From IMG/VR virus record IMGVR_UViG_3300014502_000005, positions 1 through 64,000 of that record: a DNA stretch of 64,000 nucleotides; one strand, written 5' to 3'. Under the pieces are notes generated by a model. It was not told where the DNA came from. It made no database searches and was given only the letters and a program-made list of their open reading frames with translations. Each line of letters starts with the position of its first letter. The first letter of the stretch is position 1. This stretch comes from a virus. Made by a program: the position numbers and the translations under genes. Positions 1-64,000 of the stretch are shown one piece after another.

Positions 1-108
1 TAGCGGATTAAATAGTAATAACTTATCAAATTAGTAGAATGAATATAGAAAGCACAGAACTTCAAAACGGCACGGAAACCGCTATTGGTTATATACCCAA
101 CGTTAAAT
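1..108 (-). other. attC-like recombination site, cut by window start
   Basis: On the minus strand the last bases of the neighbouring gene run into ATTTAAC, which fits the integron R'' box RYYYAAC, and the gene's TAA stop (103-105) lies inside the box. Inner stem bases TAGCGG (1-6) pair with CCGCTA (79-84), and the following bases 85-101 should pair with DNA just left of the window. The same arrangement is seen in the three complete sites at the right end. Only half is visible, so this call rests on the stop-in-box pattern and a 6 bp stem. Confidence 0.5.
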
Positions 109-336
109 TAATTCCACTGTTTTGTATTTCAAAAAGTAAATCGCCTCATCGTCGTTAGGTGAAAATTCTAGTAATTCCAGATAGTCTAAAAAGTCTTTTC
201 TTTGGGGCCTACTCAATTCTTTAATAAGGTTCATACATTGAGTGTTTTGCCCGTTAATCTTTGAATTTAAAATGTGATTAAAATAATCGTCAGTACTTTT
301 AAATCCGTAGTCTGTTAGATCGTGTTTGCTTATCAT
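103..336 (-). CDS. hypothetical small protein (77 aa)
   Basis: No family recognised. The frame is open to a GTG at 378, but the ATG at 336 is preferred: it lies one base past the TGA of the upstream gene (338-340), giving tight coupling without overlap. The protein is acidic and likely helical, with no membrane segment. It is the last leftward gene before the attC-like site, and its TAA stop is part of the R''-like box, as for the cassette genes at the right end of the window. Confidence 0.6.
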   Translation of the reverse strand: MISKHDLTDYGFKSTDDYFNHILNSKINGQNTQCMNLIKELSRPQRKDFLDYLELLEFSPNDDEAIYFLKYKTVELI

Positions 337-337
337 A

Positions 338-703
338 TCAAAAAGTTTTAAGGATTGCAGTTTCAGGGAATAAATCACAACCTTTATTTAAAAGGTAGCG
401 TGTTTGTTTCCTGGCTTTAACTAGTTTAATAAATTCTTTTCCTTTTTCGGTAAGACAGTAAAAGTCATAATGTTCATATTCTATAAAATCAGTAGAATAC
501 CGGCATCCACCTATTCTTAATATAGAATACTCATAAGTCGAAATTTCAAGCGAAGGCAAAAGCTTCTCGGGTTCGTTTTTAAACTTATTCCAGATAATAG
601 AAGTTGGCAAAAGCTTTTCCATTGGGAATAAGGCTAAAACCTCTTTAATACAAATGCGATCTGCGTAACTTACTTTTCTCGATAATAAAGTTCGTGTTTT
701 CAT
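338..703 (-). CDS. hypothetical protein, possible winged-helix
   Basis: 121 residues, not recognised. Residues 83-95 contain YCLTEKGKEFIKL, a pattern common in the wing region of winged-helix proteins, so nucleic-acid binding is possible but unproven. Its ATG overlaps the TGA of the upstream 58-residue gene by 4 bp (ATGA), and its own stop is one base from the next ATG, so it sits in a translationally coupled leftward operon. Confidence 0.7.
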   Translation of the reverse strand: MKTRTLLSRKVSYADRICIKEVLALFPMEKLLPTSIIWNKFKNEPEKLLPSLEISTYEYSILRIGGCRYSTDFIEYEHYDFYCLTEKGKEFIKLVKARKQTRYLLNKGCDLFPETAILKTF

Positions 704-876
704 TGTTTATATTTTTTAATGTACGAATCTGATACATAAATACTAGTATCCCTAAATTCAACTTTATAAACTAGTCCTTTGCTCCACTTCTCTATAGAAG
801 TGATTACCCCTAAATAATTTGGGCTGTCTTTGGTGGCCTTATCATTTGCCACAATGTCCCCTATTTGTGTTTTCAT
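700..876 (-). CDS. hypothetical small protein (58 aa)
   Basis: Read directly from the sequence. ATG at 876 begins MKTQIGDIVANDKATKDSP and ends with SYIKKYKQ before TGA. ATGA overlaps with both neighbours (873-876 and 700-703) make it convincing despite its size. The opening (IGDIVAND followed by hydrophobic stretches and YKVEF) suggests a small beta-rich, SH3-like or KOW-like fold. Function unknown. Confidence 0.75.
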   Translation of the reverse strand: MKTQIGDIVANDKATKDSPNYLGVITSIEKWSKGLVYKVEFRDTSIYVSDSYIKKYKQ

Positions 877-1223
877 TGTCCTGTATTTTTAATAGTAAAA
901 AAATCATTAATAAAAGAATTAAATATACCTATTGCTGAATTTTCATCTAATGAGTGAAAATTACATTTCCCAGAATAAAGATTGCCCGCATATTTTTGTA
1001 TGATTAGTTTTGCGCTTATTTCGTCTTCAAATCGGCAAAATATAGAGCATGCCTTCGAAAGGTTTGTATTTTTTTCCAAGTGAATAACTAATCGGCCATA
1101 TTGCTTAGACCTATATGTATAAGTATCTAATTCTCTCAGGTCGTTACTTTCTTGGAAATTATTTTTTATTAAGATGCTTTTAATTTGATTATTAAAAGCC
1201 CGAAACTTTTTTATGTTTTTCAT
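873..1223 (-). CDS. hypothetical protein (116 aa)
   Basis: Not recognised. Lysine-rich N-terminus, soluble, two cysteines (SKACSIFCRF). Coupled by 4 bp overlaps to the genes on both sides (873-876 and 1220-1223), so it is co-translated in the leftward operon. No catalytic motif is visible. Confidence 0.7.
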   Translation of the reverse strand: MKNIKKFRAFNNQIKSILIKNNFQESNDLRELDTYTYRSKQYGRLVIHLEKNTNLSKACSIFCRFEDEISAKLIIQKYAGNLYSGKCNFHSLDENSAIGIFNSFINDFFTIKNTGQ

Positions 1224-1492
1224 AAGTTGTCAGCTATAAAAGTTAAAGTGTCTTTTGGGATTAAATTAATATCCTTAATTTCTTTGCCCAACCAAGAAAT
1301 GTTTTTCCTAGCTTCTTGTACATAATGCTTAACGGTTGTTGTTACTTCGCCGCAATGTTGCCCAAAGCCTTGAGGCGCAAAAGGATATTCGTTAGCTGCC
1401 AATATTGTTCCGTCGTGAAGTATAGCCGTATACCGGTCAAAAGACCTGCCTTCGTTGTCAAATAGCCAGAAATGTTTTTTATTTGTTTTCAT
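1220..1492 (-). CDS. hypothetical protein (90 aa)
   Basis: Begins MKTNKKHFWLFDNEGRSFDRYTAIL. The pattern 'FDRYTAIL.DG..L.A...P..P.GFGQHCGE' resembles short conserved proteins of Bacteroidota phages and chromosomes, with no function I can name. 4 bp overlap with the downstream gene. The 71 bp gap upstream contains nothing recognisable except A+T-rich leader. Confidence 0.7.
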   Translation of the reverse strand: MKTNKKHFWLFDNEGRSFDRYTAILHDGTILAANEYPFAPQGFGQHCGEVTTTVKHYVQEARKNISWLGKEIKDINLIPKDTLTFIADNL

Positions 1493-1563
1493 AAGAGTTA
1501 GTTTTAAATTGTTTATAATTAAGTTTCAATAAAATAGCCCTCTTTGTACGAACTTTGAACCGA

Positions 1564-2133
1564 CTAATTTATTTCATTCATTAATTCTAGCTCCTCATCT
1601 GTAAATAAGGCTTTTAAATTCATATACTCATCAACTGCAGAGTTATAAATTCTTTCATCTTTTTTACTATCGGTATTATAACCGAAATCAGAACAAAAGT
1701 TTTCAAACGTACCAGGATCATATTTTGTAAGACAGGCCAAAATATCATAATTGTTTGGTGCCTCCCTTTCGTGCTTAATAATGTTAATTGGATCATGCCT
1801 TATATCTAATCTATTTTTATTGAGTGTATAAATCTGTTCTATTTTGCGTTTTGCGTCGTCTTCACACACAAAGAAGTTATGAAGTATATTTAATTTAAAC
1901 TTAGCGTCTAAAGAGTAATAAACTGATTTTTTAAGAGATTGGCCGAACTCAAAAGAATAAACATATTCACCTCTTTTTAACATGATTTGATAAATATCAC
2001 GTGTCTCTTTTTCACCTTCAAAGTAACTATCATGTTTTAGATACCTAGCGACAAGGCTAGTTTTAGTTTTCTTTAAAAAGGTTAACGCTTGGTTTTCATA
2101 TTCGCTAATTCCTTTATTCTTTGTTGTTTTCAT
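1564..2133 (-). CDS. hypothetical protein (189 aa)
   Basis: Not recognised. Soluble, charged, alpha-helical in appearance, with an acidic C-terminus. Its ATG overlaps the upstream stop by 4 bp (2130-2133). Largest protein of this leftward run. No catalytic or DNA-binding motif could be identified by eye. Confidence 0.7.
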   Translation of the reverse strand: MKTTKNKGISEYENQALTFLKKTKTSLVARYLKHDSYFEGEKETRDIYQIMLKRGEYVYSFEFGQSLKKSVYYSLDAKFKLNILHNFFVCEDDAKRKIEQIYTLNKNRLDIRHDPINIIKHEREAPNNYDILACLTKYDPGTFENFCSDFGYNTDSKKDERIYNSAVDEYMNLKALFTDEELELMNEIN

Positions 2134-2363
2134 AATTTTGAGTTATTAAGTTTACAATAAAAATTTTTAGCAGTTGAATTAATTTGTTCTTTTCTTAATT
2201 CCTGTAATTCCTGAAGGCTTTTACCTTTCAGTTTTAAAATCCAATAGTTTTTTGTTTTTTCTGGGAACCCTGAAATAAAGCTATGATATTCTAAGTATTT
2301 GGCACAATCATTTAAAAGTGCGTTTTGCTCTTTTGTTTGCTCAATGATTGATTGTATTTTCAT
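2130..2363 (-). CDS. hypothetical small protein (77 aa)
   Basis: Not recognised. Begins MKIQSIIEQTKEQNALLND, mostly helical and lysine-rich. Same start context (ATGAAAA/T) as its neighbours, 4 bp from the upstream stop and overlapping the downstream gene, so part of the leftward operon. Confidence 0.65.
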   Translation of the reverse strand: MKIQSIIEQTKEQNALLNDCAKYLEYHSFISGFPEKTKNYWILKLKGKSLQELQELRKEQINSTAKNFYCKLNNSKL

Positions 2364-2367
2364 AATC

Positions 2368-2649
2368 TTATTTTTTATTAATTAATATCATCAAATCATA
2401 AATACAAGAGTAACCAGGGAATTTTTTATTGAAAGTTTTATGTATTTCATATGCGTACCAATCGCCGCGCCAGGGAAGATTTAATTGTTCTAAGCAAGTG
2501 ATCCGGCAGGTAGGTATTTTAATCATAATGTCATCGTCGCTAGTTTCAAAAGTGCCAATAAAAGTTTTTTTAGAATCCGTAAATTCTATCTGATAAAAAG
2601 AATTACCAGCGACACCATTTCTTTGGAATATCATTGACCTTATTTTCAT
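2368..2649 (-). CDS. hypothetical protein (93 aa)
   Basis: Not recognised. Beta-strand-like N-terminal half, then 'PWRGDWYAYEIHKTFNKKFPGYSCIYDLMILI'. First gene after the hairpin at 2738-2771, so probably first in its transcript. An A+T-rich 88 bp leader separates it from that hairpin. Confidence 0.65.
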   Translation of the reverse strand: MKIRSMIFQRNGVAGNSFYQIEFTDSKKTFIGTFETSDDDIMIKIPTCRITCLEQLNLPWRGDWYAYEIHKTFNKKFPGYSCIYDLMILINKK

Positions 2650-2737
2650 AGTTTAGTTTTTTAGTTTGCTATAATAAAAGTACAATAATCTATTTTAAAA
2701 AAGAATGACTTTTGTCATGTTTTACAGCATTATTTTA

Positions 2738-2771
2738 AATAAAGTGTATGTTATAAAACATACACTTTATT
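2738..2771 (-). terminator. perfect 15 bp hairpin, terminator-like
   Basis: Arms 2738-2752 and 2757-2771 are perfect complements around a 4 nt loop (ataa). It lies 8 bp past the stop of the leftward gene at 2779-3201 and is followed on that strand by an A+T-rich stretch, so a terminator is the simplest reading. Its centre is also an exact copy of the ATGTT-N4-AACAT palindrome, so it may double as a protein site. Confidence 0.65.
2748..2761. promoter_or_regulatory. ATGTT-N4-AACAT palindrome, copy 1
   Basis: ATGTT ataa AACAT at the centre of the 2738-2771 hairpin. The flanking bases extend the symmetry further than in any other copy, so it may be fortuitous here. The spacer ataa is identical to the copy at 10292. 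Confidence 0.4.
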
Positions 2772-2778
2772 AATTACT

Positions 2779-3201
2779 TTATAGTCTGATGCCTATTCCT
2801 ATTTTAGAATTTAAATTAAAGTCTACGTCTACGTTAAACGATAGTACTTTATTTAATTCTTTTAATATAGAGATACTTAACAGAACATTAGATTTTCTTA
2901 TCTGATCCTTATAGTCTATATAGTCGGCTCCAATAGAGAAGATAAGGAATTCTTCTTTTTTGTCTAATACTTTATAGCCTACTTGCAAGGAACCACGTTT
3001 AAATTCTGTATAACTACCAGAAAAATTAAACTCTCCTTTGTCAAAAGAAGGCGTTAGGTAAATAACCTTAGAACATGGAACATAAACCTTTAATCCAATT
3101 CCATTTAAAAATGGTGCATACGTAGGGGTTAAATAAACATTTTGGCCCCAAATAGAGAAACATCCGATAAGGATAACTGTTAATGTGATTAATCTTTTCA
3201 T
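2779..3201 (-). CDS. small secreted or outer-membrane beta-barrel-like protein
   Basis: 140 residues with a clear signal peptide: Lys-Arg, a hydrophobic run to about residue 16, then Trp-Gly-Gln near a likely cleavage site. The mature part alternates polar and hydrophobic residues, rich in Tyr, Phe, Gly and Val, and ends GIGIRL, which looks like a short outer-membrane beta-barrel. A phage-encoded envelope protein made from an early strand could alter the host surface, for example superinfection exclusion. That role is inference. Followed by a strong hairpin. Confidence 0.7.
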   Translation of the reverse strand: MKRLITLTVILIGCFSIWGQNVYLTPTYAPFLNGIGLKVYVPCSKVIYLTPSFDKGEFNFSGSYTEFKRGSLQVGYKVLDKKEEFLIFSIGADYIDYKDQIRKSNVLLSISILKELNKVLSFNVDVDFNLNSKIGIGIRL

Positions 3202-3265
3202 TTTCTTTAGTTTTGATTAAGACAAGGCCTTTCGACCTTGTTTCGCTTAATTTAAAGCTCGTCAG

Positions 3266-3418
3266 TTAATCTTTTACAATAATCAAAGCTGAATATTGAG
3301 TGAGGGCGTCCTGATATTTAATATCTATTAAATCTTCAGCCTCGTACTCTTTTAAAATGACATTTATTTCAGCTTCAAAATCAATCCCAATACTGTTTAC
3401 TACTAAAAAAGTTTTCAT
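3266..3418 (-). CDS. hypothetical small protein (50 aa)
   Basis: Read from the sequence: ATG at 3418, TAA at 3266-3268, beginning MKTFLVVNSIGIDFEAEIN and ending ALIIVKD. It has the ATGAAAAC start context of neighbouring genes. Predicted beta-alpha-beta type mini-domain. No function assigned. Confidence 0.6.
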   Translation of the reverse strand: MKTFLVVNSIGIDFEAEINVILKEYEAEDLIDIKYQDALTQYSALIIVKD

Positions 3419-3442
3419 AATTTTTAATTTAATGATTAATAA

Positions 3443-3613
3443 TTAATTAGGATATATATAAAAAATCTTTTCCTCTAATTGTTTAGTCCCTGTATTTGTA
3501 ACATTAAATGCTATTTCTTCCCTTTTTTTAACTTGCTTTTTAAATAAGTAAAGCCAGTTATTTTCAGGTTCCGGGAAGTCTATATAATTAAGTTCAATGT
3601 CTATAGGTTCCAT
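3443..3613 (-). CDS. hypothetical small protein (56 aa)
   Basis: Read from the sequence: ATG at 3613, TAA at 3443-3445. Begins MEPIDIELNYIDFPEPENNW. Acidic N-terminal half and lysine-rich middle. Located 8 bp downstream of the 66-residue gene and 24 bp from the next. Unknown function. Confidence 0.6.
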   Translation of the reverse strand: MEPIDIELNYIDFPEPENNWLYLFKKQVKKREEIAFNVTNTGTKQLEEKIFYIYPN

Positions 3614-3621
3614 AATTGTAG

Positions 3622-3822
3622 TTATTTAATTACATAACCATTATAAGTAAATTTTTCAACTGCAAAGCCAGCCCTGGTTATTTCACTAATAAATAGTTCC
3701 TCTTGCATAGACGCTATTTCATTCTCTAGTTTATCTACTGATTCAGCAGAACAACCCTCTAAATCGAATTGGTTTAAAATAAACTGAGCTATTTCTTTTT
3801 TTGTGTAAAGTTGAGTTCCCAT
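3622..3822 (-). CDS. hypothetical small protein (66 aa)
   Basis: Begins MGTQLYTKKEIAQFILNQFD with a helical centre. First gene of the leftward run that starts next to the divergent KilA-N gene, 26 bp downstream of a TATATTTA box (3848-3855). Unknown function. Early or immunity-linked expression is inferred from position. Confidence 0.65.
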   Translation of the reverse strand: MGTQLYTKKEIAQFILNQFDLEGCSAESVDKLENEIASMQEELFISEITRAGFAVEKFTYNGYVIK

Positions 3823-3847
3823 GATTTCTATCGTTAGATTGTTTATA

Positions 3848-3855
3848 TAAATATA
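3848..3855 (-). promoter_or_regulatory. candidate -7 box for leftward operon
   Basis: Minus strand reads TATATTTA, one base from the Bacteroidota -7 consensus TAnnTTTG, 26 bp before the start at 3822. No convincing -33 TTG. The GGTGAT palindromes lie 32-78 bp further upstream. Confidence 0.4.
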
Positions 3856-3887
3856 CGGAGTATTATAAAATATTGTACCCTAAAAAT

Positions 3888-3948
3888 GGTGATATTCATC
3901 ACTAGTACTAGGTGATATAGATCACCTTTTGACATGACAAAAATCATG
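3888..3948. promoter_or_regulatory. operator cluster between divergent genes
   Basis: Two 16 bp inverted repeats with the same half-sites, GGTGATATTCATCACT (3888-3903) and GGTGATATAGATCACC (3911-3926), flank a perfect TAGTACTA palindrome (3903-3910). A third inverted repeat, CATGA-N6-TCATG, follows at 3933-3948. The layout is that of a dimer-bound operator array controlling both the leftward operon and the KilA-N gene. The binding protein is not identified. Confidence 0.6.
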
Positions 3949-4001
3949 TTTTATGTTAAAATCTTGTTAATAACTTGTAATTCAGGTATGATTAAAATGA
4001 G

Positions 4002-4009
4002 TATATTTG
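4002..4009 (+). promoter_or_regulatory. -7 box for the KilA-N gene
   Basis: TATATTTG matches TAnnTTTG exactly, 13 bp before the ATG at 4023. A TTG lies at 3975-3977, 24 bp upstream, slightly longer than the usual 19-21 bp. Confidence 0.55.
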
Positions 4010-4022
4010 TAATATAAAATAT

Positions 4023-4787
4023 ATGATTATGAAGACAAGTGTTGTAATGAAAAGTACTGACAGGCTATTATTTGGGACTGTAATTAGGCAAGAAACTAAG
4101 ACCGGAATGCTTAATATTTCCGATTTAGAAGCTATTGCGGCTAAAAGAAATGCTTTAAAAGATTATTCAATAAAGCATATTAGTGAATTAATTTCAAGAA
4201 AAGAAAATCTTGAACGTATTTTTTATATTATTAAAAAACAAGATATTATAAACGTAGACCTGTCTACTTTTATAGGTAATGTTGAAAATAAGGGTATTAC
4301 AACTACATTAAAATCATTAGGTATATGGAGAACATCTGGCGCAAGACACACTAAGACATCATGGGCCAATCCTTATATATGGATGCTTTTAGCATTAGAA
4401 ATGAGCCCAGAAATATATGGAGAAGCTGTTGTATGGCTAAGCGATCAATTAATAGTAAATCGTATTGAAGCTGGGAATATGTATAAAGGATTAACAGGAT
4501 CAATATCTAAATTTAAGGATGTTGATTACATCAAACTCGCAAAAGCTTTAAACTATATTGTATTTAATAGGCACGAGGCGGGTATTCGTAATTCAGCATC
4601 AATAAAAGAGCTAAAGGAACTTGAGCAATTAGAAAGGCAAATGGCGTTTTCGATTGATTTTGGATATATTAAAACTTTTGACCAGCTTATTTTGGACTTA
4701 CGTAAAATATGGAATGATAAATGGAATAACCATAAGTATTTATTGCAAAAGAATGATAAGTCGGGAATGCTAAAACATGCTCTTTAA
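4023..4787 (+). CDS. KilA-N domain protein (antirepressor-like)
   Basis: 254 residues. The segment 107-142 (ARHTKTSWANPYIWMLLALEMSPEIYGEAVVWLSDQ in outline: His-Thr-x-Thr-Ser-Trp-Ala-Asn-Pro, then an LxxxMSPE helix and VVxWLSD) is the core of the KilA-N DNA-binding fold. In phages such proteins often act as antirepressors or regulators. It is the only rightward gene in the left arm, faces the leftward operon across an operator cluster, and has its own TATATTTG promoter. Starts at residue 1 or 3 are equally plausible. The role in lysis-lysogeny choice is inferred. Confidence 0.8.
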   Translation: MIMKTSVVMKSTDRLLFGTVIRQETKTGMLNISDLEAIAAKRNALKDYSIKHISELISRKENLERIFYIIKKQDIINVDLSTFIGNVENKGITTTLKSLGIWRTSGARHTKTSWANPYIWMLLALEMSPEIYGEAVVWLSDQLIVNRIEAGNMYKGLTGSISKFKDVDYIKLAKALNYIVFNRHEAGIRNSASIKELKELEQLERQMAFSIDFGYIKTFDQLILDLRKIWNDKWNNHKYLLQKNDKSGMLKHAL

Positions 4788-4831
4788 CATATTAACAAGG
4801 AAATATTATCCACCAATGGTAGGCAAGTTTT

Positions 4832-4874
4832 AAAATATCGTCTTGTAGGTATGTTAAAAAACATGTTTTAGTAT
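4832..4874 (+). repeat. 43 bp imperfect direct repeat, copy A
   Basis: Matches 5991-6033 at about 37 of 43 positions, nearly all differences being transitions. It begins aaatatcg, contains cttgtag and an ATGTT-N4-AACAT palindrome, and ends gtat. The two copies flank the XRE repressor candidate. Confidence 0.65.
4851..4864. promoter_or_regulatory. ATGTT-N4-AACAT palindrome, copy 2
   Basis: ATGTT aaaa AACAT, exact half-sites, inside repeat copy A and 31 bp upstream of the TATATTTG box at 4896. Followed by GTTTTAG in both repeat copies. Confidence 0.6.
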
Positions 4875-4895
4875 AAAAGAGTCAAAAATAATTTG

Positions 4896-4903
4896 TATAT
4901 TTG
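4896..4903 (+). promoter_or_regulatory. rightward -7 box without a downstream gene
   Basis: TATATTTG, an exact TAnnTTTG match. No rightward open frame of any size follows, and the first gene downstream (5404-5598) is on the other strand, so this would drive an untranslated or antisense RNA. Confidence 0.45.
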
Positions 4904-5162
4904 TATGACAAACAATAGGGTATCACAAATTGTGATCTTTAAATAAGAAGCCAGGGATAAAGTTAAGGCAATAGAAAGTAAAAAGGATTAAAGATAAAAC
5001 TAGGCAATAAGTAAAGTAAGGGACAAACAAAAGGGCGGCCCGGGAAGACAATAAAAGATATAGACATCTTATATTATGAAGCTAAAATAACTCAAATTAC
5101 CTTTATACAATAAGACATATAGACAACATACAAACTTCAATTAAAAATATCCTTTCCTTAAC

Positions 5163-5176
5163 ATGCTAAATAACAT
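5163..5176. promoter_or_regulatory. ATGTT-N4-AACAT palindrome, copy 3 (one mismatch)
   Basis: ATGCT aaat AACAT, one substitution in the left half-site, the same T-to-C change as in the copy at 6010. Confidence 0.5.
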
Positions 5177-5191
5177 ATTATATAAAGAACC

Positions 5192-5246
5192 TGTGCAAAA
5201 AATAAAAAAGTTGCACACTTTTGTTGCGCAAATTTGCACAAATATA
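5192..5246. promoter_or_regulatory. TTGCACA repeat cluster with leftward -7 box
   Basis: TGTGCAA (5192-5198), TTGCACA (5211-5217), TTGCGCAA (5224-5231) and TTGCACA (5234-5240) form overlapping inverted and direct repeats. A minus-strand TATATTTG box lies at 5239-5246, overlapping the last copy. No leftward gene follows for 1.4 kb, so the product, if any, is an RNA. Confidence 0.45.
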
Positions 5247-5403
5247 ATCCATAGTTAACGTAATAAACATACATCAAATACACAGGAAAGAGTAATAACT
5301 AGGAATAGGTATCAGAAAGTACTCTCAAATTAAAAGTACTTTGAAATTCAAAGTGGATTGTATAAAGATTTGGGGGTTAATTGACATCTAATCCCTCGTT
5401 CAA

Positions 5404-5598
5404 TCAGTCTTTGGCGAGCAGCTTTAACTCAAATCCAACCTTATCAGCGTATTTACAAGCCAATTCTAATGACATTTGACGCTTGCCAGTCTCATATCTA
5501 TGTAATGTAGCTACTGTAATCCCAAGGTGCTGGGCCATTACTGTTTGAGATATATAACTCATCTTTCTTTCTTGAGTAAGCTTATTTATTATATTCAT
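5404..5598 (-). CDS. XRE/Cro-CI family helix-turn-helix regulator
   Basis: 64 residues. Residues 17-50 (SQTVMAQHLGITVATLHRYETGKRQMSLELACKYAD) are a textbook XRE helix-turn-helix: Q-x-x-[MLA]-A-x-x-L-G-[IV]-x-x-x-T-[LV]-x-x-[YW]-E-x-G-x-R. The protein is little more than the DNA-binding domain, as in Cro-type regulators. It sits between the two 43 bp repeats in the densest palindrome region of the window, and its own promoter carries two copies of a GTAC-type repeat, so it is the best candidate for the phage repressor. Which palindrome it binds is not shown. Confidence 0.85.
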   Translation of the reverse strand: MNIINKLTQERKMSYISQTVMAQHLGITVATLHRYETGKRQMSLELACKYADKVGFELKLLAKD

Positions 5599-5612
5599 AT
5601 ATATGTATTTTA

Positions 5613-5658
5613 TACAAATGTACTAAAAATCCCCGAATAATAGGTACAAACGTACTAA
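5613..5658 (-). promoter_or_regulatory. promoter and duplicated operator of the XRE gene
   Basis: The minus strand has a -7 box TACATTTG (5615-5622), 17 bp before the start at 5598. The box lies inside TACAAATGTACTAA (5613-5626 on the plus strand), which recurs as TACAAACGTACTAA at 5645-5658, exactly 32 bp away. The second copy is part of GTAC-N4-GTAC dyad symmetry. Repeats covering the box suggest autoregulation. Confidence 0.55.
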
Positions 5659-5697
5659 CCTATCTTTCATAATACTAATTAGGTGGCAATGTAAAAC

Positions 5698-5731
5698 AAA
5701 AAACCCTGGCGAGCTTCGCAGCAGACCAGGG
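5698..5731 (-). terminator. Rho-independent terminator (leftward)
   Basis: On the minus strand CCCTGG (5731-5726) pairs with CCAGGG (5709-5704), with an inner GCG/CGC pairing, followed by TTTTTT (5703-5698). It ends the transcript of the small membrane peptide at 5759-5848, separating it from the XRE gene. Confidence 0.75.
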
Positions 5732-5758
5732 ATAACAACCTCTTTATGAAAAATCTTT

Positions 5759-5848
5759 CTATGAAAAAACAACTAACAACAATGTTGAAACTATGCCAAT
5801 CAATGAGAGCACGAATGCTTCTGCTTTTTGTAATGTTAAATTTTTCAT
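5759..5848 (-). CDS. 29-residue single-span membrane peptide
   Basis: ATG at 5848, TAG at 5759-5761. Seven to ten polar residues (MKNLTLQKAEAF) precede one hydrophobic segment (VLSLIGIVSTLLLVVFS) reaching the C-terminus. A good terminator follows 28 bp later, so the unit looks like a stand-alone transcript. Similar tiny peptides with an N-terminal Lys and one membrane span are common next to lysin genes in Bacteroides mobile elements. Whether this is related I cannot say. Confidence 0.5.
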   Translation of the reverse strand: MKNLTLQKAEAFVLSLIGIVSTLLLVVFS

Positions 5849-5934
5849 GATGTATAATATTAAATGGTTACTTAAAGATAACCATATCATAGGTAATGTG
5901 CAAGTATTTATACATATATTATCATTCCAAAAAC

Positions 5935-5948
5935 ATGTTGTTTAACAT
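5935..5948. promoter_or_regulatory. ATGTT-N4-AACAT palindrome, copy 4
   Basis: ATGTT gttt AACAT, exact half-sites, about 85 bp upstream of the membrane peptide start at 5848. Confidence 0.6.
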
Positions 5949-5990
5949 ATCCTAGAGTAAAACATCATGGGCAATCGGTCATGAGTGTTC

Positions 5991-6033
5991 CAAATATCGC
6001 CTTGTAGACATGCTAAACAACATGTTTTGGTAT
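5991..6033 (+). repeat. 43 bp imperfect direct repeat, copy B
   Basis: Second copy of the 4832-4874 element, 1,159 bp away on the other side of the XRE gene. The palindrome, the preceding cttgtag and the following gttttRgtat are all conserved. Confidence 0.65.
6010..6023. promoter_or_regulatory. ATGTT-N4-AACAT palindrome, copy 5 (one mismatch)
   Basis: ATGCT aaac AACAT within repeat copy B, the same left half-site variant as at 5163. Confidence 0.55.
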
Positions 6034-6061
6034 TAATATTGACAACTATACCTTAAAATAT

Positions 6062-6075
6062 ATGTTGAACAACAT
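6062..6075. promoter_or_regulatory. ATGTT-N4-AACAT palindrome, copy 6
   Basis: ATGTT gaac AACAT, followed by GTTTTTA. The centre gaac gives extra dyad symmetry (GTTGAACAAC). Confidence 0.6.
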
Positions 6076-6230
6076 GTTTTTATTTCATTTCGACAACTTA
6101 TCGCTTTCGCTTTGATCTTTGATGAAGGTTGGTTGAATTGGTTTGTTTATATATATATGTGAAAATTAAGTTGTTGACGGGGTGGGGTTCGGCTTTTGTT
6201 GATTTGATATTCGTTTGATGCCCCTTGAAG

Positions 6231-6515
6231 TTAATGAGTAACCCCCAACTTAGACAAACACTCGATATATGTATTGTATAACTCGTATGGTATTATACCT
6301 ATAGAACAGCCTTCATTTTTGCATCCATCAACATCACACCAGCCAAAGTATGGTTCATATTCTTGTTCTTTTTTTGGGTTAGTCAAAATATTTGGCTTAA
6401 TAAAAGTATCTAACACACTATTGCAGTTGATAAGCAACTCGATTATTTCTTTTTTTGAGAACTTCATATACATTTTAATTTTCTGATCGTGGGTTAGTTC
6501 TACTATTTGTATCAT
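6231..6515 (-). CDS. hypothetical protein (94 aa)
   Basis: Not recognised. N-terminal helix with KFSKKEIIELLINCNSVLD, a pattern seen in many small Bacteroidota phage proteins, then a Cys-rich patch (GWCDVDGCKNEGCSIG, three Cys) that might bind a metal. ATG overlaps the upstream stop by 4 bp. Confidence 0.65.
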   Translation of the reverse strand: MIQIVELTHDQKIKMYMKFSKKEIIELLINCNSVLDTFIKPNILTNPKKEQEYEPYFGWCDVDGCKNEGCSIGIIPYELYNTYIECLSKLGVTH

Positions 6516-6736
6516 AGTCCTTTTAGTTTTAAGTATTCTTCTATAGTTACTGGAAGTTTTTTTAATCTCAAAAATGAGTCTGTACGAAATCCTTTTTTGG
6601 TTCCGAATTTATAGGCTTCTTGTATTTCTGATTTTATAAGTTCTTCTATCTTCTTAGTTTGACATTCTGGGGGAAGGCTTACTATTGATATTATTTGGTT
6701 GACAATGCTTTGGTTGTTTCTGGTAAGTCCTCCCAT
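6512..6736 (-). CDS. hypothetical protein (74 aa)
   Basis: Not recognised. Helical, with KKIEELIKSEIQEAYKFGTKKGF in the centre. It shares 46 bp with the preceding gene in another frame, an unusually long overlap, so the upstream gene could end earlier or this start could be later. 4 bp overlap downstream. Confidence 0.55.
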   Translation of the reverse strand: MGGLTRNNQSIVNQIISIVSLPPECQTKKIEELIKSEIQEAYKFGTKKGFRTDSFLRLKKLPVTIEEYLKLKGL

Positions 6737-6921
6737 ATATTTGTTAGTTTTTGGTTTTTGTATTTTATGTTTTTATTGTAAATAGATTTTGGTAGGGTGC
6801 AGAAGCCTATCCCGTCTCTTTCTTTTATTTTGAAAGTTACGTGATTGGCATCGTCTCTGTTAAGAACTTTTTTGTTCCCGAACCGATATGCCACCAGCTT
6901 TATGTCCGGCGTTTGTTTCAC
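6691..6921 (-). CDS. hypothetical protein (76 aa)
   Basis: Not recognised. Begins MKQTPDIKLVAYRFGNKKVLNRDDANHVTF, beta-rich then charged. 46 bp overlap with the next gene. A minus-strand A+T-rich leader (6922-6968) precedes it. Confidence 0.6.
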   Translation of the reverse strand: MKQTPDIKLVAYRFGNKKVLNRDDANHVTFKIKERDGIGFCTLPKSIYNKNIKYKNQKLTNIWEDLPETTKALSTK

Positions 6922-6968
6922 TTTTGTAGTTCATATATTGTATATTACAGTGCAAAGATAAGTAAAAA

Positions 6969-7205
6969 TTATTTAATTGGATCACTTTCTTTTAAAAACA
7001 TTTCAAATAGCTCCTCAATACTTTTTTCTTTCTGATCTAATTCAGGCAACATACTCTTTACCCAGCCATATCCGGTATAAAACCAATTATTTTGAAGCCA
7101 TTCACTAAACTCAAATCCATTTATCCAAATTTTTCTAGTTAAACTACTTTCAAATACTGGGAAAACTTTAGTAGCTACTTTTTCTATCTCTGATTTTAGT
7201 ATCAT
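6969..7205 (-). CDS. hypothetical protein (78 aa)
   Basis: Not recognised. Aromatic-rich middle (NGFEFSEWLQNNWFYTGYGW) and acidic C-terminus with EKSIEELFEMFLKES. Starts 20 bp after the terminator at 7225-7257, so it begins a separate transcript or depends on read-through. Confidence 0.65.
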   Translation of the reverse strand: MILKSEIEKVATKVFPVFESSLTRKIWINGFEFSEWLQNNWFYTGYGWVKSMLPELDQKEKSIEELFEMFLKESDPIK

Positions 7206-7224
7206 ATTATTGTATTTTGCATTT

Positions 7225-7257
7225 AAAAAACCGACCGGTCTTCACAGAAGGATCGGC
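7225..7257 (-). terminator. Rho-independent terminator (leftward)
   Basis: Minus-strand CCGATC (7256-7251) pairs with GGTCGG (7236-7231), one G-T pair, and is followed by TTTTTT (7230-7225). It closes the unit ending with the gene at 7272-7442. Confidence 0.65.
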
Positions 7258-7271
7258 ACAAACCAACAAAT

Positions 7272-7442
7272 CTAACTCTTATATTTAATTATGAAGAACA
7301 GCCCTATTCTGAATTTTAACCAGTAAAATCCTATATCCTTGTAATTGCCTAGCATCTTATCTAACAGTATAGTTGGTAAGATATAGAACTGATATCGATG
7401 CCAATCACAATAGAACACCACATCTTCAATCGTGTACTTCAT
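7272..7442 (-). CDS. hypothetical small protein (56 aa)
   Basis: Read from the sequence: ATG at 7442, TAG at 7272-7274, beginning MKYTIEDVVFYCDWHRYQFY and very rich in aromatic and hydrophobic residues, ending FFIIKYKS. Overlaps the YkgJ-like gene by 17 bp and is followed by a terminator after 15 bp. Possibly membrane-associated. Unknown function. Confidence 0.6.
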   Translation of the reverse strand: MKYTIEDVVFYCDWHRYQFYILPTILLDKMLGNYKDIGFYWLKFRIGLFFIIKYKS

Positions 7443-7692
7443 GGTCTTTTTTTATTTTATTGCACATTTCAATATTTAACTTATAAAACTCACTTTTATT
7501 TATCCCTATCCTTTCGGTTACTTCTTCTATGTTACATATGAATGGCCTATTGTCGTATACTGAACAAAGGTTATCATCTGTCAATTTCTCGCATTTCCCG
7601 GTCTCATCAATGATATATGGAAAGTTATTTACTTTTATGTCTTTTAATATCTTACAACATAGCCCACATTTAGAACAAGGAAATTCAGTCAT
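7426..7692 (-). CDS. YkgJ-type cysteine-cluster protein
   Basis: 88 residues with Cys6-x2-Cys9-Gly-x-Cys12-Cys13 at the N-terminus, then Cys33, Cys43 (NLCSVYDNRPFIC) and further Cys, the spacing of the YkgJ or zinc/iron-chelating domain family (C-x2-CG-x-CC ... C-x-(V)Y-x-x-RP-x-x-C). The family binds metal, but its reaction is poorly defined. ATG overlaps the upstream stop (ATGA at 7689-7692). Lies in the endolysin-to-terminator transcript. Confidence 0.8.
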   Translation of the reverse strand: MTEFPCSKCGLCCKILKDIKVNNFPYIIDETGKCEKLTDDNLCSVYDNRPFICNIEEVTERIGINKSEFYKLNIEMCNKIKKDHEVHD

Positions 7693-7928
7693 CGTTTTAA
7701 AATTTTATATTCTATTTTGCTTATCTTTTTAGAATATCTTTCCATCATCCAAGATTCCCACTCTTCAAACTCAGCCCAACTTTCAAATACCTGGTCTGTT
7801 TCTTTTACTTTTCCGTTCTTGTAATATATAACTCCTACTAACTTTATTCTAGTGAAGAAATGTATCGCATAAAGTATAGATACGAAAATTATCAGTATGG
7901 CTATAATTATTTCGATGAATAGTTTCAT
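7689..7928 (-). CDS. small membrane protein (79 aa)
   Basis: One N-terminal membrane span (residues 3-26, Ile/Leu/Val-rich) followed by a soluble charged tail. Located three genes after the GH19 endolysin, so a holin or lysis accessory role is possible, but nothing in the sequence proves it. Overlaps the next gene by 4 bp. Confidence 0.6.
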   Translation of the reverse strand: MKLFIEIIIAILIIFVSILYAIHFFTRIKLVGVIYYKNGKVKETDQVFESWAEFEEWESWMMERYSKKISKIEYKILKR

Positions 7929-7931
7929 AAG

Positions 7932-8153
7932 TTACCGTTTTAAGATTAGGATATATTTCTTACCTTTTACCGGGGCTACTATTCTTTTATACATCTCCAA
8001 GTACCGTGAGATTAATTTTGTGGCCTTAGAAATTTTACCCTGGTATACGACTTCAAATTCTTCTATTGTTGTGAAAGCATCCAGTAAAAACTTTTTCTTA
8101 CCGTTCATATTATTGAACCCATCAATCCAAATGTTGCCATTAATGTTAATCAT
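7932..8153 (-). CDS. hypothetical protein (73 aa)
   Basis: Not recognised. Begins MININGNIWIDGFNNMNGKKKF. Mixed alpha/beta, basic C-terminus (VKGKKYILILKR). Between the endolysin and the small membrane protein, in the same direction. Confidence 0.6.
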   Translation of the reverse strand: MININGNIWIDGFNNMNGKKKFLLDAFTTIEEFEVVYQGKISKATKLISRYLEMYKRIVAPVKGKKYILILKR

Positions 8154-8171
8154 AATTTCTCGGTTTTAAGT

Positions 8172-8699
8172 TTATAAAATATATTTCTCTGCTAATTTAT
8201 AGAAATTAATCCTTTCTGCCAATCCATTATACCCTCCATTTATTATTCGTGTTATTCCTCGTATGTCGTCAATATCTGCAAGTTTATTTAAATCTTTTAA
8301 CCTCCAGAACCAACAAGCTGATTCAACTGCATACTTTGGTTGTTTTAATAATTCGGGATGATTAACACAATCTATGTTAAAATCGTTGTACAATCTTTCG
8401 TAGTTAAACCTACCGGTTATCTGTATTAAGCCTCTGCCTTTAAATTTCTTTCCGTCTCCCGGGTATATATTCCCTAAATCCTTTCTTCCTTCATACGCTT
8501 CTCCTGAAGCTATCTCTTCTACGTACTGGAATGACCCACTTTCTTGCGCTACCTGAGCGATAAAATGGCGAACCCTAAGCAGTGTATCTATATGATATTT
8601 AGGCATTAATTCATTCAAAAATGGAATATAGTTAGCCAGGTTAATCTTATTGGCGTATATGCAAACCTTTTTTAAAATTTCAACTGTTAATGCGTTCAT
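8172..8699 (-). CDS. GH19-family endolysin (chitinase-like lysozyme)
   Basis: 175 residues, the usual length of phage GH19 lysins. HFIAQVAQESGSF (45-57) gives the catalytic-Glu region, followed by EE near 61-62 and the conserved KFKGRGLIQITGRFNY (85-100), then SACWFWRLKDLN and ITRIINGGYNG. GH19 lysins cut the glycan strands of peptidoglycan. No signal peptide or membrane span, so a holin or export partner is needed. It is on the early-type leftward strand, 48 kb from the rightward lysis module at 55.5-57.8 kb, which is unusual. Start overlaps the upstream stop by 4 bp. Confidence 0.92.
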   Translation of the reverse strand: MNALTVEILKKVCIYANKINLANYIPFLNELMPKYHIDTLLRVRHFIAQVAQESGSFQYVEEIASGEAYEGRKDLGNIYPGDGKKFKGRGLIQITGRFNYERLYNDFNIDCVNHPELLKQPKYAVESACWFWRLKDLNKLADIDDIRGITRIINGGYNGLAERINFYKLAEKYIL

Positions 8700-8923
8700 G
8701 TTGTTAATAATTCGTAAGCGGTTACTTTAGCTTTGTCGTGATCTCCGAATACGATAAAACATCTGTCATATTCTGTAGCACAATCGTCCTTAAAACAAGG
8801 GGTTCTTTTGAAAAGGAATTCAATATTTTCTTTTCTTATTTTGCCATTATTAATAGGTTCGTGCCCTGTAATAACACGAAAAGATATATGTAAAAATCTT
8901 CTCGTTCTCCTACTTAATTTCAT
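8696..8923 (-). CDS. hypothetical protein (75 aa)
   Basis: Not recognised. Very basic N-terminus (KLSRRTRRFLHISFRV), then FLFKRTPCFKDDCATEYDRCFIVFGDHDKAKV with three Cys. Coupled by ATGA overlaps to the endolysin downstream and to the split gene upstream. Confidence 0.65.
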   Translation of the reverse strand: MKLSRRTRRFLHISFRVITGHEPINNGKIRKENIEFLFKRTPCFKDDCATEYDRCFIVFGDHDKAKVTAYELLTT

Positions 8924-9110
8924 ATCCCGTATTTTTTATGAATCCTATTTACAAAAATAGTGTCGTCATTATCATGATGTAAAAACGACATGTTAAAATC
9001 TTTTTTCACTTCTTCAACGCAGTGGACTATGCGAATACCTTTTTAATATTCGCATAGTCCACTTGCATAATACAGTTAGCTTCTCGATTTTTACATTTTA
9101 TACATATCAT
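8920..9110 (-). pseudogene. split small gene interrupted at a perfect hairpin
   Basis: ATG at 9110 overlaps the upstream stop (ATGA), and the last frame ends in TGA at 8920-8922 overlapping the next ATG, exactly as a normal operon gene would. In between, the first frame (27 codons, MICIKCKNREANCIMQVDY..., Zn-like C-x2-C) stops at 9027-9029, and the continuation (GIRIVHCVEEVKKDF...HHDNDDTIFVNRIHKKYGI) is in the -1 frame. The switch falls at the loop of the 9021-9063 inverted repeat, at an A5G run. Either an inactivating inverted duplication or programmed frameshifting would explain it. Confidence 0.6.
9021..9063. repeat. 17 bp perfect inverted repeat with 9 nt loop
   Basis: Arms 9021-9037 and 9047-9063 are exact complements (outer bases AGTGGACTATGCGAATA). 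No T-run follows on either strand, so it is not a normal terminator. It lies inside the split gene 8920-9110. Confidence 0.85.
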
Positions 9111-9658
9111 TTTCCATCAATTGCATCCCAAATAAATCCTACTATCTCAGGATTAAACACTTCGCCAATCGCTTTTTTAAAACTAGCGAGTTCCTCAACA
9201 GTAAAATCTTGATCCTGGCTTTCTAATTTCATGGCCAGTTTATAAACACCGTACTTTTCTTCTGGCGTTTTTTTGTCTATACCGGAATTAAGTATTGCAA
9301 ATTTAATAGCTTTTTTAATTGTAAGATTATCTGTAGCCGATTCTCCTTTGATAGTTTTACCATCTAAGCTCAATACTTCTGCATTCAAATCTAATTTGCC
9401 CATATTTTCGTTATTTAAAATTAATGATTTTTTATTTTTACTTCCTTTTGTGCGTGACATAATTATCGTGTTTATGTGATTATTAACCTTATATGGTATA
9501 TCCTCCAGTGACTTTAAATATCCTTCTTCATTTGCTATATAAAGTTGGGATACTATTTCTTCTTCATCTTCTGTTAGTTCTATTCCTGTATGATATTTTA
9601 TAAGTACAGAACTTAATATATTATGAATATGGTCAGTTAAAGTTATTAGTTCGTTCAT
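9107..9658 (-). CDS. hypothetical phage protein (183 aa)
   Basis: Not recognised. Residues 1-66 form an acidic helical part. Residue 68 onward begins MSRTKGSKNKKSL, a common opening of stand-alone phage DNA-packaging or DNA-binding proteins, so this could be a fusion of two small domains. The C-terminus is helical and acidic (EELASFKKAIGEVFNPEIVGFIWDAID). Directly downstream of the resolvase, 10 bp away, same operon. Confidence 0.65.
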   Translation of the reverse strand: MNELITLTDHIHNILSSVLIKYHTGIELTEDEEEIVSQLYIANEEGYLKSLEDIPYKVNNHINTIIMSRTKGSKNKKSLILNNENMGKLDLNAEVLSLDGKTIKGESATDNLTIKKAIKFAILNSGIDKKTPEEKYGVYKLAMKLESQDQDFTVEELASFKKAIGEVFNPEIVGFIWDAIDGK

Positions 9659-9667
9659 ATAATTAAT

Positions 9668-10111
9668 TTAATATCCCCAAACCAGCATCGCAGCGTCTCT
9701 TTGATCTTGATTTGTCTCTTTCATCATTCCGGTTATTTGTCTGAAATATTTTTGATCAACTTTAGAAGCAATTGGTTTTCTTAATTCATAAGGAATATTA
9801 AGATATTGCAACATTTCTTCTATTTTTCGCCCTGTCTCATGATTAGATCCAGTGTTTTTACCAATTCTAGAAGCTACTCCAACTCCTTTTTTTTCATTAT
9901 GCCAATTTGACTTTTTATTTAACCATCCGGCTTCCAAAATTACTTTCATCCCATATTTAGGATTAAATGATTCGTTTTCTTTTTTTAACCAAGATAGGTA
10001 ATCGAAAATTTGAAAAAATGACATATTAGATACTTCTAATATATTTTTTCCTTTTTCGTAAAAAGCTATACCTGATTTATGTATATCTGGATCTATTCCT
10101 ATAAGTATCAT
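9668..10111 (-). CDS. RuvC-like Holliday junction resolvase
   Basis: 147 residues with the RNase H-like pattern of RuvC: Asp7 in ILIGIDPDIHKSGIA, Glu60 in KVILEAGW, and a C-terminal pair Asp136 and Asp139 in NQDQRDAAMLVWGY. The four carboxylates are all present. It would cut branched DNA during recombination or before packaging. First gene of the leftward operon that starts at the divergent promoter region 10260-10335, behind a structured leader. Confidence 0.85.
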   Translation of the reverse strand: MILIGIDPDIHKSGIAFYEKGKNILEVSNMSFFQIFDYLSWLKKENESFNPKYGMKVILEAGWLNKKSNWHNEKKGVGVASRIGKNTGSNHETGRKIEEMLQYLNIPYELRKPIASKVDQKYFRQITGMMKETNQDQRDAAMLVWGY

Positions 10112-10125
10112 ACTTTTAGTTTTAA

Positions 10126-10229
10126 AAGTAACCTGGGAATCATGCTAAGAACCATTTAATATTATCCCAGGTTACTTATTTTCCCCTTTCGGGTCGGCTG
10201 AGAATTTCTTCTCAAGAATTTTGTCAGCC
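10126..10229 (-). promoter_or_regulatory. structured 5' leader, possible attenuator
   Basis: On the leftward transcript there are three hairpins: GGCTGA/TCAGCC (10196-10201 with 10224-10229), CCC-GAAA-GGG (around 10183-10193), and a perfect 13 bp stem AAGTAACCTGGGA with its complement (10126-10138 and 10165-10177) followed by TTTTAAAA, 15 bp before the resolvase ATG. A stem plus short U-run just ahead of the first gene suggests transcription attenuation. Confidence 0.55.
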
Positions 10230-10259
10230 AATTAATTTTTGTATCTCTTGTTTCCGCTA

Positions 10260-10290
10260 CAAACATACAACATATTTTTGGTAAAAACAA
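10260..10290 (-). promoter_or_regulatory. leftward promoter with both Bacteroidota boxes
   Basis: Minus strand: TTG at 10290-10288, 20 bp spacer, then TATGTTTG at 10267-10260, a full match to TTG-N19-21-TAnnTTTG. It drives the resolvase operon. The ATGTT-N4-AACAT palindrome (10292-10305) touches its -33 element. Confidence 0.7.
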
Positions 10291-10291
10291 T

Positions 10292-10305
10292 ATGTTATAA
10301 AACAT
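10292..10305. promoter_or_regulatory. ATGTT-N4-AACAT palindrome, copy 7
   Basis: ATGTT ataa AACAT, exact, between divergent promoters. It abuts the leftward -33 box and lies 12 bp from the rightward TAATTTTAC element, so it could control both directions. Confidence 0.65.
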
Positions 10306-10317
10306 AATAATATTAAA

Positions 10318-10335
10318 TAATTTTACTTATATTTG
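10318..10335 (+). promoter_or_regulatory. rightward promoter of the first late operon
   Basis: TAATTTTAC at 10318-10326, shared with the promoters at 23832 and 27500, is followed by a consensus -7 box TATATTTG at 10328-10335, 27 bp before the ATG at 10363. Confidence 0.6.
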
Positions 10336-10362
10336 TAGCGTTAATTCTTCATACCATATACC

Positions 10363-10617
10363 ATGATAAACGAAGAACTGCTAATTAAGAGTTTGCAAAA
10401 CGGACTTGAACAATGCCTAAAGATCAAATTACTACATGAATATGCTAACTTTTTTCTAACAGAAGGTTTTGAAAAAGGATACCAAGACCACGAAAAAACA
10501 ATGAGGATATATTATGTAAGACGAAGGCAGGGAGTAATAAAAAGAGTTAACGAATTATTAGACGAAGTTCGGGATAATATCTGGAAACGTAAAGAAGAAT
10601 TAGAAAAACTAAAATGA
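10363..10617 (+). CDS. hypothetical protein (84 aa)
   Basis: Not recognised. Highly helical and charged, likely coiled coil at the C-terminus (VIKRVNELLDEVRDNIWKRKEELEKLK). First rightward gene after the divergent promoter. ATGA overlap with the next gene. Confidence 0.7.
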   Translation: MINEELLIKSLQNGLEQCLKIKLLHEYANFFLTEGFEKGYQDHEKTMRIYYVRRRQGVIKRVNELLDEVRDNIWKRKEELEKLK

Positions 10618-10856
10618 GTAAAGTAATATATAAAGTTGATTTTGATTATATAAGAACATCGACAAGTATCTTGTACGAGACTTTTATAGTTGACGAATCT
10701 TACCAAGATGAAGACACGGGAGAGAATCATAAGGTTATTTCTATTGAAGAAGTATTTTCTTATGGAGAGCGAACTATAGTAGTTTATTTTGATGATGGAA
10801 TTGAATTAGAAATATTTGACATATTTCATACATACAAGAAACTTTTATTGAACTAA
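10614..10856 (+). CDS. hypothetical protein (80 aa)
   Basis: Not recognised. Acidic, beta-rich (KVISIEEVFSYGERTIVVYFDDGIELEIFDIFHTY). Overlaps both neighbours by 1-4 bp. A small soluble protein of the first rightward operon. Confidence 0.65.
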   Translation: MSKVIYKVDFDYIRTSTSILYETFIVDESYQDEDTGENHKVISIEEVFSYGERTIVVYFDDGIELEIFDIFHTYKKLLLN

Positions 10857-11077
10857 TGAAAAAAGTTATTCAGACAAAGGCATGCAAAGGAAAGCTCCAT
10901 AATGGAGAATTGGTCCCTTTAAATGAATTTGTTAAACATAGAAATTACAAAGATGGATATTCTAATATCTGTAAGAAATGCAATAATTTAAAATATAACG
11001 TCACACCTAAAGAAAGAATTTTAAAGGAACTTGATATTATAAACGAGAAACTAGACTATTTAATCGGAGACAAGTAA
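10856..11077 (+). CDS. small zinc-finger-like protein (73 aa)
   Basis: Begins MKKVIQTKACKGKLHNGELVPLNEFVKH and has CKGKL... and ICKKCNN, the N-terminal metal-binding half typical of phage HNH-type or recombination-endonuclease-like proteins (phrase 'C.K.C...' after a K..Y.DGYSN). The nuclease half is absent, so it may be a stand-alone zinc module. Function unknown. Confidence 0.6.
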   Translation: MKKVIQTKACKGKLHNGELVPLNEFVKHRNYKDGYSNICKKCNNLKYNVTPKERILKELDIINEKLDYLIGDK

Positions 11078-11078
11078 T

Positions 11079-11819
11079 ATGCCAAACGAGATATTTAAAT
11101 TAACCGCCGAGGAATTTAACCGCATTAAATTACTCAACAATAATGTAGCTATCGAAATAGTGCATCGTAATGAAGATGAAAAAACTAAGTCTGGGCTTAT
11201 AATTATACAAGACCCTGATCTTTTTACCGCAAAAGACATAAAGACTGCGGAGGAGTATGACACTTCTCAGCATCTTGATAGGTGGGGAGTTGTTGCTAAA
11301 TTGCCAGATAAACTTCATTTTACGCCTAAGGAACAAAGCAGCCCATGGAAATGTGATTGGGAGACAGAAATAGAAGTTCGGATAGGAGATGAGGTTTGGG
11401 CCAACTATTATGATTTACATCATTGTCCTATATTTAGGGTAGAAGGGCGCGACTACTGGATTATTCAATATCAGGCATTGATTGTTGCTAAAAGGAATTA
11501 TACTGACTTGACAAGTCAAACTATTCTTTTGAATGGATACTGTTTATTCGAACAAATAAACGAAGGGCTTAAATCTAAATTTCTTATTCTTGATGAAAAG
11601 ATAAACAAATCAAAAGGCATAGTCAAGCATGTAGGGAGTTTAAATAAAAACTATTGCTATGCAAATAGGTCTGATGACGTTGAAGTTAATCCGGGGGACG
11701 AAGTTATATTCAGAACAGAAGCCGAATGCCTTTTAGAAAATTCCCAGCATAGACATTTCGAAGATTGTAATTTAAGATACGAACAACGATTTAATATTCA
11801 GGCAATAAAAATTAATTAA
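11079..11819 (+). CDS. tandem GroES-like co-chaperonin
   Basis: 246 residues. Residues 15-137 read like a GroES fold: an opening strand (LNNNVAIEIV), mobile-loop region followed by KSGLIIIQDPD, GVVAKLP, RIGDEVWANYYD and a closing DYWIIQYQALIVAKR. Residues 148-246 repeat the plan more loosely (GYCLFEQIN, KSKGIVKHVG, VNPGDEVIF, FNIQAIKI). Phage co-chaperonins such as T4 gp31 replace host GroES to fold the capsid protein. The tandem arrangement suggests a half-number ring. It precedes the glycosyl cluster and the capsid genes. Fold by pattern only. Confidence 0.65.
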   Translation: MPNEIFKLTAEEFNRIKLLNNNVAIEIVHRNEDEKTKSGLIIIQDPDLFTAKDIKTAEEYDTSQHLDRWGVVAKLPDKLHFTPKEQSSPWKCDWETEIEVRIGDEVWANYYDLHHCPIFRVEGRDYWIIQYQALIVAKRNYTDLTSQTILLNGYCLFEQINEGLKSKFLILDEKINKSKGIVKHVGSLNKNYCYANRSDDVEVNPGDEVIFRTEAECLLENSQHRHFEDCNLRYEQRFNIQAIKIN

Positions 11820-11820
11820 C

Positions 11821-11928
11821 ATGTGGACAGAAACGTTCTATCCATTTTTTGAAATATACACAGTTGATATAACAAGTCAAATAGACTGGCAATATGAATA
11901 CGTTGAAGAAAATATTGCCGTTTTTTAG
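11821..11928 (+). CDS. short open frame (35 aa)
   Basis: ATG one base after the co-chaperonin stop, TAG at 11926-11928. Begins MWTETFYPFFEIYTVDITSQ. Its last codons form one arm of a hairpin used on the opposite strand. Possibly translated by coupling. Weak call. Confidence 0.35.
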   Translation: MWTETFYPFFEIYTVDITSQIDWQYEYVEENIAVF

Positions 11929-11938
11929 GCGGCAATAT
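11912..11938 (-). terminator. hairpin closing the reversed gene
   Basis: ATATTGCCG (11912-11920) pairs with CGGCAATAT (11930-11938). On the minus strand it is followed by TTTTC and lies just past the stop of the reversed gene at 11942. On the plus strand the loop is the T-run, so it may slow rightward transcription too. Confidence 0.6.
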
Positions 11939-11941
11939 CTA

Positions 11942-12196
11942 CTAAGTAAGAGCTGCAATAGCAGTGACATCTTGAGTAACCCAAAAAGTTACTGTAGAGG
12001 CCGAGTCTCCGGCTGTTCCGGCAACTTTAATCATGCTATTGACAAGATAATCATAACCATTATCCACCTTACAAACAGATGGTGTAGCATAGATTATCCT
12101 AGAAGTTTCAATGACCTGGCTTTCGGAAGCAAATGTTTTTCCAGAGCCAAGACTACCTTCTTTTCTTTTTCGAACTGTGATCGTTGTGAGTGCCAT
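11942..12196 (-). CDS. reversed small structural-type protein (84 aa)
   Basis: ATG at 12196 (MALTTITVRKRKEGSLGSGK), preferred over the in-frame TTG at 12223. Thr/Ser/Ala/Val-rich and beta-strand-like, reminiscent of small virion surface proteins, but not recognised. It is the only gene on this strand between 10.1 and 22.8 kb and has its own promoter (minus-strand TAAATTTG at 12228-12221) and terminator, so it is an independent inserted unit, a moron-like arrangement. A plus-strand frame of 105 codons on the same DNA is rejected as a shadow. Confidence 0.65.
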   Translation of the reverse strand: MALTTITVRKRKEGSLGSGKTFASESQVIETSRIIYATPSVCKVDNGYDYLVNSMIKVAGTAGDSASTVTFWVTQDVTAIAALT

Positions 12197-12220
12197 AATA
12201 AAAATTATTAAATTATTCAA

Positions 12221-12240
12221 CAAATTTACTGAAAAATTTG
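12221..12240. promoter_or_regulatory. overlapping divergent -7 boxes
   Basis: Minus strand TAAATTTG (12228-12221) is an exact TAnnTTTG box for the reversed gene. On the plus strand AAAATTTG (12233-12240), a weaker match, lies 15 bp before the cupin gene start. Confidence 0.45.
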
Positions 12241-12255
12241 AATATTATTTAAGAT

Positions 12256-12573
12256 ATGAAAGTTGAAAAATTAAATACGATGACACGGGGATGGTTTATG
12301 GGAAACTTTGAACCATCTATGTATAAAGGTGATTTCGAAGTTGGCGCTAAAGATTATAAAAAGGGGGATATTGAATTAGCTCATATACATAAATTAGCAA
12401 AAGAATTTACAGTCTTACTTTCTGGCAAGGCTAGGATGAATAATATTTATCTTGAAAAAGGCGATATAATACAGATAGATGAATTTGAATTAACTGACTT
12501 TGAATGCATAGAAGATTGCATAACTTTAGTTGTTAAAACTAAAAGCGTCCAAAACGATAAATATGAATTATGA
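12256..12573 (+). CDS. cupin-domain protein
   Basis: 105 residues. FEVGAKDYKKGDIELAHIHKLAKEFTVLLSGKARMNNIYLEKGDIIQI is a single cupin barrel: KKGDIE-x2-H-x-H (metal ligands), Glu in the next segment, and a second motif LEKGD. Similar small cupins sit beside nucleotidyltransferases in bacterial surface-polysaccharide loci. First gene of the glycosyl cluster, overlapping the next by 4 bp. The substrate is unknown. Confidence 0.75.
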   Translation: MKVEKLNTMTRGWFMGNFEPSMYKGDFEVGAKDYKKGDIELAHIHKLAKEFTVLLSGKARMNNIYLEKGDIIQIDEFELTDFECIEDCITLVVKTKSVQNDKYEL

Positions 12574-13937
12574 TAAAACTAGTTATATTTGACCTTGATG
12601 GTGTATTAATAGATACTAGGGACTTACACTACAAGTTACTAAACAAAGCATTATTTTGTGAAGATAAAAAATACGTCATATTTCATTCTGAGCATCTTCT
12701 TAAATTTGATGGAAAATCAACGTATAAAAAATTAGAGATCCTTTCTAAAGAAAGGGGATTGCCAATAGAAAGCCATAGAAGGATATGGGAAATGAAGCAA
12801 AAACTTACTATTGACTGCCTTCTGGACACTATTGTAGAAGATGAAAAAATAATAGGCATTATTAAGCAATTAAAAAAAGATGGGATTAAAGTTTATGTCG
12901 CTTCGAACTCAATAAAAGAAACCGTAGAAGTTTCTATCTATAAATTAGGCATAACAGAAATGATAGACGGTTATTTATCTAATGAGGATGTAAAAAACAT
13001 AAAGCCCCATCCAGAAATGTATATGAAATGCATGATAAATGAATCAGTATTGCCATCGGAAACATTAATAATAGAAGACTCTTATATTGGCAGGAAGTCG
13101 GCAGTGTCATCGGGAGCTAATCTATGCCCTGTTAAAGATATGAAAGATGTTACTTTAGAAAGAGTCTACAAATATATTAATCGAGAAGTGAATGATATTA
13201 AATGGTCGGACGATAAAATGAACATCTTAATACCCATGGCCGGATGGGGGTCTCGTTTTGAAAAAGCAGGATACTCGTTCCCTAAGCATCTTATAGATGT
13301 TAATGGGAAACCTATGATACAAGTTGTTGTCGAGAACCTTAATATTGATGCTAACTTTATTTACGTAGTTAGAAAAGATCACTATGATAAATATAATTTA
13401 GAATCATTCTTAAAAGTACTTACCCCAAATTGCAAAATAGTTATTACTTATAATGTAACTGAAGGCGCTTGTTGCACTACGTTATTAGCAGAAAAATATA
13501 TAAATAACGACAATCCATTATTGATCGTAAACTCAGACCAATTCATAGAATGGAATTCTGGAGAATTTTATCATTCTTTAAATACTAATAATATAGATGG
13601 TAGCATTTTGACGTTTAAAAATATGCACCCTAAGTGGAGTTACGTTAAATGTGATGATTATGGTAACGTTACTGAATTAAAAGAAAAGGAAGTTATAAGT
13701 AATAAGGCTACAGTTGGTATATATTATTGGGCAAAAGGCTCAGACTATGTAAAATATTCCAATCAGATGATAGAAAAAGATTTGAGGGTTAAAGGAGAAT
13801 TCTATGTAGCCCCAGTCTACAACGAGGCAATAGCTGATGGTAAAATAATAAAAACATATAATATTGATAAAATGTTTGGACTTGGCACCCCAGAAGATCT
13901 TGACTATTTTATAAAAAATCATCGACATGAAAATTAA
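12570..13937 (+). CDS. fused HAD phosphatase - NDP-sugar nucleotidyltransferase
   Basis: 455 residues. Residues 1-205 are a HAD hydrolase of the beta-phosphoglucomutase type: DLDGVLID (8-15), a Ser/Asn motif (VASNS), and IEDSYIGRKSA for the last motif. From Met217 a sugar nucleotidyltransferase begins with MNILIPMAGWGSRF, FPKHLI..NGKPMI and a later NSDQFIEW (metal-binding Asp). A phosphatase joined to a nucleotidylyltransferase suggests two steps in making an activated sugar or polyol. An internal start at Met217 is possible. Overlaps the next gene by 11 bp. Confidence 0.85.
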   Translation: MIKLVIFDLDGVLIDTRDLHYKLLNKALFCEDKKYVIFHSEHLLKFDGKSTYKKLEILSKERGLPIESHRRIWEMKQKLTIDCLLDTIVEDEKIIGIIKQLKKDGIKVYVASNSIKETVEVSIYKLGITEMIDGYLSNEDVKNIKPHPEMYMKCMINESVLPSETLIIEDSYIGRKSAVSSGANLCPVKDMKDVTLERVYKYINREVNDIKWSDDKMNILIPMAGWGSRFEKAGYSFPKHLIDVNGKPMIQVVVENLNIDANFIYVVRKDHYDKYNLESFLKVLTPNCKIVITYNVTEGACCTTLLAEKYINNDNPLLIVNSDQFIEWNSGEFYHSLNTNNIDGSILTFKNMHPKWSYVKCDDYGNVTELKEKEVISNKATVGIYYWAKGSDYVKYSNQMIEKDLRVKGEFYVAPVYNEAIADGKIIKTYNIDKMFGLGTPEDLDYFIKNHRHEN

Positions 13938-14748
13938 AGCATACTTCGTTACTTATAAAAATAATGACGAATTAAATAAAACTTTGATGTCATTTAAAGA
14001 AAGTGGCATTACTAACTATGATTACGAAATAAACATAGTCAACAACGCTTCTGATTATCCGGTTGTTGTTAGCGACTTCTTTGGATTAAAATATAGAATT
14101 ATCAAAAATGAAACAAGGCCATCATTTTCAACAGGTCATTTAGCTAGAAACTGGAACGAATGTTTGATTGATGGATTTAGGGATCCAGAAAATCCAGATT
14201 GTGATATTGTTATTCTTAGTCAAAATGACAATACATTTCATCCTAATGTAATAGACATGCTAGTAGAAGCCCATAAAAAATATTCATTTATACAAAATGG
14301 AGCAGGAGATTCTTTTCACAGTTACACTATTGATTCAGTAAAAAAAGTTGGGTTGTGGGATGAAAGATTTTGTGGAATAGGGTTTCAGGAAGGAGACTAT
14401 CTATTAAGACAAGTACTTTTCAACAAAGAAAATAGTAGCATTACCGATGTAGTACATAATAGAATGCATAATGAACTTAATTTTAATATAATAGATTACT
14501 GTAAGCCTACAGGGTTTATGCGAAGCGATATTCATCATCACGCTTCCTTAAAATATCATTTTGTATCGGGAGATTTATTTATGCTTAAATGGAAGGGGAA
14601 CGAGTCAAGAGATTGTCCTTGGCAATACTGGGATGAACAATCATTAAATAGATTTTACATAGATCGCCCCCAGCACATACTGTATCCATATTTTGAATGG
14701 TCATTTGTCAAAGGTAATTTAAACTACTATCAATATAAAGGATACTAA
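13927..14748 (+). CDS. family 2-like (GT-A) glycosyltransferase
   Basis: 273 residues. The N-terminus KAYFVTYKNNDELNKTLMSF followed by INIVNNAS matches the GT-A nucleotide-binding start, VILSQNDNTFHPNVIDML takes the place of the DxD segment, and VKKVGLWDERFCGIGFQEGDYLLR is the acceptor-side ED motif region. It would move a sugar from a nucleotide donor to a glycan or protein. Part of the overlapping 12.3-19.6 kb operon. Confidence 0.75.
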   Translation: MKIKAYFVTYKNNDELNKTLMSFKESGITNYDYEINIVNNASDYPVVVSDFFGLKYRIIKNETRPSFSTGHLARNWNECLIDGFRDPENPDCDIVILSQNDNTFHPNVIDMLVEAHKKYSFIQNGAGDSFHSYTIDSVKKVGLWDERFCGIGFQEGDYLLRQVLFNKENSSITDVVHNRMHNELNFNIIDYCKPTGFMRSDIHHHASLKYHFVSGDLFMLKWKGNESRDCPWQYWDEQSLNRFYIDRPQHILYPYFEWSFVKGNLNYYQYKGY

Positions 14749-15183
14749 ATGAAAATAATAAGCCATAGGGGGAATATAAATGGAGAAAATCCATCGATGG
14801 AAAATAAGCCAGAATATATATTGAAAGCATTAGAAGAAGGTTTTGATGTAGAAATAGATGTCTGGAAAATTGGGCTAAACTTATTATTAGGGCATGACAA
14901 CCCTAGTAATACAATAGATTTTAATTTTTTATCGACTCCTGGGTTATGGATACATTGCAAAAATATAGAATGTATTGAATATTTAATAAATATAAATAGG
15001 CTAAATATATTTTGGCATCAAAAGGACGATATAGCTATGACTAGTAACAAATTCTTATGGACATATCCAGGCAAGAAACTAACAAGTAAGTCTATAGCTG
15101 TTTTGCCAGAAAAAACATTTGACTGGAATATTGAAAATGCTTATGGAGTTTGCACTAATTATCCATTAAAATATAAAAAGTGA
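14749..15183 (+). CDS. short glycerophosphodiester phosphodiesterase-like protein
   Basis: 144 residues. It opens with MKIISHRGN..GENPSMENKPEYILKALEEGFDVEIDVW and then LLGHD, the HRG, ENxx, E-x-D and GHD motifs of GDPD enzymes. It is about half the usual family length but ends with a plausible final strand (YGVCTNYPLKY). Family members split glycerophosphodiesters to glycerol-3-phosphate and an alcohol. Begins right after the previous stop. Its place next to a kinase and nucleotidyltransferase hints at supply of a phospho-headgroup. Confidence 0.75.
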   Translation: MKIISHRGNINGENPSMENKPEYILKALEEGFDVEIDVWKIGLNLLLGHDNPSNTIDFNFLSTPGLWIHCKNIECIEYLININRLNIFWHQKDDIAMTSNKFLWTYPGKKLTSKSIAVLPEKTFDWNIENAYGVCTNYPLKYKK

Positions 15184-15791
15184 AGGTAGCTGTATTATAT
15201 AGTGGAGCTTTAAGGACTTGGGACGAATGTAGGGAAAACCAAATAAATAACATTCTTACAGAAGGAGTAGATTCGTATTTTTATACAGACGAAGAGCCGA
15301 AAGGAATAAAATATACACAATACGTACAAATACCAGAAAGGTATTATAACGAAATAGACCATAGGTATGATGCGGATAAAAATCCAATAACTAATACTTC
15401 TAATACGCTAGGGATGTGGCATAATATGTTTGTAGGATGGTGTTTAGTGCCTAAAACTTATGATGTTTATGTTAAATCCAGATGTGATATAATACTGTCC
15501 CAGAAGATAAATTTTGAACTATTCGATGTAAGCGGTAATGATATTTATATCCCAATTGAAGGAGATTTTTGTGGTGGGGTAAATGACCGTTTCGCTATTG
15601 GAAATTATGAAATAATGAAAAAGTATTTCAGTATTTATATAGAGCACCAAAATCTTTTTCAGTCAGGGCTAACTTTTCATACAGAATATTATTTAACAGA
15701 AAACTTGAAAAGAAAAGGAGTTAATATTATAAGATTCAGTATAAAAGATACAATAATAAGAGGTGAACCAAGTAAAAGAAACGTGGCATGA
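15180..15791 (+). CDS. glycosyltransferase-like protein, GTG start
   Basis: 203 residues. The only start consistent with its frame is GTG at 15180, overlapping the previous TGA (GTGA). AVLYSGALRTWDECRENQINN, YVKSRCDIIL (DxD-like Arg-Cys-Asp) and GGVNDRFAIGNYEIMKKY match a family of small GT-A-like proteins found in polysaccharide loci. No activity is proven. ATGA overlap to the next gene. Confidence 0.6.
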   Translation: MKVAVLYSGALRTWDECRENQINNILTEGVDSYFYTDEEPKGIKYTQYVQIPERYYNEIDHRYDADKNPITNTSNTLGMWHNMFVGWCLVPKTYDVYVKSRCDIILSQKINFELFDVSGNDIYIPIEGDFCGGVNDRFAIGNYEIMKKYFSIYIEHQNLFQSGLTFHTEYYLTENLKRKGVNIIRFSIKDTIIRGEPSKRNVA

Positions 15792-16405
15792 ATATAGTAA
15801 TACCAATAAACGGAAAAAACGAAAGGATGGGTCAGTTATTTAAAACCCCTAAGCATCTATTGTTATATAAAGGAGTTCCGGCAATACAGAGAACTATCTC
15901 TTATTTAAAGTTAAAATTCTCTGATTCAAATATAACAATACTTGCAAATAGGTCTTACATAGATGAATTAGAGCCGTATTCAAAAGAAGTGGACTTAATA
16001 AAAGTAGGAACAACTAATTCCCATGTAGAAACTTTATTGCAATATACATTGTTGGCATCAGGCGATATTATGTTTATAGATTGTGATATAATTCCAATGA
16101 ACATTAATACTCCTTTTTGTAATACAGTATATGGTTTTAATAATAAAAGTGGTAGTAAGCAATATTCTAATTATACTGTTAATGGCGACTCTATCATTGA
16201 TTGTAATGAAAAAGATGAAACTTCTAAGTACGCGGGCGCAGGAATTTATTATTTTGATGACATAGAAGCTTTTAATATTAGTGCATCTGGAGAAACTAGC
16301 ATTTCTAGGGTTATAAAAAAAATGATACTAACAGGTATTTATTTTAAATTCGATATAGACAATACAATATTCAGGTTTGGAACTTTAAATGACATAGTAT
16401 CATGA
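15788..16405 (+). CDS. sugar-phosphate or headgroup nucleotidyltransferase
   Basis: 205 residues, a single nucleotidyltransferase domain: MNIVIPINGKNERMG...KTPKHLLLYKGVPAIQR is the NTP-binding loop and substrate Lys, and IMFIDCDIIPMN holds the metal Asp pair. It resembles the second domain of the 12570 protein but is shorter, closer in size to LicC- or GmhB-partner type cytidylyltransferases. ATGA overlap with the kinase fusion that follows suggests consecutive steps. Confidence 0.75.
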   Translation: MNIVIPINGKNERMGQLFKTPKHLLLYKGVPAIQRTISYLKLKFSDSNITILANRSYIDELEPYSKEVDLIKVGTTNSHVETLLQYTLLASGDIMFIDCDIIPMNINTPFCNTVYGFNNKSGSKQYSNYTVNGDSIIDCNEKDETSKYAGAGIYYFDDIEAFNISASGETSISRVIKKMILTGIYFKFDIDNTIFRFGTLNDIVS

Positions 16406-17367
16406 CTGTATCTGTAGATTTTGATGGAACTTTATGTTTAGGACTTGATTTTGAAATAAAAAATAAAACTCCTAATACTATATTGATAGGTAAAATAAAT
16501 TATTTAAAATCAAAAGGTAATTATATAAAAATAGTCACTGCAAGAGGATCTTATAATACTTCAATAGAAGAAAGGACTAAAAAGTATTATAATATAATTA
16601 AAGATTACCTCGATAAAAATGGCGTTAACTATGATGAAATATCATTCAACAAGGAATTTGCCGATATATATATAGACGATTTGGCTATACGTCCAGAAGA
16701 AGTTACGATAACTAAAGATTTAAGTTCTTCATTTACCGATAATGTAGTTACAAGAATAAATGATACAGTCATAAAATCAGGTAAGACAATCGAAAAAGAA
16801 TATGAATGGTATAAATCATATTTACATAAAAAAGATATTCCAGAAATACTAAACGTAACTAGGCATTCCATCGTATATAAGTACATAGAATCTTATGGGA
16901 AATTGAATTATGATTCACTATTTGACAAAATAGATAGGTATAAAGATTACGACCCATTAAATAACCTAACATTTAATTCGTATATAATTAATATTAACGA
17001 TCACATTATAAGTAATCAAATACTTATAGATTATAAAAAATTAATATATATGTTGCAAGAAATAAATATTGAACCCTCATTTGCTCACGGAGATCTTAGT
17101 ATAACTAACATTATACCTACAGAAAATGGAATTAAGTTTATAGACCCATTATACAATAAAGATAAATTTGGCAGCTATATAATCGATTTTGCCAAGTTAC
17201 TATTCAGTGTAAAATTCTACCTTGGGGATGTGAAATTATTTGAAGAGCTAAAATCAAAAATAAACATAGGTTACATAGATACTTTGATCGCTTCTGAATG
17301 TGTGAGAGTGGCATCTTATAAACAACAATATAATTTTATCGCAGAAAACTTAATAAATGAATTATAA
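16402..17367 (+). CDS. fused HAD-like phosphatase and APH/choline-kinase-like kinase
   Basis: 321 residues. Residues 1-100 carry a HAD signature (VDFDGTLCLG at 5-14, KIVTARG, and DIYIDDLAIRP). Residues about 115-321 look like an aminoglycoside/choline kinase fold: a Lys in the N-lobe, SFAHGDLSITNII (His229-Gly-Asp231, catalytic loop) and KFIDPLY (metal Asp) in place of DFG. Phosphatase plus small-molecule kinase in one chain, followed by a methyltransferase, fits a headgroup or sugar activation path. Start overlaps the previous stop by 4 bp. Confidence 0.75.
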   Translation: MTVSVDFDGTLCLGLDFEIKNKTPNTILIGKINYLKSKGNYIKIVTARGSYNTSIEERTKKYYNIIKDYLDKNGVNYDEISFNKEFADIYIDDLAIRPEEVTITKDLSSSFTDNVVTRINDTVIKSGKTIEKEYEWYKSYLHKKDIPEILNVTRHSIVYKYIESYGKLNYDSLFDKIDRYKDYDPLNNLTFNSYIININDHIISNQILIDYKKLIYMLQEINIEPSFAHGDLSITNIIPTENGIKFIDPLYNKDKFGSYIIDFAKLLFSVKFYLGDVKLFEELKSKINIGYIDTLIASECVRVASYKQQYNFIAENLINEL

Positions 17368-17885
17368 TGGAACATATTAATGAAAATTTTATTGGTTGGT
17401 TTACTTATCCTCGTATTTATAAAGATATGGTGGAAAAATTCCCGTCGGGAAGTAATTTTGTCGAGATCGGGACTTATCATGGCAGGTCGTTATCTTATTT
17501 GATCGTTGAAATGATTAACGCTGGTAAAAGTTTTAATATTACTGGAGTTGATTCTTTTACTTTTGAAAAACAACTAGAGACGTTTGAGGGAAACATGCAG
17601 CCTATAATAGATAAATTCGACGTAATAATAGATCAGAGTTGGAACGCAGATAATTATTTTGATGACGAATCTATTGATTTTGTGTTTATTGATGCTGATC
17701 ATGTTTATGAAAGTGTTAAAAAAGATATATTAGCTTGGTGGCCTAAAGTTAAAAAAGGTGGTATTCTAGCTGGGCATGACCTGTGTTCAGAGCATATTGG
17801 GGTAGAACAGGCGGTAGTTGAAATTTTCGGTAATGATTGGGATAAAATTTATTTAGATGAACTTTGTTGGTTAATGAAAAAGTAA
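17367..17885 (+). CDS. class I SAM-dependent methyltransferase
   Basis: 172 residues, Methyltransf_24-like. NFVEIGTYHGRSLSYL (29-44) is the SAM-binding glycine motif, ITGVDSF the acidic end of strand 2, and SIDFVFIDADHVYESVKKDILAWWPKVKKGGILAGHDL the D-A-D-H signature of small O-methyltransferases. A likely target is a sugar or headgroup hydroxyl made by the neighbouring enzymes. Shares one base with the previous gene's stop. Confidence 0.85.
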   Translation: MEHINENFIGWFTYPRIYKDMVEKFPSGSNFVEIGTYHGRSLSYLIVEMINAGKSFNITGVDSFTFEKQLETFEGNMQPIIDKFDVIIDQSWNADNYFDDESIDFVFIDADHVYESVKKDILAWWPKVKKGGILAGHDLCSEHIGVEQAVVEIFGNDWDKIYLDELCWLMKK

Positions 17886-17886
17886 A

Positions 17887-18870
17887 ATGAATAAAATACC
17901 AGTAATATTAGAATATCCAGATCAAATATCTTCTGTATGCTCTTTTTGGAGGTCAAGAGGCGTATTGTCTGAACTTGCAAAAGAAGGCCACATAGGGTTA
18001 ATAGAAGGTCAATGGGATGATAATTGGACAACTATACGTTCATGTGACATTGCCTTTTTTCAACGGCCAATGAACAAAGATTGTCTGAACCAAATAATGA
18101 AATGCAAAGACTTAGGATTAAAAATTTGGATGGACTTTGATGATACTTTTGAAATCCCCCCATCCCACGAAGTTTATGATTTATGGACTAAAATATTTGA
18201 TGAAAAAGTATTCTTTAAAATGTTAATGTTAGCAGACGTAGTAACAGTTACTACAGAAAATTTAAAGAATTTTTATCTGAAATATTCAAATGATGTTGTT
18301 GTAATTCCAAATGCTATAAATGATAAATTTCTTAAATTTAGAAGGCCATCAAATAATAAAGTAGTCTTAATAAGGGCTGGTAAACATCACTTACCTGACA
18401 TATGGGAGTATAAAAATGAGATTATACAAGTAATGAATAATCACCCCGATTGGAAACTAGTCGTTTTAGGGTGTGAAATTAAGTTCTTGTCAAACAAAAT
18501 TAAAAACTATGAATATGGAGGAGATTTTGATATTCACCAATATTTCGGATATATTCTAACAACCCAACCATCTATTTTTATAGTACCTTTATTAGACAAT
18601 GAATTAAATAGGGGAAAATCAAATATTAGTTGGCAAGAAGCTACGTTGTGCGGAGCGGTGTCTTTAGTCCCAGACTATTGGAAATTAAAAAAGTATTCGG
18701 GAACATATAAGGACAAAAAAACGTTCAAACAATATTTTGAAGAACTTGTGTTTAACAAAGAATTAAGAATTGGATTATACAACAATTCTTTAAGTAAAGT
18801 TAAGAAGGATTTTTTATTATCAAAAGTAAATAAACAAAGATTGCAAATAATTAAAAATTTAATGAAATGA
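17887..18870 (+). CDS. GT-B-fold (family 4-like) glycosyltransferase
   Basis: 327 residues. The N-domain includes WMDFDDTFEIPPSHEVYDLW. The hinge VVTVTTENLKNFYLKYSNDVVVIPNAIN is typical of GT4 enzymes, and the C-domain has LVVLGCE and the acceptor-loop region SNISWQEATLCGAVSLVPDYW, where E-A-x-L-C-G-A replaces the usual E-x7-E pattern. Soluble or peripherally membrane-bound. Overlaps the next gene by 4 bp. Confidence 0.8.
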   Translation: MNKIPVILEYPDQISSVCSFWRSRGVLSELAKEGHIGLIEGQWDDNWTTIRSCDIAFFQRPMNKDCLNQIMKCKDLGLKIWMDFDDTFEIPPSHEVYDLWTKIFDEKVFFKMLMLADVVTVTTENLKNFYLKYSNDVVVIPNAINDKFLKFRRPSNNKVVLIRAGKHHLPDIWEYKNEIIQVMNNHPDWKLVVLGCEIKFLSNKIKNYEYGGDFDIHQYFGYILTTQPSIFIVPLLDNELNRGKSNISWQEATLCGAVSLVPDYWKLKKYSGTYKDKKTFKQYFEELVFNKELRIGLYNNSLSKVKKDFLLSKVNKQRLQIIKNLMK

Positions 18871-19643
18871 GTGAATGTCTTATAGCTATGGCTGTATATG
18901 ATACAGATGAGAATAAGCGCACGGAATATACTGAACGTACGATTTCTAGTTTATTATCAACTACAGATCATGAAAATACTCGAATATTTATTATTGATAA
19001 TTGTTCTTGTCTTAAAACAAAAAAGATACTAAAGGAATGTTCTAAAATAGATAATATAACAATCATCTATAATAAAGACAATTTAGGAACCGCCGAAGCT
19101 ATTAATTTAGCTTTAAAGAAAAGACAATCAGACGAGTATTGTGTTAAAATTGATAATGACGTAGTTATTCATGAGAATAATTGGGTTGAAAAAATGATCC
19201 GATGCTTTGAAAACGATTCTGAATTGGGAATATTAGGGTTAAAAAGAAAAGATTTGCCTAATTCTCCCGACTCTGAAGAATATAAAACCGGATTAATGTT
19301 TTTGCCCCATAAATTAGGCGAACCTTGGAATATTATAGAATTATGCCAAGATATTATAGGAACGTGTACAATGTTTAATCCAAAATTTCTTGATAGAATA
19401 GGCTACTTGTATCAGCCTGGTATTTACGGGTTTGACGATGTGTTAGCTTGCGAAAGGTCTATATTGTCTGGCTTTTATAATGCCTTCTTTCCAAGCGTAG
19501 AAATAGATCACATAGACGATGGTAAAAATCCATTTACAGACTGGAAAAGAAAATATGCTGGGATATATCTTCCTAAGATTAATGAAATAAAAGAAGGTTA
19601 CAGAACAGGAGAAATACCTATTTATTATAATCCATTTGCATGA
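18867..19643 (+). CDS. family 2 glycosyltransferase
   Basis: 258 residues. AMAVYDTDENKRTEYTERTISSLL and IFIIDNCS form the GT2 donor site, NKDNLGTAEAINLAL is a classic GT2 segment, and YCVKIDNDVVIHENNW carries the D-N-D metal motif. The last gene of the glycosyl cluster, overlapping the following packaging-region gene by 4 bp, so the cluster is transcribed with the morphogenesis genes. Confidence 0.88.
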   Translation: MSECLIAMAVYDTDENKRTEYTERTISSLLSTTDHENTRIFIIDNCSCLKTKKILKECSKIDNITIIYNKDNLGTAEAINLALKKRQSDEYCVKIDNDVVIHENNWVEKMIRCFENDSELGILGLKRKDLPNSPDSEEYKTGLMFLPHKLGEPWNIIELCQDIIGTCTMFNPKFLDRIGYLYQPGIYGFDDVLACERSILSGFYNAFFPSVEIDHIDDGKNPFTDWKRKYAGIYLPKINEIKEGYRTGEIPIYYNPFA

Positions 19644-20296
19644 GAAAAGAAGATGTCGAAATTAAGTACTTAATGTACGACCCGTTTGATCCTAGATCAG
19701 TAGCTAAATTAGAATCATACGAAGAGTTTAATGTAGATTTTGGAGTAGCCAAAAGTAAGGTTGTTTGTTATATAATACTTTGTTACGACCTTAATACCCA
19801 ATTAAGGAAGGAGGTTCCTTATTTTAATAAGCGTAAATTAGTAGCCGCTGAACTTGCCGGATTCGATCAAGCTAAAGACGGGAAGTTCAAAAAAAATTAT
19901 GAAGATATATTACTTGGGTTAAACGAAAAGGCTAATACAGCTATATCTAAATACATCCGATTGTTTGCTTCTCCTAAATATTTATCTCTTGTATATTATT
20001 GGTCTATTCTTTCAGCAGAGTTTGAAAATATAACAAGTATCAAGGAATCAAAGGATTATAAAAATACTATTGGTAATATTGAAAAATTAGAAGCTAAAAT
20101 AAATGAATGTGTCGAGTTCCTATACGGAGGAGAAGAGGTTAAGGATATTCGTCGAGCATTATATGAAAGTGTTGAAAAAGAAAATTTAAAACTACGGCCA
20201 GAACATATTGCTATGGCCGAAAATGTAGATGAACTTTTAGAAAATCCTTATGGTGATTATAAGCCAGAACCATTAAAATATAAAGGAAGTAAATAA
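19640..20296 (+). CDS. conserved pre-terminase protein, small terminase candidate
   Basis: 218 residues. DPRSVAKLESYEEFNVDFG, NKRKLVAAELAGFDQAKDGKFKKNYEDILLGLNEKANTAISKYIRLF is a pattern I associate with a conserved protein just ahead of the large terminase in Bacteroidota phages. Helical throughout, charged C-terminus. Position and size fit a small terminase subunit, but no DNA-binding motif is obvious. Confidence 0.6.
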   Translation: MRKEDVEIKYLMYDPFDPRSVAKLESYEEFNVDFGVAKSKVVCYIILCYDLNTQLRKEVPYFNKRKLVAAELAGFDQAKDGKFKKNYEDILLGLNEKANTAISKYIRLFASPKYLSLVYYWSILSAEFENITSIKESKDYKNTIGNIEKLEAKINECVEFLYGGEEVKDIRRALYESVEKENLKLRPEHIAMAENVDELLENPYGDYKPEPLKYKGSK

Positions 20297-20297
20297 C

Positions 20298-20483
20298 ATG
20301 AAAGCGAAAGTTATTGAAAAGGATAAATTTGAATATACACATAACGGATACGATCTGGCCGAAAACTATCTGAGATGTATCGGAGAATGGAATAGAATAT
20401 CTAAAAATGGAACTTGCGAAAGTAAAAGGTTTATAGTTAGTCAGGCAAATTTAATTTATAGTAAACTAAACAGGATAAAATGA
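20298..20483 (+). CDS. hypothetical small protein (61 aa)
   Basis: Not recognised. Sits between the pre-terminase gene and the terminase, overlapping the terminase ATG by 4 bp. Basic, helical. May be a packaging accessory by location only. Confidence 0.65.
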   Translation: MKAKVIEKDKFEYTHNGYDLAENYLRCIGEWNRISKNGTCESKRFIVSQANLIYSKLNRIK

Positions 20484-22777
20484 ATTATTTAGAGGTCGAC
20501 GATAGTTTTATATTCAATATTGGTCATCCATATAGGTATGAGCCAGACCCTTCTTTAGTTCCCATAAGGATAAGTTTACCGAAACCTCCTTCTTTAGAAT
20601 TAATAGCTGGATATGGCCTTGATCCATTAGAACAAAAATGGGCACGACCGGAAATCCCTTTTAAACTAACTCAATTAGAAAAAGAAGTTAAAAGAGATTT
20701 AGAATTAAGATTAAGCTCGAATAAGAATGAACGTGTCACAGGATATAAAGTATTAGATGAAATTTGGAAAAGAATAGAAGACAATACAGAATATTACGCT
20801 GAAGAAATTAAGTTCATTAAACAAATGTGGTGGTATCGTATTTATGGTTATTGGTTCTTTTGTAAAGGCAAACCAACATATATATGTGGGTGGCATTTTT
20901 TCTTTTTAACATTCTGGAAAATAGATGGTTCATTTTATCCAGAATACAGAGACGTTGATAGAAGAGAGCTTTTAGCGTGGACTTATTTTAAAGAAACTAA
21001 AGAAACTTTTAAGAATTTAGATGAAAAGGGAAATGCTATTATAAATAATAACGGAGAATACGAAATAGAAGAACTTAATTATAATACATTTTTTGGGATA
21101 GCCGAAGCCAAGGGAAGACGTAGAGGAGTATCTAATAAAGCGCAATCATCTCAATTTGAAGTTATAGCTAAGAAAAAGTCAGCTCTTGGGGTTATATTTT
21201 CTATGACTGAAGATAGTGCTAACAAACTATTCACTAATATAACAGTTCGCGCATTTAGGCAAATACCCTTTTTCTTCCTTCCTACATGGGATGGATATTT
21301 TGAACAATCTAAAGAAGTTTTTTTTAATAAGCCAAAAAACATAATACTTGGTGATGATCTACAGAGTAGAATTACTCACGCTGAATCTGCTTATGGCGGT
21401 GAATTTGACGGCATGAAAATAGACATGGCTGTATATGATGAGGAGGGGAAAACCAGATCCGTAGACATAACAAAAAGATGGAATACACATAAGCGGGCTT
21501 CGGCATTAGGGCCACGTATTTTAGGATTTAGCTTTCATGTATCAACAACAGAAGATTTGGATGTCGATGGAGGCAAGCATTTTCAAAAAATGATTTATTC
21601 TTCTAGTTTTTATAACCGAAATGAAATAAATGGCCAAACACCTACAGGATTAGCTACTGTATTTTTCCCTTCTTATGATGGATATGAAGAATGTATAGAT
21701 TATTGGGGATATAGTGTAATAGACTATCCTACAGAAGAACAAATAAAATATGGGTATAAATTAAAATATGGAGCTAAAAAGATACTACAAAGTGAACGGG
21801 ACGCTTTATTAAATAGTAAAGATTTAAGAGACAAAGTTGAGTACCGAAGGCTAGTAGTTAAATTCCCTTTTACCTTAGACGAATGTTTTCTACTTACAGT
21901 CGGAGGCACAAGTGTCGACCTTGATATCATAAATAAAAGAAATGCTGAACTTAGGCGTATAAAAGAGCCTTTTGTAAGAGGAAATTTTGAATGGGCCTCA
22001 GAAAAATATGGCAAGGTATATTTTTTGCCTTCAGACGAAGGAAGATGGGAGATAAGTAAATTATTAAATCCAGGAGAAACTAATCTCAAAGTCCTAACTC
22101 AATTTTATGATGAATTTAACGGGACTATAAAAGATGTGTGGATGCCTAAGTATCCAAACAAATTTACAATGGGGGTTGACCCATTTGATTTTAAGGGAGA
22201 TAAAGAAATGGCCCTAGATACTGGATCAAGAATGTCAGATGGCGGAATTGCTGTTTATTGGGAAAGGGATTTATCCATAGACCCAGAAGATAAAAATATT
22301 TATGAATGGGAGTCTTCAAGATTTGTAGCTGTTTATAGAAGTAGGCCGCTTTCTCATATATTTGATGAAGACGTACTAAAGGCCGCTATTTATTATGGTG
22401 CCATGATATTCCCGGAAACAAACAAAGGTAATATTTGGAAATATTTTACAGTAACTACAAATTTTGATGGTTACTTATTATATGAATATGATGAAGCTAC
22501 CTGTAAATATAAAACAAGGCCTGGAGTTTATCAACTAGAAAAGTCCAAGCAAGATATTTGGGATTGCTTTAGGAACCATATTTCATTTAGAGGACATAAA
22601 GAATGCCATAGTTTATTATTAAATGAAATAGCTGCATTAAAATTATTTGAAGACTTAAATAGGAATGACTGTGCCGCTGCTGCTGGGTGCGCTTTGCTTG
22701 GATCTAAAAGTAGGGCAAGACAATCGTTAGAATCAATAGATGATATTGGAAGCTATGACTGGTGGAAGGCTATGTGA
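20480..22777 (+). CDS. terL: terminase large subunit
   Basis: 765 residues. The ATPase half has a diverged Walker A (AEAKGRRRGVSNK near 209-221), Walker B with catalytic Glu (IDMAVYDEEGK near 313-323), and SALGPRILGFSFHVSTTED as a coupling-motif candidate. The nuclease half has TMGVDPFDF (Asp near 567), MIFPETNKGN and a late Asp in LNRNDCAAAAG, consistent with an RNase H-type nuclease. The long N-terminus (about 200 residues) is typical of Bacteroidota phage terminases. It cuts and pumps DNA into the prohead through the portal. Confidence 0.92.
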   Translation: MNYLEVDDSFIFNIGHPYRYEPDPSLVPIRISLPKPPSLELIAGYGLDPLEQKWARPEIPFKLTQLEKEVKRDLELRLSSNKNERVTGYKVLDEIWKRIEDNTEYYAEEIKFIKQMWWYRIYGYWFFCKGKPTYICGWHFFFLTFWKIDGSFYPEYRDVDRRELLAWTYFKETKETFKNLDEKGNAIINNNGEYEIEELNYNTFFGIAEAKGRRRGVSNKAQSSQFEVIAKKKSALGVIFSMTEDSANKLFTNITVRAFRQIPFFFLPTWDGYFEQSKEVFFNKPKNIILGDDLQSRITHAESAYGGEFDGMKIDMAVYDEEGKTRSVDITKRWNTHKRASALGPRILGFSFHVSTTEDLDVDGGKHFQKMIYSSSFYNRNEINGQTPTGLATVFFPSYDGYEECIDYWGYSVIDYPTEEQIKYGYKLKYGAKKILQSERDALLNSKDLRDKVEYRRLVVKFPFTLDECFLLTVGGTSVDLDIINKRNAELRRIKEPFVRGNFEWASEKYGKVYFLPSDEGRWEISKLLNPGETNLKVLTQFYDEFNGTIKDVWMPKYPNKFTMGVDPFDFKGDKEMALDTGSRMSDGGIAVYWERDLSIDPEDKNIYEWESSRFVAVYRSRPLSHIFDEDVLKAAIYYGAMIFPETNKGNIWKYFTVTTNFDGYLLYEYDEATCKYKTRPGVYQLEKSKQDIWDCFRNHISFRGHKECHSLLLNEIAALKLFEDLNRNDCAAAAGCALLGSKSRARQSLESIDDIGSYDWWKAM

Positions 22778-23134
22778 TTAAATTAATTTAATAGATTCTT
22801 GTAATCCAATCTCTAAAGATTCTTCATAAATTTTAAATCCTGCTCTACAAACTATTTTCTTTTTATTTCTAAGTTGAACAGTAGAAACATAAGATACTTC
22901 ATTTGAGTTAATTCCTATTTGTCTTAAAGTTTCAATATGAATATCATGAACTTCTCTTAACCATTTTTGAAGTAATGATTGTGATGGGGCATACCAATAA
23001 ACTTCTTGAGTTGTGCCAAAGTTTTGTATGAAATCAATATCTCTATCTCCAATATATAAATGATCGCTTTTTATATTAAATCCTTTTTCTTTAGCTAATT
23101 TAGCGGTTTCAAATGATATCAATTTATTTTCCAT
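22778..23134 (-). CDS. reversed hypothetical protein (118 aa)
   Basis: Not assigned a function. The pattern Y-W-Y-A-P-S-Q-S-L-L-Q-K-W-L-R-E-V-H is common in short accessory proteins of Bacteroidota phages. Its stop abuts the terminase stop tail to tail with no gap. Second gene of a two-gene reversed unit splitting terminase from portal. Confidence 0.75.
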   Translation of the reverse strand: MENKLISFETAKLAKEKGFNIKSDHLYIGDRDIDFIQNFGTTQEVYWYAPSQSLLQKWLREVHDIHIETLRQIGINSNEVSYVSTVQLRNKKKIVCRAGFKIYEESLEIGLQESIKLI

Positions 23135-23136
23135 AA

Positions 23137-23346
23137 TTATAATTTTTTAAGCTCTTTATTTATTTCAGTCATCATTTTTAAAATAGCACTAGGCTTAGTG
23201 GATTCGCTATGCCATATTTCATTTAGCATTTCAAATTTATCTTGAAGGTGCAGTCTATAAATTTCTTTAGAACACTCATCTTTTCCGTTTAAAGTATATC
23301 CCCAATATATTTCTTCTATTTTTTGTAGTGTCATATTATTTATCAT
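23137..23346 (-). CDS. reversed hypothetical small protein (69 aa)
   Basis: Not recognised. Residue 1 or Met5 could be the start (MINNMTLQKIEEIYWGYTL). Helical, acidic. Upstream on this strand lies the folded non-coding region 23347-23700, which may be its leader or an independent RNA. Confidence 0.65.
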   Translation of the reverse strand: MINNMTLQKIEEIYWGYTLNGKDECSKEIYRLHLQDKFEMLNEIWHSESTKPSAILKMMTEINKELKKL

Positions 23347-23700
23347 TTAATTTAGTAAACTTCCTTACGGTGGGATTCTTGAGCTAAGTGAATAGTGATT
23401 TTATCCTTAATAAACATTGTTTATCAAGTTAAAACCCACTATTCGAGTAAATTAACTTCCTTGACGGAGCCTCATCTCTCGCTTTCGTGTCTAAAGTGAA
23501 ACACTAAAGTCCTTTAGCTTGGAACCTCCTTCAATTGTTTAGTCAATTGTCGTCTCGTGGTATTCCTTAGTTCTCACGATGTAGCTTTGACGAATCCCCC
23601 TAGTAGTTACATTATTTTTTGGAATGCTAGTTGCGAAGCGACCCATACCAAAAAAGAAAAACCCGAAAGGTTACGTCTTTCGGGCCATCTTTTTTGGCAA
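23347..23700. ncRNA. candidate structured RNA region
   Basis: No credible gene in 500 bp. A long composite hairpin spans 23390-23444: GAATAGTG/CACTATTC, then TTTTA/TAAAA, then ATAAACA-t-TGTTTAT at the tip. Flanks carry near-repeats ACTTCCTTACGG and ACTTCCTTGACGG. Further stems: CTAAAG-tc-CTTTAG near 23506, CAATTG/CAATTG near 23535, and TCGTG/CACGA at 23554-23580. A bidirectional terminator closes the region. Strand is undecided. I recognise no known RNA family. Confidence 0.45.
23650..23696. terminator. bidirectional Rho-independent terminator
   Basis: CCCGAAAG (23662-23669) pairs with CTTTCGGG (23677-23684). On the plus strand CCATCTTTTTT follows, on the minus strand TTTTTCTTTTTT. It isolates the reversed unit and the candidate RNA from the portal operon. 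Confidence 0.85.
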
Positions 23701-23803
23701 GTAGAAACGCTTGGCGAATACTACCTGTCTATCTTAGACTGATCAACGTAACTGATCTAATATTTTCTGATGTAAAGATAATACATATTTTTAACATAAA
23801 AAC

Positions 23804-23817
23804 ATGTTTAAAAACAT
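23804..23817. promoter_or_regulatory. ATGTT-N4-AACAT palindrome, copy 8
   Basis: ATGTT taaa AACAT, identical to the copy at 27471, 14 bp upstream of the TAATTTTACATC element before the portal gene. Confidence 0.7.
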
Positions 23818-23831
23818 AAAAAATAAATTAG

Positions 23832-23843
23832 TAATTTTACATC
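23832..23843 (+). promoter_or_regulatory. promoter element of the portal operon
   Basis: TAATTTTACATC, identical to 27500-27511, 18 bp before the portal ATG. Spacing to the palindrome is 14 bp here and 15 bp there. GATGTAAA at 23769-23776 is an inverted match to the TTTACATC end. Confidence 0.55.
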
Positions 23844-23861
23844 AAATTAAATAATTCCCGA

Positions 23862-26228
23862 ATGAATTTTGCGGAAAAGTATCAAAGAGAAGCTATTCAA
23901 TTCCCAAGTAGAAATATTGACCCAAAATTAAAGTTACTAAAAGACTTTGGCATAAAAATGTGCCAGGCAATATATTCTAGCTATGTAGGTGATAAAGCTT
24001 CATTCCCCTATTCTTTATTATCATATTATAATGAAGTTCGTCAATATTCAGATGGTAGGCAAGATCCTTCTAAATACGAAGAAAGATTAAATCCAACAGA
24101 GAGCGCAAACGGGAATATTGTAACCTCTAGTTTTGATGGAGACTGGACAAGTAAGCAAAGTAAAAGAAAAGGATTAGGCAATCTAAATAGAGAAATATTA
24201 AGTCTTGGTCCCAGAATAATGCAAGCCATACTTGGAGCTTTCAAAGACGTTGATTATAATTTAATTGCTGATACCATTGATCCTGATTCTGGATATGAGC
24301 AGGAAATGAGTAAAAGTGCTTTATATGCAGAATCTCAGCATTTGGATTTTTTAAATATGATGAAGCAGGGAGCTGGAATTCCTGTTAACACAGACACTAA
24401 ATACCCTAAAGACTTAGATGAACTACAGTTAATGGAAGATTTAGGCGAGTTTAAAACCGGAATATCTAAAGCTCTCGAAAAATTATTAAAACATACTTAT
24501 GAGATTTCTGACTGGGAAAATACTAAAGATAAACTTATAAAAGATATTGTAAATTTTAACGCAATATGCCTTCATGATTATTATGATGAAGAAGAATGTA
24601 AGTGGAAAACAGAGTATGTTGACATAACTCGTGTTATTGCCCAATATTCAGATAAAAGAGATTATTCAGATTCTTGTTATTATGCTGTAGTTAGAGAAAA
24701 AACAGTTTCAGAGATAAGACATAAATTAGAAGGATTAGACTATTCGGAAGAACAATTAAGCCAATTAGCACAAAATTGGAGTGGCCAATTAGGCAATCCG
24801 GTACAAAGCGAATGGAATAGTTTTGCCCAAAAAGATAATTACGGAAATTGGTTATATGACTTTTTTAAATGTCTTGTTTTAGAAGCAGAATGGATTGATA
24901 GCGATATTGATTATAAAACAGTAAATGTAAGTAGAAGAGGTATAAGGACTATTTATGATCAGGATTTCGGGAAAATAAGGAATACGGATCATAACAAAAC
25001 TAGGACTACTACTATTAAAAGGAAATATGAAGCTAAATGGATTTTAGGCTCTGACCTTATTTATGATCATCAAATAAGTCCAAGCCAACCAAGAGATAAA
25101 AGCAATAAAAGGCCATTAATGTCTTTTCATATATATAATGGTACAGAATTAGCTATTACCCAGAGGTTAATTCCTATATTCGATCACTTTCAGATAACAT
25201 GGCTTAAACTTCAAGAGGCATTAGTAGAATCTTTTGGAGAGATATTATTACTAGACCAGACAGTTTTAGACAGGATAAAAATGGGCGGGGAGACTTGGGA
25301 CACCCTTAAGTTGCTAAAACATGCCAAACGGACACATGTTCTTCCTTTTAGGTCTCTGCCTATGAATGGAAAATATGGCGGAGGGGCAGTTAAGCCTATA
25401 GATATAATCCCTTCAACTATCATGAATAGGATAGACGAATCTATTAAATTATTCGAAAATTGTATTCGAATGATCGAGATGATTACCGGAATAAATCCTG
25501 TCTCTTTGGGGTCTCAACCGAATAATGAGGCCGGCAAGGCAACTACCGAAATGGCTTTACAGAACACAACTAAGATATTAAGGCCTATTATAGATGCCAT
25601 TTTCCAAGTCAAAGAAGATTCTGCCGAATTTTTATCTGAGGCCTTGCGCTTAGGGTTGCGTAACGATAAAGATTGTCGCGAAGCCTACATGAAAGTAGTG
25701 GGACGAAATGATGTAGAAGCATTAGTTAAAAGTGAATATGAAGCTAGAGAATTAGGTATAAAATTAATTCCAAGGCCGAATACTGAAGAACTCCAGAGTT
25801 TATACAGGGATATAGAAACAGCTTCTATGCCAGGGAAGGACGGAAGGCCATTAATAAGGTTTGACGTTAAACTATATATTAAAGAAAAATTAATGCATGG
25901 GGCTAATCTTAGTGATATTAGGCTTTATTTATCTAATGCTATAGACAAAGAAATAGATAGACAAGAAAAATCGGCTAAAGAAAATAGTCAAAATCAAGGA
26001 CAAGTATTACAACAACAAGAACAAATAAAAGCCCAAGGAGAAGCTCAAAAAATACAATTAGAAACTCAGGCTAAGATAGCAATATCAAACAACGAACATC
26101 AAAATGATATGGAACTAGAAAGTCATAAACAGTTTCATGAAAAATATATTAAAGGTCAAGAAAACGAGATGAAACAACAAGAATTAAACCAAAAACAAGA
26201 TGCCGGACAACAACCCACAACAGCTTAA
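23862..26228 (+). CDS. portal protein
   Basis: 788 residues, the size of crAss-like and related portals. Assigned from position after terminase and from the conserved stretch LPMNGKYGGGAVKPIDIIPSTIMNRIDESIKLFENCIRMIEMITGINPVSLG followed by a long helical ALQNTTKILRPIIDAIFQVKE, as in portal crown and wing regions. The last 90 residues are Gln-rich coiled coil. It forms the dodecameric vertex ring for DNA entry. Its end overlaps the next start by 29 bp. Confidence 0.85.
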   Translation: MNFAEKYQREAIQFPSRNIDPKLKLLKDFGIKMCQAIYSSYVGDKASFPYSLLSYYNEVRQYSDGRQDPSKYEERLNPTESANGNIVTSSFDGDWTSKQSKRKGLGNLNREILSLGPRIMQAILGAFKDVDYNLIADTIDPDSGYEQEMSKSALYAESQHLDFLNMMKQGAGIPVNTDTKYPKDLDELQLMEDLGEFKTGISKALEKLLKHTYEISDWENTKDKLIKDIVNFNAICLHDYYDEEECKWKTEYVDITRVIAQYSDKRDYSDSCYYAVVREKTVSEIRHKLEGLDYSEEQLSQLAQNWSGQLGNPVQSEWNSFAQKDNYGNWLYDFFKCLVLEAEWIDSDIDYKTVNVSRRGIRTIYDQDFGKIRNTDHNKTRTTTIKRKYEAKWILGSDLIYDHQISPSQPRDKSNKRPLMSFHIYNGTELAITQRLIPIFDHFQITWLKLQEALVESFGEILLLDQTVLDRIKMGGETWDTLKLLKHAKRTHVLPFRSLPMNGKYGGGAVKPIDIIPSTIMNRIDESIKLFENCIRMIEMITGINPVSLGSQPNNEAGKATTEMALQNTTKILRPIIDAIFQVKEDSAEFLSEALRLGLRNDKDCREAYMKVVGRNDVEALVKSEYEARELGIKLIPRPNTEELQSLYRDIETASMPGKDGRPLIRFDVKLYIKEKLMHGANLSDIRLYLSNAIDKEIDRQEKSAKENSQNQGQVLQQQEQIKAQGEAQKIQLETQAKIAISNNEHQNDMELESHKQFHEKYIKGQENEMKQQELNQKQDAGQQPTTA

Positions 26229-27186
26229 AAAAGATCCTCAAGTAGATAGATTTGTAAAAACTAATCCTCAATATCAGGATTTTTTTGAAAATTATCCTGT
26301 GCCAGACAATCCAGCTGCTAAGGATGTTAATTTAGGTTCTGCTGAAGATTATTTAAATAGTCAAGATGTTTATTTGAAAGATAAGGCCAGGTTAAATGCT
26401 TATGCCCAAACTTTAAATCAAGAACTAGAAAAGAAAAACCCAAAACTATATGGAGAGCTAATGTCAAAATATAGTTGGGATGATAAACATCCTTCTTCTG
26501 GCAAAACAAGGACAACCGGAGCCGAAAGTTATGCAAAAAGTGACCCTAATTTTAATTTATCTCCAACAGAACAAAAAAAGATATTAGGAGAAAATTGGGA
26601 AGATTATTCAAATTTAAGGGGGGCATATGGTAAAAATTTAAATTTGGTCGGAGAAAAGGAAGACGCAAGTAAGCCAGAAACATGGACTGTTGGAGCCAGG
26701 CATTCTGTTGCCTTTAATCCAGCTTCTTCGTCTTATATAAATGAACCTACAGAATCGAATAAGCAAGTTAGGTCTACTAGTAAATATAAAAAAACACTAG
26801 AGTATAACACAGGATCGAAAGAATATACTGGGAATACCATGTATAGTAATATAAATAAAGACGACCCTTCTAAAAATATAAACGATCTTTATGTGAGAAG
26901 GTTATCCGAAGTAAAAGCTAATTACGATCCAAACACACAAGTTAAGACTGACCAAGGGGTAGTATTTAAAAAGCCAGGATGGCATTTTTATAAAACGTAT
27001 GACGACGGATCTAAAGACGAAGTAAGTGAAAACGAATACCAAACCTTAAAAAAATTTAACACACTAGATCCAAGTATTAAAAATAAATACATTGAAACTG
27101 TTGACCCTTCAAAATTAAAGGGCAAAAATAAAGAAATAGCAGCTAATAAAATGGAATTACTTAAAACCGTAGAAAATGATAATTGA
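26200..27186 (+). CDS. structural-region protein (328 aa), function unknown
   Basis: Not recognised. Hydrophilic, Lys/Asn/Tyr-rich, low complexity, with repeated short turns (TGSKEYTGNTMYSNINKDDPSKN). Between portal and scaffold; overlaps both neighbours in other frames. It may be a head or ejection component, by location only. Confidence 0.65.
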   Translation: MPDNNPQQLKKDPQVDRFVKTNPQYQDFFENYPVPDNPAAKDVNLGSAEDYLNSQDVYLKDKARLNAYAQTLNQELEKKNPKLYGELMSKYSWDDKHPSSGKTRTTGAESYAKSDPNFNLSPTEQKKILGENWEDYSNLRGAYGKNLNLVGEKEDASKPETWTVGARHSVAFNPASSSYINEPTESNKQVRSTSKYKKTLEYNTGSKEYTGNTMYSNINKDDPSKNINDLYVRRLSEVKANYDPNTQVKTDQGVVFKKPGWHFYKTYDDGSKDEVSENEYQTLKKFNTLDPSIKNKYIETVDPSKLKGKNKEIAANKMELLKTVENDN

Positions 27187-27454
27187 ATTGTCAAGAGTAG
27201 ATAATAGATACTACCTAAAATTGGACGGGAAGTTTGTAATTGACCCAAGGTTTATTTATACACACATCCAGGCTGGACAAGAAAAATTTAATCATATAAA
27301 AGAGATAGTATCAAAATTCGGAGAAGTGGATTACGAAATTGGGAACATAAATAGTCCGTATGAAGAAACTATACTTAATTCAGTAGAAATAAATAAAGGT
27401 GATAGATTGTTTATAAACAACAAAATATCAGGAAGATTGATAGTTAAAAAATAG
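27176..27454 (+). CDS. hypothetical protein (92 aa)
   Basis: Not recognised. Beta-rich, ends GDRLFINNKISGRLIVKK. Starts inside the end of the previous gene (11 bp overlap). Last gene before the scaffold/capsid promoter. Confidence 0.6.
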   Translation: MIIELSRVDNRYYLKLDGKFVIDPRFIYTHIQAGQEKFNHIKEIVSKFGEVDYEIGNINSPYEETILNSVEINKGDRLFINNKISGRLIVKK

Positions 27455-27470
27455 AATTAACCGAAAATAT

Positions 27471-27484
27471 ATGTTTAAAAACAT
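27471..27484. promoter_or_regulatory. ATGTT-N4-AACAT palindrome, copy 9
   Basis: ATGTT taaa AACAT with extra flanking symmetry (ATAT ... ATAT), 15 bp upstream of TAATTTTACATC. Confidence 0.7.
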
Positions 27485-27499
27485 ATAATATTATTATAT

Positions 27500-27511
27500 T
27501 AATTTTACATC
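27500..27511 (+). promoter_or_regulatory. promoter element of the scaffold/capsid operon
   Basis: TAATTTTACATC, same sequence and spacing from the palindrome as before the portal gene. 20 bp to the ATG at 27532. Confidence 0.55.
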
Positions 27512-27531
27512 GAGAAAACTAAATAAATATT

Positions 27532-28731
27532 ATGGGACTAGAAGATGAATTGATAAAAGGAATGAAAACAGCTCATCCTGAATCTAAAAGTTTGGGATCA
27601 GATGCGGTCACTATTACTCCAGAAATTAAACAACCCGAATTAAATCCTGTCGATCAAGTAATAGAAACGCAGCCCAAAGAAACTACCCTACAAACAAAAA
27701 CAGAAAACACAGTTTTTGACGTATCTGATTTTAACGTAAAATATGGGAAACGGTTTAATAGGGAAATAAAAGAAGAGAAAGAATTAGAAGAAATATTTTC
27801 CGCTTCATCTAAAATTTCTGATTACAAAGCTAAATTAAAGGTGTCTCAAGACGAGTATGGATTGACTAAAAAGCAATTCGACGAATTGAGTACTAAGTAT
27901 GAATCAGAAAAAGAAGCATTAAAATTTATAGACATAAAAAAATATTTTGCCAACGATAAGTTGTATAAGACCAATGAAATGTTAAAGAAATATCCAGATA
28001 AGGATATTTCTACCATGACAGAGATTAGTAATATGGATTTAGAAAAGGCAGACAATGTTGATTTATTAGTAAAAAGGGCTAGATTAAATGATTCTGACAT
28101 TTATAAAGGGATGGATGATTCCCAGGTGAAAGAAGTTATAGCCGATAGTTTAGGCAGTATTGATCTTGACGAACCCGATTCTTGGGATAATGTGACGAAA
28201 GCTAAAATTGCAAAGGCGGCTAAAGAAGCTCGAATTGAGTTTAAGGCCTTGCAAGATATTGAGTTACCAGTTCCGGTCGATGTCGAAAAGGTGAGGCAAG
28301 AATTTGCTTCTAAAGAAAAAGAACGCTATGAACAAACTAAAAGTCAATGGTCGCCAATAGTTGACAAAATGGTCGCCAATTTTACCGAATTGGTCATTCC
28401 TGACGAAGAAGGCAAGGAGCTGTATAAGTACACTCCAGAACTCAATGATGGATTTAAGGCAGAAATATCTAAGTACGTGGATTTTTTGGCATACACTGGC
28501 CAACCACTGAACGAAAGCACAATAACAGAAGTGCTAGAAAGTATTAAAGGAAGATATATTGTGAAAGAACTTCCTAAAATAATGAAAGCCCACGCCTTAA
28601 AAGTATCTACCGAAGTTGAAGATAAATGGCACAATAAAGTCAATAACGACAAACCATTATCAGATAAATCAAGGCCTGTATCAGACGGAAATGACATTTG
28701 GAGTAAGATGGCGGATTTGGTAAAGTATTAA
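27532..28731 (+). CDS. scaffold-like head assembly protein
   Basis: 399 residues. Very acidic and Glu/Lys-rich helical protein immediately upstream of the capsid gene, with a Pro/Thr-rich start (residues 15-60), coiled-coil potential at 75-140 and a basic tail. These are the usual traits of phage scaffolding proteins, which fill the prohead and leave before packaging. No protease motif seen. Its own palindrome-promoter pair precedes it. Confidence 0.7.
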   Translation: MGLEDELIKGMKTAHPESKSLGSDAVTITPEIKQPELNPVDQVIETQPKETTLQTKTENTVFDVSDFNVKYGKRFNREIKEEKELEEIFSASSKISDYKAKLKVSQDEYGLTKKQFDELSTKYESEKEALKFIDIKKYFANDKLYKTNEMLKKYPDKDISTMTEISNMDLEKADNVDLLVKRARLNDSDIYKGMDDSQVKEVIADSLGSIDLDEPDSWDNVTKAKIAKAAKEARIEFKALQDIELPVPVDVEKVRQEFASKEKERYEQTKSQWSPIVDKMVANFTELVIPDEEGKELYKYTPELNDGFKAEISKYVDFLAYTGQPLNESTITEVLESIKGRYIVKELPKIMKAHALKVSTEVEDKWHNKVNNDKPLSDKSRPVSDGNDIWSKMADLVKY

Positions 28732-28751
28732 CAATTTAAAAATTAGAAATT

Positions 28752-30212
28752 ATGGCTTTAGCACCTGCTACATCTTATGCCGCAAGAGGTCAATGGACTG
28801 ACCTATGGCAATCAATTTACGATTTTGAACGAGTTCCACAAGTGTGGAAAGAAATATATAAACAATATGGTCATTTATTTGATGTATTTGACTTTATTGA
28901 TATGATGGGACAAACTATTACTATAAAAGGTAATACTTTGAAAGTTTTTGAGCAATATGCTTACGAGAAATTAATTACTATTGGTACTGGAGGTATTAGT
29001 ACAGGAGCTGTTGGTGCGGATATTACTTTTACGTTAGATGCTTCTGATTATGACGCTCAAGGTAATGCAATATTATTGACTAGTGATAGTATCCTTATTC
29101 CTGGACTTTATTGCGCTGATACTTCTCAGGATTATCTGTATCGTATTATGAGTGATGATTCTGGAGTAGGTGCTGCTAAAATTTATACTGCAAAACCTTA
29201 TAATAAGACTGGTACTAATTTTAGTGCTGCCCGTATTACGACCCTTATTCCTGCTGGGACTAAATTAATGATTGGCCCAGATTCTTTTGGTTATGGCACT
29301 GATCAGCCAAAGGGATTAACTAATGGGTCTTATCAAAGAATTTTCGGGACTGAAATTTCTAAGACTAATTTTGATATGGCTGGCGGCCTTCAATATCAAG
29401 AAAATTATCTTGATGGAGTTCCACTAAAAGGAGGAAGGGGAGTTGGCCGATTTAACGCCGCTTCTGTGCAGCAAGAATTTGAGCTTAATAAAAAAATTAA
29501 TTACAATATTTGGTTGGGACAGGAAGCTGACAATACAACTTTTGTAATGAACGATAAATACGGAACTAGTGTTCCTATTAAAGCTCAACGAGGTTTTTTA
29601 CAGTGGATGCAGAAATTAGCTTTAAAGAAAACCTATTCTGATAAATTTGAACTATCAGATTTCGATGACATTAAATCACTTATGATATCTGTAGGGGAAT
29701 CAGCTCAGGAAATGCTTTTTGGAGTTGGAGATCTTTTATATGCTAACATTGAAAATTCTGGATACCAGTTCTTGAAAGAATATTCAAGCGCAACCAATGT
29801 GATGAAAAAAATGGACGAAATTGGTCTTAACTTTAAGGTTATTGAAAAATTAAATTTCCGTTTTATCATTAAGGAATTTGGTAATTTATCTAATCCTAAT
29901 GGTATGGGTGCTGCTGCTTATTCAGATAGATATCGTTCGATGGGCTTTATTGTTCCTATGGGAGAAAATAAAGTTGCTATTGAAGGCGGAGGCCCAAGCG
30001 TAGATCAAAAAGTTAGAATTTCCAGTCTTATGATTGGCTATCCTAGCCATAATGGTGAAAATCGCGAAAGGGTGGTAGGCTATTTGAATGGTATGACTGG
30101 ACAAAATATGCCTATTGTTCAATCATGGGATGTTACTCAGGGTATGATGCTTTCTGAATACATGCCTATTTTTACAGGTGTTCAGAAAATGATACTTGTA
30201 AATAAAGCTTAA
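28752..30212 (+). CDS. major capsid protein
   Basis: 486 residues, the usual length in crAss-like and similar phages. Position between scaffold-like gene and a strong terminator, and Gly/Ala-rich domains such as FGYGTDQPKGLTNGSYQRIFGTEISKTNFDMAGGLQYQENYLDGVPLKGGRG, support HK97-fold capsid subunit. The end (SWDVTQGMMLSEYMPIFTGVQKMILVN) is capsid-like. No sequence search was possible. Confidence 0.85.
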   Translation: MALAPATSYAARGQWTDLWQSIYDFERVPQVWKEIYKQYGHLFDVFDFIDMMGQTITIKGNTLKVFEQYAYEKLITIGTGGISTGAVGADITFTLDASDYDAQGNAILLTSDSILIPGLYCADTSQDYLYRIMSDDSGVGAAKIYTAKPYNKTGTNFSAARITTLIPAGTKLMIGPDSFGYGTDQPKGLTNGSYQRIFGTEISKTNFDMAGGLQYQENYLDGVPLKGGRGVGRFNAASVQQEFELNKKINYNIWLGQEADNTTFVMNDKYGTSVPIKAQRGFLQWMQKLALKKTYSDKFELSDFDDIKSLMISVGESAQEMLFGVGDLLYANIENSGYQFLKEYSSATNVMKKMDEIGLNFKVIEKLNFRFIIKEFGNLSNPNGMGAAAYSDRYRSMGFIVPMGENKVAIEGGGPSVDQKVRISSLMIGYPSHNGENRERVVGYLNGMTGQNMPIVQSWDVTQGMMLSEYMPIFTGVQKMILVNKA

Positions 30213-30216
30213 TCAT

Positions 30217-30249
30217 AAAGGGAGAGGATATTATTTCTCTCCCTTTTTT
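30217..30249 (+). terminator. Rho-independent terminator after capsid gene
   Basis: GGGAGAG (30220-30226) pairs with CTCTCCC (30237-30243), extended by AAA/TTT, followed by TTTTTT. 5 bp after the capsid stop. Confidence 0.9.
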
Positions 30250-30270
30250 ATAAACCAAAACGAGAATATT

Positions 30271-31308
30271 ATGCTGTACTGCAATGATGAATTAGTAAGA
30301 TTAAATGATGAGAATTGGAAGCATCTCGAGCCAAAGTTTGCAAAAATAAGGAAAATGAGAGGCCCGATTCGAATTAAAACGACCCAAATTATTGAAACAA
30401 ATGAAAACGGTCGTAAGGAAAAAGTCCCAAACCATGCTTGGCCATTAATGGCTACAGTAGTTAGTGATGCTGGCGAATCTCAAACTTGGATGTATTCTAA
30501 GAATATCCCAAGATTAAAGGACGGAGAGCCAGTCTTTACTGAAAGGTCTATCATGATAGAAAATGGCAACCTTTTTGTTGATCCAATAAAACAGACAGAT
30601 CTGGTTTATTTTTTAACAGAATTAAGCGGAATGCTTAAATCAGGACTTTGGGCTATTGAAGATTTAGACAAAGAAAGCACAAGGGCCATTGAAAAAATAG
30701 GAGAATCTGCTACTATAGAGTTTTTCTTATGTAGTAAATATAGCCCTATTTATAATGACCACAAACGGCTAAAGCAATTAGCGGCATCTTGGAGTATTGC
30801 CAATAGCGATGCAATACATATGGACACATTACGAAAACAACTCTTAGATAAAGTGTATGCTTCTCAGAACAATTATTCAGTAACTAAAAGAGGTATTGAA
30901 GAATTTGTTGCAGAGGTAAACGGTGAGGATGTATTTTCAGAATATAGAACGTTAGTTCAATTAGCTATTGATAAAAAGGTAATTGGATGGAACAATAAAG
31001 ACAAGGGATGGTATTTTATGGATGTTAATACCACCTCATTTATTGAACCGATAGTTTTTGTGCCTTCTGTTAATTTTTCTCAGAAAGATTCTATACTTTT
31101 TGATTATATACGTTTAAATGCAACTTTATTTGAAACTATAAAAAATGCAGTTGGGGATGAACAGGAAAAAACAGGGTACGATCATATAGGATGGCATGCA
31201 AAAAGAAAATTAGCCAAAGATAGAGGAATTAGTATTTTACATAAAACAGAGGAACAAATAACACAAGAATTATTACAACAAGACTTATTAAAAGAAGCGG
31301 TTAGTTAG
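30271..31308 (+). CDS. structural-region protein (345 aa)
   Basis: Not recognised. The first 115 residues are beta-rich with MRGPIRIKTTQIIETNENGRKEKVPNHAWPL, the rest helical. Isolated between two terminators, directly after the capsid gene, so possibly a head decoration or completion protein, by location only. Confidence 0.65.
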   Translation: MLYCNDELVRLNDENWKHLEPKFAKIRKMRGPIRIKTTQIIETNENGRKEKVPNHAWPLMATVVSDAGESQTWMYSKNIPRLKDGEPVFTERSIMIENGNLFVDPIKQTDLVYFLTELSGMLKSGLWAIEDLDKESTRAIEKIGESATIEFFLCSKYSPIYNDHKRLKQLAASWSIANSDAIHMDTLRKQLLDKVYASQNNYSVTKRGIEEFVAEVNGEDVFSEYRTLVQLAIDKKVIGWNNKDKGWYFMDVNTTSFIEPIVFVPSVNFSQKDSILFDYIRLNATLFETIKNAVGDEQEKTGYDHIGWHAKRKLAKDRGISILHKTEEQITQELLQQDLLKEAVS

Positions 31309-31330
31309 TTTTCTCGGTTTGGTTAGTTTG

Positions 31331-31360
31331 ATCCCTGGTATATTTATATCAGGGATTTTT
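31331..31360 (+). terminator. Rho-independent terminator
   Basis: ATCCCTG (31331-31337) pairs with CAGGGAT (31350-31356) around an A+T-rich loop, followed by TTTTT. 22 bp after the previous stop. Confidence 0.88.
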
Positions 31361-31388
31361 GCATTAAAAAGCAATAAATAAAATTGAT

Positions 31389-31396
31389 TAAATTTG
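31389..31396 (+). promoter_or_regulatory. -7 box of the tail-fibre operon
   Basis: TAAATTTG in context ATTAAATTTGTGAAAA, matching the boxes at 43846 and 51848 (ATTAACTTTGTAAAAA). 15 bp before ATG. Confidence 0.6.
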
Positions 31397-31411
31397 TGAA
31401 AACAAAATAGA

Positions 31412-34400
31412 ATGATTGCTCTTAGTTTTAATGTAATATATGATATAAATCAGAGAAAATTTAAAGTTCAGGATACTAGCAATTATTCTGGCCAAGGAGT
31501 ATTATTAACAGATGTTGCCGGAGTAATTAAGATTACAACCCCTAGAGGAATAACATATAATAATACTAATTATTCAAGTCCAGACATAATTCCGAATACA
31601 AGTTTATTTTCAGGATATATTTCTTTGCCAGTAAACGCCCAGGGATACATTTTAGCAGGGGCATATACTATAGAATATTTTGTAAAACGAATAAGTACTA
31701 GCGAAATATCAACTGAAAGCAATTCATATACTTATTCTTTTATAGTCCCTGCTATAAATATAGTTCAGGCCGTAGATGGATATAATTCTATTTTTACTTC
31801 TAGTGATAATACAATTTACGGGACTTACACCAGTTTATCCAGAACGCACGAAGTAACGCCTCCATCCGGAAGTCCATTAATAGTAACGTCTAATAGTAAC
31901 CAAACCATAACTTATTCTCCAAATATTTGGAGTGGAATTTGGGTAAGTCAAATTACATCTGTTTTAGTATATACGATGACAGATGGGCTTATTATTAATG
32001 CTTCGTTAACTGAAACAAAAGAAATTACGGCATATCTTAATGACATGAATGTAATTAGAGGATATATCGAAACGTTTAAATTATTATTTGAATCGGCCAG
32101 GGCAACAAACAAAGAATTAGCGTATAGAATAGAGTTATCTTTAAATAAGGTAAATACTTCTTATGTAGAATATGATTTAGCTTTATATTATAACGACCTT
32201 GCCACTGCTTATTTAAGGACAGTTGATATTATAAATGAGTTAAGTGATTATATTACTATTACTTTTCCTGAAGAAATAATTCCATTTGTAAATCATCAAG
32301 GCGGGTCAAGTCATCCTCCTGTTTCAATTGGGGGTACACCATATGGCGTAAGTATAAACGCCTCTCAAGTATTAACATTTGCTTTAGCCACTACTTCAAG
32401 TGGAGGAATGATTCCACAATTAAGCGGGAATATTACGGATTATATTGGCGGAGACGGTAGTTGGCACAGTCTAACATCAGGGACATATGCGTTAAAATCT
32501 GATTTTACTGCTTATTTATCCGTAACGGCTATAACTGCCGCTAATATTACAAACTGGCAAACAGCATACGGTTGGGGAAATCACGCTTCTGCCGGATACG
32601 CTATAGCAATTAATTATTATACTAAGACCAATCTTCAAACATCTGGACAAGCTGCTGTTCATTTTGGCAACCTAACTAATAAGCCAACTACACTATCTGG
32701 TTATGGCATAACAGATTCTATGTCGGGTAACGCTCCAATAACAGGAGCTACCCATACAAAAATAACATATGATTCAAAAGGATTAGTAACGGGAGGATCG
32801 GATTTAATTGCCTCAGATATACCTAATATTGCTTGGAGCAAAATAACGTCAGGTATACCTACTACTATTTCGGGTTATGGCATTACAAATGCTTACACAA
32901 AAATAGAAGTTGATAATAAAACATGGGCATGGGGCGCCATAACAAGCGGAATTCCTACAACCATTTCCGGCTATGGCATAACTGACGCCTATACAAAAAT
33001 TGAAGTAAACGCAAAGACATGGCCGTGGAGTTCTATAACTTCTACGCCTACAACTGTAGCTGGTTATGGCATATTAAATGCCTTAACTACAGCTCATCCG
33101 GCAAACAATATTATTAGTAGCGGTTCTGGGACTTCTTTTTTAGCAAACGACGGGACATATAAACCAATAACACTAGGAGGAGGAGCAGATACTCAAGTTA
33201 TATTTATTGATTCTACCACTCCGTCTGGAAATGCAGGGTTTATTTTTGATAAAACAAATGTAAGATTAACAGTAACTCAAATATTGGCAAGTAATTATTT
33301 GTATATTGCCAATACTACAACTTCTATAACAAAAGATGTATCAAATAATTTAGTTTTTACAGACGCTGTTTCAGGTTCAGCAACATTAGCATCATTAATA
33401 AGTGGAGCGACAAATTATTGGGCAGCAGTATCTGGAGGTATATCTTATACTGATTATGTAGGAGTAAATAATCCGGTATCATTAGATGAAGCTTTGACCG
33501 TAAATGGAAATATAATAGCCGATAACTTTAGTACTACTTATTTCAGATATTTAAATAGTAATTTACTATTAGGGCCAAATGCAGGAGATAACGAAACTGG
33601 AAGTAATCTATTATATATTGCTAATTCAAATACAGCAACACCCTTAATTTATGGTGATTTTGTTAATCAGGAAGTAAAATTCAATGCCGATACCTATATA
33701 AATACTGTAAAAAGACTGGCTTTTGGGGATTCTACAGTGTATATTCGTAGGGATAGTTCGAATAACTTAGTTTTTTGTGATTTAAATGCAAATAGTGGCA
33801 ATCCTTTAACATTGACCGAACTAACAACGTTAACTGGATATGCGTTAAAGTCAGATTTCATAAGCTACACATCCGCTACGTCTATTACTGCTGCAAATTT
33901 AATTACATGGGGGAAGGCCTCTATTTTAACCACCGCCGGAGCGGGAACTTTGTTTTTAACAGATGACGGCACTTATCAAGCAGGGGGCGGAGGAGGAGTT
34001 ACTCCTACTGACTATACGTGGAAATTTGATACAGGATCAATTTATTATAGGCCATATACAAATAAAACAGAGGCTGGAGGTGCTGCAAGTGGAGGTAAGT
34101 TTTATGGAAGTACAGCTACTCCAACAGCTACAAATAGGCTTAATTATGACGGTTATTTATATGTTACTAAATTATATAGTAATTCAGTAGAAGTTCAAAC
34201 CGCGTTGAATTTTTCAAATGGGTTAACAGAAAATGCAGGTACAGTTACCTTAGGAGGTACATTAATTCAATCAACTACAATAGATGGAATATATGATTTT
34301 AATGTAGATTTAACTGATACTACTATAGTTATTCAAGCACAAAGTTCTACTACTAGTTGTAGGTCTCAAGTATATATACCAATACAAGATACTGATAATA

Positions 34401-36064
34401 GTATTATATTTCAGACATCAGATGTTAGTTTAGTAATAGCGAATACATATCATAAAAGTAATGGATTAGAATACGATGCAGATTACTCGGCTCGTAATAC
34501 AACAAATGACAGATGGATACCAGATAAAGGATATGTAGCATCACAATTAATATCGTTTGCTCCAACTGATAATATATTAGACTGGGATGGTACTAATAAA
34601 TGGTATATTCCTTATACTACTCAACAAGTTGCCGGAGGTTGTTTTGATAGTTCATCGACAGATCCAATTCATACTACCAGGCTCAACTATGATGGAGTTT
34701 TATATGCAACTTCGATACATGGACAAACAGGGACAAGTGGGGATGCGGTATATGGAAATGCAACATCAGGACATGCTATTTATGGTTATGCAACAACAGG
34801 GAATGCTATTTATGGGAATTGTTTTACAGGTGTATCTGGGAAAATAGGGACTACTAATTCAGGAAGTACTGCTAATTTATTGGAGTTATTTAATTCATCA
34901 GGCACAGTTGCTTATATTTCAAATACTGGTAATTTAAATAGTTTAGTTTTAAAGAGTAGTGGAAATATTTCTACGGATGGATATTTTGATAACGGAACAA
35001 CTATTCCTACTCATACTACAAGGTTGAATTATGATGGCCAATTATATGCTACTCAAGTTTGGGCATATGCTCCTTCTACTGGGAATAGTATAGCAATATT
35101 TGGATATACACCAGATTATGACGGAGTTCGTGGCCAATCAGGTACGGCTACTGGCACTAGCGGAGTGTCTACTTCAGGACGTGGAATTTATGGTGTTTCT
35201 ACTTCAGGATATGGAGTGTATGGACAATCTAATTCTGGCTATGCCGGTTATTTTATTCACCCAGCTACTACAACTGTCCCTACTTCGTCAACATTATCTA
35301 TAAATAGACAAACAACAGGTAGCTCAGCGATAGCTAATAATTTATTAGAAATTATAGATAATCCGACAACATCAGGAACAATATCAGGTTCGATATTAAA
35401 AGCAACTATAGTTTCAACTGTAAGAATGGATATGAATCCAAGAGTTGTGGCAACTGGAGGCGATGCTTATATTTTTGACACCCATAATGTATTAACTACT
35501 TCTAATTTATTAAGTTTAAAAAATCAAGCGGTTGTAAAGAATTATATTACAAGTTCAGGAAAGCAATTATTTACTGCGGGAGTTTCTTCTACATTTGTAA
35601 TAGCACCTGGTATTTTAAAGGACTTTTATGTTGATGCTGCAAATGTAGGTACCGGAGAGACTGATTTATATAGCTATACTACGCTAGCTAATATTTTAGC
35701 AACTAATGGTGATAAAATAACTGCCAAATTTTGTGGGACAGCTACGAATAATTCAAATACAAAAGTTGTAAGATTTTATTTTGCTGGCACAAATGTAGAT
35801 GCTAATTTAATAAGTTTAGGAGCTGGAAGTAATGATGTATGGGAAATAAATATTGCTATTATTAGAGTTTCCTCAACAGTAGCAAGATTAACGTTAGATA
35901 GTACAGTACAGTCTAATGGTATATTATGGAATGATTATTTAGAATATACTTCAAAAGATTGGACAGCAACTAATGTTTTAAAAATAACTGGGCAAGGCGG
36001 AGCGTCTAATGATATAATAGCAAAAATGGGTTTTATAGAATATAAACCATCATCAATAAATTAA
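31412..36064 (+). CDS. large tail-fibre or receptor-binding protein
   Basis: 1550 residues. The N-terminal 300 residues are beta-sandwich-like with a helical segment near 225-290, which may attach to the virion. Then come Gly-Thr-Ser-rich fibre repeats: PTTISGYGIT[DN]AYTKIEV units (about 425-555), three RLNYDG-x-LYAT units (near 910, 1090, 1205), and GIYGVSTSGYGVYGQS-type units (1112-1137 and 1250-1282) like those in trimeric fibre shafts. The C-terminal 150 residues form a globular beta domain. Probable role: host-surface binding. Own promoter and upstream terminator. Confidence 0.8.
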   Translation: MIALSFNVIYDINQRKFKVQDTSNYSGQGVLLTDVAGVIKITTPRGITYNNTNYSSPDIIPNTSLFSGYISLPVNAQGYILAGAYTIEYFVKRISTSEISTESNSYTYSFIVPAINIVQAVDGYNSIFTSSDNTIYGTYTSLSRTHEVTPPSGSPLIVTSNSNQTITYSPNIWSGIWVSQITSVLVYTMTDGLIINASLTETKEITAYLNDMNVIRGYIETFKLLFESARATNKELAYRIELSLNKVNTSYVEYDLALYYNDLATAYLRTVDIINELSDYITITFPEEIIPFVNHQGGSSHPPVSIGGTPYGVSINASQVLTFALATTSSGGMIPQLSGNITDYIGGDGSWHSLTSGTYALKSDFTAYLSVTAITAANITNWQTAYGWGNHASAGYAIAINYYTKTNLQTSGQAAVHFGNLTNKPTTLSGYGITDSMSGNAPITGATHTKITYDSKGLVTGGSDLIASDIPNIAWSKITSGIPTTISGYGITNAYTKIEVDNKTWAWGAITSGIPTTISGYGITDAYTKIEVNAKTWPWSSITSTPTTVAGYGILNALTTAHPANNIISSGSGTSFLANDGTYKPITLGGGADTQVIFIDSTTPSGNAGFIFDKTNVRLTVTQILASNYLYIANTTTSITKDVSNNLVFTDAVSGSATLASLISGATNYWAAVSGGISYTDYVGVNNPVSLDEALTVNGNIIADNFSTTYFRYLNSNLLLGPNAGDNETGSNLLYIANSNTATPLIYGDFVNQEVKFNADTYINTVKRLAFGDSTVYIRRDSSNNLVFCDLNANSGNPLTLTELTTLTGYALKSDFISYTSATSITAANLITWGKASILTTAGAGTLFLTDDGTYQAGGGGGVTPTDYTWKFDTGSIYYRPYTNKTEAGGAASGGKFYGSTATPTATNRLNYDGYLYVTKLYSNSVEVQTALNFSNGLTENAGTVTLGGTLIQSTTIDGIYDFNVDLTDTTIVIQAQSSTTSCRSQVYIPIQDTDNSIIFQTSDVSLVIANTYHKSNGLEYDADYSARNTTNDRWIPDKGYVASQLISFAPTDNILDWDGTNKWYIPYTTQQVAGGCFDSSSTDPIHTTRLNYDGVLYATSIHGQTGTSGDAVYGNATSGHAIYGYATTGNAIYGNCFTGVSGKIGTTNSGSTANLLELFNSSGTVAYISNTGNLNSLVLKSSGNISTDGYFDNGTTIPTHTTRLNYDGQLYATQVWAYAPSTGNSIAIFGYTPDYDGVRGQSGTATGTSGVSTSGRGIYGVSTSGYGVYGQSNSGYAGYFIHPATTTVPTSSTLSINRQTTGSSAIANNLLEIIDNPTTSGTISGSILKATIVSTVRMDMNPRVVATGGDAYIFDTHNVLTTSNLLSLKNQAVVKNYITSSGKQLFTAGVSSTFVIAPGILKDFYVDAANVGTGETDLYSYTTLANILATNGDKITAKFCGTATNNSNTKVVRFYFAGTNVDANLISLGAGSNDVWEINIAIIRVSSTVARLTLDSTVQSNGILWNDYLEYTSKDWTATNVLKITGQGGASNDIIAKMGFIEYKPSSIN

Positions 36065-36065
36065 T

Positions 36066-36752
36066 ATGAACTTAAAAGAAATATTACATAGCGTATCTGC
36101 AACAATTAATCAAATTAATCCTAATTTGACATTAGGAATAGACAGATTTAATCTTTTTCTTAAACTAACAAATTATGATTATTTTAAGTTATGGTGTGGG
36201 CTTCCAGAGCAATGGCAACCTGGACAGCCAATAACTACTAGGGGATGGCAAGTTGCCGAACAAAATACAGAAGCCTTAAAAACATTTATTGTTCCATTCC
36301 AGAATTATACAGTAGATGCGTATGGGCAATTAAGTTATCCAAGTGGGTTTATTCATTTAAGCAGAATAGGTTATTATAATTCGATAACAGATAGGCAACG
36401 TCCTGTTGAAATATTAACACATCAGGAAGCAGATGATAGGATTGGTAGCTATATAACAATACCCGAAAAAGAATATCCAGTAGTCATTTATGAAAACACT
36501 TATTTTCAATTTTATCCTATAGATTTATTGAATGTTAGTATGTCATATTTACGATTACCAGCAACCCCAATATATGCAATAAAACAAGAAAATGGAATAG
36601 ACGTTTACGATTCGGCTAATTCAATACAATTTGAATGGCCGGAGCAATACCATGCAGATTTAGTACGTATGCTAATTAGTTATTTGGCTATACCTTCTAA
36701 GGATGCTAATTTAAGTCAATATATAGAAAGTAAAAAACAAATAGGAGTATAA
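36066..36752 (+). CDS. connector ring protein, paralogue 1
   Basis: 228 residues. It shares with the next protein the order helical N-terminus, RPVEILT..EADDRI, EYPVVIYENTYFQFYPI, a hydrophobic strand with LP-x-x-P, and a C-terminal FEWPEQYHADLVRMLISYL. Gene order ahead of the stabilisation protein matches crAss-like ring proteins of the head-tail connector. Ring assignment is inference. Confidence 0.65.
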   Translation: MNLKEILHSVSATINQINPNLTLGIDRFNLFLKLTNYDYFKLWCGLPEQWQPGQPITTRGWQVAEQNTEALKTFIVPFQNYTVDAYGQLSYPSGFIHLSRIGYYNSITDRQRPVEILTHQEADDRIGSYITIPEKEYPVVIYENTYFQFYPIDLLNVSMSYLRLPATPIYAIKQENGIDVYDSANSIQFEWPEQYHADLVRMLISYLAIPSKDANLSQYIESKKQIGV

Positions 36753-36755
36753 GCC

Positions 36756-37505
36756 ATGACACTTAATCAAATATTAAAATACGTAAATTATATCTGTGTA
36801 AAAGAGAACTCAGGAAGTACTTTAAAGCCAGATCAACTTAATTTTATATTTCCGGCTTCAAATACGAATATGTTTAATCGTAAGGTGCAAGAATCTCAAG
36901 TAATAGCTATTCAATCTAAAATGCCATTTAATAAGGCTTTATATGAGCATTCGGCTTTAAGAGAATTTCATGTGTCAGAAAATATAACTTTTACTACAGG
37001 GTCTTTCGACATAACAACATTAACTAATAGTTATGCCTATTGGCTAAGTATGGTAACATTATATAATGGGGCTTATCGGGAGATAGAAATATTGACAGAT
37101 AAAGACTTGGCTGATAGAAGGACTAACCTAATGGCAAAACAACTAGAAGATTATCCTGCTGTTATGATATTAGGAGATACAATAAAAGTTTTTCCGACAA
37201 ATGTCGCGACCGCCGAATTTGTATTTATGAAAAATCCAGCGATTCCAGTTTTTGACTATTATTATGACGCTGCTTTAAATTTAGTATATTTGGCTGCCAG
37301 CGCAACTCATTTATTAGCCGCAGGAGAAACTGGATCTGCCGGACAGACAGCTGGTACTACCGTAACGTCTACAACAGTTGAATTAGACTGGAACGAGCTT
37401 TATCACGTAGAATTTTGCAATGAAGTGCTTAGTCGAGTTGGGGTCAACTTAAAAGACGAACAAATAAAGGCTTATGTAAGAGAAGTGGAGGGTAAACAAC
37501 CTTAA
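36756..37505 (+). CDS. connector ring protein, paralogue 2
   Basis: 249 residues. Same plan as the upstream gene (EIEILTDKDLADRR, DYPAVMILGDTIKVFP, KNPAIPVF, LDWNELYHVEFCNEVLSRVG), so the pair arose by tandem duplication. An Ala/Gly/Thr-rich loop is inserted near residues 190-215. 4 bp gap to the previous gene. Confidence 0.65.
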   Translation: MTLNQILKYVNYICVKENSGSTLKPDQLNFIFPASNTNMFNRKVQESQVIAIQSKMPFNKALYEHSALREFHVSENITFTTGSFDITTLTNSYAYWLSMVTLYNGAYREIEILTDKDLADRRTNLMAKQLEDYPAVMILGDTIKVFPTNVATAEFVFMKNPAIPVFDYYYDAALNLVYLAASATHLLAAGETGSAGQTAGTTVTSTTVELDWNELYHVEFCNEVLSRVGVNLKDEQIKAYVREVEGKQP

Positions 37506-37514
37506 TTTAAATAG

Positions 37515-38120
37515 ATGGAAAAGTCAAAATATATTGAACTTATAAGAATAAATGTTTTTGGGGGCAAAGAGACTGTAGATAGGCTACATTTAGCCGATCC
37601 TCGTCGGATAGAACTTGACATAGCATCTGCTTTAAATTCTATTTTTTATAAAACATTTAAAAAAGATCCATCTAATTTAGATAGATATTCAAAACCTTAT
37701 TTAAGCGTGGCTGTAAGTTATGAAGCTTCGACACAGACTTATTACTCCATACTTCCGGCTAAGGTGATTCAATATCCTATATGTGGAGATGGTATTTGGA
37801 ATATAAATACGATGACTGGTAAGGATGTAACATTTTCACCTATTCAGATGGGCGAAAGAGAATTATTATTCGAATCTGAATTCGATAGTATAGATGATGT
37901 TATAGGATATTCGCTAAGTGGCAGTAGGGTTGATTATTATAATTTTGACCCCATAATAACTGCTGTTAAAATGGATTTAATAGTTGATTTTACAGAGTGG
38001 GACATGGATGAAGATGTGCCAATTCCTAGTGGTCAAGATTTAGAAGTTATAAATACTATACGTCAAATGTATAATTTAAAGCCTATTGATAAATTAAATA
38101 ATCAAAACGAGACAGCATAA
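37515..38120 (+). CDS. connector or tail-ring region protein (201 aa)
   Basis: Not recognised by motif. Soluble, mixed alpha/beta, ATPase or nuclease motifs absent. Stop and next start share one base (TAATG). Its size and place match the smaller connector proteins of podovirus-type tails. Function by context. Confidence 0.55.
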   Translation: MEKSKYIELIRINVFGGKETVDRLHLADPRRIELDIASALNSIFYKTFKKDPSNLDRYSKPYLSVAVSYEASTQTYYSILPAKVIQYPICGDGIWNINTMTGKDVTFSPIQMGERELLFESEFDSIDDVIGYSLSGSRVDYYNFDPIITAVKMDLIVDFTEWDMDEDVPIPSGQDLEVINTIRQMYNLKPIDKLNNQNETA

Positions 38121-38827
38121 TGGATACTCCAGGATATAGAACATTAAAGCAAATAGTCAAAGACATACACTTGGAAGGCGGATATGGTATGGAAAATTGG
38201 AAATACATAGGCCAGTTTGCTTTAAATGCCATTCGAGACCTTCATATGTTTCATACAAAACAATATAAAATTGCTAAAGTATTTGTAGATATTCAGACTA
38301 ATACTATCGATTGGCCGGATGATTATATCGGTTTCTGTTATCTTGGAGTTCCTCAAAACGGTAAACTATGCACACTCACAAGAAGGAATGAATTGATATC
38401 CACTACTACCTTGGTAAATGGGCAAGAAACATTAGACTTAAAACAAGGAGAAGGCGTTATATCTACAGAAGGCCAAACGTCTGGATATGGTGCTAAAGGA
38501 GGTATGAATGATTTTTATTATACAGAGGACGAAGCTAATAGAAGATTTTTTCTTGTAGGGGCTAATCCATTAAACGTCTTATTGGGATATATAAGTTCTG
38601 GCATAACAGATAAAGACACTATTGTTTCGATAAGATTTAAAGAACCTATTATAAATTATGTCCGTTGGAAACTTAAATTACGTGAACCTATAGATTATAA
38701 AGGAGCTGAATATTTTAAGGATATGTACGAACAAGAATGCAATAAATTAAGGGCTTTTGAAGATCCAACTTTAGATGAAATTTATGATGCTTTATTATCT
38801 GAATATTCTGGAACATATACAAGATGA
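38120..38827 (+). CDS. tail tubular/gp4-like connector protein
   Basis: 235 residues. N-terminal helices (YRTLKQIVKDIHLEGGYGMENWKYIGQFALNAIRDLHM), then TNTIDWPDDYIGFCYLGVPQNGKLCTL and a helical end INYVRWKLKLREPIDYKGAEYFKDMYEQECNKLRAFED. That plan, all-helical with a beta insert, is like podovirus head-completion or tubular proteins preceding a large stabilisation protein. 4 bp overlap with it. Confidence 0.65.
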   Translation: MDTPGYRTLKQIVKDIHLEGGYGMENWKYIGQFALNAIRDLHMFHTKQYKIAKVFVDIQTNTIDWPDDYIGFCYLGVPQNGKLCTLTRRNELISTTTLVNGQETLDLKQGEGVISTEGQTSGYGAKGGMNDFYYTEDEANRRFFLVGANPLNVLLGYISSGITDKDTIVSIRFKEPIINYVRWKLKLREPIDYKGAEYFKDMYEQECNKLRAFEDPTLDEIYDALLSEYSGTYTR

Positions 38828-41800
38828 GCGAAAAAGATATAAAAACATTTGGCGATATTTATCTGGATACTGATTCTGATCCAAAGATTAATAAAGGATC
38901 AGATTATGTATTAAATACAATAATACAATCAGATGGAAGATTTGGGGTAGCTGTAAATATAAAAGGTAACAAAGTGGTTACAGACCAATCTTTATTAGAT
39001 TCTATTTTTGTAAACCCAGACAGTTCTCCGATTAGGGTAATAGGATCGTGTAAAGATGAAGCTAGGAATAGGATTATATATTTTCTTTGTAATTCAGTAT
39101 CAGGGCATTTTAGTTCAGCCATTTTTTATTATGATATTTCTAATGGAGACAATAAGGTTATTTATAGCGATACAATTGATTTAACTAATTTAGATGAGCA
39201 TAATCATATAGGCGATAATTTTTTTCTTTTCGGATTAAATCAAACAGTTAGACATTGGGAAGGATTGGCTGTAGCCCCGAATGGAAATATTTATGCAGCC
39301 GCACAAACCGGAGATATATATCTACAAACTAATGGAACTGGAGATTTTGTAGCAACTGGCCAGACAACAAGAAATTGGCAACAAATGGCAGCCACTTCAA
39401 GTGGTAATATATATGCCGTAGCCATGAGTGGCGATATTTATATGCAGACTAATAGTACAGGTCAATTTGTATCTTTAAATCAAACAACTAAACATTGGGA
39501 AGCTATATCTATAGCTCTAAATGGAGATATATATACAATAGGGTACGGCGATATTTATAAACAAACTGGAGGCACCGGTAATTTTGTTGCATTGAACCAA
39601 TTATCTAATGTTTGGACAAGTATATCTGCCTCTCAGAATGGAAGTGGCAATATTTATGCCGTTAGGGTTGGTGTAGATATTTATATGCAAACTGGAGGGA
39701 CAGGAGATTTTGAGGCATTAAGCCAAGGCTCTAAACTATGGACAGGAATAGTTGTTGCCCCGAATGGTAATGTGTACGCAACAGCGATGTCTCATGATGA
39801 CATATATATGCAAACTTCAGGAGCTGGAAGTTTTGTTGGACTCGGAGACACAAGCCATAATTGGACTTATATAACAGCAACTTCAACTAATAATATTTAT
39901 GTTGTTACAGACAACGATGCTATTTATATGCAAACTGCCGGAACTGGGGCTTTTGTAGATTTAGCCGTTACGTCTAAAGCATGGAATGGAATAGCTGCGG
40001 CTCCGAATGGCAATGTATATGCGATTGCTTATAACATTAGCGGCGAAGATATTTATATGCAAACTTCTGGAACTGGTGATTTTAACCCATTAAGCCAGAC
40101 GCATAGGGATTGGGTTTCTATAGCTGCAGCTTCTAATGGAGATATATATGCAACTACATTAACAGGGGCTACTTATAAACAAACCGGAGGAACTGGTAAT
40201 TTCATAAGCCTAGGCGATACTTCTGATATGTGGATGGGCATAACTGCTGCCCCAAATGGGAATGTGTACGCTTCTGTTTACAATGGAGACATTTATAAAC
40301 AAACTGCCGGAACTGGTAATTTTGTAGCGTTAAATCAGACATATAGACAATGGACGCACATGGCCGCTGCGCCAAATGGCAATATATATGCATCCGTATT
40401 TGGAGGAGATATTTATATGCAAACAGCCGGAACCGGAGCTTTTATTGCATTAAGCCAAACAACTAGAAATTGGCAGGGATTAGCCGCCGCTTCAAATGGA
40501 GACATATATGCAGCTGTCCCTTTTGGGGACATTTATTTACAAACTGCCGGAACTGGTAATTTTGTGGCATTAAATCAAACAGTAAGATATTGGAACGCCA
40601 TGGCTGTTGCTGCCAATGGAAATGTATATGCGGATGTTATTGCTGGCGATATTTATACAAACATATTTAATTATGTATATGATGACGCAAAGGCTCTTAA
40701 TTTTAGCTACGATTCATTTATAACCGCCAATACAATAGGAGATTTATTATACTGGACAGATGGATTAAACCCTCCAAGAAAACTAAATTATATAAAAGCG
40801 TATAATCTTATTAATAACATAACTACTGACTATAAATATAGCACATTGTCAGTTGATATGATTGAGGCATATAAGCGGCCCCCTACTGAAAAAATAGGAT
40901 TGACATTATTAACATCTGCGAGCGAAATTCCCATTCGTAATAAAATATATCAATTTGCATATCGTTATGTTTATGATGATTTTGAAAAAAGCGTGTTGTC
41001 TCCATTTTCAGATGTAGTATTTTCGGATATAACAGCTTTTGCCGACGGAACTGTAACTTCTACATCAAGTATTTACGGAGTAAATCTGACTTTAAAATTA
41101 TATTATACGACAAATGGAACTTGGAATGATGTTGATTCGATAGAATTATTTGTTAGAAATAGCGATAAAGGCAATTGGTATTTATATGACAAAATACCTA
41201 ATCCTAAAAATGGATCAGGAGATACATTAACTTACTTGTTTAAAGACGATAAAATAAAACAAGAAGTAGATCAGGACGACCTAGGAAGACCATTTGATTT
41301 TTTGCCAAAGTTGGCAGGAACTCAAGAAATGATTGAGAAAGACAAGTTGATTTATGGGGATATTACGGAAGGGTTTGATAACATAGGTATAAATATAAGT
41401 TCTGTTGTTAATTTAACATTTGCCCATTTTGATGTGGGAGGCGGAACGGTTAGCACTATAGTTCCAAGGACTATTTCGTTGAAATTTCAAACATATGTTT
41501 CGGGATATACCTATAGCCTTATTTTAAAAATAGATGTAAAACAAACAGGAGCAAGCCCTAGAGATATTAGTACTAAAACAGTTAAGATAATATATAAAGC
41601 AGTTCCAGGGTCTACTGAATCGTCTATTTTGGCTAATATTAGGAATTTAATAAATGCTAATTTAAATTCAAACGTATTGGGATATAGTCGGGTGACAAAT
41701 TATGGTTCTGGAGTTAATTATATTGAGATGCCTATCGACTTTCTTACAAATAGTTCTCCTCCTACACATGAATATAGAGATATAAGTGATGTAAAGTCTT

Positions 41801-43839
41801 ATACGACAAATTTAACGTATAAGACCTTAAAATTTGGAGGGAATTATTTAGGAGGGATTCAGTATTATGACAAGGATTTAAGGTATTCTTTTATTCAAAA
41901 ATTTAATAATGACATTTTTGTTCCTAAATATTCTGATAGCACCTATCTTTCAGCTACAAATAATTATGTAGCTTCTTTAACCGTTTCGATAAAAAATAAA
42001 CCGCCAGAATGGGCATATTATTATGCTTTATGTTTTACAAAAAGAAATAATACAGGTATTTATTGGCAAATAAAAGCCTCTAAAGATATAGAATATTTTT
42101 ATGGAGCTAGTGATGGTTTTTTAAAAATAAAAGTTAATAAAATAATAAATCAAGAACACGACGATAATAAAAAATCAAATATTCCAACTTATATTTTTGA
42201 AGAAGGAGATAGGATTAGAGTTATAGGATATGGCACGACTATATACGACTTATTAGTACTTAACAATTCTTTTATAGATGAAAGTATTCTTGGCGTTGAT
42301 TATTTGTCAGGCGATTTATCATATAAAAAAGACGAATCTACAACTCCTGAATTTTTAAAAGATGCAAACGGGAATAAAGTTGTAGATGATTCATCATCTT
42401 TTATTATAACTCCTATTACTATTGATAAAATAAACCTTCCCTATGGGCCTATAACATCCTTGTTTTTTGAAATATATAGACCAAAAAAAGAAGCATCAAG
42501 CCCCTATTATTTTTCTACTTATTTTGGCACTATTGGGAACCCAGGAACGACTAATAATTATCATATAGGAACATCTCAAAATCAAGATCCAAATAATCCT
42601 GTAAATATACCAGCTATTGTAACTTGTAATCCTGGCGACACTTATTTAAAAGTTAGGGAACTAGAGTATACATTTATATGTACAGATGATAATTATTCGG
42701 ATTATTATAATTCAGATAGCTATGGGTTAGGGATGCCAAATATATTTAATCCAGACGCAAAAGAGGAACGATTAATTTCAGGCATGAGGAATTCAGGTTC
42801 TTTATTAGAGGATACTAAAATTAATAGGCTTAATCAATTTAAGTCGGCGGATTTGGAAATATTAAAGTCTAAATTTGGGGTTATTCATGTTTTAAGGGAA
42901 GTTGGAAATGTGTTAAAAGTACTTCAAGATAGAAAAGAGACTTCTATTTATATTAGTCGGACAGAAATGCAAAACGCTGATAATACTTCAAATGTAGTTA
43001 AATCAACAGCATTGTTGGGAACGGCTAATAAGTTTGATGAAGATAGAGGGACTGTTTATCGAAGATCGGCCATTGGTCATAATCGGGAATTATATTATTT
43101 TGATATTTATAGGGGCGAAGTTATAAGGTCAAGTCCTAATGGCCAATATCCTATTTCTGAATATGGGATGAGAACTTATTTTAAGAATAAATCACTAGAA
43201 TTATTATCTGAAGGGATAGAAAATATAGATGTTATTGCGTCATTTGACGAAGAAAATAAAATATATTTACTTACGTTCAAGGGTACGAACTCAGAGACTG
43301 TTGGATTTTATGATCCACAAATAGAAGGCGCAAAACCAAGATGGATAAGTTTTTATTCATTCATTCCAGAACATTATGAATCATTTGGATCGGCACTACT
43401 TTCTTTTAAGGACGGGATAGGTTATCAACATAATTCATCGAATGTAAATCGGACTACTTTTTATAATGTTAAACATAAACAACAGATTAATTGGTATTCT
43501 AATGTTGTTCCGATTATAAAGAAAATATTTAGAAGTATAGGCGTAAAATCTAATAAAGCATGGAGTATTCCAATTATATTGATAGAACCAGATGCTTCTT
43601 ATCCTAATGGGATGTTATCAAAATTAAATACAAATCATTTTGAGTTAAAGGAAGGTCAATATTTTGCCGACTATTTGAATAATATGAAAACTACTTCAAG
43701 CTCGGCATCTGTTTTGGATTTATTTAATGGTGATACTTTAAGAGGATATTATCTGCAAAACCAAATGGAAAATATAGAAAATGCAGAAGTATGGTTACTA
43801 TCGACTGAGGTTAATTTCGATCAAAGTAACAAATTTTAA
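38824..43839 (+). CDS. tail stabilisation/muzzle-like protein with tectonin-like propeller
   Basis: 1671 residues. The first 135 residues (KTFGDIYLDTDSDPKINKGSDYVLN) and the part after 620 (DALNFSYDS...YWTDGLNPPRKLNYIKAY) look like the podovirus stabilisation/muzzle protein family, whose members close the tail end and hold the DNA. Residues 142-615 are an insert of twelve about 40-residue repeats with W at the start and NG[ND][IV]YA and GDIY motifs, as in tectonin beta-propeller lectins. The insert likely projects outward and could bind glycans. No protease or hydrolase motif seen. Confidence 0.75.
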   Translation: MSEKDIKTFGDIYLDTDSDPKINKGSDYVLNTIIQSDGRFGVAVNIKGNKVVTDQSLLDSIFVNPDSSPIRVIGSCKDEARNRIIYFLCNSVSGHFSSAIFYYDISNGDNKVIYSDTIDLTNLDEHNHIGDNFFLFGLNQTVRHWEGLAVAPNGNIYAAAQTGDIYLQTNGTGDFVATGQTTRNWQQMAATSSGNIYAVAMSGDIYMQTNSTGQFVSLNQTTKHWEAISIALNGDIYTIGYGDIYKQTGGTGNFVALNQLSNVWTSISASQNGSGNIYAVRVGVDIYMQTGGTGDFEALSQGSKLWTGIVVAPNGNVYATAMSHDDIYMQTSGAGSFVGLGDTSHNWTYITATSTNNIYVVTDNDAIYMQTAGTGAFVDLAVTSKAWNGIAAAPNGNVYAIAYNISGEDIYMQTSGTGDFNPLSQTHRDWVSIAAASNGDIYATTLTGATYKQTGGTGNFISLGDTSDMWMGITAAPNGNVYASVYNGDIYKQTAGTGNFVALNQTYRQWTHMAAAPNGNIYASVFGGDIYMQTAGTGAFIALSQTTRNWQGLAAASNGDIYAAVPFGDIYLQTAGTGNFVALNQTVRYWNAMAVAANGNVYADVIAGDIYTNIFNYVYDDAKALNFSYDSFITANTIGDLLYWTDGLNPPRKLNYIKAYNLINNITTDYKYSTLSVDMIEAYKRPPTEKIGLTLLTSASEIPIRNKIYQFAYRYVYDDFEKSVLSPFSDVVFSDITAFADGTVTSTSSIYGVNLTLKLYYTTNGTWNDVDSIELFVRNSDKGNWYLYDKIPNPKNGSGDTLTYLFKDDKIKQEVDQDDLGRPFDFLPKLAGTQEMIEKDKLIYGDITEGFDNIGINISSVVNLTFAHFDVGGGTVSTIVPRTISLKFQTYVSGYTYSLILKIDVKQTGASPRDISTKTVKIIYKAVPGSTESSILANIRNLINANLNSNVLGYSRVTNYGSGVNYIEMPIDFLTNSSPPTHEYRDISDVKSYTTNLTYKTLKFGGNYLGGIQYYDKDLRYSFIQKFNNDIFVPKYSDSTYLSATNNYVASLTVSIKNKPPEWAYYYALCFTKRNNTGIYWQIKASKDIEYFYGASDGFLKIKVNKIINQEHDDNKKSNIPTYIFEEGDRIRVIGYGTTIYDLLVLNNSFIDESILGVDYLSGDLSYKKDESTTPEFLKDANGNKVVDDSSSFIITPITIDKINLPYGPITSLFFEIYRPKKEASSPYYFSTYFGTIGNPGTTNNYHIGTSQNQDPNNPVNIPAIVTCNPGDTYLKVRELEYTFICTDDNYSDYYNSDSYGLGMPNIFNPDAKEERLISGMRNSGSLLEDTKINRLNQFKSADLEILKSKFGVIHVLREVGNVLKVLQDRKETSIYISRTEMQNADNTSNVVKSTALLGTANKFDEDRGTVYRRSAIGHNRELYYFDIYRGEVIRSSPNGQYPISEYGMRTYFKNKSLELLSEGIENIDVIASFDEENKIYLLTFKGTNSETVGFYDPQIEGAKPRWISFYSFIPEHYESFGSALLSFKDGIGYQHNSSNVNRTTFYNVKHKQQINWYSNVVPIIKKIFRSIGVKSNKAWSIPIILIEPDASYPNGMLSKLNTNHFELKEGQYFADYLNNMKTTSSSASVLDLFNGDTLRGYYLQNQMENIENAEVWLLSTEVNFDQSNKF
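39247..40665 (+). repeat. 12 coding repeats, tectonin/beta-propeller type
   Basis: Twelve units of 39-43 codons within the 38824 gene. Consensus W-x3-A-A-A-x-N-G-N-I-Y-A, then G-D-I-Y-x-Q-T-x-G-T-G-x-F-V. Units differ at codon level (synonymous changes are frequent), so the array is old and conserved in protein rather than a recent DNA expansion. Confidence 0.85.
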
Positions 43840-43845
43840 AATGAT

Positions 43846-43853
43846 TAACTTTG
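43846..43853 (+). promoter_or_regulatory. -7 box before internal virion genes
   Basis: TAACTTTG in context ATTAACTTTGTAAAAA, identical over 16 bases to the one before 51870. 13 bp before the ATG at 43867, 7 bp after the stabilisation-protein stop. Confidence 0.6.
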
Positions 43854-43866
43854 TAAAAATAATAAT

Positions 43867-44508
43867 ATGATACCATTAGTTGCCGCGGGAATTGGAAGTG
43901 CAATTGGACTAGGAGAATCTATATTTGGAGGTATAAAAGCTAACAGGGCCAACAAGGCTATGGATCAACTAGAAAAGAATAAACCCATATATTCGCGTCC
44001 AGACGAGATTAAACAATACCTTGAACAGGCTAAGACGAATGCTAATTCAAAAATGCCTGGTCAAACTCAAATGGAACAAAATGCCCAGCAATCAACTCAG
44101 TCTATGATGACTAAATTGGAAGATTCAGGTCAATTAGATGCTGGGTCTATTCAAAAATTATATCAGTCAGAAGTAGGGGCTTATAATAATTTAGCTATGC
44201 AGCAAGCGCAGTATTATCAGTCAAATCAAGACAGACTAAGTCAAGCTTTTAATGAATCTGCTAAATATGCAGATCAGGAATTTGAATATAATATAAACGC
44301 TCCTTGGCAGCGTCAATATAATAGGCAAATAGGCAATTATGAAGCTGGACAAAAGATGGTTGGACAAGGGTTGAATACACTTGCTTCATCGGCTATGAAT
44401 TATGCAGGAATGAAAAGTGGTTCATCTCAAAATGATTCATCACAAACATTTCCTGGGAATAGCATGGATTCTTCAATGAATATACGACAATATAAAAATC
44501 ACGTATAA
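43867..44508 (+). CDS. small internal virion/ejection protein candidate
   Basis: 213 residues. N-terminus AAGIGSAIGLGESIFGGIKANRANKAMDQ is a glycine-zipper-like hydrophobic segment followed by a basic linker, then a Gln/Ala-rich helical body. That plan is seen in phage proteins injected with DNA (P22 gp7-like) and in crAss-like cargo-region genes. No signal peptide cleavage site. Shares its stop with the next start. Confidence 0.6.
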   Translation: MIPLVAAGIGSAIGLGESIFGGIKANRANKAMDQLEKNKPIYSRPDEIKQYLEQAKTNANSKMPGQTQMEQNAQQSTQSMMTKLEDSGQLDAGSIQKLYQSEVGAYNNLAMQQAQYYQSNQDRLSQAFNESAKYADQEFEYNINAPWQRQYNRQIGNYEAGQKMVGQGLNTLASSAMNYAGMKSGSSQNDSSQTFPGNSMDSSMNIRQYKNHV

Positions 44509-46106
44509 TGGCAATATCAACATATACACGTGCCCCCAAAGAATATGATTATAGTGATCTTAATGTTGACAAGCAATTAGATAGATTTTCTAATACTTAC
44601 CGGCAAGACCAGGAGAAGGAACGTCAAGATACTAAACAAAGAGAAGCTACATATCTTCAACAAGCAAAGGTTGATCCTATATTTAATATGTCAAGTTATT
44701 GGCAAAAAGAACAAGGTAAAAAAATTCAAGAGTTTCAAAATTTTTTATCTCAAAAATATTATAGCTCAAAAAATAGGCTAAATTTACAAGACCAAATAGA
44801 AATACAAAATCATAAAGCAGCCTTGTATGGTTGGCAACAAGAATTACAGGCTAATCAACAGAAGTACGCCCAAGCTGCAAAACAAATAGAAAATGATCCG
44901 TACGGTATTAAATACGATAAAGATAATTTTGAGTCTAAGGTTGATAAATGGAAAGTTGATGGCAAATTAGATGACGACATGTTGTTGCCACCAAGAATAG
45001 GAGATAGGCGTGGTTATTATGAAACTAAAAACTGGAAGGGGACAAAGCAGACCGATGTAACCGACAGGAATGGCCAAAGGCATACAGTTGAAGTTCCAAT
45101 GACTGATGATGAAGCAAAAGCTCAATCTAAGTATGATTTATTTAATCCTAAAAATGCAGGATTATATAGGACTGTTACAGAAGATTTTGCCAAATTACCA
45201 ATAGAAGATAAGAAAAAATACCTTGATAAATATAAAGGAGAAGAAAATCAAATAGGAGATGCTGTTGTGGATTGGAATTGGGACACAGCAGGTAAATATG
45301 CTATTAAAAAACAAATTTCAGATAAACCTGCCCCAAAAGGAAGTAGAGGAAGTGGCTACGGTGCGGCTTATTATCCAAACGAATCTGGAGAAGCGGTAGG
45401 GAATAGAAGTATTGTTAAAAATATTCATAAGCCTGTCGTTGTTGGAGATATAACAATAAATAATGAGGATGAATATCGTAAATTAGCACTTAAAAAAGGT
45501 CAGACAAGTGAAGAAAGAAAAGCTTTATTAACATGGAGCGATCAGAAAAGAGATTCTAAAAATTTTGTTGAAAGAAAAGTTGGGGTAAAAATTGAAGATG
45601 GGGCTAAAGTCCCTAATAATATTAGCATATCTGTTCCAGCTAAAAATACAGTTGACATATCTACAGGAAAATTAAATAAAGATCAAGAGGAAGGTGTAGG
45701 ACAACAGGATTATAAAAGGATGTCTATTGAATATCTGCCTTGGAATGGAGAAAGATGGGCGGAAGGAGATGAATATGGAAGCAGAGAAAATTTAAAGCCA
45801 GGATGGACTATTAAACCATTTTTAATAGGACGAGACGATGAAGAACAAGAAGTGAATGCCAAATTATTGGATAAGCATGATCTGGAACAGATAGAATATC
45901 AATCAAAAGGTAAATGGAGCGGAGAAAGTGTTAGGAATAATATGAGTATTGGCAAGCCAGAAAATAAAGTTAGTGAACCTTCAAAAGCTAATAAGGCTAA
46001 GTCTTACACTATAAGAGGTAAGAATTATACTCATAGTGATTTATTGAAACAAGGATTTAGTGAAGGTCAGATACAAAAAGCTATTAAAGAAGGTAAAATA
46101 AAATAA
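44508..46106 (+). CDS. internal virion protein candidate (532 aa)
   Basis: Not recognised. Hydrophilic, Gln/Lys-rich, coiled-coil in residues 25-130, central linker, and C-terminal SYTIRGKNYTHSDLLKQGFSEGQIQKAIKEGKI, a helix-turn-helix-like ending common in phage structural proteins. Between two other probable ejection proteins, translated in a tight series. Confidence 0.6.
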   Translation: MAISTYTRAPKEYDYSDLNVDKQLDRFSNTYRQDQEKERQDTKQREATYLQQAKVDPIFNMSSYWQKEQGKKIQEFQNFLSQKYYSSKNRLNLQDQIEIQNHKAALYGWQQELQANQQKYAQAAKQIENDPYGIKYDKDNFESKVDKWKVDGKLDDDMLLPPRIGDRRGYYETKNWKGTKQTDVTDRNGQRHTVEVPMTDDEAKAQSKYDLFNPKNAGLYRTVTEDFAKLPIEDKKKYLDKYKGEENQIGDAVVDWNWDTAGKYAIKKQISDKPAPKGSRGSGYGAAYYPNESGEAVGNRSIVKNIHKPVVVGDITINNEDEYRKLALKKGQTSEERKALLTWSDQKRDSKNFVERKVGVKIEDGAKVPNNISISVPAKNTVDISTGKLNKDQEEGVGQQDYKRMSIEYLPWNGERWAEGDEYGSRENLKPGWTIKPFLIGRDDEEQEVNAKLLDKHDLEQIEYQSKGKWSGESVRNNMSIGKPENKVSEPSKANKAKSYTIRGKNYTHSDLLKQGFSEGQIQKAIKEGKIK

Positions 46107-46107
46107 T

Positions 46108-49100
46108 ATGCCAGACAAGGATTTAGTAAACTTATTAGGAGAACCTGAAAATAAACCAGATACTGATTTAGTATCTGCATTAGGAGAGCCCGAATTAAAA
46201 AAAAAAGTATCTACTACAGAATCTCAACCTTATTTAGGTCAAGATTCACAATCAGAATCAGTTGGTCAGGCAAATACATCGAAATCACAAAGTTCGACTG
46301 GTAGTTTTAGAACCGTAGGCTCTCCGAAACAAAAACCAAAATACGATACAGAAGTTTTGCCCGAGACTTTTAATGAAAAACCTATTGTCAAAGCTGAACA
46401 AAAAGAAGATAAGGTTCGTCAAAAAATATATGAAAAACCCAGATCAGTAGATGATTTTAATAAAGAGTTTGGAATCAATCCAGAAGAGAATGATATTAAG
46501 AATCCAGAAAAAATATTAAAACCTGAAGAACAAGAAAATTTACTACAAACTATAGACTTTAAGAGATTTACCAAACAAAAAACTGATGAATATTTAACAA
46601 GACCGGAAGATAGTTATTTATGGTCATTTTCGCATGGAGCAGGAAAAGCTATTTATCATGTTTTGGACGATTTGGACGCAGCTTCCAAAATGCTACATGA
46701 TATTACAGGTATAAATTATGGCGGGACATTTGGTGATGCTGCAAAAAAAGTAAATGAAAGCAATGAAAGTGGCACGACCAAAACGCCAGATACTATATTA
46801 GGAAATGTTCTAGAAGGTTTAGGAAGCACTTCTGTGGATGTTCCATTAATGTGGCTTACTCCTGAGTTGAAATCTAAATATATAGCTGCTGCTACAGGTG
46901 GCGTAGTTAAATCTATGCCCGGTATTGTTTCATATATGGCTGCTGATAATGCTTTATCTAAATATCAAGAATTAGATAAGCAGGATAATCCAGAGGCTAA
47001 TAAATTGACTGAGACATTTAAAGCCGCAGGACTAGGTGCTTTTGAAGGCTATCTAATGCACTCTTTTGGATTTTTATCCTCTGAAGCAGGAGGATTTATA
47101 AAAGGAGTGACGAATAATAATGCTTTAGGCAAAGTAGCTTCTGTAGTTTCTAATGGCACTTTGTTCGGAGGAATGACGGCTTCGGAACAATATATGTCTG
47201 GAAAGATTAATCCTAAAGAAGTTATTAGTAGTGCTATTTTAGGTGCTGGAATGACGGCAGTTTCTATACCTGAATCGTTAAGAAAAGAATTAGAAGCAAA
47301 TCAGCAAAAAGCTAGTGATAGATTTTTTACTTCATCTTCTGAAGATATAGCCAAGATCAATGATTTACCTAAATCTGTTGATAAATTAAGGGAAGAACAG
47401 TTAAAAGTACAAGACAAAGCCGATAAAGAAACTGACCCAAAAAAGAAAGAAGAACTACAAATAGCAGCCAAAACCATCGACGGATATATAGACGTAAAAG
47501 CTGTAACCAAACAAATATTGTCTGATTCTGATGTTGCCATTAAGGCCATACAGGAAGATCCGAAATTAACAGATGAAGAAAAGCAATATCATATTGATAA
47601 GGTGAATGAAGTTGTGGCCAAGAACGATCCAAGAATACAAGCGGCCAATCCTCTTATTAAAGAATCTTCTGATATTGATAAGAATATTCAAACTATTAAA
47701 GAAAACAAGTCTATACCAGAAGAAAATAAGCCAATTATGATTGAAGGCTTAGAAGACAGAAAAAAAGAAGTTTTTAAGTCCATTAAAAAAGAGATGTCTA
47801 AACCTATGGATATTTTTGAATTAAATAAAAATGAACAATTAAAACAAAAAGAAAATGAAAGCAAAATCAAAAAACAAAATGTTCGCTCAACAGAAGCCAA
47901 GCAAGATGTCGGGGAAAAAAGTAGCTCCTCCAAAGAAGTCCCCAAAATCGAAGAAAAAAGCAAAGGGCTGCTAGAGGATGCCACTCAAAAAGTCGGGGTC
48001 GAAAAAAGCGGTCAGCCAGAACATAAGCGAATTCCACAAGGGGAAGACTTACGCGGCGACCAAGAGAAAGTTCGGGAAGGTAAAAGCGAACAAACAGGCA
48101 ATAGCAGTAGCCCTCGAACAGAAGAGAAGGAGCAAGAAGAAATGATACCAGAATTTGTACCGGAAGGCATGGCAGAACCAGAACCTTCCAGTACAAAATC
48201 AGGGAAAGTAGATATTGGAGAAAAAAGTGAGATGTCTAAAGACATGAAAGGCATTTTAGGTATAAAAGATAATAACGTATTTACTAGAGAAATATCGAAA
48301 GAAGGAAAAGAATTTGGCGAAGTCCATGTAAAAGAAATGCCTGAAAATTGGCAAGTTAAATATGTGAATGTAAATGATAAAGGTAAAGGATATGGCAAAC
48401 AGATTTACAGAGAATTAAACAAGCAAGCCGAAACCGAAGGAAAAACAATAGTGTCTGATGAGCCTAATAAAATATCTGCTTCAGCCAAAGGCTTATGGAA
48501 TTCACTAGTTAAATCTGGAGAAGCAGAAAAACTGCCAGACGAATCTTATCGAATGATTTCAACCAAAACAGAAAAACCAATATCACAAGAAAATACTAAA
48601 ATTAAAGAGCCTTCTATTGGCGATAAAGTAGGATTTAAAGATATGGTAGGTACTTCCCGCAAAGGGGAATTATTATCTATAGAAGACGGTAAATATAAAA
48701 TAAAGGCAGACGACGGGAGTACGCATCGTGTAAAGCCCGAAAAATTACAACCAATAGAGCAATCTGAAAAAGAGATTAAAGAAGGAGAGGCTCCCGCCAA
48801 AGAAGAAATTAAACTTAATGAGAAAATAAAATCAACCAAAGTTACTTTGGCTAAAAATGATATTCCTATTATATCAGGGCTTGTTAAAGATATTGTAAAG
48901 CCTGTAGCTGAATCGGCTAAAGATGCTTTTATGATAGCTTATAAATTTCTGTCTCCTAAATCTTTTGCTTCATCTAAGGTTAAAGATATTTTAAATGAAA
49001 CATTGATTGGAGAAAGGAACGAATCCAAGGCTAAATTAGACATGGCATTACGTCCCGTAGAAAAGTTATTCGACCAAATGCCGGATGAGGATAATGTTAA

Positions 49101-51825
49101 GTTTATCGATAATTTAAAAACAGGAAAAGATCAAGGCTCTCCCGAGTTAAATGAAATAGCTAATTTAATCCATAAATTAGATGTTGATTTGTATAAAAAG
49201 ATTACTGAATTCAATCCTAATCTTACATTTAAAGAAGACCATTATAGGGTTTTATGGAAAGTAGTTCCTCAGAGCAAAGAATTTGCCGGCATAGTTAAGG
49301 ATTTTAATGAAGGTAAATCTATTGAAGATATTGCTAAAAATCATGATTTAACAAAAGAGCAAGTTGATTATACTATAAAAAGGTCAACCCAAACTGGGTT
49401 TAAGGGACTTGGGAAAAAGCCGCTTAGAGGCACAAGGGGATTTTTTAAACAATCCACTTTAGCGGATATGTCGGAGGGGATAGAACTTGGAGGTGTTCCT
49501 AAAAGTTACAATCCTATAACTATGTTTAAAATGAGTTATGCGGATGGGATGAAATATGTTACAGCTCAAAACATGTGGAAAACTTTAGGCGAAAGTAATC
49601 TTACTAAGTTTGTCAAACAAGGGGATGTTTCACCAGAAGGATTTGATAAAATAAATGACAATATAGCTAAAAAATATTTCCCTGTAAAAGAACAAGGGGA
49701 ATGGTGGGTTGATGAGGGAGCGGCCAGACTTATCAATAATCATTTAAGTAAAGATTATTTTAGGGCAAACAAGTTTGGAGAAGGATTAATGTGGCTAAAG
49801 AATAATTTCACGGCCATAGAACTTGGACTCTCTGCTTTCCATGCGACAGCTGAAACTATGGAAACTATAAGCTCATCTATTGGAGAAGGCCTACGCAAAA
49901 CTATAAACTTAGGAATATTGGGAGGCGACACTAAAAAAATACTAGAAGGATTGGTCGATATCCCTAAGTCTATATCAACTCCATACACTAAAGCTAAAAT
50001 AGCTGGACAAGCCATGAAGTTTATAATGAATGAGAAAGAGTATATCAATACTCCTGAAGGGAAGTCATTCATTAAAAAATTTCCTGATGCAGCCAATTTG
50101 ATTCACGATTATTTTGTAGGAGGCGGAAATATAGGGATGCATGATGACTATAAAATAAATTCCATAAAAGCATTGAGAGAATCACTGAAAGAAAAATCTG
50201 ACGATCCTGCTTATAAGTATATAAAGGCCGGAGTTATGGCACTCCCAGCTATGAACGAGAAAATAATGAGTTATTTATTTGATAAATATATTCCAAGGTT
50301 AAAATTAGGAATGTTTTTAAGAGAACATGCCATTTCATTAGTTGAAAACCATAAACGGTTAGAAAAAGGAGTTGTTACTAGAAGTGAACTAGCTCGTAAA
50401 AACATGGCTTTTGTAGATGACAGGTTGGGAGAAATGAATTTTGATAATTTATTTTGGGATAGAACATTTAAAACTTCTATGCAATTTATGTTTCGTTCTG
50501 TTACTTGGAAACTTGGTAATTTAAGGGCAATGGGAGGTGCGCCGATAGAGCAAGCAATTGAATTTAGAAATGCTTTTAGAGAAAACAGATATCCTATATT
50601 ACAACCTAAAATGGCATGGTTATTTGGGATGACTGTAATGCAAGTTGCCGCTGCTACAATACTACAAGGGATGTTTGCTAAAAAGAAATTAGAAAATTTT
50701 AAAGATGTCGTAGCGCCTCAAATAAATGAACAAGATGAAAAGGAAAGATTGATTCTTCCCACTTATTTTAAAGACATGCTCCATTTTTATCATTCGCCGG
50801 TTAAATATGTAACAGGTTCTTTTGCTGGAGATATAGGAAGATTTTACGAATTGCAGCAGAATAAAGATTTTTTTGGATATGAGATATATGACCCCCAAGC
50901 TCCGATGAGTGAAAAAGCAAAAGAAATAGGAGAATATTTTTTACCAAAACCCTTTTCTTTTACTAACCTTGCCCAAATGAAGGAAAAAGGTGAACCAGTA
51001 AAAAAGCAGATACTTAGTTTTTTAGGCTTCACTAAAGCCCCAAAATATATCACCAATACTCCAATAGAAAACGAAATAGGGGATTTATACAACATGAGCA
51101 ATAATCTTAAAAAGCCCCATGCTGCAAAAGAAGTTTCAGATGTAAAAAAGCAGATAATTGATTTATATAAATCAGGTAAAGAAGACGACGCTTATAAACT
51201 AATGACTAAAAGCGTATCAGATGGTAAATTAAGAGCGAATCAAACTGATTGGTTGCTTAGGAATATAGATAAAAAAATAGATCCAGGACAATATATGTTC
51301 AGGATGCTCCCATACGACGACAAAAAATATTTGTATGATAAGATGACTAAAGAAGAAAAAATTAAATACGATCCCAAAGAAAGTTTGTCAGGGCAAATAA
51401 AATCGGAAGGTAAAAAAGAAGGTATAGGCAATGACCCGGTTAGTTACAAGTATAAAGAAGCTATGGTTAAAATAAATTCTATTGAAAAAGAGATAAATGA
51501 TGTTGTTAAAAAATCAGGAAGCGCAGAGGCTAAAAAGTATGCTTTAGAAAACAACATTAGTAAAGAATATGTATTTATAGAAAAAAATTCTTCTGAGATT
51601 GAAAAGTTAAGAAGAGTTATTGAATATGTTAAAAAGATGTCGGATGAACAACAAAATAAATATCAAACTAAAATAGAATCGAATATGAATCAGTTTATTG
51701 ATTCATATGAATCAAATGGTCGGGTAAAGCTAAACAGTACAGTTCTTAAATTACACAGAGAATCGCTTAAAGAAAGTAAAAAAATTAGGCGAGAGGAAAA
51801 GAAGGCGTATAGAAGTTTACGCTAA
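46108..51825 (+). CDS. giant multidomain internal virion protein (1905 aa)
   Basis: The N-terminus has a doubled D-L-V-x-x-L-G-E-P-E motif (residues 5-30), a hallmark of modular phage polyproteins. Residues 180-400 have Ala/Gly-rich hydrophobic segments. Residues 425-720 are charged low-complexity linker. Residues 720-815 look like a GNAT acyltransferase (NVNDKGKGYGKQIYREL as motif A). Residues 825-870 form an SH3/Tudor-like barrel. The C-terminal third (FRSVTWKLGNLRAMGGAPIEQ near 1457, hydrophobic 1502-1523) matches large-polyvalent-protein associated domains. Probably injected with the genome. Confidence 0.65.
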   Translation: MPDKDLVNLLGEPENKPDTDLVSALGEPELKKKVSTTESQPYLGQDSQSESVGQANTSKSQSSTGSFRTVGSPKQKPKYDTEVLPETFNEKPIVKAEQKEDKVRQKIYEKPRSVDDFNKEFGINPEENDIKNPEKILKPEEQENLLQTIDFKRFTKQKTDEYLTRPEDSYLWSFSHGAGKAIYHVLDDLDAASKMLHDITGINYGGTFGDAAKKVNESNESGTTKTPDTILGNVLEGLGSTSVDVPLMWLTPELKSKYIAAATGGVVKSMPGIVSYMAADNALSKYQELDKQDNPEANKLTETFKAAGLGAFEGYLMHSFGFLSSEAGGFIKGVTNNNALGKVASVVSNGTLFGGMTASEQYMSGKINPKEVISSAILGAGMTAVSIPESLRKELEANQQKASDRFFTSSSEDIAKINDLPKSVDKLREEQLKVQDKADKETDPKKKEELQIAAKTIDGYIDVKAVTKQILSDSDVAIKAIQEDPKLTDEEKQYHIDKVNEVVAKNDPRIQAANPLIKESSDIDKNIQTIKENKSIPEENKPIMIEGLEDRKKEVFKSIKKEMSKPMDIFELNKNEQLKQKENESKIKKQNVRSTEAKQDVGEKSSSSKEVPKIEEKSKGLLEDATQKVGVEKSGQPEHKRIPQGEDLRGDQEKVREGKSEQTGNSSSPRTEEKEQEEMIPEFVPEGMAEPEPSSTKSGKVDIGEKSEMSKDMKGILGIKDNNVFTREISKEGKEFGEVHVKEMPENWQVKYVNVNDKGKGYGKQIYRELNKQAETEGKTIVSDEPNKISASAKGLWNSLVKSGEAEKLPDESYRMISTKTEKPISQENTKIKEPSIGDKVGFKDMVGTSRKGELLSIEDGKYKIKADDGSTHRVKPEKLQPIEQSEKEIKEGEAPAKEEIKLNEKIKSTKVTLAKNDIPIISGLVKDIVKPVAESAKDAFMIAYKFLSPKSFASSKVKDILNETLIGERNESKAKLDMALRPVEKLFDQMPDEDNVKFIDNLKTGKDQGSPELNEIANLIHKLDVDLYKKITEFNPNLTFKEDHYRVLWKVVPQSKEFAGIVKDFNEGKSIEDIAKNHDLTKEQVDYTIKRSTQTGFKGLGKKPLRGTRGFFKQSTLADMSEGIELGGVPKSYNPITMFKMSYADGMKYVTAQNMWKTLGESNLTKFVKQGDVSPEGFDKINDNIAKKYFPVKEQGEWWVDEGAARLINNHLSKDYFRANKFGEGLMWLKNNFTAIELGLSAFHATAETMETISSSIGEGLRKTINLGILGGDTKKILEGLVDIPKSISTPYTKAKIAGQAMKFIMNEKEYINTPEGKSFIKKFPDAANLIHDYFVGGGNIGMHDDYKINSIKALRESLKEKSDDPAYKYIKAGVMALPAMNEKIMSYLFDKYIPRLKLGMFLREHAISLVENHKRLEKGVVTRSELARKNMAFVDDRLGEMNFDNLFWDRTFKTSMQFMFRSVTWKLGNLRAMGGAPIEQAIEFRNAFRENRYPILQPKMAWLFGMTVMQVAAATILQGMFAKKKLENFKDVVAPQINEQDEKERLILPTYFKDMLHFYHSPVKYVTGSFAGDIGRFYELQQNKDFFGYEIYDPQAPMSEKAKEIGEYFLPKPFSFTNLAQMKEKGEPVKKQILSFLGFTKAPKYITNTPIENEIGDLYNMSNNLKKPHAAKEVSDVKKQIIDLYKSGKEDDAYKLMTKSVSDGKLRANQTDWLLRNIDKKIDPGQYMFRMLPYDDKKYLYDKMTKEEKIKYDPKESLSGQIKSEGKKEGIGNDPVSYKYKEAMVKINSIEKEINDVVKKSGSAEAKKYALENNISKEYVFIEKNSSEIEKLRRVIEYVKKMSDEQQNKYQTKIESNMNQFIDSYESNGRVKLNSTVLKLHRESLKESKKIRREEKKAYRSLR

Positions 51826-51847
51826 AAATAAGCGTCAAAAAATAAAT

Positions 51848-51855
51848 TAACTTTG
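51848..51855 (+). promoter_or_regulatory. -7 box of the spike operon
   Basis: TAACTTTG, 14 bp before ATG 51870. The small stem ACGCT/AGCGT (51819-51835) at the previous stop codon lies just upstream. Confidence 0.6.
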
Positions 51856-51869
51856 TAAAAATAAATAGT

Positions 51870-52187
51870 ATGACATTAAATATTATCACTAATCAAACAG
51901 CATACGTAACATTCACTGTTTATGCCCAAGATACAGGATTACTTTCCCATACATTTGATATTCCCAAAGCAAACATATCATCCATTTGTACATATCCAAA
52001 TGAAAAAGTAGAAGATGCCTTGGGTATCGTAGTGGTAAATACTATTACTCAATTAGATCAATCAAATAAAGGAAATGCTTTGCTTGAACTTAGTCCTACT
52101 AAATGGGCGTTATCGACTTCTTCAACCGTTGCGATAGTTGACGCTGCAACTTTGAGGGCTACTTTATTAGGATATTTTATAGTTTAA
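51870..52187 (+). CDS. small spike-base paralogue (105 aa)
   Basis: Nearly the same plan as the first 105 residues of the next protein (LNIIT, G/AYVTF.VY.QDT.LLS.TFD, KVEDALGIVVV.TITQLDQ.NKGN, WALSTSST, VDAATLRATLLGY). Probable virion protein carrying a small beta domain, made by partial duplication of the next gene. No function known. Confidence 0.7.
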   Translation: MTLNIITNQTAYVTFTVYAQDTGLLSHTFDIPKANISSICTYPNEKVEDALGIVVVNTITQLDQSNKGNALLELSPTKWALSTSSTVAIVDAATLRATLLGYFIV

Positions 52188-52197
52188 ATAAATAATT

Positions 52198-52818
52198 ATG
52201 AAACTAAATATTATCACAGATCATACAGGGTACGTAACGTTCGATGTTTATTCTCAAGACACTAGTCTTTTATCTTATACATTTGATGTTGTTAAGGCTA
52301 ATGTTTCATCTATTCGTTCTTACCCTCTTACTAAAGTAGAAGATGGACTGGGGCTAGTAGTCATAGACACTATAACACAGTTAGATCAAATGAATAAGGG
52401 CAATTCTTTTATAGAACTTGTACCTTCTTTATGGGCTTTGTCAACAGCCTCAACAACTCCGATAGTAGATGCTGCAACATTGCGAACAATTCTGGTAGGG
52501 TATATGCCCACAGCTTTATCTTTTAGTATTCCTACAACAATAGCTTATACAACTGCAATTCCTTTTACCCAAGCCTTAACTATAATAACAGGCAAAACAT
52601 TAGCCTCTAACGATACGTTAACAATTGCTGCTAATCCTGTTGAAGGTTCAGGGGCGCAAACATGGTTAGACGGAAACGGGACAAACACGCCTGTATTTAC
52701 TAATTTTGATTATCAAAGTGGAACATTTGATAATACTAATGGCGTTAGAAATTTCATCACCATGGAATATATCGGAGGCAAAGCAATGATTTCCATTTTA
52801 AATATGACAGCCGTATGA
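52198..52818 (+). CDS. spike-base protein with added C-domain (206 aa)
   Basis: Residues 1-105 duplicate the preceding gene. Residues 110-206 add a beta domain (ITGKTLASNDTLTIAANPVEGSGAQTWLDGNGTNTPVFTNF). Probable adaptor or accessory of the adjacent receptor-binding spike. The stop overlaps the next start by 4 bp. Confidence 0.7.
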   Translation: MKLNIITDHTGYVTFDVYSQDTSLLSYTFDVVKANVSSIRSYPLTKVEDGLGLVVIDTITQLDQMNKGNSFIELVPSLWALSTASTTPIVDAATLRTILVGYMPTALSFSIPTTIAYTTAIPFTQALTIITGKTLASNDTLTIAANPVEGSGAQTWLDGNGTNTPVFTNFDYQSGTFDNTNGVRNFITMEYIGGKAMISILNMTAV

Positions 52819-55508
52819 TAGTTAGAAATTGGATGATGCAAGGAGGGATTAGCAGTTTGTATTTAACAATTGATAATACAGGGAATTACTATCCATTAGT
52901 TAACGATCAGATTGAATTTACATTATTATCATCCGAAATTGATTTTACAAAAATACTGTCCGATGTATCAAATCTAATCATAATGGACGGGGCAACTGTT
53001 CTAAAGCATTATATAGATTACAATGATTATGCAAATGGTATAATCAAAGGTTTTGTTAAATGTTCAGTAAATGCTAAAAGTTCAAAAAGTTTAACAGTTT
53101 TACTAACTGGCACATCGAATTTGTCTTCATATACAGATACAATGATTAGGGCAACTAGTCATTGTTCTATGTTAAATTTCTATCCATTTAGTTCCGTAAA
53201 TGATTCGTTAGCAATTGGGGAGGCTTTTACCTTAAATAATGCTCAAATATCAACAATAGGAGTAGGTAGTGCATTAGATTTGAGTGGAACAACATCATAC
53301 GCGATTTCAAATATTTTCAATTTAAGGCAAACCAGGGCCGTAAGTGATTATGGATTTTTAATGTTTAATTTTATATTAAAAACTACACATATTGCTGGTG
53401 GTGGTGTTAAGACTATATTTTCAAAATATTTTGATACAAATAATTATATTTATTTTGGGTTAAATGATTCAGGACAATTTTACACTACCTTAAAAGTAGG
53501 TGGGGCAACTCAGTCATGGACATCTACAACTGTGAGACAACTTGCAGGGGCCATTAACTCATTTGCTATAAGATATACCAACAATGCTGTTTTTATACGA
53601 GTTAACGGCGTTACTGTATTAACCTATGACCCTGTATGGATAGTTGCAGCCGATGGGTTACCGTTAACGTTTGGCGCACAAAATAATGGTTCTTATGCAA
53701 ATTATTTTGACGGATATATTTATGATTTTTCTATTCACAATATGATTTATCCGTTTAATTATGAGATAGGCAGGACAAAAAACATGTCCTTAAATTCCAG
53801 GACACAAAAAGAAAAATGGCAATATAGAGGGCATACTGATTTGAATGGCTGTTATGATGTGTCTGAATATACCTATATCTATGCAAATGGTGTATTATAT
53901 GGATATGGCAAAGAATATACAGCTGCAACTGGTATATCGATTGCAGTAAGAAAGACAAGTTATGATGATGGTTCTACATGGTCTGAACGTGTCGTTTTAT
54001 TTGGAAATGGTGCAGGTGGCGAAAATAATCAAGTGCATCGGGGATGTTGTTTTATAGGCAATGATGGACTTTATCATTATTGTTATAGCGCAAAAAACAC
54101 ATCTGTAGTCGCCATTAATAATAAATTGAGGTGTTGTGATTCAGTTGATGGTGTTACATTTACTAACTTCAGGGATATTTTAAACCCATTTACTGGAGCA
54201 ACAGGAGGCATTGAAAATAGTCGTTTTATTTGGGATGCAGCATTAAGCACATATATTGGGTTTGTTGATGTAGGCGGAGTAGCGGGAGTGGCATGGTCTG
54301 AATTTTATGTTGAAGGAGAAACATTAGATACTTTAGGGTATTACCACGAAGGAGCAGAGACATCATTACAGATTGCCGGAGGTATGTATGGAGCTTCGTG
54401 TATTAAAAAAATAGGTAACGAATATTATGTATGGGAACATATATCTTTAGGAGCAGGAAGTATTATTCCGACACAAGCATATTGTTTTAAAAGTTCAAAT
54501 CCTCGCAATAATAGTTGGCAATTGGTTGATGAAATATTAGCATACGATGTGCCAAGATGTAGAGACCAATGGGCAGATTTATATATTTGCGAAAATACAG
54601 ATAAAAATATTTCTATTTTATCTGCCGATGCATGTAAAAATTATGGGTCTCTCGAATTACAAAGTAGTATATTTACTTATAATGGATTATTAACGGATTT
54701 AGTTAAAGATACAATTTCGAGTATTAGTAAAACTAAAAATGACATTACTGTAATACCTTCAATTGCAATTGATGTTGATGCACAAGTATTTATTACAGCG
54801 GCAGGATTAACGGGCAACGATATAACATCAATAGATTTGTTATGTAAAAGATTGAAAGAAAATAAGTTGTGGGAAAGATTTCCATATATTTGGCCATTTA
54901 TAGGGGGTTCTGCTGCCACAAATAAATTTCAATTAAAACGGCCAGTTGATTCTGATGATGCGAATAGACTTACATTTTATGGTTCGTTTACTCATAATGC
55001 AAATGGATTAATACCATCAGGTGCTTCTGGGACATATGCCGATCCTCATTTAACAGTTAAAAGTTTATATTATAATAATTATAGTTTTATATATGTAAGT
55101 CCTATAAATATTAGTACAGGTACTAATTATGGCACTGATATAGCAACGGCAGGAGGAGGTAATGTGTTTAGAACTTGTTATCAAGGGTCATATTTAACAA
55201 ACATGGGTGGACAGGCTGCTAATTATGCCAGTCAGGCAACTTCAAAGGGTGTTTTTATAGCATCTGCATATGATAAGAGGTTAAATTATGCTATGCACAA
55301 CAGGATTATAAGGGCATCTAATACAACATTTGCAGATCGAGTATTTGGCGGTGCTGCTTTAAATTTGTTTTGTTATACGGCAACCCAGCAAAATGCAATC
55401 AATCCATGCAGTTTGATTATTATAGGATTAGGATTAGATATTCAACAAGCAATAAAAAGTACAGATATATTTGAAGAGTATATGATTTCACGAGGATTAA
55501 CAATTTAA
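52815..55508 (+). CDS. receptor-binding spike with LamG and sialidase-type propeller
   Basis: 897 residues. About 115-310: a concanavalin/LamG-like jelly roll (NFILKTTHIAGGG, FAIRYTNNAVFIRVNGV, FDGYIYDFSIHN). About 330-640: a five- or six-bladed propeller with an Asp-box SYDDGSTWSE at 380-389 and repeated W/D turns, like sialidase or GH43 carbohydrate-active folds; catalytic residues cannot be assigned. About 650-897: a domain opening LWERFPYIWPFIGGSAATNKFQLKRP, recurrent at the C-terminus of Bacteroidota phage tail proteins. Likely binds or trims surface glycan. Confidence 0.75.
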   Translation: MIVRNWMMQGGISSLYLTIDNTGNYYPLVNDQIEFTLLSSEIDFTKILSDVSNLIIMDGATVLKHYIDYNDYANGIIKGFVKCSVNAKSSKSLTVLLTGTSNLSSYTDTMIRATSHCSMLNFYPFSSVNDSLAIGEAFTLNNAQISTIGVGSALDLSGTTSYAISNIFNLRQTRAVSDYGFLMFNFILKTTHIAGGGVKTIFSKYFDTNNYIYFGLNDSGQFYTTLKVGGATQSWTSTTVRQLAGAINSFAIRYTNNAVFIRVNGVTVLTYDPVWIVAADGLPLTFGAQNNGSYANYFDGYIYDFSIHNMIYPFNYEIGRTKNMSLNSRTQKEKWQYRGHTDLNGCYDVSEYTYIYANGVLYGYGKEYTAATGISIAVRKTSYDDGSTWSERVVLFGNGAGGENNQVHRGCCFIGNDGLYHYCYSAKNTSVVAINNKLRCCDSVDGVTFTNFRDILNPFTGATGGIENSRFIWDAALSTYIGFVDVGGVAGVAWSEFYVEGETLDTLGYYHEGAETSLQIAGGMYGASCIKKIGNEYYVWEHISLGAGSIIPTQAYCFKSSNPRNNSWQLVDEILAYDVPRCRDQWADLYICENTDKNISILSADACKNYGSLELQSSIFTYNGLLTDLVKDTISSISKTKNDITVIPSIAIDVDAQVFITAAGLTGNDITSIDLLCKRLKENKLWERFPYIWPFIGGSAATNKFQLKRPVDSDDANRLTFYGSFTHNANGLIPSGASGTYADPHLTVKSLYYNNYSFIYVSPINISTGTNYGTDIATAGGGNVFRTCYQGSYLTNMGGQAANYASQATSKGVFIASAYDKRLNYAMHNRIIRASNTTFADRVFGGAALNLFCYTATQQNAINPCSLIIIGLGLDIQQAIKSTDIFEEYMISRGLTI

Positions 55509-55528
55509 AATAAAACATTAAATATATA

Positions 55529-55753
55529 ATGAAAATTAAAGATTTGCCCTTATATATTATTTCTGGGATAGTAGTATTAGGATATTTATTTTTCCTTTTT
55601 ATGCTTTTGTACCATCCTATTCCAGAAGTCAACAGAGATATACTTAATCAAGCTGCCGGAGCTTTATTAGGAGCATTTATTACTGTAGTATCTTTTTGGA
55701 TAGGCAGTTCGGCTGGCAGTAAAAATAAAACAGACTTATTAAATAATAAATAG
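55529..55753 (+). CDS. small two-span membrane protein, holin candidate
   Basis: 74 residues with membrane segments at about 8-30 and 42-62 and a polar tail GSKNKTDLLNNK. First gene after the spike in a run of three membrane proteins preceding the DUF5675-type and coiled-coil membrane genes, a typical Bacteroidota phage lysis neighbourhood. Holin role inferred. Confidence 0.65.
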   Translation: MKIKDLPLYIISGIVVLGYLFFLFMLLYHPIPEVNRDILNQAAGALLGAFITVVSFWIGSSAGSKNKTDLLNNK

Positions 55754-55776
55754 TATTAATTTAAAAATTATAAATT

Positions 55777-55872
55777 ATGATTACGAACGATGTTTTAAAA
55801 ATGGGTCAAATCGATCCTCCTCCACCGCCTCCTCCACCATCAAGTCCTAGACCTAAAAAACCTAGGCATTGA
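55777..55872 (+). CDS. proline-rich micropeptide (31 aa)
   Basis: ATG at 55777, TGA at 55870-55872. MITNDVLKMGQIDP is followed by eight consecutive prolines and a basic SSPRPKKPRH tail. Polyproline stalls ribosomes, and the next gene starts at a TTG overlapping this stop (TTGA), so translation here may control that of the membrane protein downstream. Small size lowers confidence. Confidence 0.5.
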   Translation: MITNDVLKMGQIDPPPPPPPPSSPRPKKPRH

Positions 55873-56252
55873 AATTAAGGATATGGAAGCGAATAGATTT
55901 GGTAGATTTAATTGGGATAATCCCTCCAATTTTATTTATTGTAATAATAAGCATATTTCATTATAAAAGCAATCCATCCGGCGGATGGTCTGTCGTATGG
56001 GTTTTAAGCGAGAATATGCTTTTATTGTCCATGTCTTTAACAATTATAGTGCTGTCTTATTCAGGTATTTTAAGGAATTTTTTTAAATACGTATTTGCCC
56101 CTTACTTTTTGGTAAAGTGTATTTATCATATATTTTGTTATTTACAGATATATATTATGCCTTATGATGCTTGGAAGAAATTTTGGATTGGGATTATCTT
56201 TTTAATATTTATATTAGGTTTTATAATTATTCTATACAAACATGATAAGTAG
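55869..56252 (+). CDS. four-span membrane protein, TTG start
   Basis: 127 residues with hydrophobic spans near 12-30, 44-65, 70-92 and 100-122 and a Lys-rich end. The start codon is TTG (55869), overlapping the micropeptide stop. Holin or anti-holin candidate from position. 11 bp overlap with the next gene. Confidence 0.65.
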   Translation: MKLRIWKRIDLVDLIGIIPPILFIVIISIFHYKSNPSGGWSVVWVLSENMLLLSMSLTIIVLSYSGILRNFFKYVFAPYFLVKCIYHIFCYLQIYIMPYDAWKKFWIGIIFLIFILGFIIILYKHDK

Positions 56253-56649
56253 TGCCATTAAAGCCTGTATAGGCTATTTTATAGGAGTTGTAATATGCAT
56301 TCTTTTTATGCTATTAATCGGAAGATTAAATGATTTACAATTTAATACATTGATTACGCCAACAATTGTCGGGTTTATTGGTTCTCTATTATTATGGTAT
56401 AATGACTATACCAAGAAATTAAAAAAAGAAGAGCTTTCGGAAATAGACCGAAAAATTGCTTGTAAAGCGGAGGAAAAAATGGTACTCGATTTAAGGGATG
56501 ATTTAAAATTAAAAGCCGATATAAAAGACATTACATATATACATAATGTATTAGAAAGAATAGTAATTAGAGAAGAGGCTAATGACAAGTCTCATGAAGA
56601 GATGCATAAGATGATTATTGAGATATGGCAATCTATTATTAATAAATAG
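56242..56649 (+). CDS. membrane protein with coiled-coil tail
   Basis: 135 residues with two N-terminal membrane spans (7-27, 35-55), then a long charged helical tail (65-135). This is the layout of several phage holin superfamilies and of proteins that join holin and spanin functions. The last cytoplasmic helix ends IIEIWQSIINK. Lysis role inferred from context. Confidence 0.6.
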   Translation: MISSAIKACIGYFIGVVICILFMLLIGRLNDLQFNTLITPTIVGFIGSLLLWYNDYTKKLKKEELSEIDRKIACKAEEKMVLDLRDDLKLKADIKDITYIHNVLERIVIREEANDKSHEEMHKMIIEIWQSIINK

Positions 56650-56657
56650 AAGAAATA

Positions 56658-57092
56658 ATGAATATTCGTATAGACCGATTGACTTTTGAAGAAGAATATA
56701 CAATGGGGAGGGTGTTCATTAATGACGATTTTATATGTAATTCTCTTGAAGATAAGGTTCGTGAGTTAGGAAAAAACGGTGAAGGTAAAGTTCCCGAAAA
56801 AACAGCTATCCCTGCGGAAAAGTATAAATTTAGGATTACATTCTGGCCTAAATATCAAATTTGGACACCCGCACTAATAGATGTTCCGTTTTTTACCGGT
56901 ATACGGTTACATTCAGGACGAAATGCAGAAGATACGCATGGGTGCATATTAATAGGGCAAAATACATTTGAGGGAAAACTAGAACATGGGTATAATACTT
57001 TTGAAAATTTCATGAAATATTTTAACAAAAATGAAAATGGTACGTATAATGATACTCTATACGAAATTGACATAATAAATAAAAAAGAGTAG
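56658..57092 (+). CDS. DUF5675-type protein
   Basis: 144 residues. RLTFEEEYTMGRVFIND..ICNSLEDKVRE, KTAIPAEKYKF, IRLHSGRNAEDTHGCILIG match the phage family DUF5675: basic HxGN..DTxGCI motif with a single His and Cys, recalling the catalytic Cys of L,D-transpeptidase-like folds. Members lie in lysis regions of phages, so a peptidoglycan role is suspected but untested. Followed 2 bp later by the spanin-like gene. Confidence 0.75.
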   Translation: MNIRIDRLTFEEEYTMGRVFINDDFICNSLEDKVRELGKNGEGKVPEKTAIPAEKYKFRITFWPKYQIWTPALIDVPFFTGIRLHSGRNAEDTHGCILIGQNTFEGKLEHGYNTFENFMKYFNKNENGTYNDTLYEIDIINKKE

Positions 57093-57094
57093 CC

Positions 57095-57793
57095 ATGAAA
57101 ATAACTAAGTATGAATTAATCGTAACTATAATTTTGGTTGTGATATTTTTTTTCTTTATAAAAGGTATTATTTCAAATAACAAAAAACTTAAAGAAATAA
57201 AGAATTTGTATGAAACATCTCAGGACAGTACGCTTGTTTATCGAAATAAACTAGGACAACAAGTAGCTCATTCTTCTGTTCTAGAAACTTCTAATCAGAA
57301 ATACTTACTTCAACTTAAAACAAATGATGCCCTTATTTTAGAACTACAACAATTATTAAAACAAGAAACTAAAAAAAGGCATGATATTGAAGTTGCTATC
57401 ATAGTTAAAAGCAAAATCATATCTCATCTTGAAGATTCGTTAACAAATGTTATAACTGGGCAAACAATAGAACATAAAGGCGATAGCACTTTTATTTATC
57501 CTATTTATAAGCATGTAGTAAAAGACGACTGGACTTATGAAATGATTCAGATAGGGAAAAGCTATTTTTGGAGGGACTTGACTGTAAGAAATGATTATAA
57601 TATAGTAATAGGAAGCGAACCGGCAGGACTATTTAAGCGCAAACAATTTGCTGAGATAACTAATTTAAATCCAAATGCCGAAACAGGAGCAATGAAAGTT
57701 TACCAGAAAAAAGAGGCTAAAAGCGACTTCTTTCCGCTTGTAATAGGAGGCTTAACAGGATCGTTAATTATGTTTTTGATAAAGTCCTTATAG
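57095..57793 (+). CDS. spanin-like protein with two membrane ends
   Basis: 232 residues. N-terminal span at 8-25, a coiled coil at about 28-120, a beta-rich part, and a C-terminal hydrophobic segment (FPLVIGGLTGSLIMFLIKSL). Resembles coiled-coil membrane proteins at the end of Bacteroidota phage lysis modules. It might bridge envelopes like a unimolecular spanin. Last rightward gene. Downstream DNA to 57881 is A+T-rich with only a weak hairpin near 57833-57855. Confidence 0.6.
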   Translation: MKITKYELIVTIILVVIFFFFIKGIISNNKKLKEIKNLYETSQDSTLVYRNKLGQQVAHSSVLETSNQKYLLQLKTNDALILELQQLLKQETKKRHDIEVAIIVKSKIISHLEDSLTNVITGQTIEHKGDSTFIYPIYKHVVKDDWTYEMIQIGKSYFWRDLTVRNDYNIVIGSEPAGLFKRKQFAEITNLNPNAETGAMKVYQKKEAKSDFFPLVIGGLTGSLIMFLIKSL

Positions 57794-57892
57794 TTTCAAA
57801 ACAATCTTTAAAAACTTTCCGATTTTAGTGTATCAATTGACTTATAATCAATTCAAATTTAGTACTTACGTATATATAGTAGTTATGTGGCA

Positions 57893-58327
57893 TTAAAAGA
57901 GCCACGCTTTGACAATTTCGTATAGGTTTAATTTTAAGTGATACGAATTAATTATCACGAAAACTCCAAATACAAGTCCGATAACTGAATTTACCCAATG
58001 TAATGCCGTATATGCTGGGCTAAATTTAAACAGCTTACTTATTGGAGCTATTGCAATAAAATTAAAAGCAATTATCGCAATAAAAGCAACCCAATTAAAA
58101 GTTAATAAACCTGCAAACATCCATAAGGTAAATAGTAAACTTGGAAGTCCTCGACTAATTAAAACGTCTTTGTAATCTTGCGGATATTCATCCCACTTTT
58201 TGCCTTTGTTTTGCTTATTAAGCTCTTTAAATTTTTTAGATTTTTCAGTGTATTCAACTGGGCTTATTAGCCAAAGAACTTCATGTATTATAAAGCAAAT
58301 TCCGATAAAATAAAAAATGTGTTTCAT
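57893..58327 (-). CDS. four-span membrane protein, cassette gene B
   Basis: 144 residues from the ATG at 58327 (MKHIFYFIGICFIIHEVLWLI); an in-frame TTG at 58357 is less likely. Spans near 3-20, 58-75, 79-98 and 112-132. Not assigned to a family. Its TAA lies in GTTATGTGGCATTAA (57882-57896), the complement of the cassette-start box at 58366-58375, so it behaves as one integron cassette. No typical phage link. Confidence 0.7.
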   Translation of the reverse strand: MKHIFYFIGICFIIHEVLWLISPVEYTEKSKKFKELNKQNKGKKWDEYPQDYKDVLISRGLPSLLFTLWMFAGLLTFNWVAFIAIIAFNFIAIAPISKLFKFSPAYTALHWVNSVIGLVFGVFVIINSYHLKLNLYEIVKAWLF

Positions 58328-58365
58328 TGTTATAATTTTTAAGTTATTAATATTCAATAATTAAC

Positions 58366-58504
58366 GCCACATAACCCGCGGTCATACGCAAAACGGGGTT
58401 TCCGTTCTCGTTGGATAAGGTATCTGTTTGCAAAGTGTCGTTCATCGTATTTAGTTTATCTGTTAATAATCCCCGTTCAGCGCATACCGCCACCGTTATA
58501 GGGC
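58366..58504 (-). other. attC-like site 1 (between cassettes A and B)
   Basis: Minus-strand order: R''-like CCCTATAAC (58503-58495) at the stop of gene A; stem arms CGGTATGCGC...ACGGGG (58489-58471) and their imperfect complements CCCCGT (58398-58393) and GCGTATGACCG (58389-58379); R'-like GTTATGTGGC (58375-58366) that begins cassette B. Length 139 bp. The arms are imperfect in the way attC hairpins are. Cassette A begins with GTTATAGGG at 58724-58716, the complement of this R''. Confidence 0.65.
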
Positions 58505-58699
58505 ATTTAAAACAAGCTTCGGTTCAAGTTCAGTAAATGCCTCGACTGTTATACCTTCTTTTAATTGCCATTCAGCATCATCATAGTATTCAATAGAATA
58601 CACATAATTGTTATAAACTTTAATTATGCACATATAATGAATACCATTGTAATTAGGCTCATTTTCTGGATATTTTTTAAAAACTTCATTTATATTCAT
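58496..58699 (-). CDS. hypothetical protein (67 aa), cassette gene A
   Basis: Begins MNINEVFKKYPENEPNYNGIHYM, SH3-like or beta-rich small protein, not recognised. Its TAA (58498-58496) is inside the R'' box of the attC-like site. The cassette start GTTATAGGGTGT lies 14 bp upstream of the ATG, typical cassette compactness. The 5' side, next to the NinG-like gene, lacks a complete attC. Confidence 0.7.
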   Translation of the reverse strand: MNINEVFKKYPENEPNYNGIHYMCIIKVYNNYVYSIEYYDDAEWQLKEGITVEAFTELEPKLVLNAL

Positions 58700-58754
58700 A
58701 ACTTAAAAATAAACACCCTATAACAATAGGTCATAAAACAGCAGGGCGTATTTG

Positions 58755-59216
58755 CTATTCGTAACCTTTTGCATCTAATTGATGTAGTCTTTCTCGATAT
58801 TTGTTTTTTAAATATCCTTTCTTTTGAAAAAACAAATCCCAATTTGCTGTATATTTATGGTCTTCATTATAAGCTTCTCGATGATCAGAATCCCCATGGT
58901 CTAATAGCCTATGTTCCTCTGGAGACATAAGCATGATGTTTTCTTCTTCTATTATAAATAGAGGGTAATTTTTTTTATCTAGTACATGCGCGAACAGCCA
59001 AATAAAAAAAGGTGTATTGTAGTATTTATCTAAAGGCCCTCCGCTTAATTCTGACACGTGAGGCCTAGTATTCCATATTTGGTCAAATAATGCTAATTGG
59101 CCTGTATTCTTAGGAAGGATGACTTTTTTAATTTTAGGCTTCCATTTGTAATGAAACTTACAAATACCATGACTGAAAACAGGATTGCTACAATTTGGAT
59201 GAGTGCAAATTTTCAT
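58755..59216 (-). CDS. NinG/HNH-like nuclease
   Basis: 153 residues. A zinc-type start (CTHPNCSNPVFSHGICKFHY: C-x4-C and C-x2-H), then LFDQIWNTRPHVSELSGGPL, FFIWLFAHVLDKKNYP, and ENIMLMSPEEHRLLDHGDS, the RPHVS..SG, HVL.K..YP, N..L and EH..LD order of NinG-like phage recombination nucleases. It would act on DNA junctions in recombination. Start overlaps the upstream stop by 4 bp. Confidence 0.75.
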   Translation of the reverse strand: MKICTHPNCSNPVFSHGICKFHYKWKPKIKKVILPKNTGQLALFDQIWNTRPHVSELSGGPLDKYYNTPFFIWLFAHVLDKKNYPLFIIEEENIMLMSPEEHRLLDHGDSDHREAYNEDHKYTANWDLFFQKKGYLKNKYRERLHQLDAKGYE

Positions 59217-59542
59217 TTAATAGCTGGTCTATGATAACAACTATAGGTAGGCATTAAATCTGATCCTAATCTTATTTCATGATATAAGATAGGGCTTATA
59301 TTAGTAATTGTGATGTACTTATCTTTATCTATATTTAATATCCCCCACAAAATACCGTCTGAAGAGATTAAAAAATCGGATATATGTATTGGAGCATCTA
59401 GTTTTATTTTTAATGTATATATCCATTTTACTTCCGGAATTATTTTGAATATTTTACAAACTATACGTTGAATGAAAGTCAAGTTTAATACCTTAACTAT
59501 ACCTTCGGTATTTTGATAAGTTATTTTAAAAATGTTTTCCAT
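59213..59542 (-). CDS. hypothetical protein (109 aa)
   Basis: Not recognised. Predominantly beta-strand with two basic patches. Separated by 6 bp from the small membrane protein upstream and coupled (ATGA) to the NinG-like gene. Phage early-region type. Confidence 0.6.
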   Translation of the reverse strand: MENIFKITYQNTEGIVKVLNLTFIQRIVCKIFKIIPEVKWIYTLKIKLDAPIHISDFLISSDGILWGILNIDKDKYITITNISPILYHEIRLGSDLMPTYSCYHRPAIK

Positions 59543-59548
59543 AAATAT

Positions 59549-59839
59549 TTAATTTTTATTTATTGGTTTAAAATTATCAATGTTAATTTTATTTATGTTA
59601 ATCAAATCGTCACTAATCAGTCCTTTTCTAAGTAAAAATTTAACTTTCCATTTAACAACATCTCTTTTAGCTTTACTTAATTTACTTGTCTTATTTTGAA
59701 TCAATTTATATTCCTGAATGACATCGAGAACGTCTTTGTCTATTTCTTGTTTTTGTTCTATTTGTTCCTGTTTTGGTATCAACCAAAATACGGCGAATAT
59801 TACGCCCATTGCCGTTATTAATAGTAGAAACGTCGTCAT
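59549..59839 (-). CDS. small single-span membrane protein (96 aa)
   Basis: N-terminal membrane span (residues 3-22, TFLLLITAMGVIFAVFWLI) followed by a Lys/Gln-rich helical cytoplasmic part. Not assigned. 2 bp from the upstream gene stop, so same operon. Confidence 0.65.
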   Translation of the reverse strand: MTTFLLLITAMGVIFAVFWLIPKQEQIEQKQEIDKDVLDVIQEYKLIQNKTSKLSKAKRDVVKWKVKFLLRKGLISDDLININKINIDNFKPINKN

Positions 59840-59841
59840 AT

Positions 59842-60024
59842 TTATTTTAATAAAATGTTAACTCCTCGTTTTTTTGGGATTACTTTTCCTAGTACTTCTT
59901 CTATTTCTTCGTTTGTAACACATTCGTGCTTGTTACAAAGTCCAACTTTATAATTATTAGTATCTCTAATAATAGTGGCTTTACTTAAGCAATAAGCACA
60001 AAGTTCCTTAGTTATTTCTAGCAT
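59842..60024 (-). CDS. small zinc-finger protein (60 aa)
   Basis: C-A-Y-C at residues 9-12 and a later C..H..C (LCNKHECVT) form a treble-clef-like four-ligand site, as in short phage zinc-finger proteins. Not assigned to a reaction. Overlaps the upstream gene by 7 bp. Confidence 0.65.
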   Translation of the reverse strand: MLEITKELCAYCLSKATIIRDTNNYKVGLCNKHECVTNEEIEEVLGKVIPKKRGVNILLK

Positions 60025-60245
60025 TTAAATAAATCTTGTATAGTTACTTTTTCGCTTTCGGGAGCTATCTCCCATTCTAAAAAGTCTTTTTCAGTTACTT
60101 CTACAGGGCAAACAGGACTTAGCCCGTATCTTTTAGTGCTTAGGATAACGCCTGTTTCGAAAAACCCTTTAAATATTCCTATTTTGCCTGTTTTAGGGTC
60201 AATAACCTTGGCGTTATAGGGGTCTTTTAAATCTTTTATTTGCAT
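60018..60245 (-). CDS. hypothetical protein (75 aa)
   Basis: Not recognised. Starts MQIKDLKDPYNAKVIDPKTGKIGIFKGFFETGVILSTKRYGL, an SH3/KOW-like strand order. First gene after a 68 bp gap that holds a palindrome (60298-60311). Confidence 0.6.
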   Translation of the reverse strand: MQIKDLKDPYNAKVIDPKTGKIGIFKGFFETGVILSTKRYGLSPVCPVEVTEKDFLEWEIAPESEKVTIQDLFKC

Positions 60246-60297
60246 TGATTTTTATTCAAAGTTAAATAGTATGTGGGTAATAATAAAATAATAAGAT

Positions 60298-60311
60298 ATG
60301 TTGTGCAACAC
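60298..60311. promoter_or_regulatory. ATGTT-N4-AACAT palindrome, copy 10 (one mismatch)
   Basis: ATGTT gtgc AACAC, one base off, in the gap between the ATP-grasp stop (60314) and the small gene start at 60245. Right-half variant, so weaker than the others. Confidence 0.4.
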
Positions 60312-60313
60312 TT

Positions 60314-61597
60314 TTAGAATTTAAGTCCTATTTTTTCTGATTTATCTAGTTCTTCTTGCACTTTATCTAGTATTCTTGTATTAAACACAAGATCATGTCC
60401 TTTAATTTGTTCTACGCATTTAATTATCTTTTTATAACAATCTTCTAGCGAATCTCCAGCAGCGACTATGTCTAACGCTTCTGAAGATTGAGAAGGCTGA
60501 GGAATTAGGTAATACGTTCCTTTAGATTTCATTCCAAAACGAAACTTAACGTTATTTCTTATTTCTTCTGGGAAGTAAATGGGCAAAAAATTTTCTCTGA
60601 GGAAATCTGAATTACCAATTAGGATCACTCCATATTCATGAGTAAATTCAGGTTGAATTAAAATACCTTCTGCCCCAGACCAAATTATTTGGGCTAAGTT
60701 TTTTATCATTATTAATTGTAATGACAAGGGGGGTGCTCCGGCCCTACAGGTCTGATCTATAACGTAAGGGACTTTCTTTTTATCTATCCTAATTTCATTA
60801 GAATAAAAGTTACAATATTGTTTTTCCTTAAAATACCAAGACAAATTATCGGTACATAATTTTATTGGTTTTGGCAATTTAGCGTATTCAAATACTTTTG
60901 CTGCATAACATTGGTCCTTAATCTCGATACCGCTCAATACCTTGTCAGGTATTTGGCCGTCTATAATAATAGTATCTATACCAGTTTCTACAATACAATC
61001 AACAGGAGTTTCTACAATAAATTCTGTTATCTCTTTTATGGCCCCTAGCTCATTTTCAAGATGAGTTAATAACGGTTCTGATAGTTTATAGGTATCGTGC
61101 TTAAAACTCTCAAACAAACCTCTCCAATGGGATATTTTAATATAAAGTTTATCATGTGATTTTAAGTATTCTTTTAATTTAGTTATGCCTTTTATTTTGA
61201 TGGTTTTATTTACAGGCATATTGCTTTTGGTCATTATTCTTTTAGAATCATATCGATCTAATTCTAGCCATTGGCCTTCGCCAGAACCAAACACCCGCTT
61301 ACCCATAGATCGAAGCAATCTTTCTATGTCCGAAAAGTAAAGTTCGGGGAAAATGAAAATATCAACTTTATCGAAATTGTAGTCTGAATTTTTATCTGAA
61401 GTAGAAAATAAGTAATCAATAGAATTTATTTCTTCAAATCCTACGCCAGATAATTCAGGAAATCTATCGGGGAACCCTCCGTAATTCCAAGGTGTAAAAT
61501 AGTAAACTTTTTGGAATAATTTAGATAACGTGATAGCTAATTCTACGAACAGGCCGCAATCACAAACAACGGCTATTTTATTTTTTAAATTTTCCAT
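60314..61597 (-). CDS. ATP-grasp (PurD-like) ligase
   Basis: 427 residues. N-terminal Rossmann-like part (KIAVVCDCGLFVELAITLSKLFQKVYYFTPW), then VFGSGEGQWLELDRYDSKRIMTKSNMPVNKTIKIKGITKL, the G-x-G-x2-x-LE-x-DR-x-x-(A/S)K pattern of ATP-grasp enzymes such as GAR synthetase, a loop Lys near residue 155, and metal region GILIQPEFTHEYGVIL. It would join an acid and an amine using ATP. The substrate in a phage is unknown. One base overlap with its upstream partner. Confidence 0.75.
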   Translation of the reverse strand: MENLKNKIAVVCDCGLFVELAITLSKLFQKVYYFTPWNYGGFPDRFPELSGVGFEEINSIDYLFSTSDKNSDYNFDKVDIFIFPELYFSDIERLLRSMGKRVFGSGEGQWLELDRYDSKRIMTKSNMPVNKTIKIKGITKLKEYLKSHDKLYIKISHWRGLFESFKHDTYKLSEPLLTHLENELGAIKEITEFIVETPVDCIVETGIDTIIIDGQIPDKVLSGIEIKDQCYAAKVFEYAKLPKPIKLCTDNLSWYFKEKQYCNFYSNEIRIDKKKVPYVIDQTCRAGAPPLSLQLIMIKNLAQIIWSGAEGILIQPEFTHEYGVILIGNSDFLRENFLPIYFPEEIRNNVKFRFGMKSKGTYYLIPQPSQSSEALDIVAAGDSLEDCYKKIIKCVEQIKGHDLVFNTRILDKVQEELDKSEKIGLKF

Positions 61598-61977
61598 TAT
61601 ATTTCATAATTTTCGTAATAATCACTCCATTCCAATCCCATCTCATAACATAATTGCCTTTCTATATTTTCAGCAAAACGATGTTCTCGACGATATATGC
61701 AATCTGGCTCATTACCTGCATCGTCTGCCTTTCCGCCAACTTCTTGAACCTTTCTATCAAACGCATCTATGTCCTCCTCTTTAATCCCTCTCATATTTGT
61801 CAAGTGTTGTTCTATCATCTCGTGAAGTGCAATTAGCCAAGCATGATCATAAGAGGCTTCATCTTTTAAGTATGCCTTAATTATTATAACATCTTTATTT
61901 ACAAAATAGTAGTCTCCAATGCCGCCATTTCTTATCTCATTAGGATTATTTGTAAATTGTATACGTATTTCTTTCAT
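61597..61977 (-). CDS. HExxE zincin-like protein (126 aa)
   Basis: Residues about 44-58 read DHAWLIALHEMIEQHL, with His-Glu-Met-Ile-Glu in the place of the HExxH helix and additional Glu/His nearby (RREHRFAENIE). It may be a small metallohydrolase or a metal-binding relative. Shared start/stop base with the ATP-grasp gene says the two act together. First gene of the pair. Confidence 0.55.
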   Translation of the reverse strand: MKEIRIQFTNNPNEIRNGGIGDYYFVNKDVIIIKAYLKDEASYDHAWLIALHEMIEQHLTNMRGIKEEDIDAFDRKVQEVGGKADDAGNEPDCIYRREHRFAENIERQLCYEMGLEWSDYYENYEI

Positions 61978-61996
61978 CTAGCAAAGGTATGTATTT

Positions 61997-62515
61997 TTAT
62001 ATTGGATTTATGCACCCAAAAGTTTCTATCATTATCCTGTCTATAGACCAATGCAAAGTCTGGCCATCTTTATGTAAGTGTAAAAGGTTATTAGTAGGTG
62101 TTTTTTTAGATCCTTTCATTAAGATTGTTTTGCCTGATTTCCTTTTTATCATTCTCGTCATACTTCTTACGTTTCTTAGTGTAGAAACTTGATAATATCC
62201 TTCATAGCCAGGAATATCTTTCCAAGTTTCCTTTAGGATATTTTTTAAGTTTTCTATGTCTTCCGAATCCTTAGCATATAAGCTTGTCATTGCAATAACC
62301 TTTTTTATGGCTGCGTTTACAGAAGTTCGAGTTCTTCCTGCTAATTTTAGCCCTATCTCATCGTTTGACCCAACCTTAAACGCCTTACATAAAAACATTG
62401 CTTTTTGTCGGGCCTGGACTATTTCTCCTTTTTTTGTGGGAATGTTCAGCTCCCCAGGAACCATATTAAAGTATTTTTCAACTTCATTTTGTATTTTATC
62501 TATAGTTACTATCAT
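61997..62515 (-). CDS. DnaA domain IV fused to NUMOD4-type domain
   Basis: 172 residues. Residues 1-78 match the DnaA C-terminal DNA-binding domain: IDKIQNEVEKYFNM, EIVQARQKAMFLCKAFKVGSNDEIGLKLAGRTRTSVNAAIKKV is the signature R-x-x-A-x-x-L...IG...GR-x-x-[TS]-V. Residues 98-119 (WKDIPGYEGYYQVSTLRNVRSM) are a NUMOD4 module as in HNH homing nucleases, but no HNH follows. Could be a phage regulator or origin-binding protein. Confidence 0.8.
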   Translation of the reverse strand: MIVTIDKIQNEVEKYFNMVPGELNIPTKKGEIVQARQKAMFLCKAFKVGSNDEIGLKLAGRTRTSVNAAIKKVIAMTSLYAKDSEDIENLKNILKETWKDIPGYEGYYQVSTLRNVRSMTRMIKRKSGKTILMKGSKKTPTNNLLHLHKDGQTLHWSIDRIMIETFGCINPI

Positions 62516-62624
62516 AAATTAATATTTAAGTTTTTGATCACAAATCTTTAAAATTTAATCGTGCACAATATTAATATTTAAATAATTATATGTAAAATTT
62601 TATATATAATAGTTATGTGTAACC

Positions 62625-63023
62625 TTAAACGGCTACCGTGGATAGTCTTTCCTTAATCTGATTTGAGTTCAATATTTCGTCAAATCTAATAATAGAATCA
62701 ATCATCCATTCATAACCACAAAAACCAGCAGAGTTTTTTCTTCTTTTATTGGCTTCTTTGGCATCAACTTGTTCAATCCTAACATTTGCACCCCAACCAT
62801 CACCAAAGTTATAATAATGGCTTTTACTTGGTGGAGTATTACCAATTTCTCGTCTGGTAAAAAAGCCTTCATAAATCGGACTTGTTTTAGCATCTTCCAT
62901 TATTTTGTCAGCAGTTTTATTGTCGAACTTTCTAATAACAAAATATTTGCGTTCTGCGCCTGTCCATTTACCATTCCAACTACCTACATTTGGCATCGTT
63001 AATTCAAAAGATAATGTTTTCAT
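62625..63023 (-). CDS. hypothetical protein (132 aa), cassette gene C
   Basis: ATG at 63023 (MKTLSFELTMPNVGSWNGKWTG). Patterns SWNGKWTGAERKYFVIRKF, FGDGWGANVRIEQV and CGYEWMIDSI are typical of an uncharacterised cassette-borne protein family in environmental bacteria, from memory only. Its TAA is in GTTATGTGTAACC (62612-62624), complementary to the cassette start box 63072-63061 with one mismatch. Confidence 0.7.
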   Translation of the reverse strand: MKTLSFELTMPNVGSWNGKWTGAERKYFVIRKFDNKTADKIMEDAKTSPIYEGFFTRREIGNTPPSKSHYYNFGDGWGANVRIEQVDAKEANKRRKNSAGFCGYEWMIDSIIRFDEILNSNQIKERLSTVAV

Positions 63024-63060
63024 TTTTATAGTTTTAAGTTATTGATAATCATAATAAAAG

Positions 63061-63198
63061 GCTACACATAACACGCAATATAGTGCATGTGGGCTGTATC
63101 GGTTATTGAAAGTTTCTACATTCTATTATCGTTTGTGGTGGTTTGATAGGTCGGTGCTATTAATCCCACACGACACCATATTGCCACCGTTAGCGGTT
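63061..63198 (-). other. attC-like site 2 (between cassettes C and D)
   Basis: Minus-strand order: R''-like AACCGCTAAC (63198-63189) overlapping the stop of gene D2; stem arm 63184-63165 imperfectly complementary to 63093-63075 (GCAATATAGTGCATGTGGG on the plus strand); R'-like GTTATGTGTAGC (63072-63061) starting cassette C. Length 138 bp. The R'' is the exact complement of the cassette D start at 63892-63883. Confidence 0.7.
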
Positions 63199-63561
63199 AT
63201 TAAGCCAGCCATACACCAACCTGCGAAATTCTGCATCTGATTGTGTGCATCGTAATTTTTGAACATCTAATTTAGATAAGTCTGGACAATAAGCTGTTAT
63301 TAATGCTTTCCAGCAATCCCTATAAGTTTGAGCCTTTGCATGAAATTTTATAGAATGTTGTTCCAATTTAGCTGTATCTCCAAGTTCATCGTATTTTCGT
63401 TGAAGTCCCTGCCAACTATTAATAAGTTCTTCAACTGCTTTTATTCGCAATTGCTTATTTAGTTCATTTATTTGCTCAGAATAACTAAGTTCAGACGTAT
63501 CACAATTAACATCCGCCTTAATAGGCGTGTACCTTGTATTTTTAAGTTTGTGCGTTCCCAT
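63190..63561 (-). CDS. hypothetical protein (123 aa), cassette gene D2
   Basis: ATG at 63561. Charged helical protein (ELNKQLRIKAVEELINSWQGLQRKYDELGD), two Cys in the C-terminal part. Its TAA is inside the R'' box of attC-like site 2. Paired with D1 (8 bp gap), so the two genes ride in one cassette, a layout often used by toxin-antitoxin or other two-component modules. No such function is proven. Confidence 0.65.
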   Translation of the reverse strand: MGTHKLKNTRYTPIKADVNCDTSELSYSEQINELNKQLRIKAVEELINSWQGLQRKYDELGDTAKLEQHSIKFHAKAQTYRDCWKALITAYCPDLSKLDVQKLRCTQSDAEFRRLVYGWLNNR

Positions 63562-63569
63562 AAATTTAA

Positions 63570-63854
63570 TTATTTAAAATATTCACACGTTTTACAAAAG
63601 TTTTTACTCTTAACAAAGCGACTGCACGCAGATTTATATGGCCAATTACAGATTTTTATTTTAGTAATATCTCCATTAAACCTCCAAATCTGCTGCATGT
63701 GGTCAAACCAAATCTGTATATTATCAACAGAATAATTGTTTTTTACGCAATATTCATCTATTTCACTTATAGTTGGTTCTTTATCAGTCATGCCTTCAAT
63801 CCACATCTCATGCGGTTGAGTTCTATATGTTACATTTTCATCTTGTATATTCAT
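63570..63854 (-). CDS. hypothetical protein (94 aa), cassette gene D1
   Basis: ATG at 63854 (MNIQDENVTYRTQPHEMWIEGM), preferred to a TTG at 63884. Contains CxxCxYF at the end (FCKTCEYFK) with further Cys (KICNWPYKSACSRF), so a small metal site is likely. First gene of cassette D, 26 bp after the cassette start box. Confidence 0.65.
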   Translation of the reverse strand: MNIQDENVTYRTQPHEMWIEGMTDKEPTISEIDEYCVKNNYSVDNIQIWFDHMQQIWRFNGDITKIKICNWPYKSACSRFVKSKNFCKTCEYFK

Positions 63855-63879
63855 AATATTTTGATTTAAAATAAATAAT

Positions 63880-63979
63880 AACAACCGCTAACACCGTATA
63901 TAAAACATGGCTTGACAGGTTCGTGCTTACTTGAAACATTCGAGCAAAGCCACGTTTCATATACGAACCGTTAGTTGCC
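63880..63979 (-). other. attC-like site 3 (between cassettes D and E)
   Basis: Minus-strand order: R''-like GGCAACTAAC (63979-63970); stem arm 63964-63945 pairing with 63914-63896 with only a few mismatches; R'-like GTTAGCGGTTGTT (63892-63880), the start of cassette D. 100 bp. The upstream frame (gene E) enters the window and stops with TAA at about 63981-63983, just outside this R''. Confidence 0.7.
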
Positions 63980-64000
63980 ATTTAAAGAAACGTATTCATC

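Follow-up and report, generated by a model that had tools for sequence, protein, structure and literature searches.

A probable phage-borne integron with a compact integrase, several attI-like sites and inverted cassette genes

Long inverted repeats that separate leftward genes in a viral genome raise the question of whether they are integron-type attC sites bounding gene cassettes within a phage arm, as an earlier note on this DNA had proposed, and of which enzyme might act on them. The window analysed was a stretch of 64,000 nucleotides, positions 1–64,000 of IMG/VR record IMGVR_UViG_3300014502_000005, which reaches 76,236 bp and carries terminase, portal and DnaB genes, identifying it as a true phage, with Flavobacterium-type bacteria as the probable host. 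A terminase scan of IMG/VR returned no close relative; relatives were gathered using the integrase, DnaB and a flanking gene, and a matching layout was present in at least 15 other viral contigs, 3 of which have terminal repeats. Feature coordinates are given in Table 1.

Table 1. Coordinates of attC sites, attI-like sites, cassettes and integrase in the record (positions above 64,000 are outside the window)
Feature	Position	Strand	Details
attC 3′ part, cut by record start	1..117	+	R3 47.2 bits, E 7e-7
attI-like site 1, divergent copy	57797..57885	+	crossover G 57882; PWM score 20.4
Cassette 1	57883..58495	-	gene 57893-58357 (-), 154 aa, reads toward attI
attC 1 (58366-58504 in the earlier note)	58372..58498	+	R3 35.7 bits, E 2e-4 (match 58369-58501)
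Terminal cassette of array 1	58496..58765	-	opens GTTATAGGG, closes CCCTATAAC near 58715-58725
attI-like site 2	62521..62615	+	crossover G 62612; TTTATATATAATA|GTTA
Cassette 2A	62613..63189	-	gene 62625-63023, 132 aa, unknown product
attC 2A	63069..63192	+	R3 67.2 bits, E 3e-11 (match 63066-63195)
Cassette 2B	63190..63970	-	genes 63190-63561 (123 aa), 63570-63884 (104 aa); boxes GTTAGCGGTT / AACCGCTAAC
attC 2B	63889..63973	+	R3 58.2 bits, E 3e-9 (match 63886-63976)
Cassette 2C, start	63971..64000	-	continues past window to 64601; gene 63971-64432
attC of cassette 2C	64481-64604
Integrase, tyrosine recombinase	66709-67521	-	270 aa
attI 3			crossover G 67552
attCs of attI 3 array	67830-67953, 68434-68518, 68774-68897
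attI 5, degenerate			crossover G 72499
attCs of attI 5 array	72730-72845, 73443-73530
attI 4			crossover G 75000
attC of attI 4 array	75393-75515

A covariance model (R3) was trained on 25 attCs from other phages, with this phage excluded, and this search, of a kind that the earlier note had suggested, matched all three window repeats significantly as attCs, on the + strand and at the places reported there. The three repeats belong to a larger set, the whole record holding ten full-length attCs plus one truncated at base 1. R3 called the truncated site on the − strand, its boxes (..CCCAACGTTA) indicate the + strand, and gene 103–378 (−) terminates in its GTTA box; near copies of attC 2B were found at record 68434–68518 of the same phage, and in L003. 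Scanning five Markov shuffles of the 76-kb record at the same score gave 0 attC-type sites. Across the 25 phage attCs, double changes were present in 15 of 21 stem pairs, with a covariation score of 0.524, compared with 0.128 when shuffled (0/500 shuffles). A model built from Flavobacterium chromosomal sites alone also matched phage sites, down to E 1e-15, with every match on its predicted strand and 3 of them in this phage, just past the window. The flanks TAAC-A and C-GTTA, which are the two flanks invariant in 15 classical attCs, were present in 52 of 53 and 51 of 53 sites, respectively. Phage attC stems are almost continuous and carry a fixed G·T wobble; spacers of about 2 and 5 nt are unpaired, the loop varies, and no consistent extrahelical base was found in the aligned phage set. 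A model of 15 Vibrio/Shewanella attCs, which is too narrow, gave no significant match (best 14.4 bits, E 1.7). Strand assignment from folding alone gave the wrong polarity at some sites, and strands were assigned using box flanks and models instead.

Under the cassette rule invoked by the earlier note, the box opening a cassette is complementary to the box closing it, and for the cassette that it called D (2B in Table 1) the two boxes are, as it stated, exact complements. In 44 cassettes drawn from this phage and related ones, complementarity held at 313 of 440 box positions, compared with 168 ± 9.4 for permuted cassette ends (maximum 210 in 20,000; z about 15), and a few breaks of the rule (G004, G011) were explained by missed attCs with long loops. 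Stop codons in or beside the boxes, also described in that note, were confirmed: in 10 of 50 cassettes, reverse-complementing the TTA of G|TTA gives the TAA stop, and in 16–17 others the stop is found 11–14 nt from the box. Phage cassette genes read toward attI in 50 of 52 cases, leaving only 2 of 52 in the classical direction (attI side to own attC), whereas 44 of 46 Flavobacterium control cassette genes have the classical direction. The terminal cassette of array 1 has a short or degenerate attC, and its two boxes pair as an inverted repeat.

The supposition that no integrase lies near these cassettes did not hold, since a gene for a 270-aa tyrosine recombinase, with an adjoining attI-like site, is located 2.7 kb beyond the window. 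Four more attI-like sites stand at the head of other arrays; of the five in the whole record, four are clear and one is degenerate, and a short array follows each. The attI motif stands 30–60 nt before the integrase start codon in every relative with enough flank, and the attI family is found at the phage integrase start in every intact relative. Site 1, recognised from sequence and spacing, comprises TATATATAGTA|GTTA plus a distant CAATCTTTAAAAA block; site 2 is identical to the integrase-adjacent attI at 78 of 92 positions, and in its upstream half the opening ~20 codons of the integrase persist as a pseudogenised copy. The integrase 5′ end is contained in the extra attI copies. Searching viral contigs with the exact attI pattern produced one match, by chance, in an unrelated phage, and at 2 mismatches the matches were no more numerous than control counts. 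Catalytic residues are invariant across 18 integrases, and the phage integrase is intact. It scored 157 bits with TIGR02249 (integron integrase), below the 265-bit cut-off, and lacks the IntI-specific insert (I2 helix region), appearing as a ~26-residue gap on alignment with three IntI; its best family score was with NF040815 (XerA/XerC-like, 170 bits), and its best fold matches were XerA/XerC-like structures (PDB 5hxy, 4a8e). The compact integrase, the multiple attI copies and the inverted gene polarity had all been missed in the first reading of the DNA.

Comparison with related phages, a further check named in the earlier note, showed that cassette content differs at box boundaries. In the sister phages L121 and L122, which are 82% identical, the flanks match and the cassette content between them differs (~5.2 kb with 8 model-detected attCs in L121, ~1.1 kb with 3 in L122); on comparison of both with G000 site 5, cassettes vary at the G|TT junction, and the differences end at boxes. 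For the pair G003/G010, homology stops at the attI crossover and restarts past the array. An integrase was undetected in the available sequence of L121, L122, G017 and Polaribacter phage P12002L, though attC-family sites are present (in P12002L, R3 match 39119–39248, E 2e-7), so encoding of the enzyme in cis is not obligatory. Flavobacterium chromosomes (L028, L111–L120) have related arrays next to integrases that are likewise related. Of 150 genomes sampled from the host genus of L028 (Flavobacterium), 78 had a related compact integrase, and canonical IntI above the cut-off was found in 0 of the 11 genomes tested, so searches requiring canonical IntI would miss these systems; this suggests a large unrecognised integron class.

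Stem covariation, the independent covariance model, the cassette rule and the presence or absence of cassettes in sister phages all support the earlier note's reading of attC sites and gene cassettes in this phage arm. We consider it very probable that the locus is a phage-borne integron of compact type, with one integrase, five attI-like sites and capture through bottom-strand attCs. One phage-made 270-aa tyrosine recombinase would act in trans on the five attI-like sites of the leftward gene arm, the folded bottom-strand attC hairpin of a circular cassette would be joined to attI at G|TT, and cassette removal would proceed by attC × attC recombination. Cassettes would deliver small accessory genes, and because the stop codon often lies within the crossover box, we propose that they slot into a leftward transcription unit without an attI promoter. 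We lean, with less assurance, toward a separate integron lineage of Bacteroidota and phages, characterised by an I2-less integrase, strand choice marked by G·T, turned genes in phages, and dispersed attI; attI as a dispersed unit of ~85–95 bp would then allow one enzyme to serve several arrays.

Alternatively, the arrays could be attC clusters moved by a Flavobacterium-type host integrase, with the phage enzyme an ordinary lysogeny integrase beside attI. The arrays or single sites lacking a detectable integrase in L121, L122, G017 and P12002L, the related compact integrases in the host genus, and the plain annotation "integrase" carried by enzyme relatives in other phages (35–39% identity) are consistent with this, but it is rather unlikely given that the attI family adjoins the start of the phage integrase in all intact relatives, that the extra attI copies contain the integrase 5′ end, and that gene polarity is opposite in host arrays. 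The compact-integron reading has further counterpoints in the below-cut-off integrase score, the missing insert, which is linked to single-strand use (PMC7790495), and the gammaproteobacterial attC model without a significant match.

Homologous recombination between similar hairpins might also shuffle genes, with site-specific activity long dead, and some attC arms are indeed 91–95% identical in unrelated phages whose intervening genes differ. Most stems, however, vary in sequence yet retain pairing, suggesting that structure is under selection, the junctions track G|TT rather than stretches of identity, and the integrase retains all catalytic residues, making this explanation very unlikely. 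Scarcely credible is the idea that the hairpins are terminators, folded RNAs or REP-like repeats, with the box matches as by-products: they are intergenic, palindromic and flanked by co-directional genes, as such elements would be, but an Rfam search of the window gave no match, complementarity runs between the two ends of one cassette (7.1/10) and not within one hairpin (4.0/10), and sister-phage arrays differ up to the boxes.

Classical integrons (class 1 IntI1, Vibrio superintegron IntIA) share with the phage system the R''/R' boxes, the G|TT crossover, TAACA..CGTTA polarity, a better-folding bottom strand, an attI adjoining a tyrosine recombinase, and cassettes with one or two small genes, whereas the phage system has an integrase without the ~26-aa IntI-specific insert, G·T wobbles apparently taking the place of extrahelical bases in the attC stem, inverted cassette genes, and several attI sites per genome. 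Integrons and attC clusters in phage genomes have been reported (Qi et al. 2023, PMC9892861), including two attI sites in a Shewanella prophage and one P12002L attC for which recombination by IntI1 was confined to the bottom strand; the complete integrons were host-type IntI systems in temperate phages, virulent phages were without integrase, and a compact integrase was not reported. Those phages likewise carry attCs and cassettes, P12002L sharing the attC family, and differ in having host-type IntI or none. The general idea of phage integrons is therefore not new, and the route for swapping genes that the earlier note called new is so only in part; the integron with compact integrase, multiple attI and inverted cassettes appears to be new. 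Flavobacterium chromosomal arrays share the insert-less integrase family, the attC family and the extended box rule, whereas their array lies 3′ of the integrase, their genes have the classical direction, and their integrase is ~350 aa with an extra N-terminal stretch; no description of arrays beside this ~350-aa compact integrase was found in the literature searched. XerA/XerC-like recombinases resemble the phage integrase in family score and fold, whereas the phage gene is linked with attI and with arrays of attCs; to our knowledge, Xer enzymes have no cassette arrays.

The I2 helix has been credited with allowing integron integrases to shift from recombining double strands to recombining single strands (PMC7790495), and IntI1 no longer carries out attC × attC recombination once EHBs are deleted (PMC2727003). 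A family without the insert and, in the phage sites examined, without consistent extrahelical bases, yet with dozens of attC arrays, makes the I2 idea directly testable. For phages, such arrays may allow accessory genes to be exchanged cassette by cassette; the 154-aa product of cassette 1 is membrane-like, with a weak Colicin_V match.

The window covers bases 1-64,000 of a 76,236-bp IMG/VR record, the remaining 12 kb of which were read from the same record. The record is that of a phage, as seen from its genes for terminase large subunit, portal and DnaB helicase; the terminase is distant, with 23-28% amino acid identity to those of Flavobacterium and Cellulophaga phages among the matches listed. 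The 76-kb record was scanned for TAAC..GTTA hairpins with pairing arms, producing ten strong sites of full length that share one polarity and lie without exception in the right arm, while five shuffled copies gave none at equal score in the same scan. The three inverted repeats that an earlier note had read as integron-type attCs were all present, and a covariance model built from 25 attCs of other phages and trained without this phage (R3) recovered 10/10 sites on the + strand. A model from Flavobacterium chromosomal sites only (R2) matched phage sites on the predicted strand with E-values down to 1e-15, including three sites of this phage (1e-8 to 3e-5), E-values of both models being rough. 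The record end falls within a cassette.

Features of the phage record (coordinates above 64,000 are record coordinates; for attI, position of the crossover G)
Feature	Coordinates	Strand	Basis
attC, interrupted by record start	1-108		
Terminase large subunit	20480-22777		
Portal	23862-26228		
DnaB helicase	beyond window end		
attI motif, clear	57882		
attC	58372-58498	+	hairpin scan, R3
attI motif, clear	62612		
attC	63069-63192	+	hairpin scan, R3
attC	63889-63973	+	hairpin scan, R3
attC	64481-64604	+	hairpin scan, R3
Tyrosine recombinase gene	66709-67521		Phage_integrase match
attI motif, clear	67552		
attC	67830-67953	+	hairpin scan, R3
attC	68434-68518	+	hairpin scan, R3
attC	68774-68897	+	hairpin scan, R3
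attI motif, degenerate	72499		
attC	72730-72845	+	hairpin scan, R3
attC	73443-73530	+	hairpin scan, R3
attI motif, clear	75000		
attC	75393-75515	+	hairpin scan, R3

In alignment A4, made up of those 25 attCs from other phages, 15 of 21 stem pairs were changed on both sides, and covariation was strong, with a score of 0.524 vs 0.128 for shuffled and at most 0.100 for slid partners; the stems differ in sequence but keep their pairing. Polarity was fixed from the flanks, since TAAC-A (52/53 phage sites) and C-GTTA (51/53) match the top-strand TAACA and CGTTA that are invariant in the classical attCs of two phage-borne integrons. The bottom strand gave the more stable fold in 47/53 sites (mean 2.1 kcal/mol), as is known for attCs. 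Unlike classical attCs, which bulge at columns 31 and 35 of alignment A1, the phage attCs examined lacked any consistent extrahelical stem base; one top-strand A.C (bottom-strand T.G) was fixed in 25/25, and a second top-strand A.C was present in 16/25.

The cassette rule of the earlier note, by which the opening box complements the closing box, was borne out at 313 of 440 positions in 44 cassettes (permuted, 168 +/- 9.4), and pairing extended beyond the classical 7 nt, usually with one A-versus-G position (bottom-strand G.T). Extended pairing of this kind, over 9-11 nt, is already known in integrons (PMC2727003). Several exceptions to the rule were long-loop attCs overlooked by the first scan. 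Loops of 190-470 nt also occur in attCs of viral contigs G004, G009 and G011, and two unrelated phages (G010 63710-64059, L048; G014 19683-20048, L054/L055) have both arms of one attC in common (94-95% identical, 81 + 103 bp), the loop holding a different gene in each. In Polaribacter phage Leef_1, an attC-like hairpin (L077 1064-1242) precedes the integrase by ~225 bp, without R3 confirmation.

The best curated families for the recombinase were XerA/integron-type (170 bits) and integron integrase (157 bits, cut-off 265), and its AlphaFold2 model (pLDDT 85, pTM 0.64) matches XerA and IntI4. Eighteen viral contigs encode close relatives (51-76% identity), and catalytic R136, K161, H220, R223, H246 and Y255 were invariant across 18 sequences. 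Every phage integrase aligned with IntIA, Shewanella IntI and IntI1 lacked the ~26-residue insert between catalytic-domain patches, which in IntI is the region of the I2 helix. Since the partial contigs of two sister phages (L121, L122) carry cassette arrays without an integrase, the enzyme may sometimes come from elsewhere.

The attI motif, [T/C]TTATATAT-nn-TA|GTTA or a variant, lies 30-60 nt before the integrase start in each relative with enough flank. The upstream half of attI copy 2 (crossover G at 62612) repeats, in broken form, about 20 codons from the start of the integrase gene, and so, less well preserved, does that of copy 4 (75000). G009 and G011 have two attI copies each, with a repeated unit of ~83-94 bp. 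Because this stretch runs from the same integrase codons to the crossover G between unrelated flanks, attI seems to behave as a unit that moves or is copied. The second copy in G011 (43982, L051; 94 bp identical) ends exactly at the crossover G, followed by ATG rather than TTA, a configuration resembling a junction with a secondary site.

In 50/52 phage cassettes the largest ORF points toward attI, whereas cassette genes of classical integrons run the opposite way. In sampled Flavobacterium genomes, 11 loci (L028, L111-L120) encode compact, ~350-aa integrases related to those of the phages, followed by arrays of the phage attC family, and there 44/46 genes run in the classical direction; hence the phage inversion cannot be put down to how polarity was assigned. 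The inverted genes are co-directional with the leftward operon and the integrase. The genomes of these 11 loci contained no integron integrase over the curated cut-off, and what matched best there were the compact enzymes, which show the same profile gap. Compact integrases are carried by 78/150 sampled genomes of the genus, and long chromosomal arrays adjoin them in L117 (20 attCs), L120 (14 attCs) and L111.

Integrons in phages were already reported in 2023 (PMC9892861); R3 matched sites in one phage of that report, Polaribacter phage P12002L, in which no compact-family integrase was found; the authors of the report recombined an attC of this phage. Descriptions of a compact integrase accompanied by attC arrays, of integrons on Flavobacterium chromosomes or of a systematic inversion of cassettes did not turn up in a literature search, but this silence is weak evidence of novelty, because most subscription papers and preprints lay outside its coverage.

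The earlier note had suggested that phages swap genes as cassettes, and arrays of related phages do differ between homologous flanks. L121 and L122 (82% identical, related to this phage) have matching flanks, and the interval between these is ~5.2 kb in L121, where eight attCs were detected by model, and ~1.1 kb in L122, where three were. Homology restarts at the last box, and the site is orthologous to site 5 (the degenerate attI) of this phage. Between G003 and G010, homology stops at the attI crossover and returns past the array, the cassettes in the interval being different. Five contigs end on the array side <1 kb from attI (168, 172, 347, 659 and 952 nt before the integrase match) vs ~0.6 expected by our own estimate, an excess that would fit mixed populations, although repeats also break assemblies. 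Almost no cassette gene matches a known function; cassette 4 of G003 holds a methyltransferase-like gene (by eye), and a gene family (MCKIVVINRG.. / MCHIVVINRG..) is common to arrays of this phage and G009.

The last cassette of the record carries a cytosine methyltransferase-like gene, likewise recognised by eye and cut off at the record end (75525-76235; L001:18526-19236). In L121, a ~1.1 kb insert inside the DnaB helicase gene (12632-13750, orientation of this phage), absent from L122, is possibly an intein or homing element. Elsewhere in the window, long A+T-rich inverted repeats, up to 95% complementary, cluster around AAAAACATGTTGTTTAACATAT in an ORF-poor region (4767-6081), and genes match the HAD hydrolase family (12570-13937), weakly a galactosyltransferase family (13927-14748) and a glycosyltransferase family (17887-18870).
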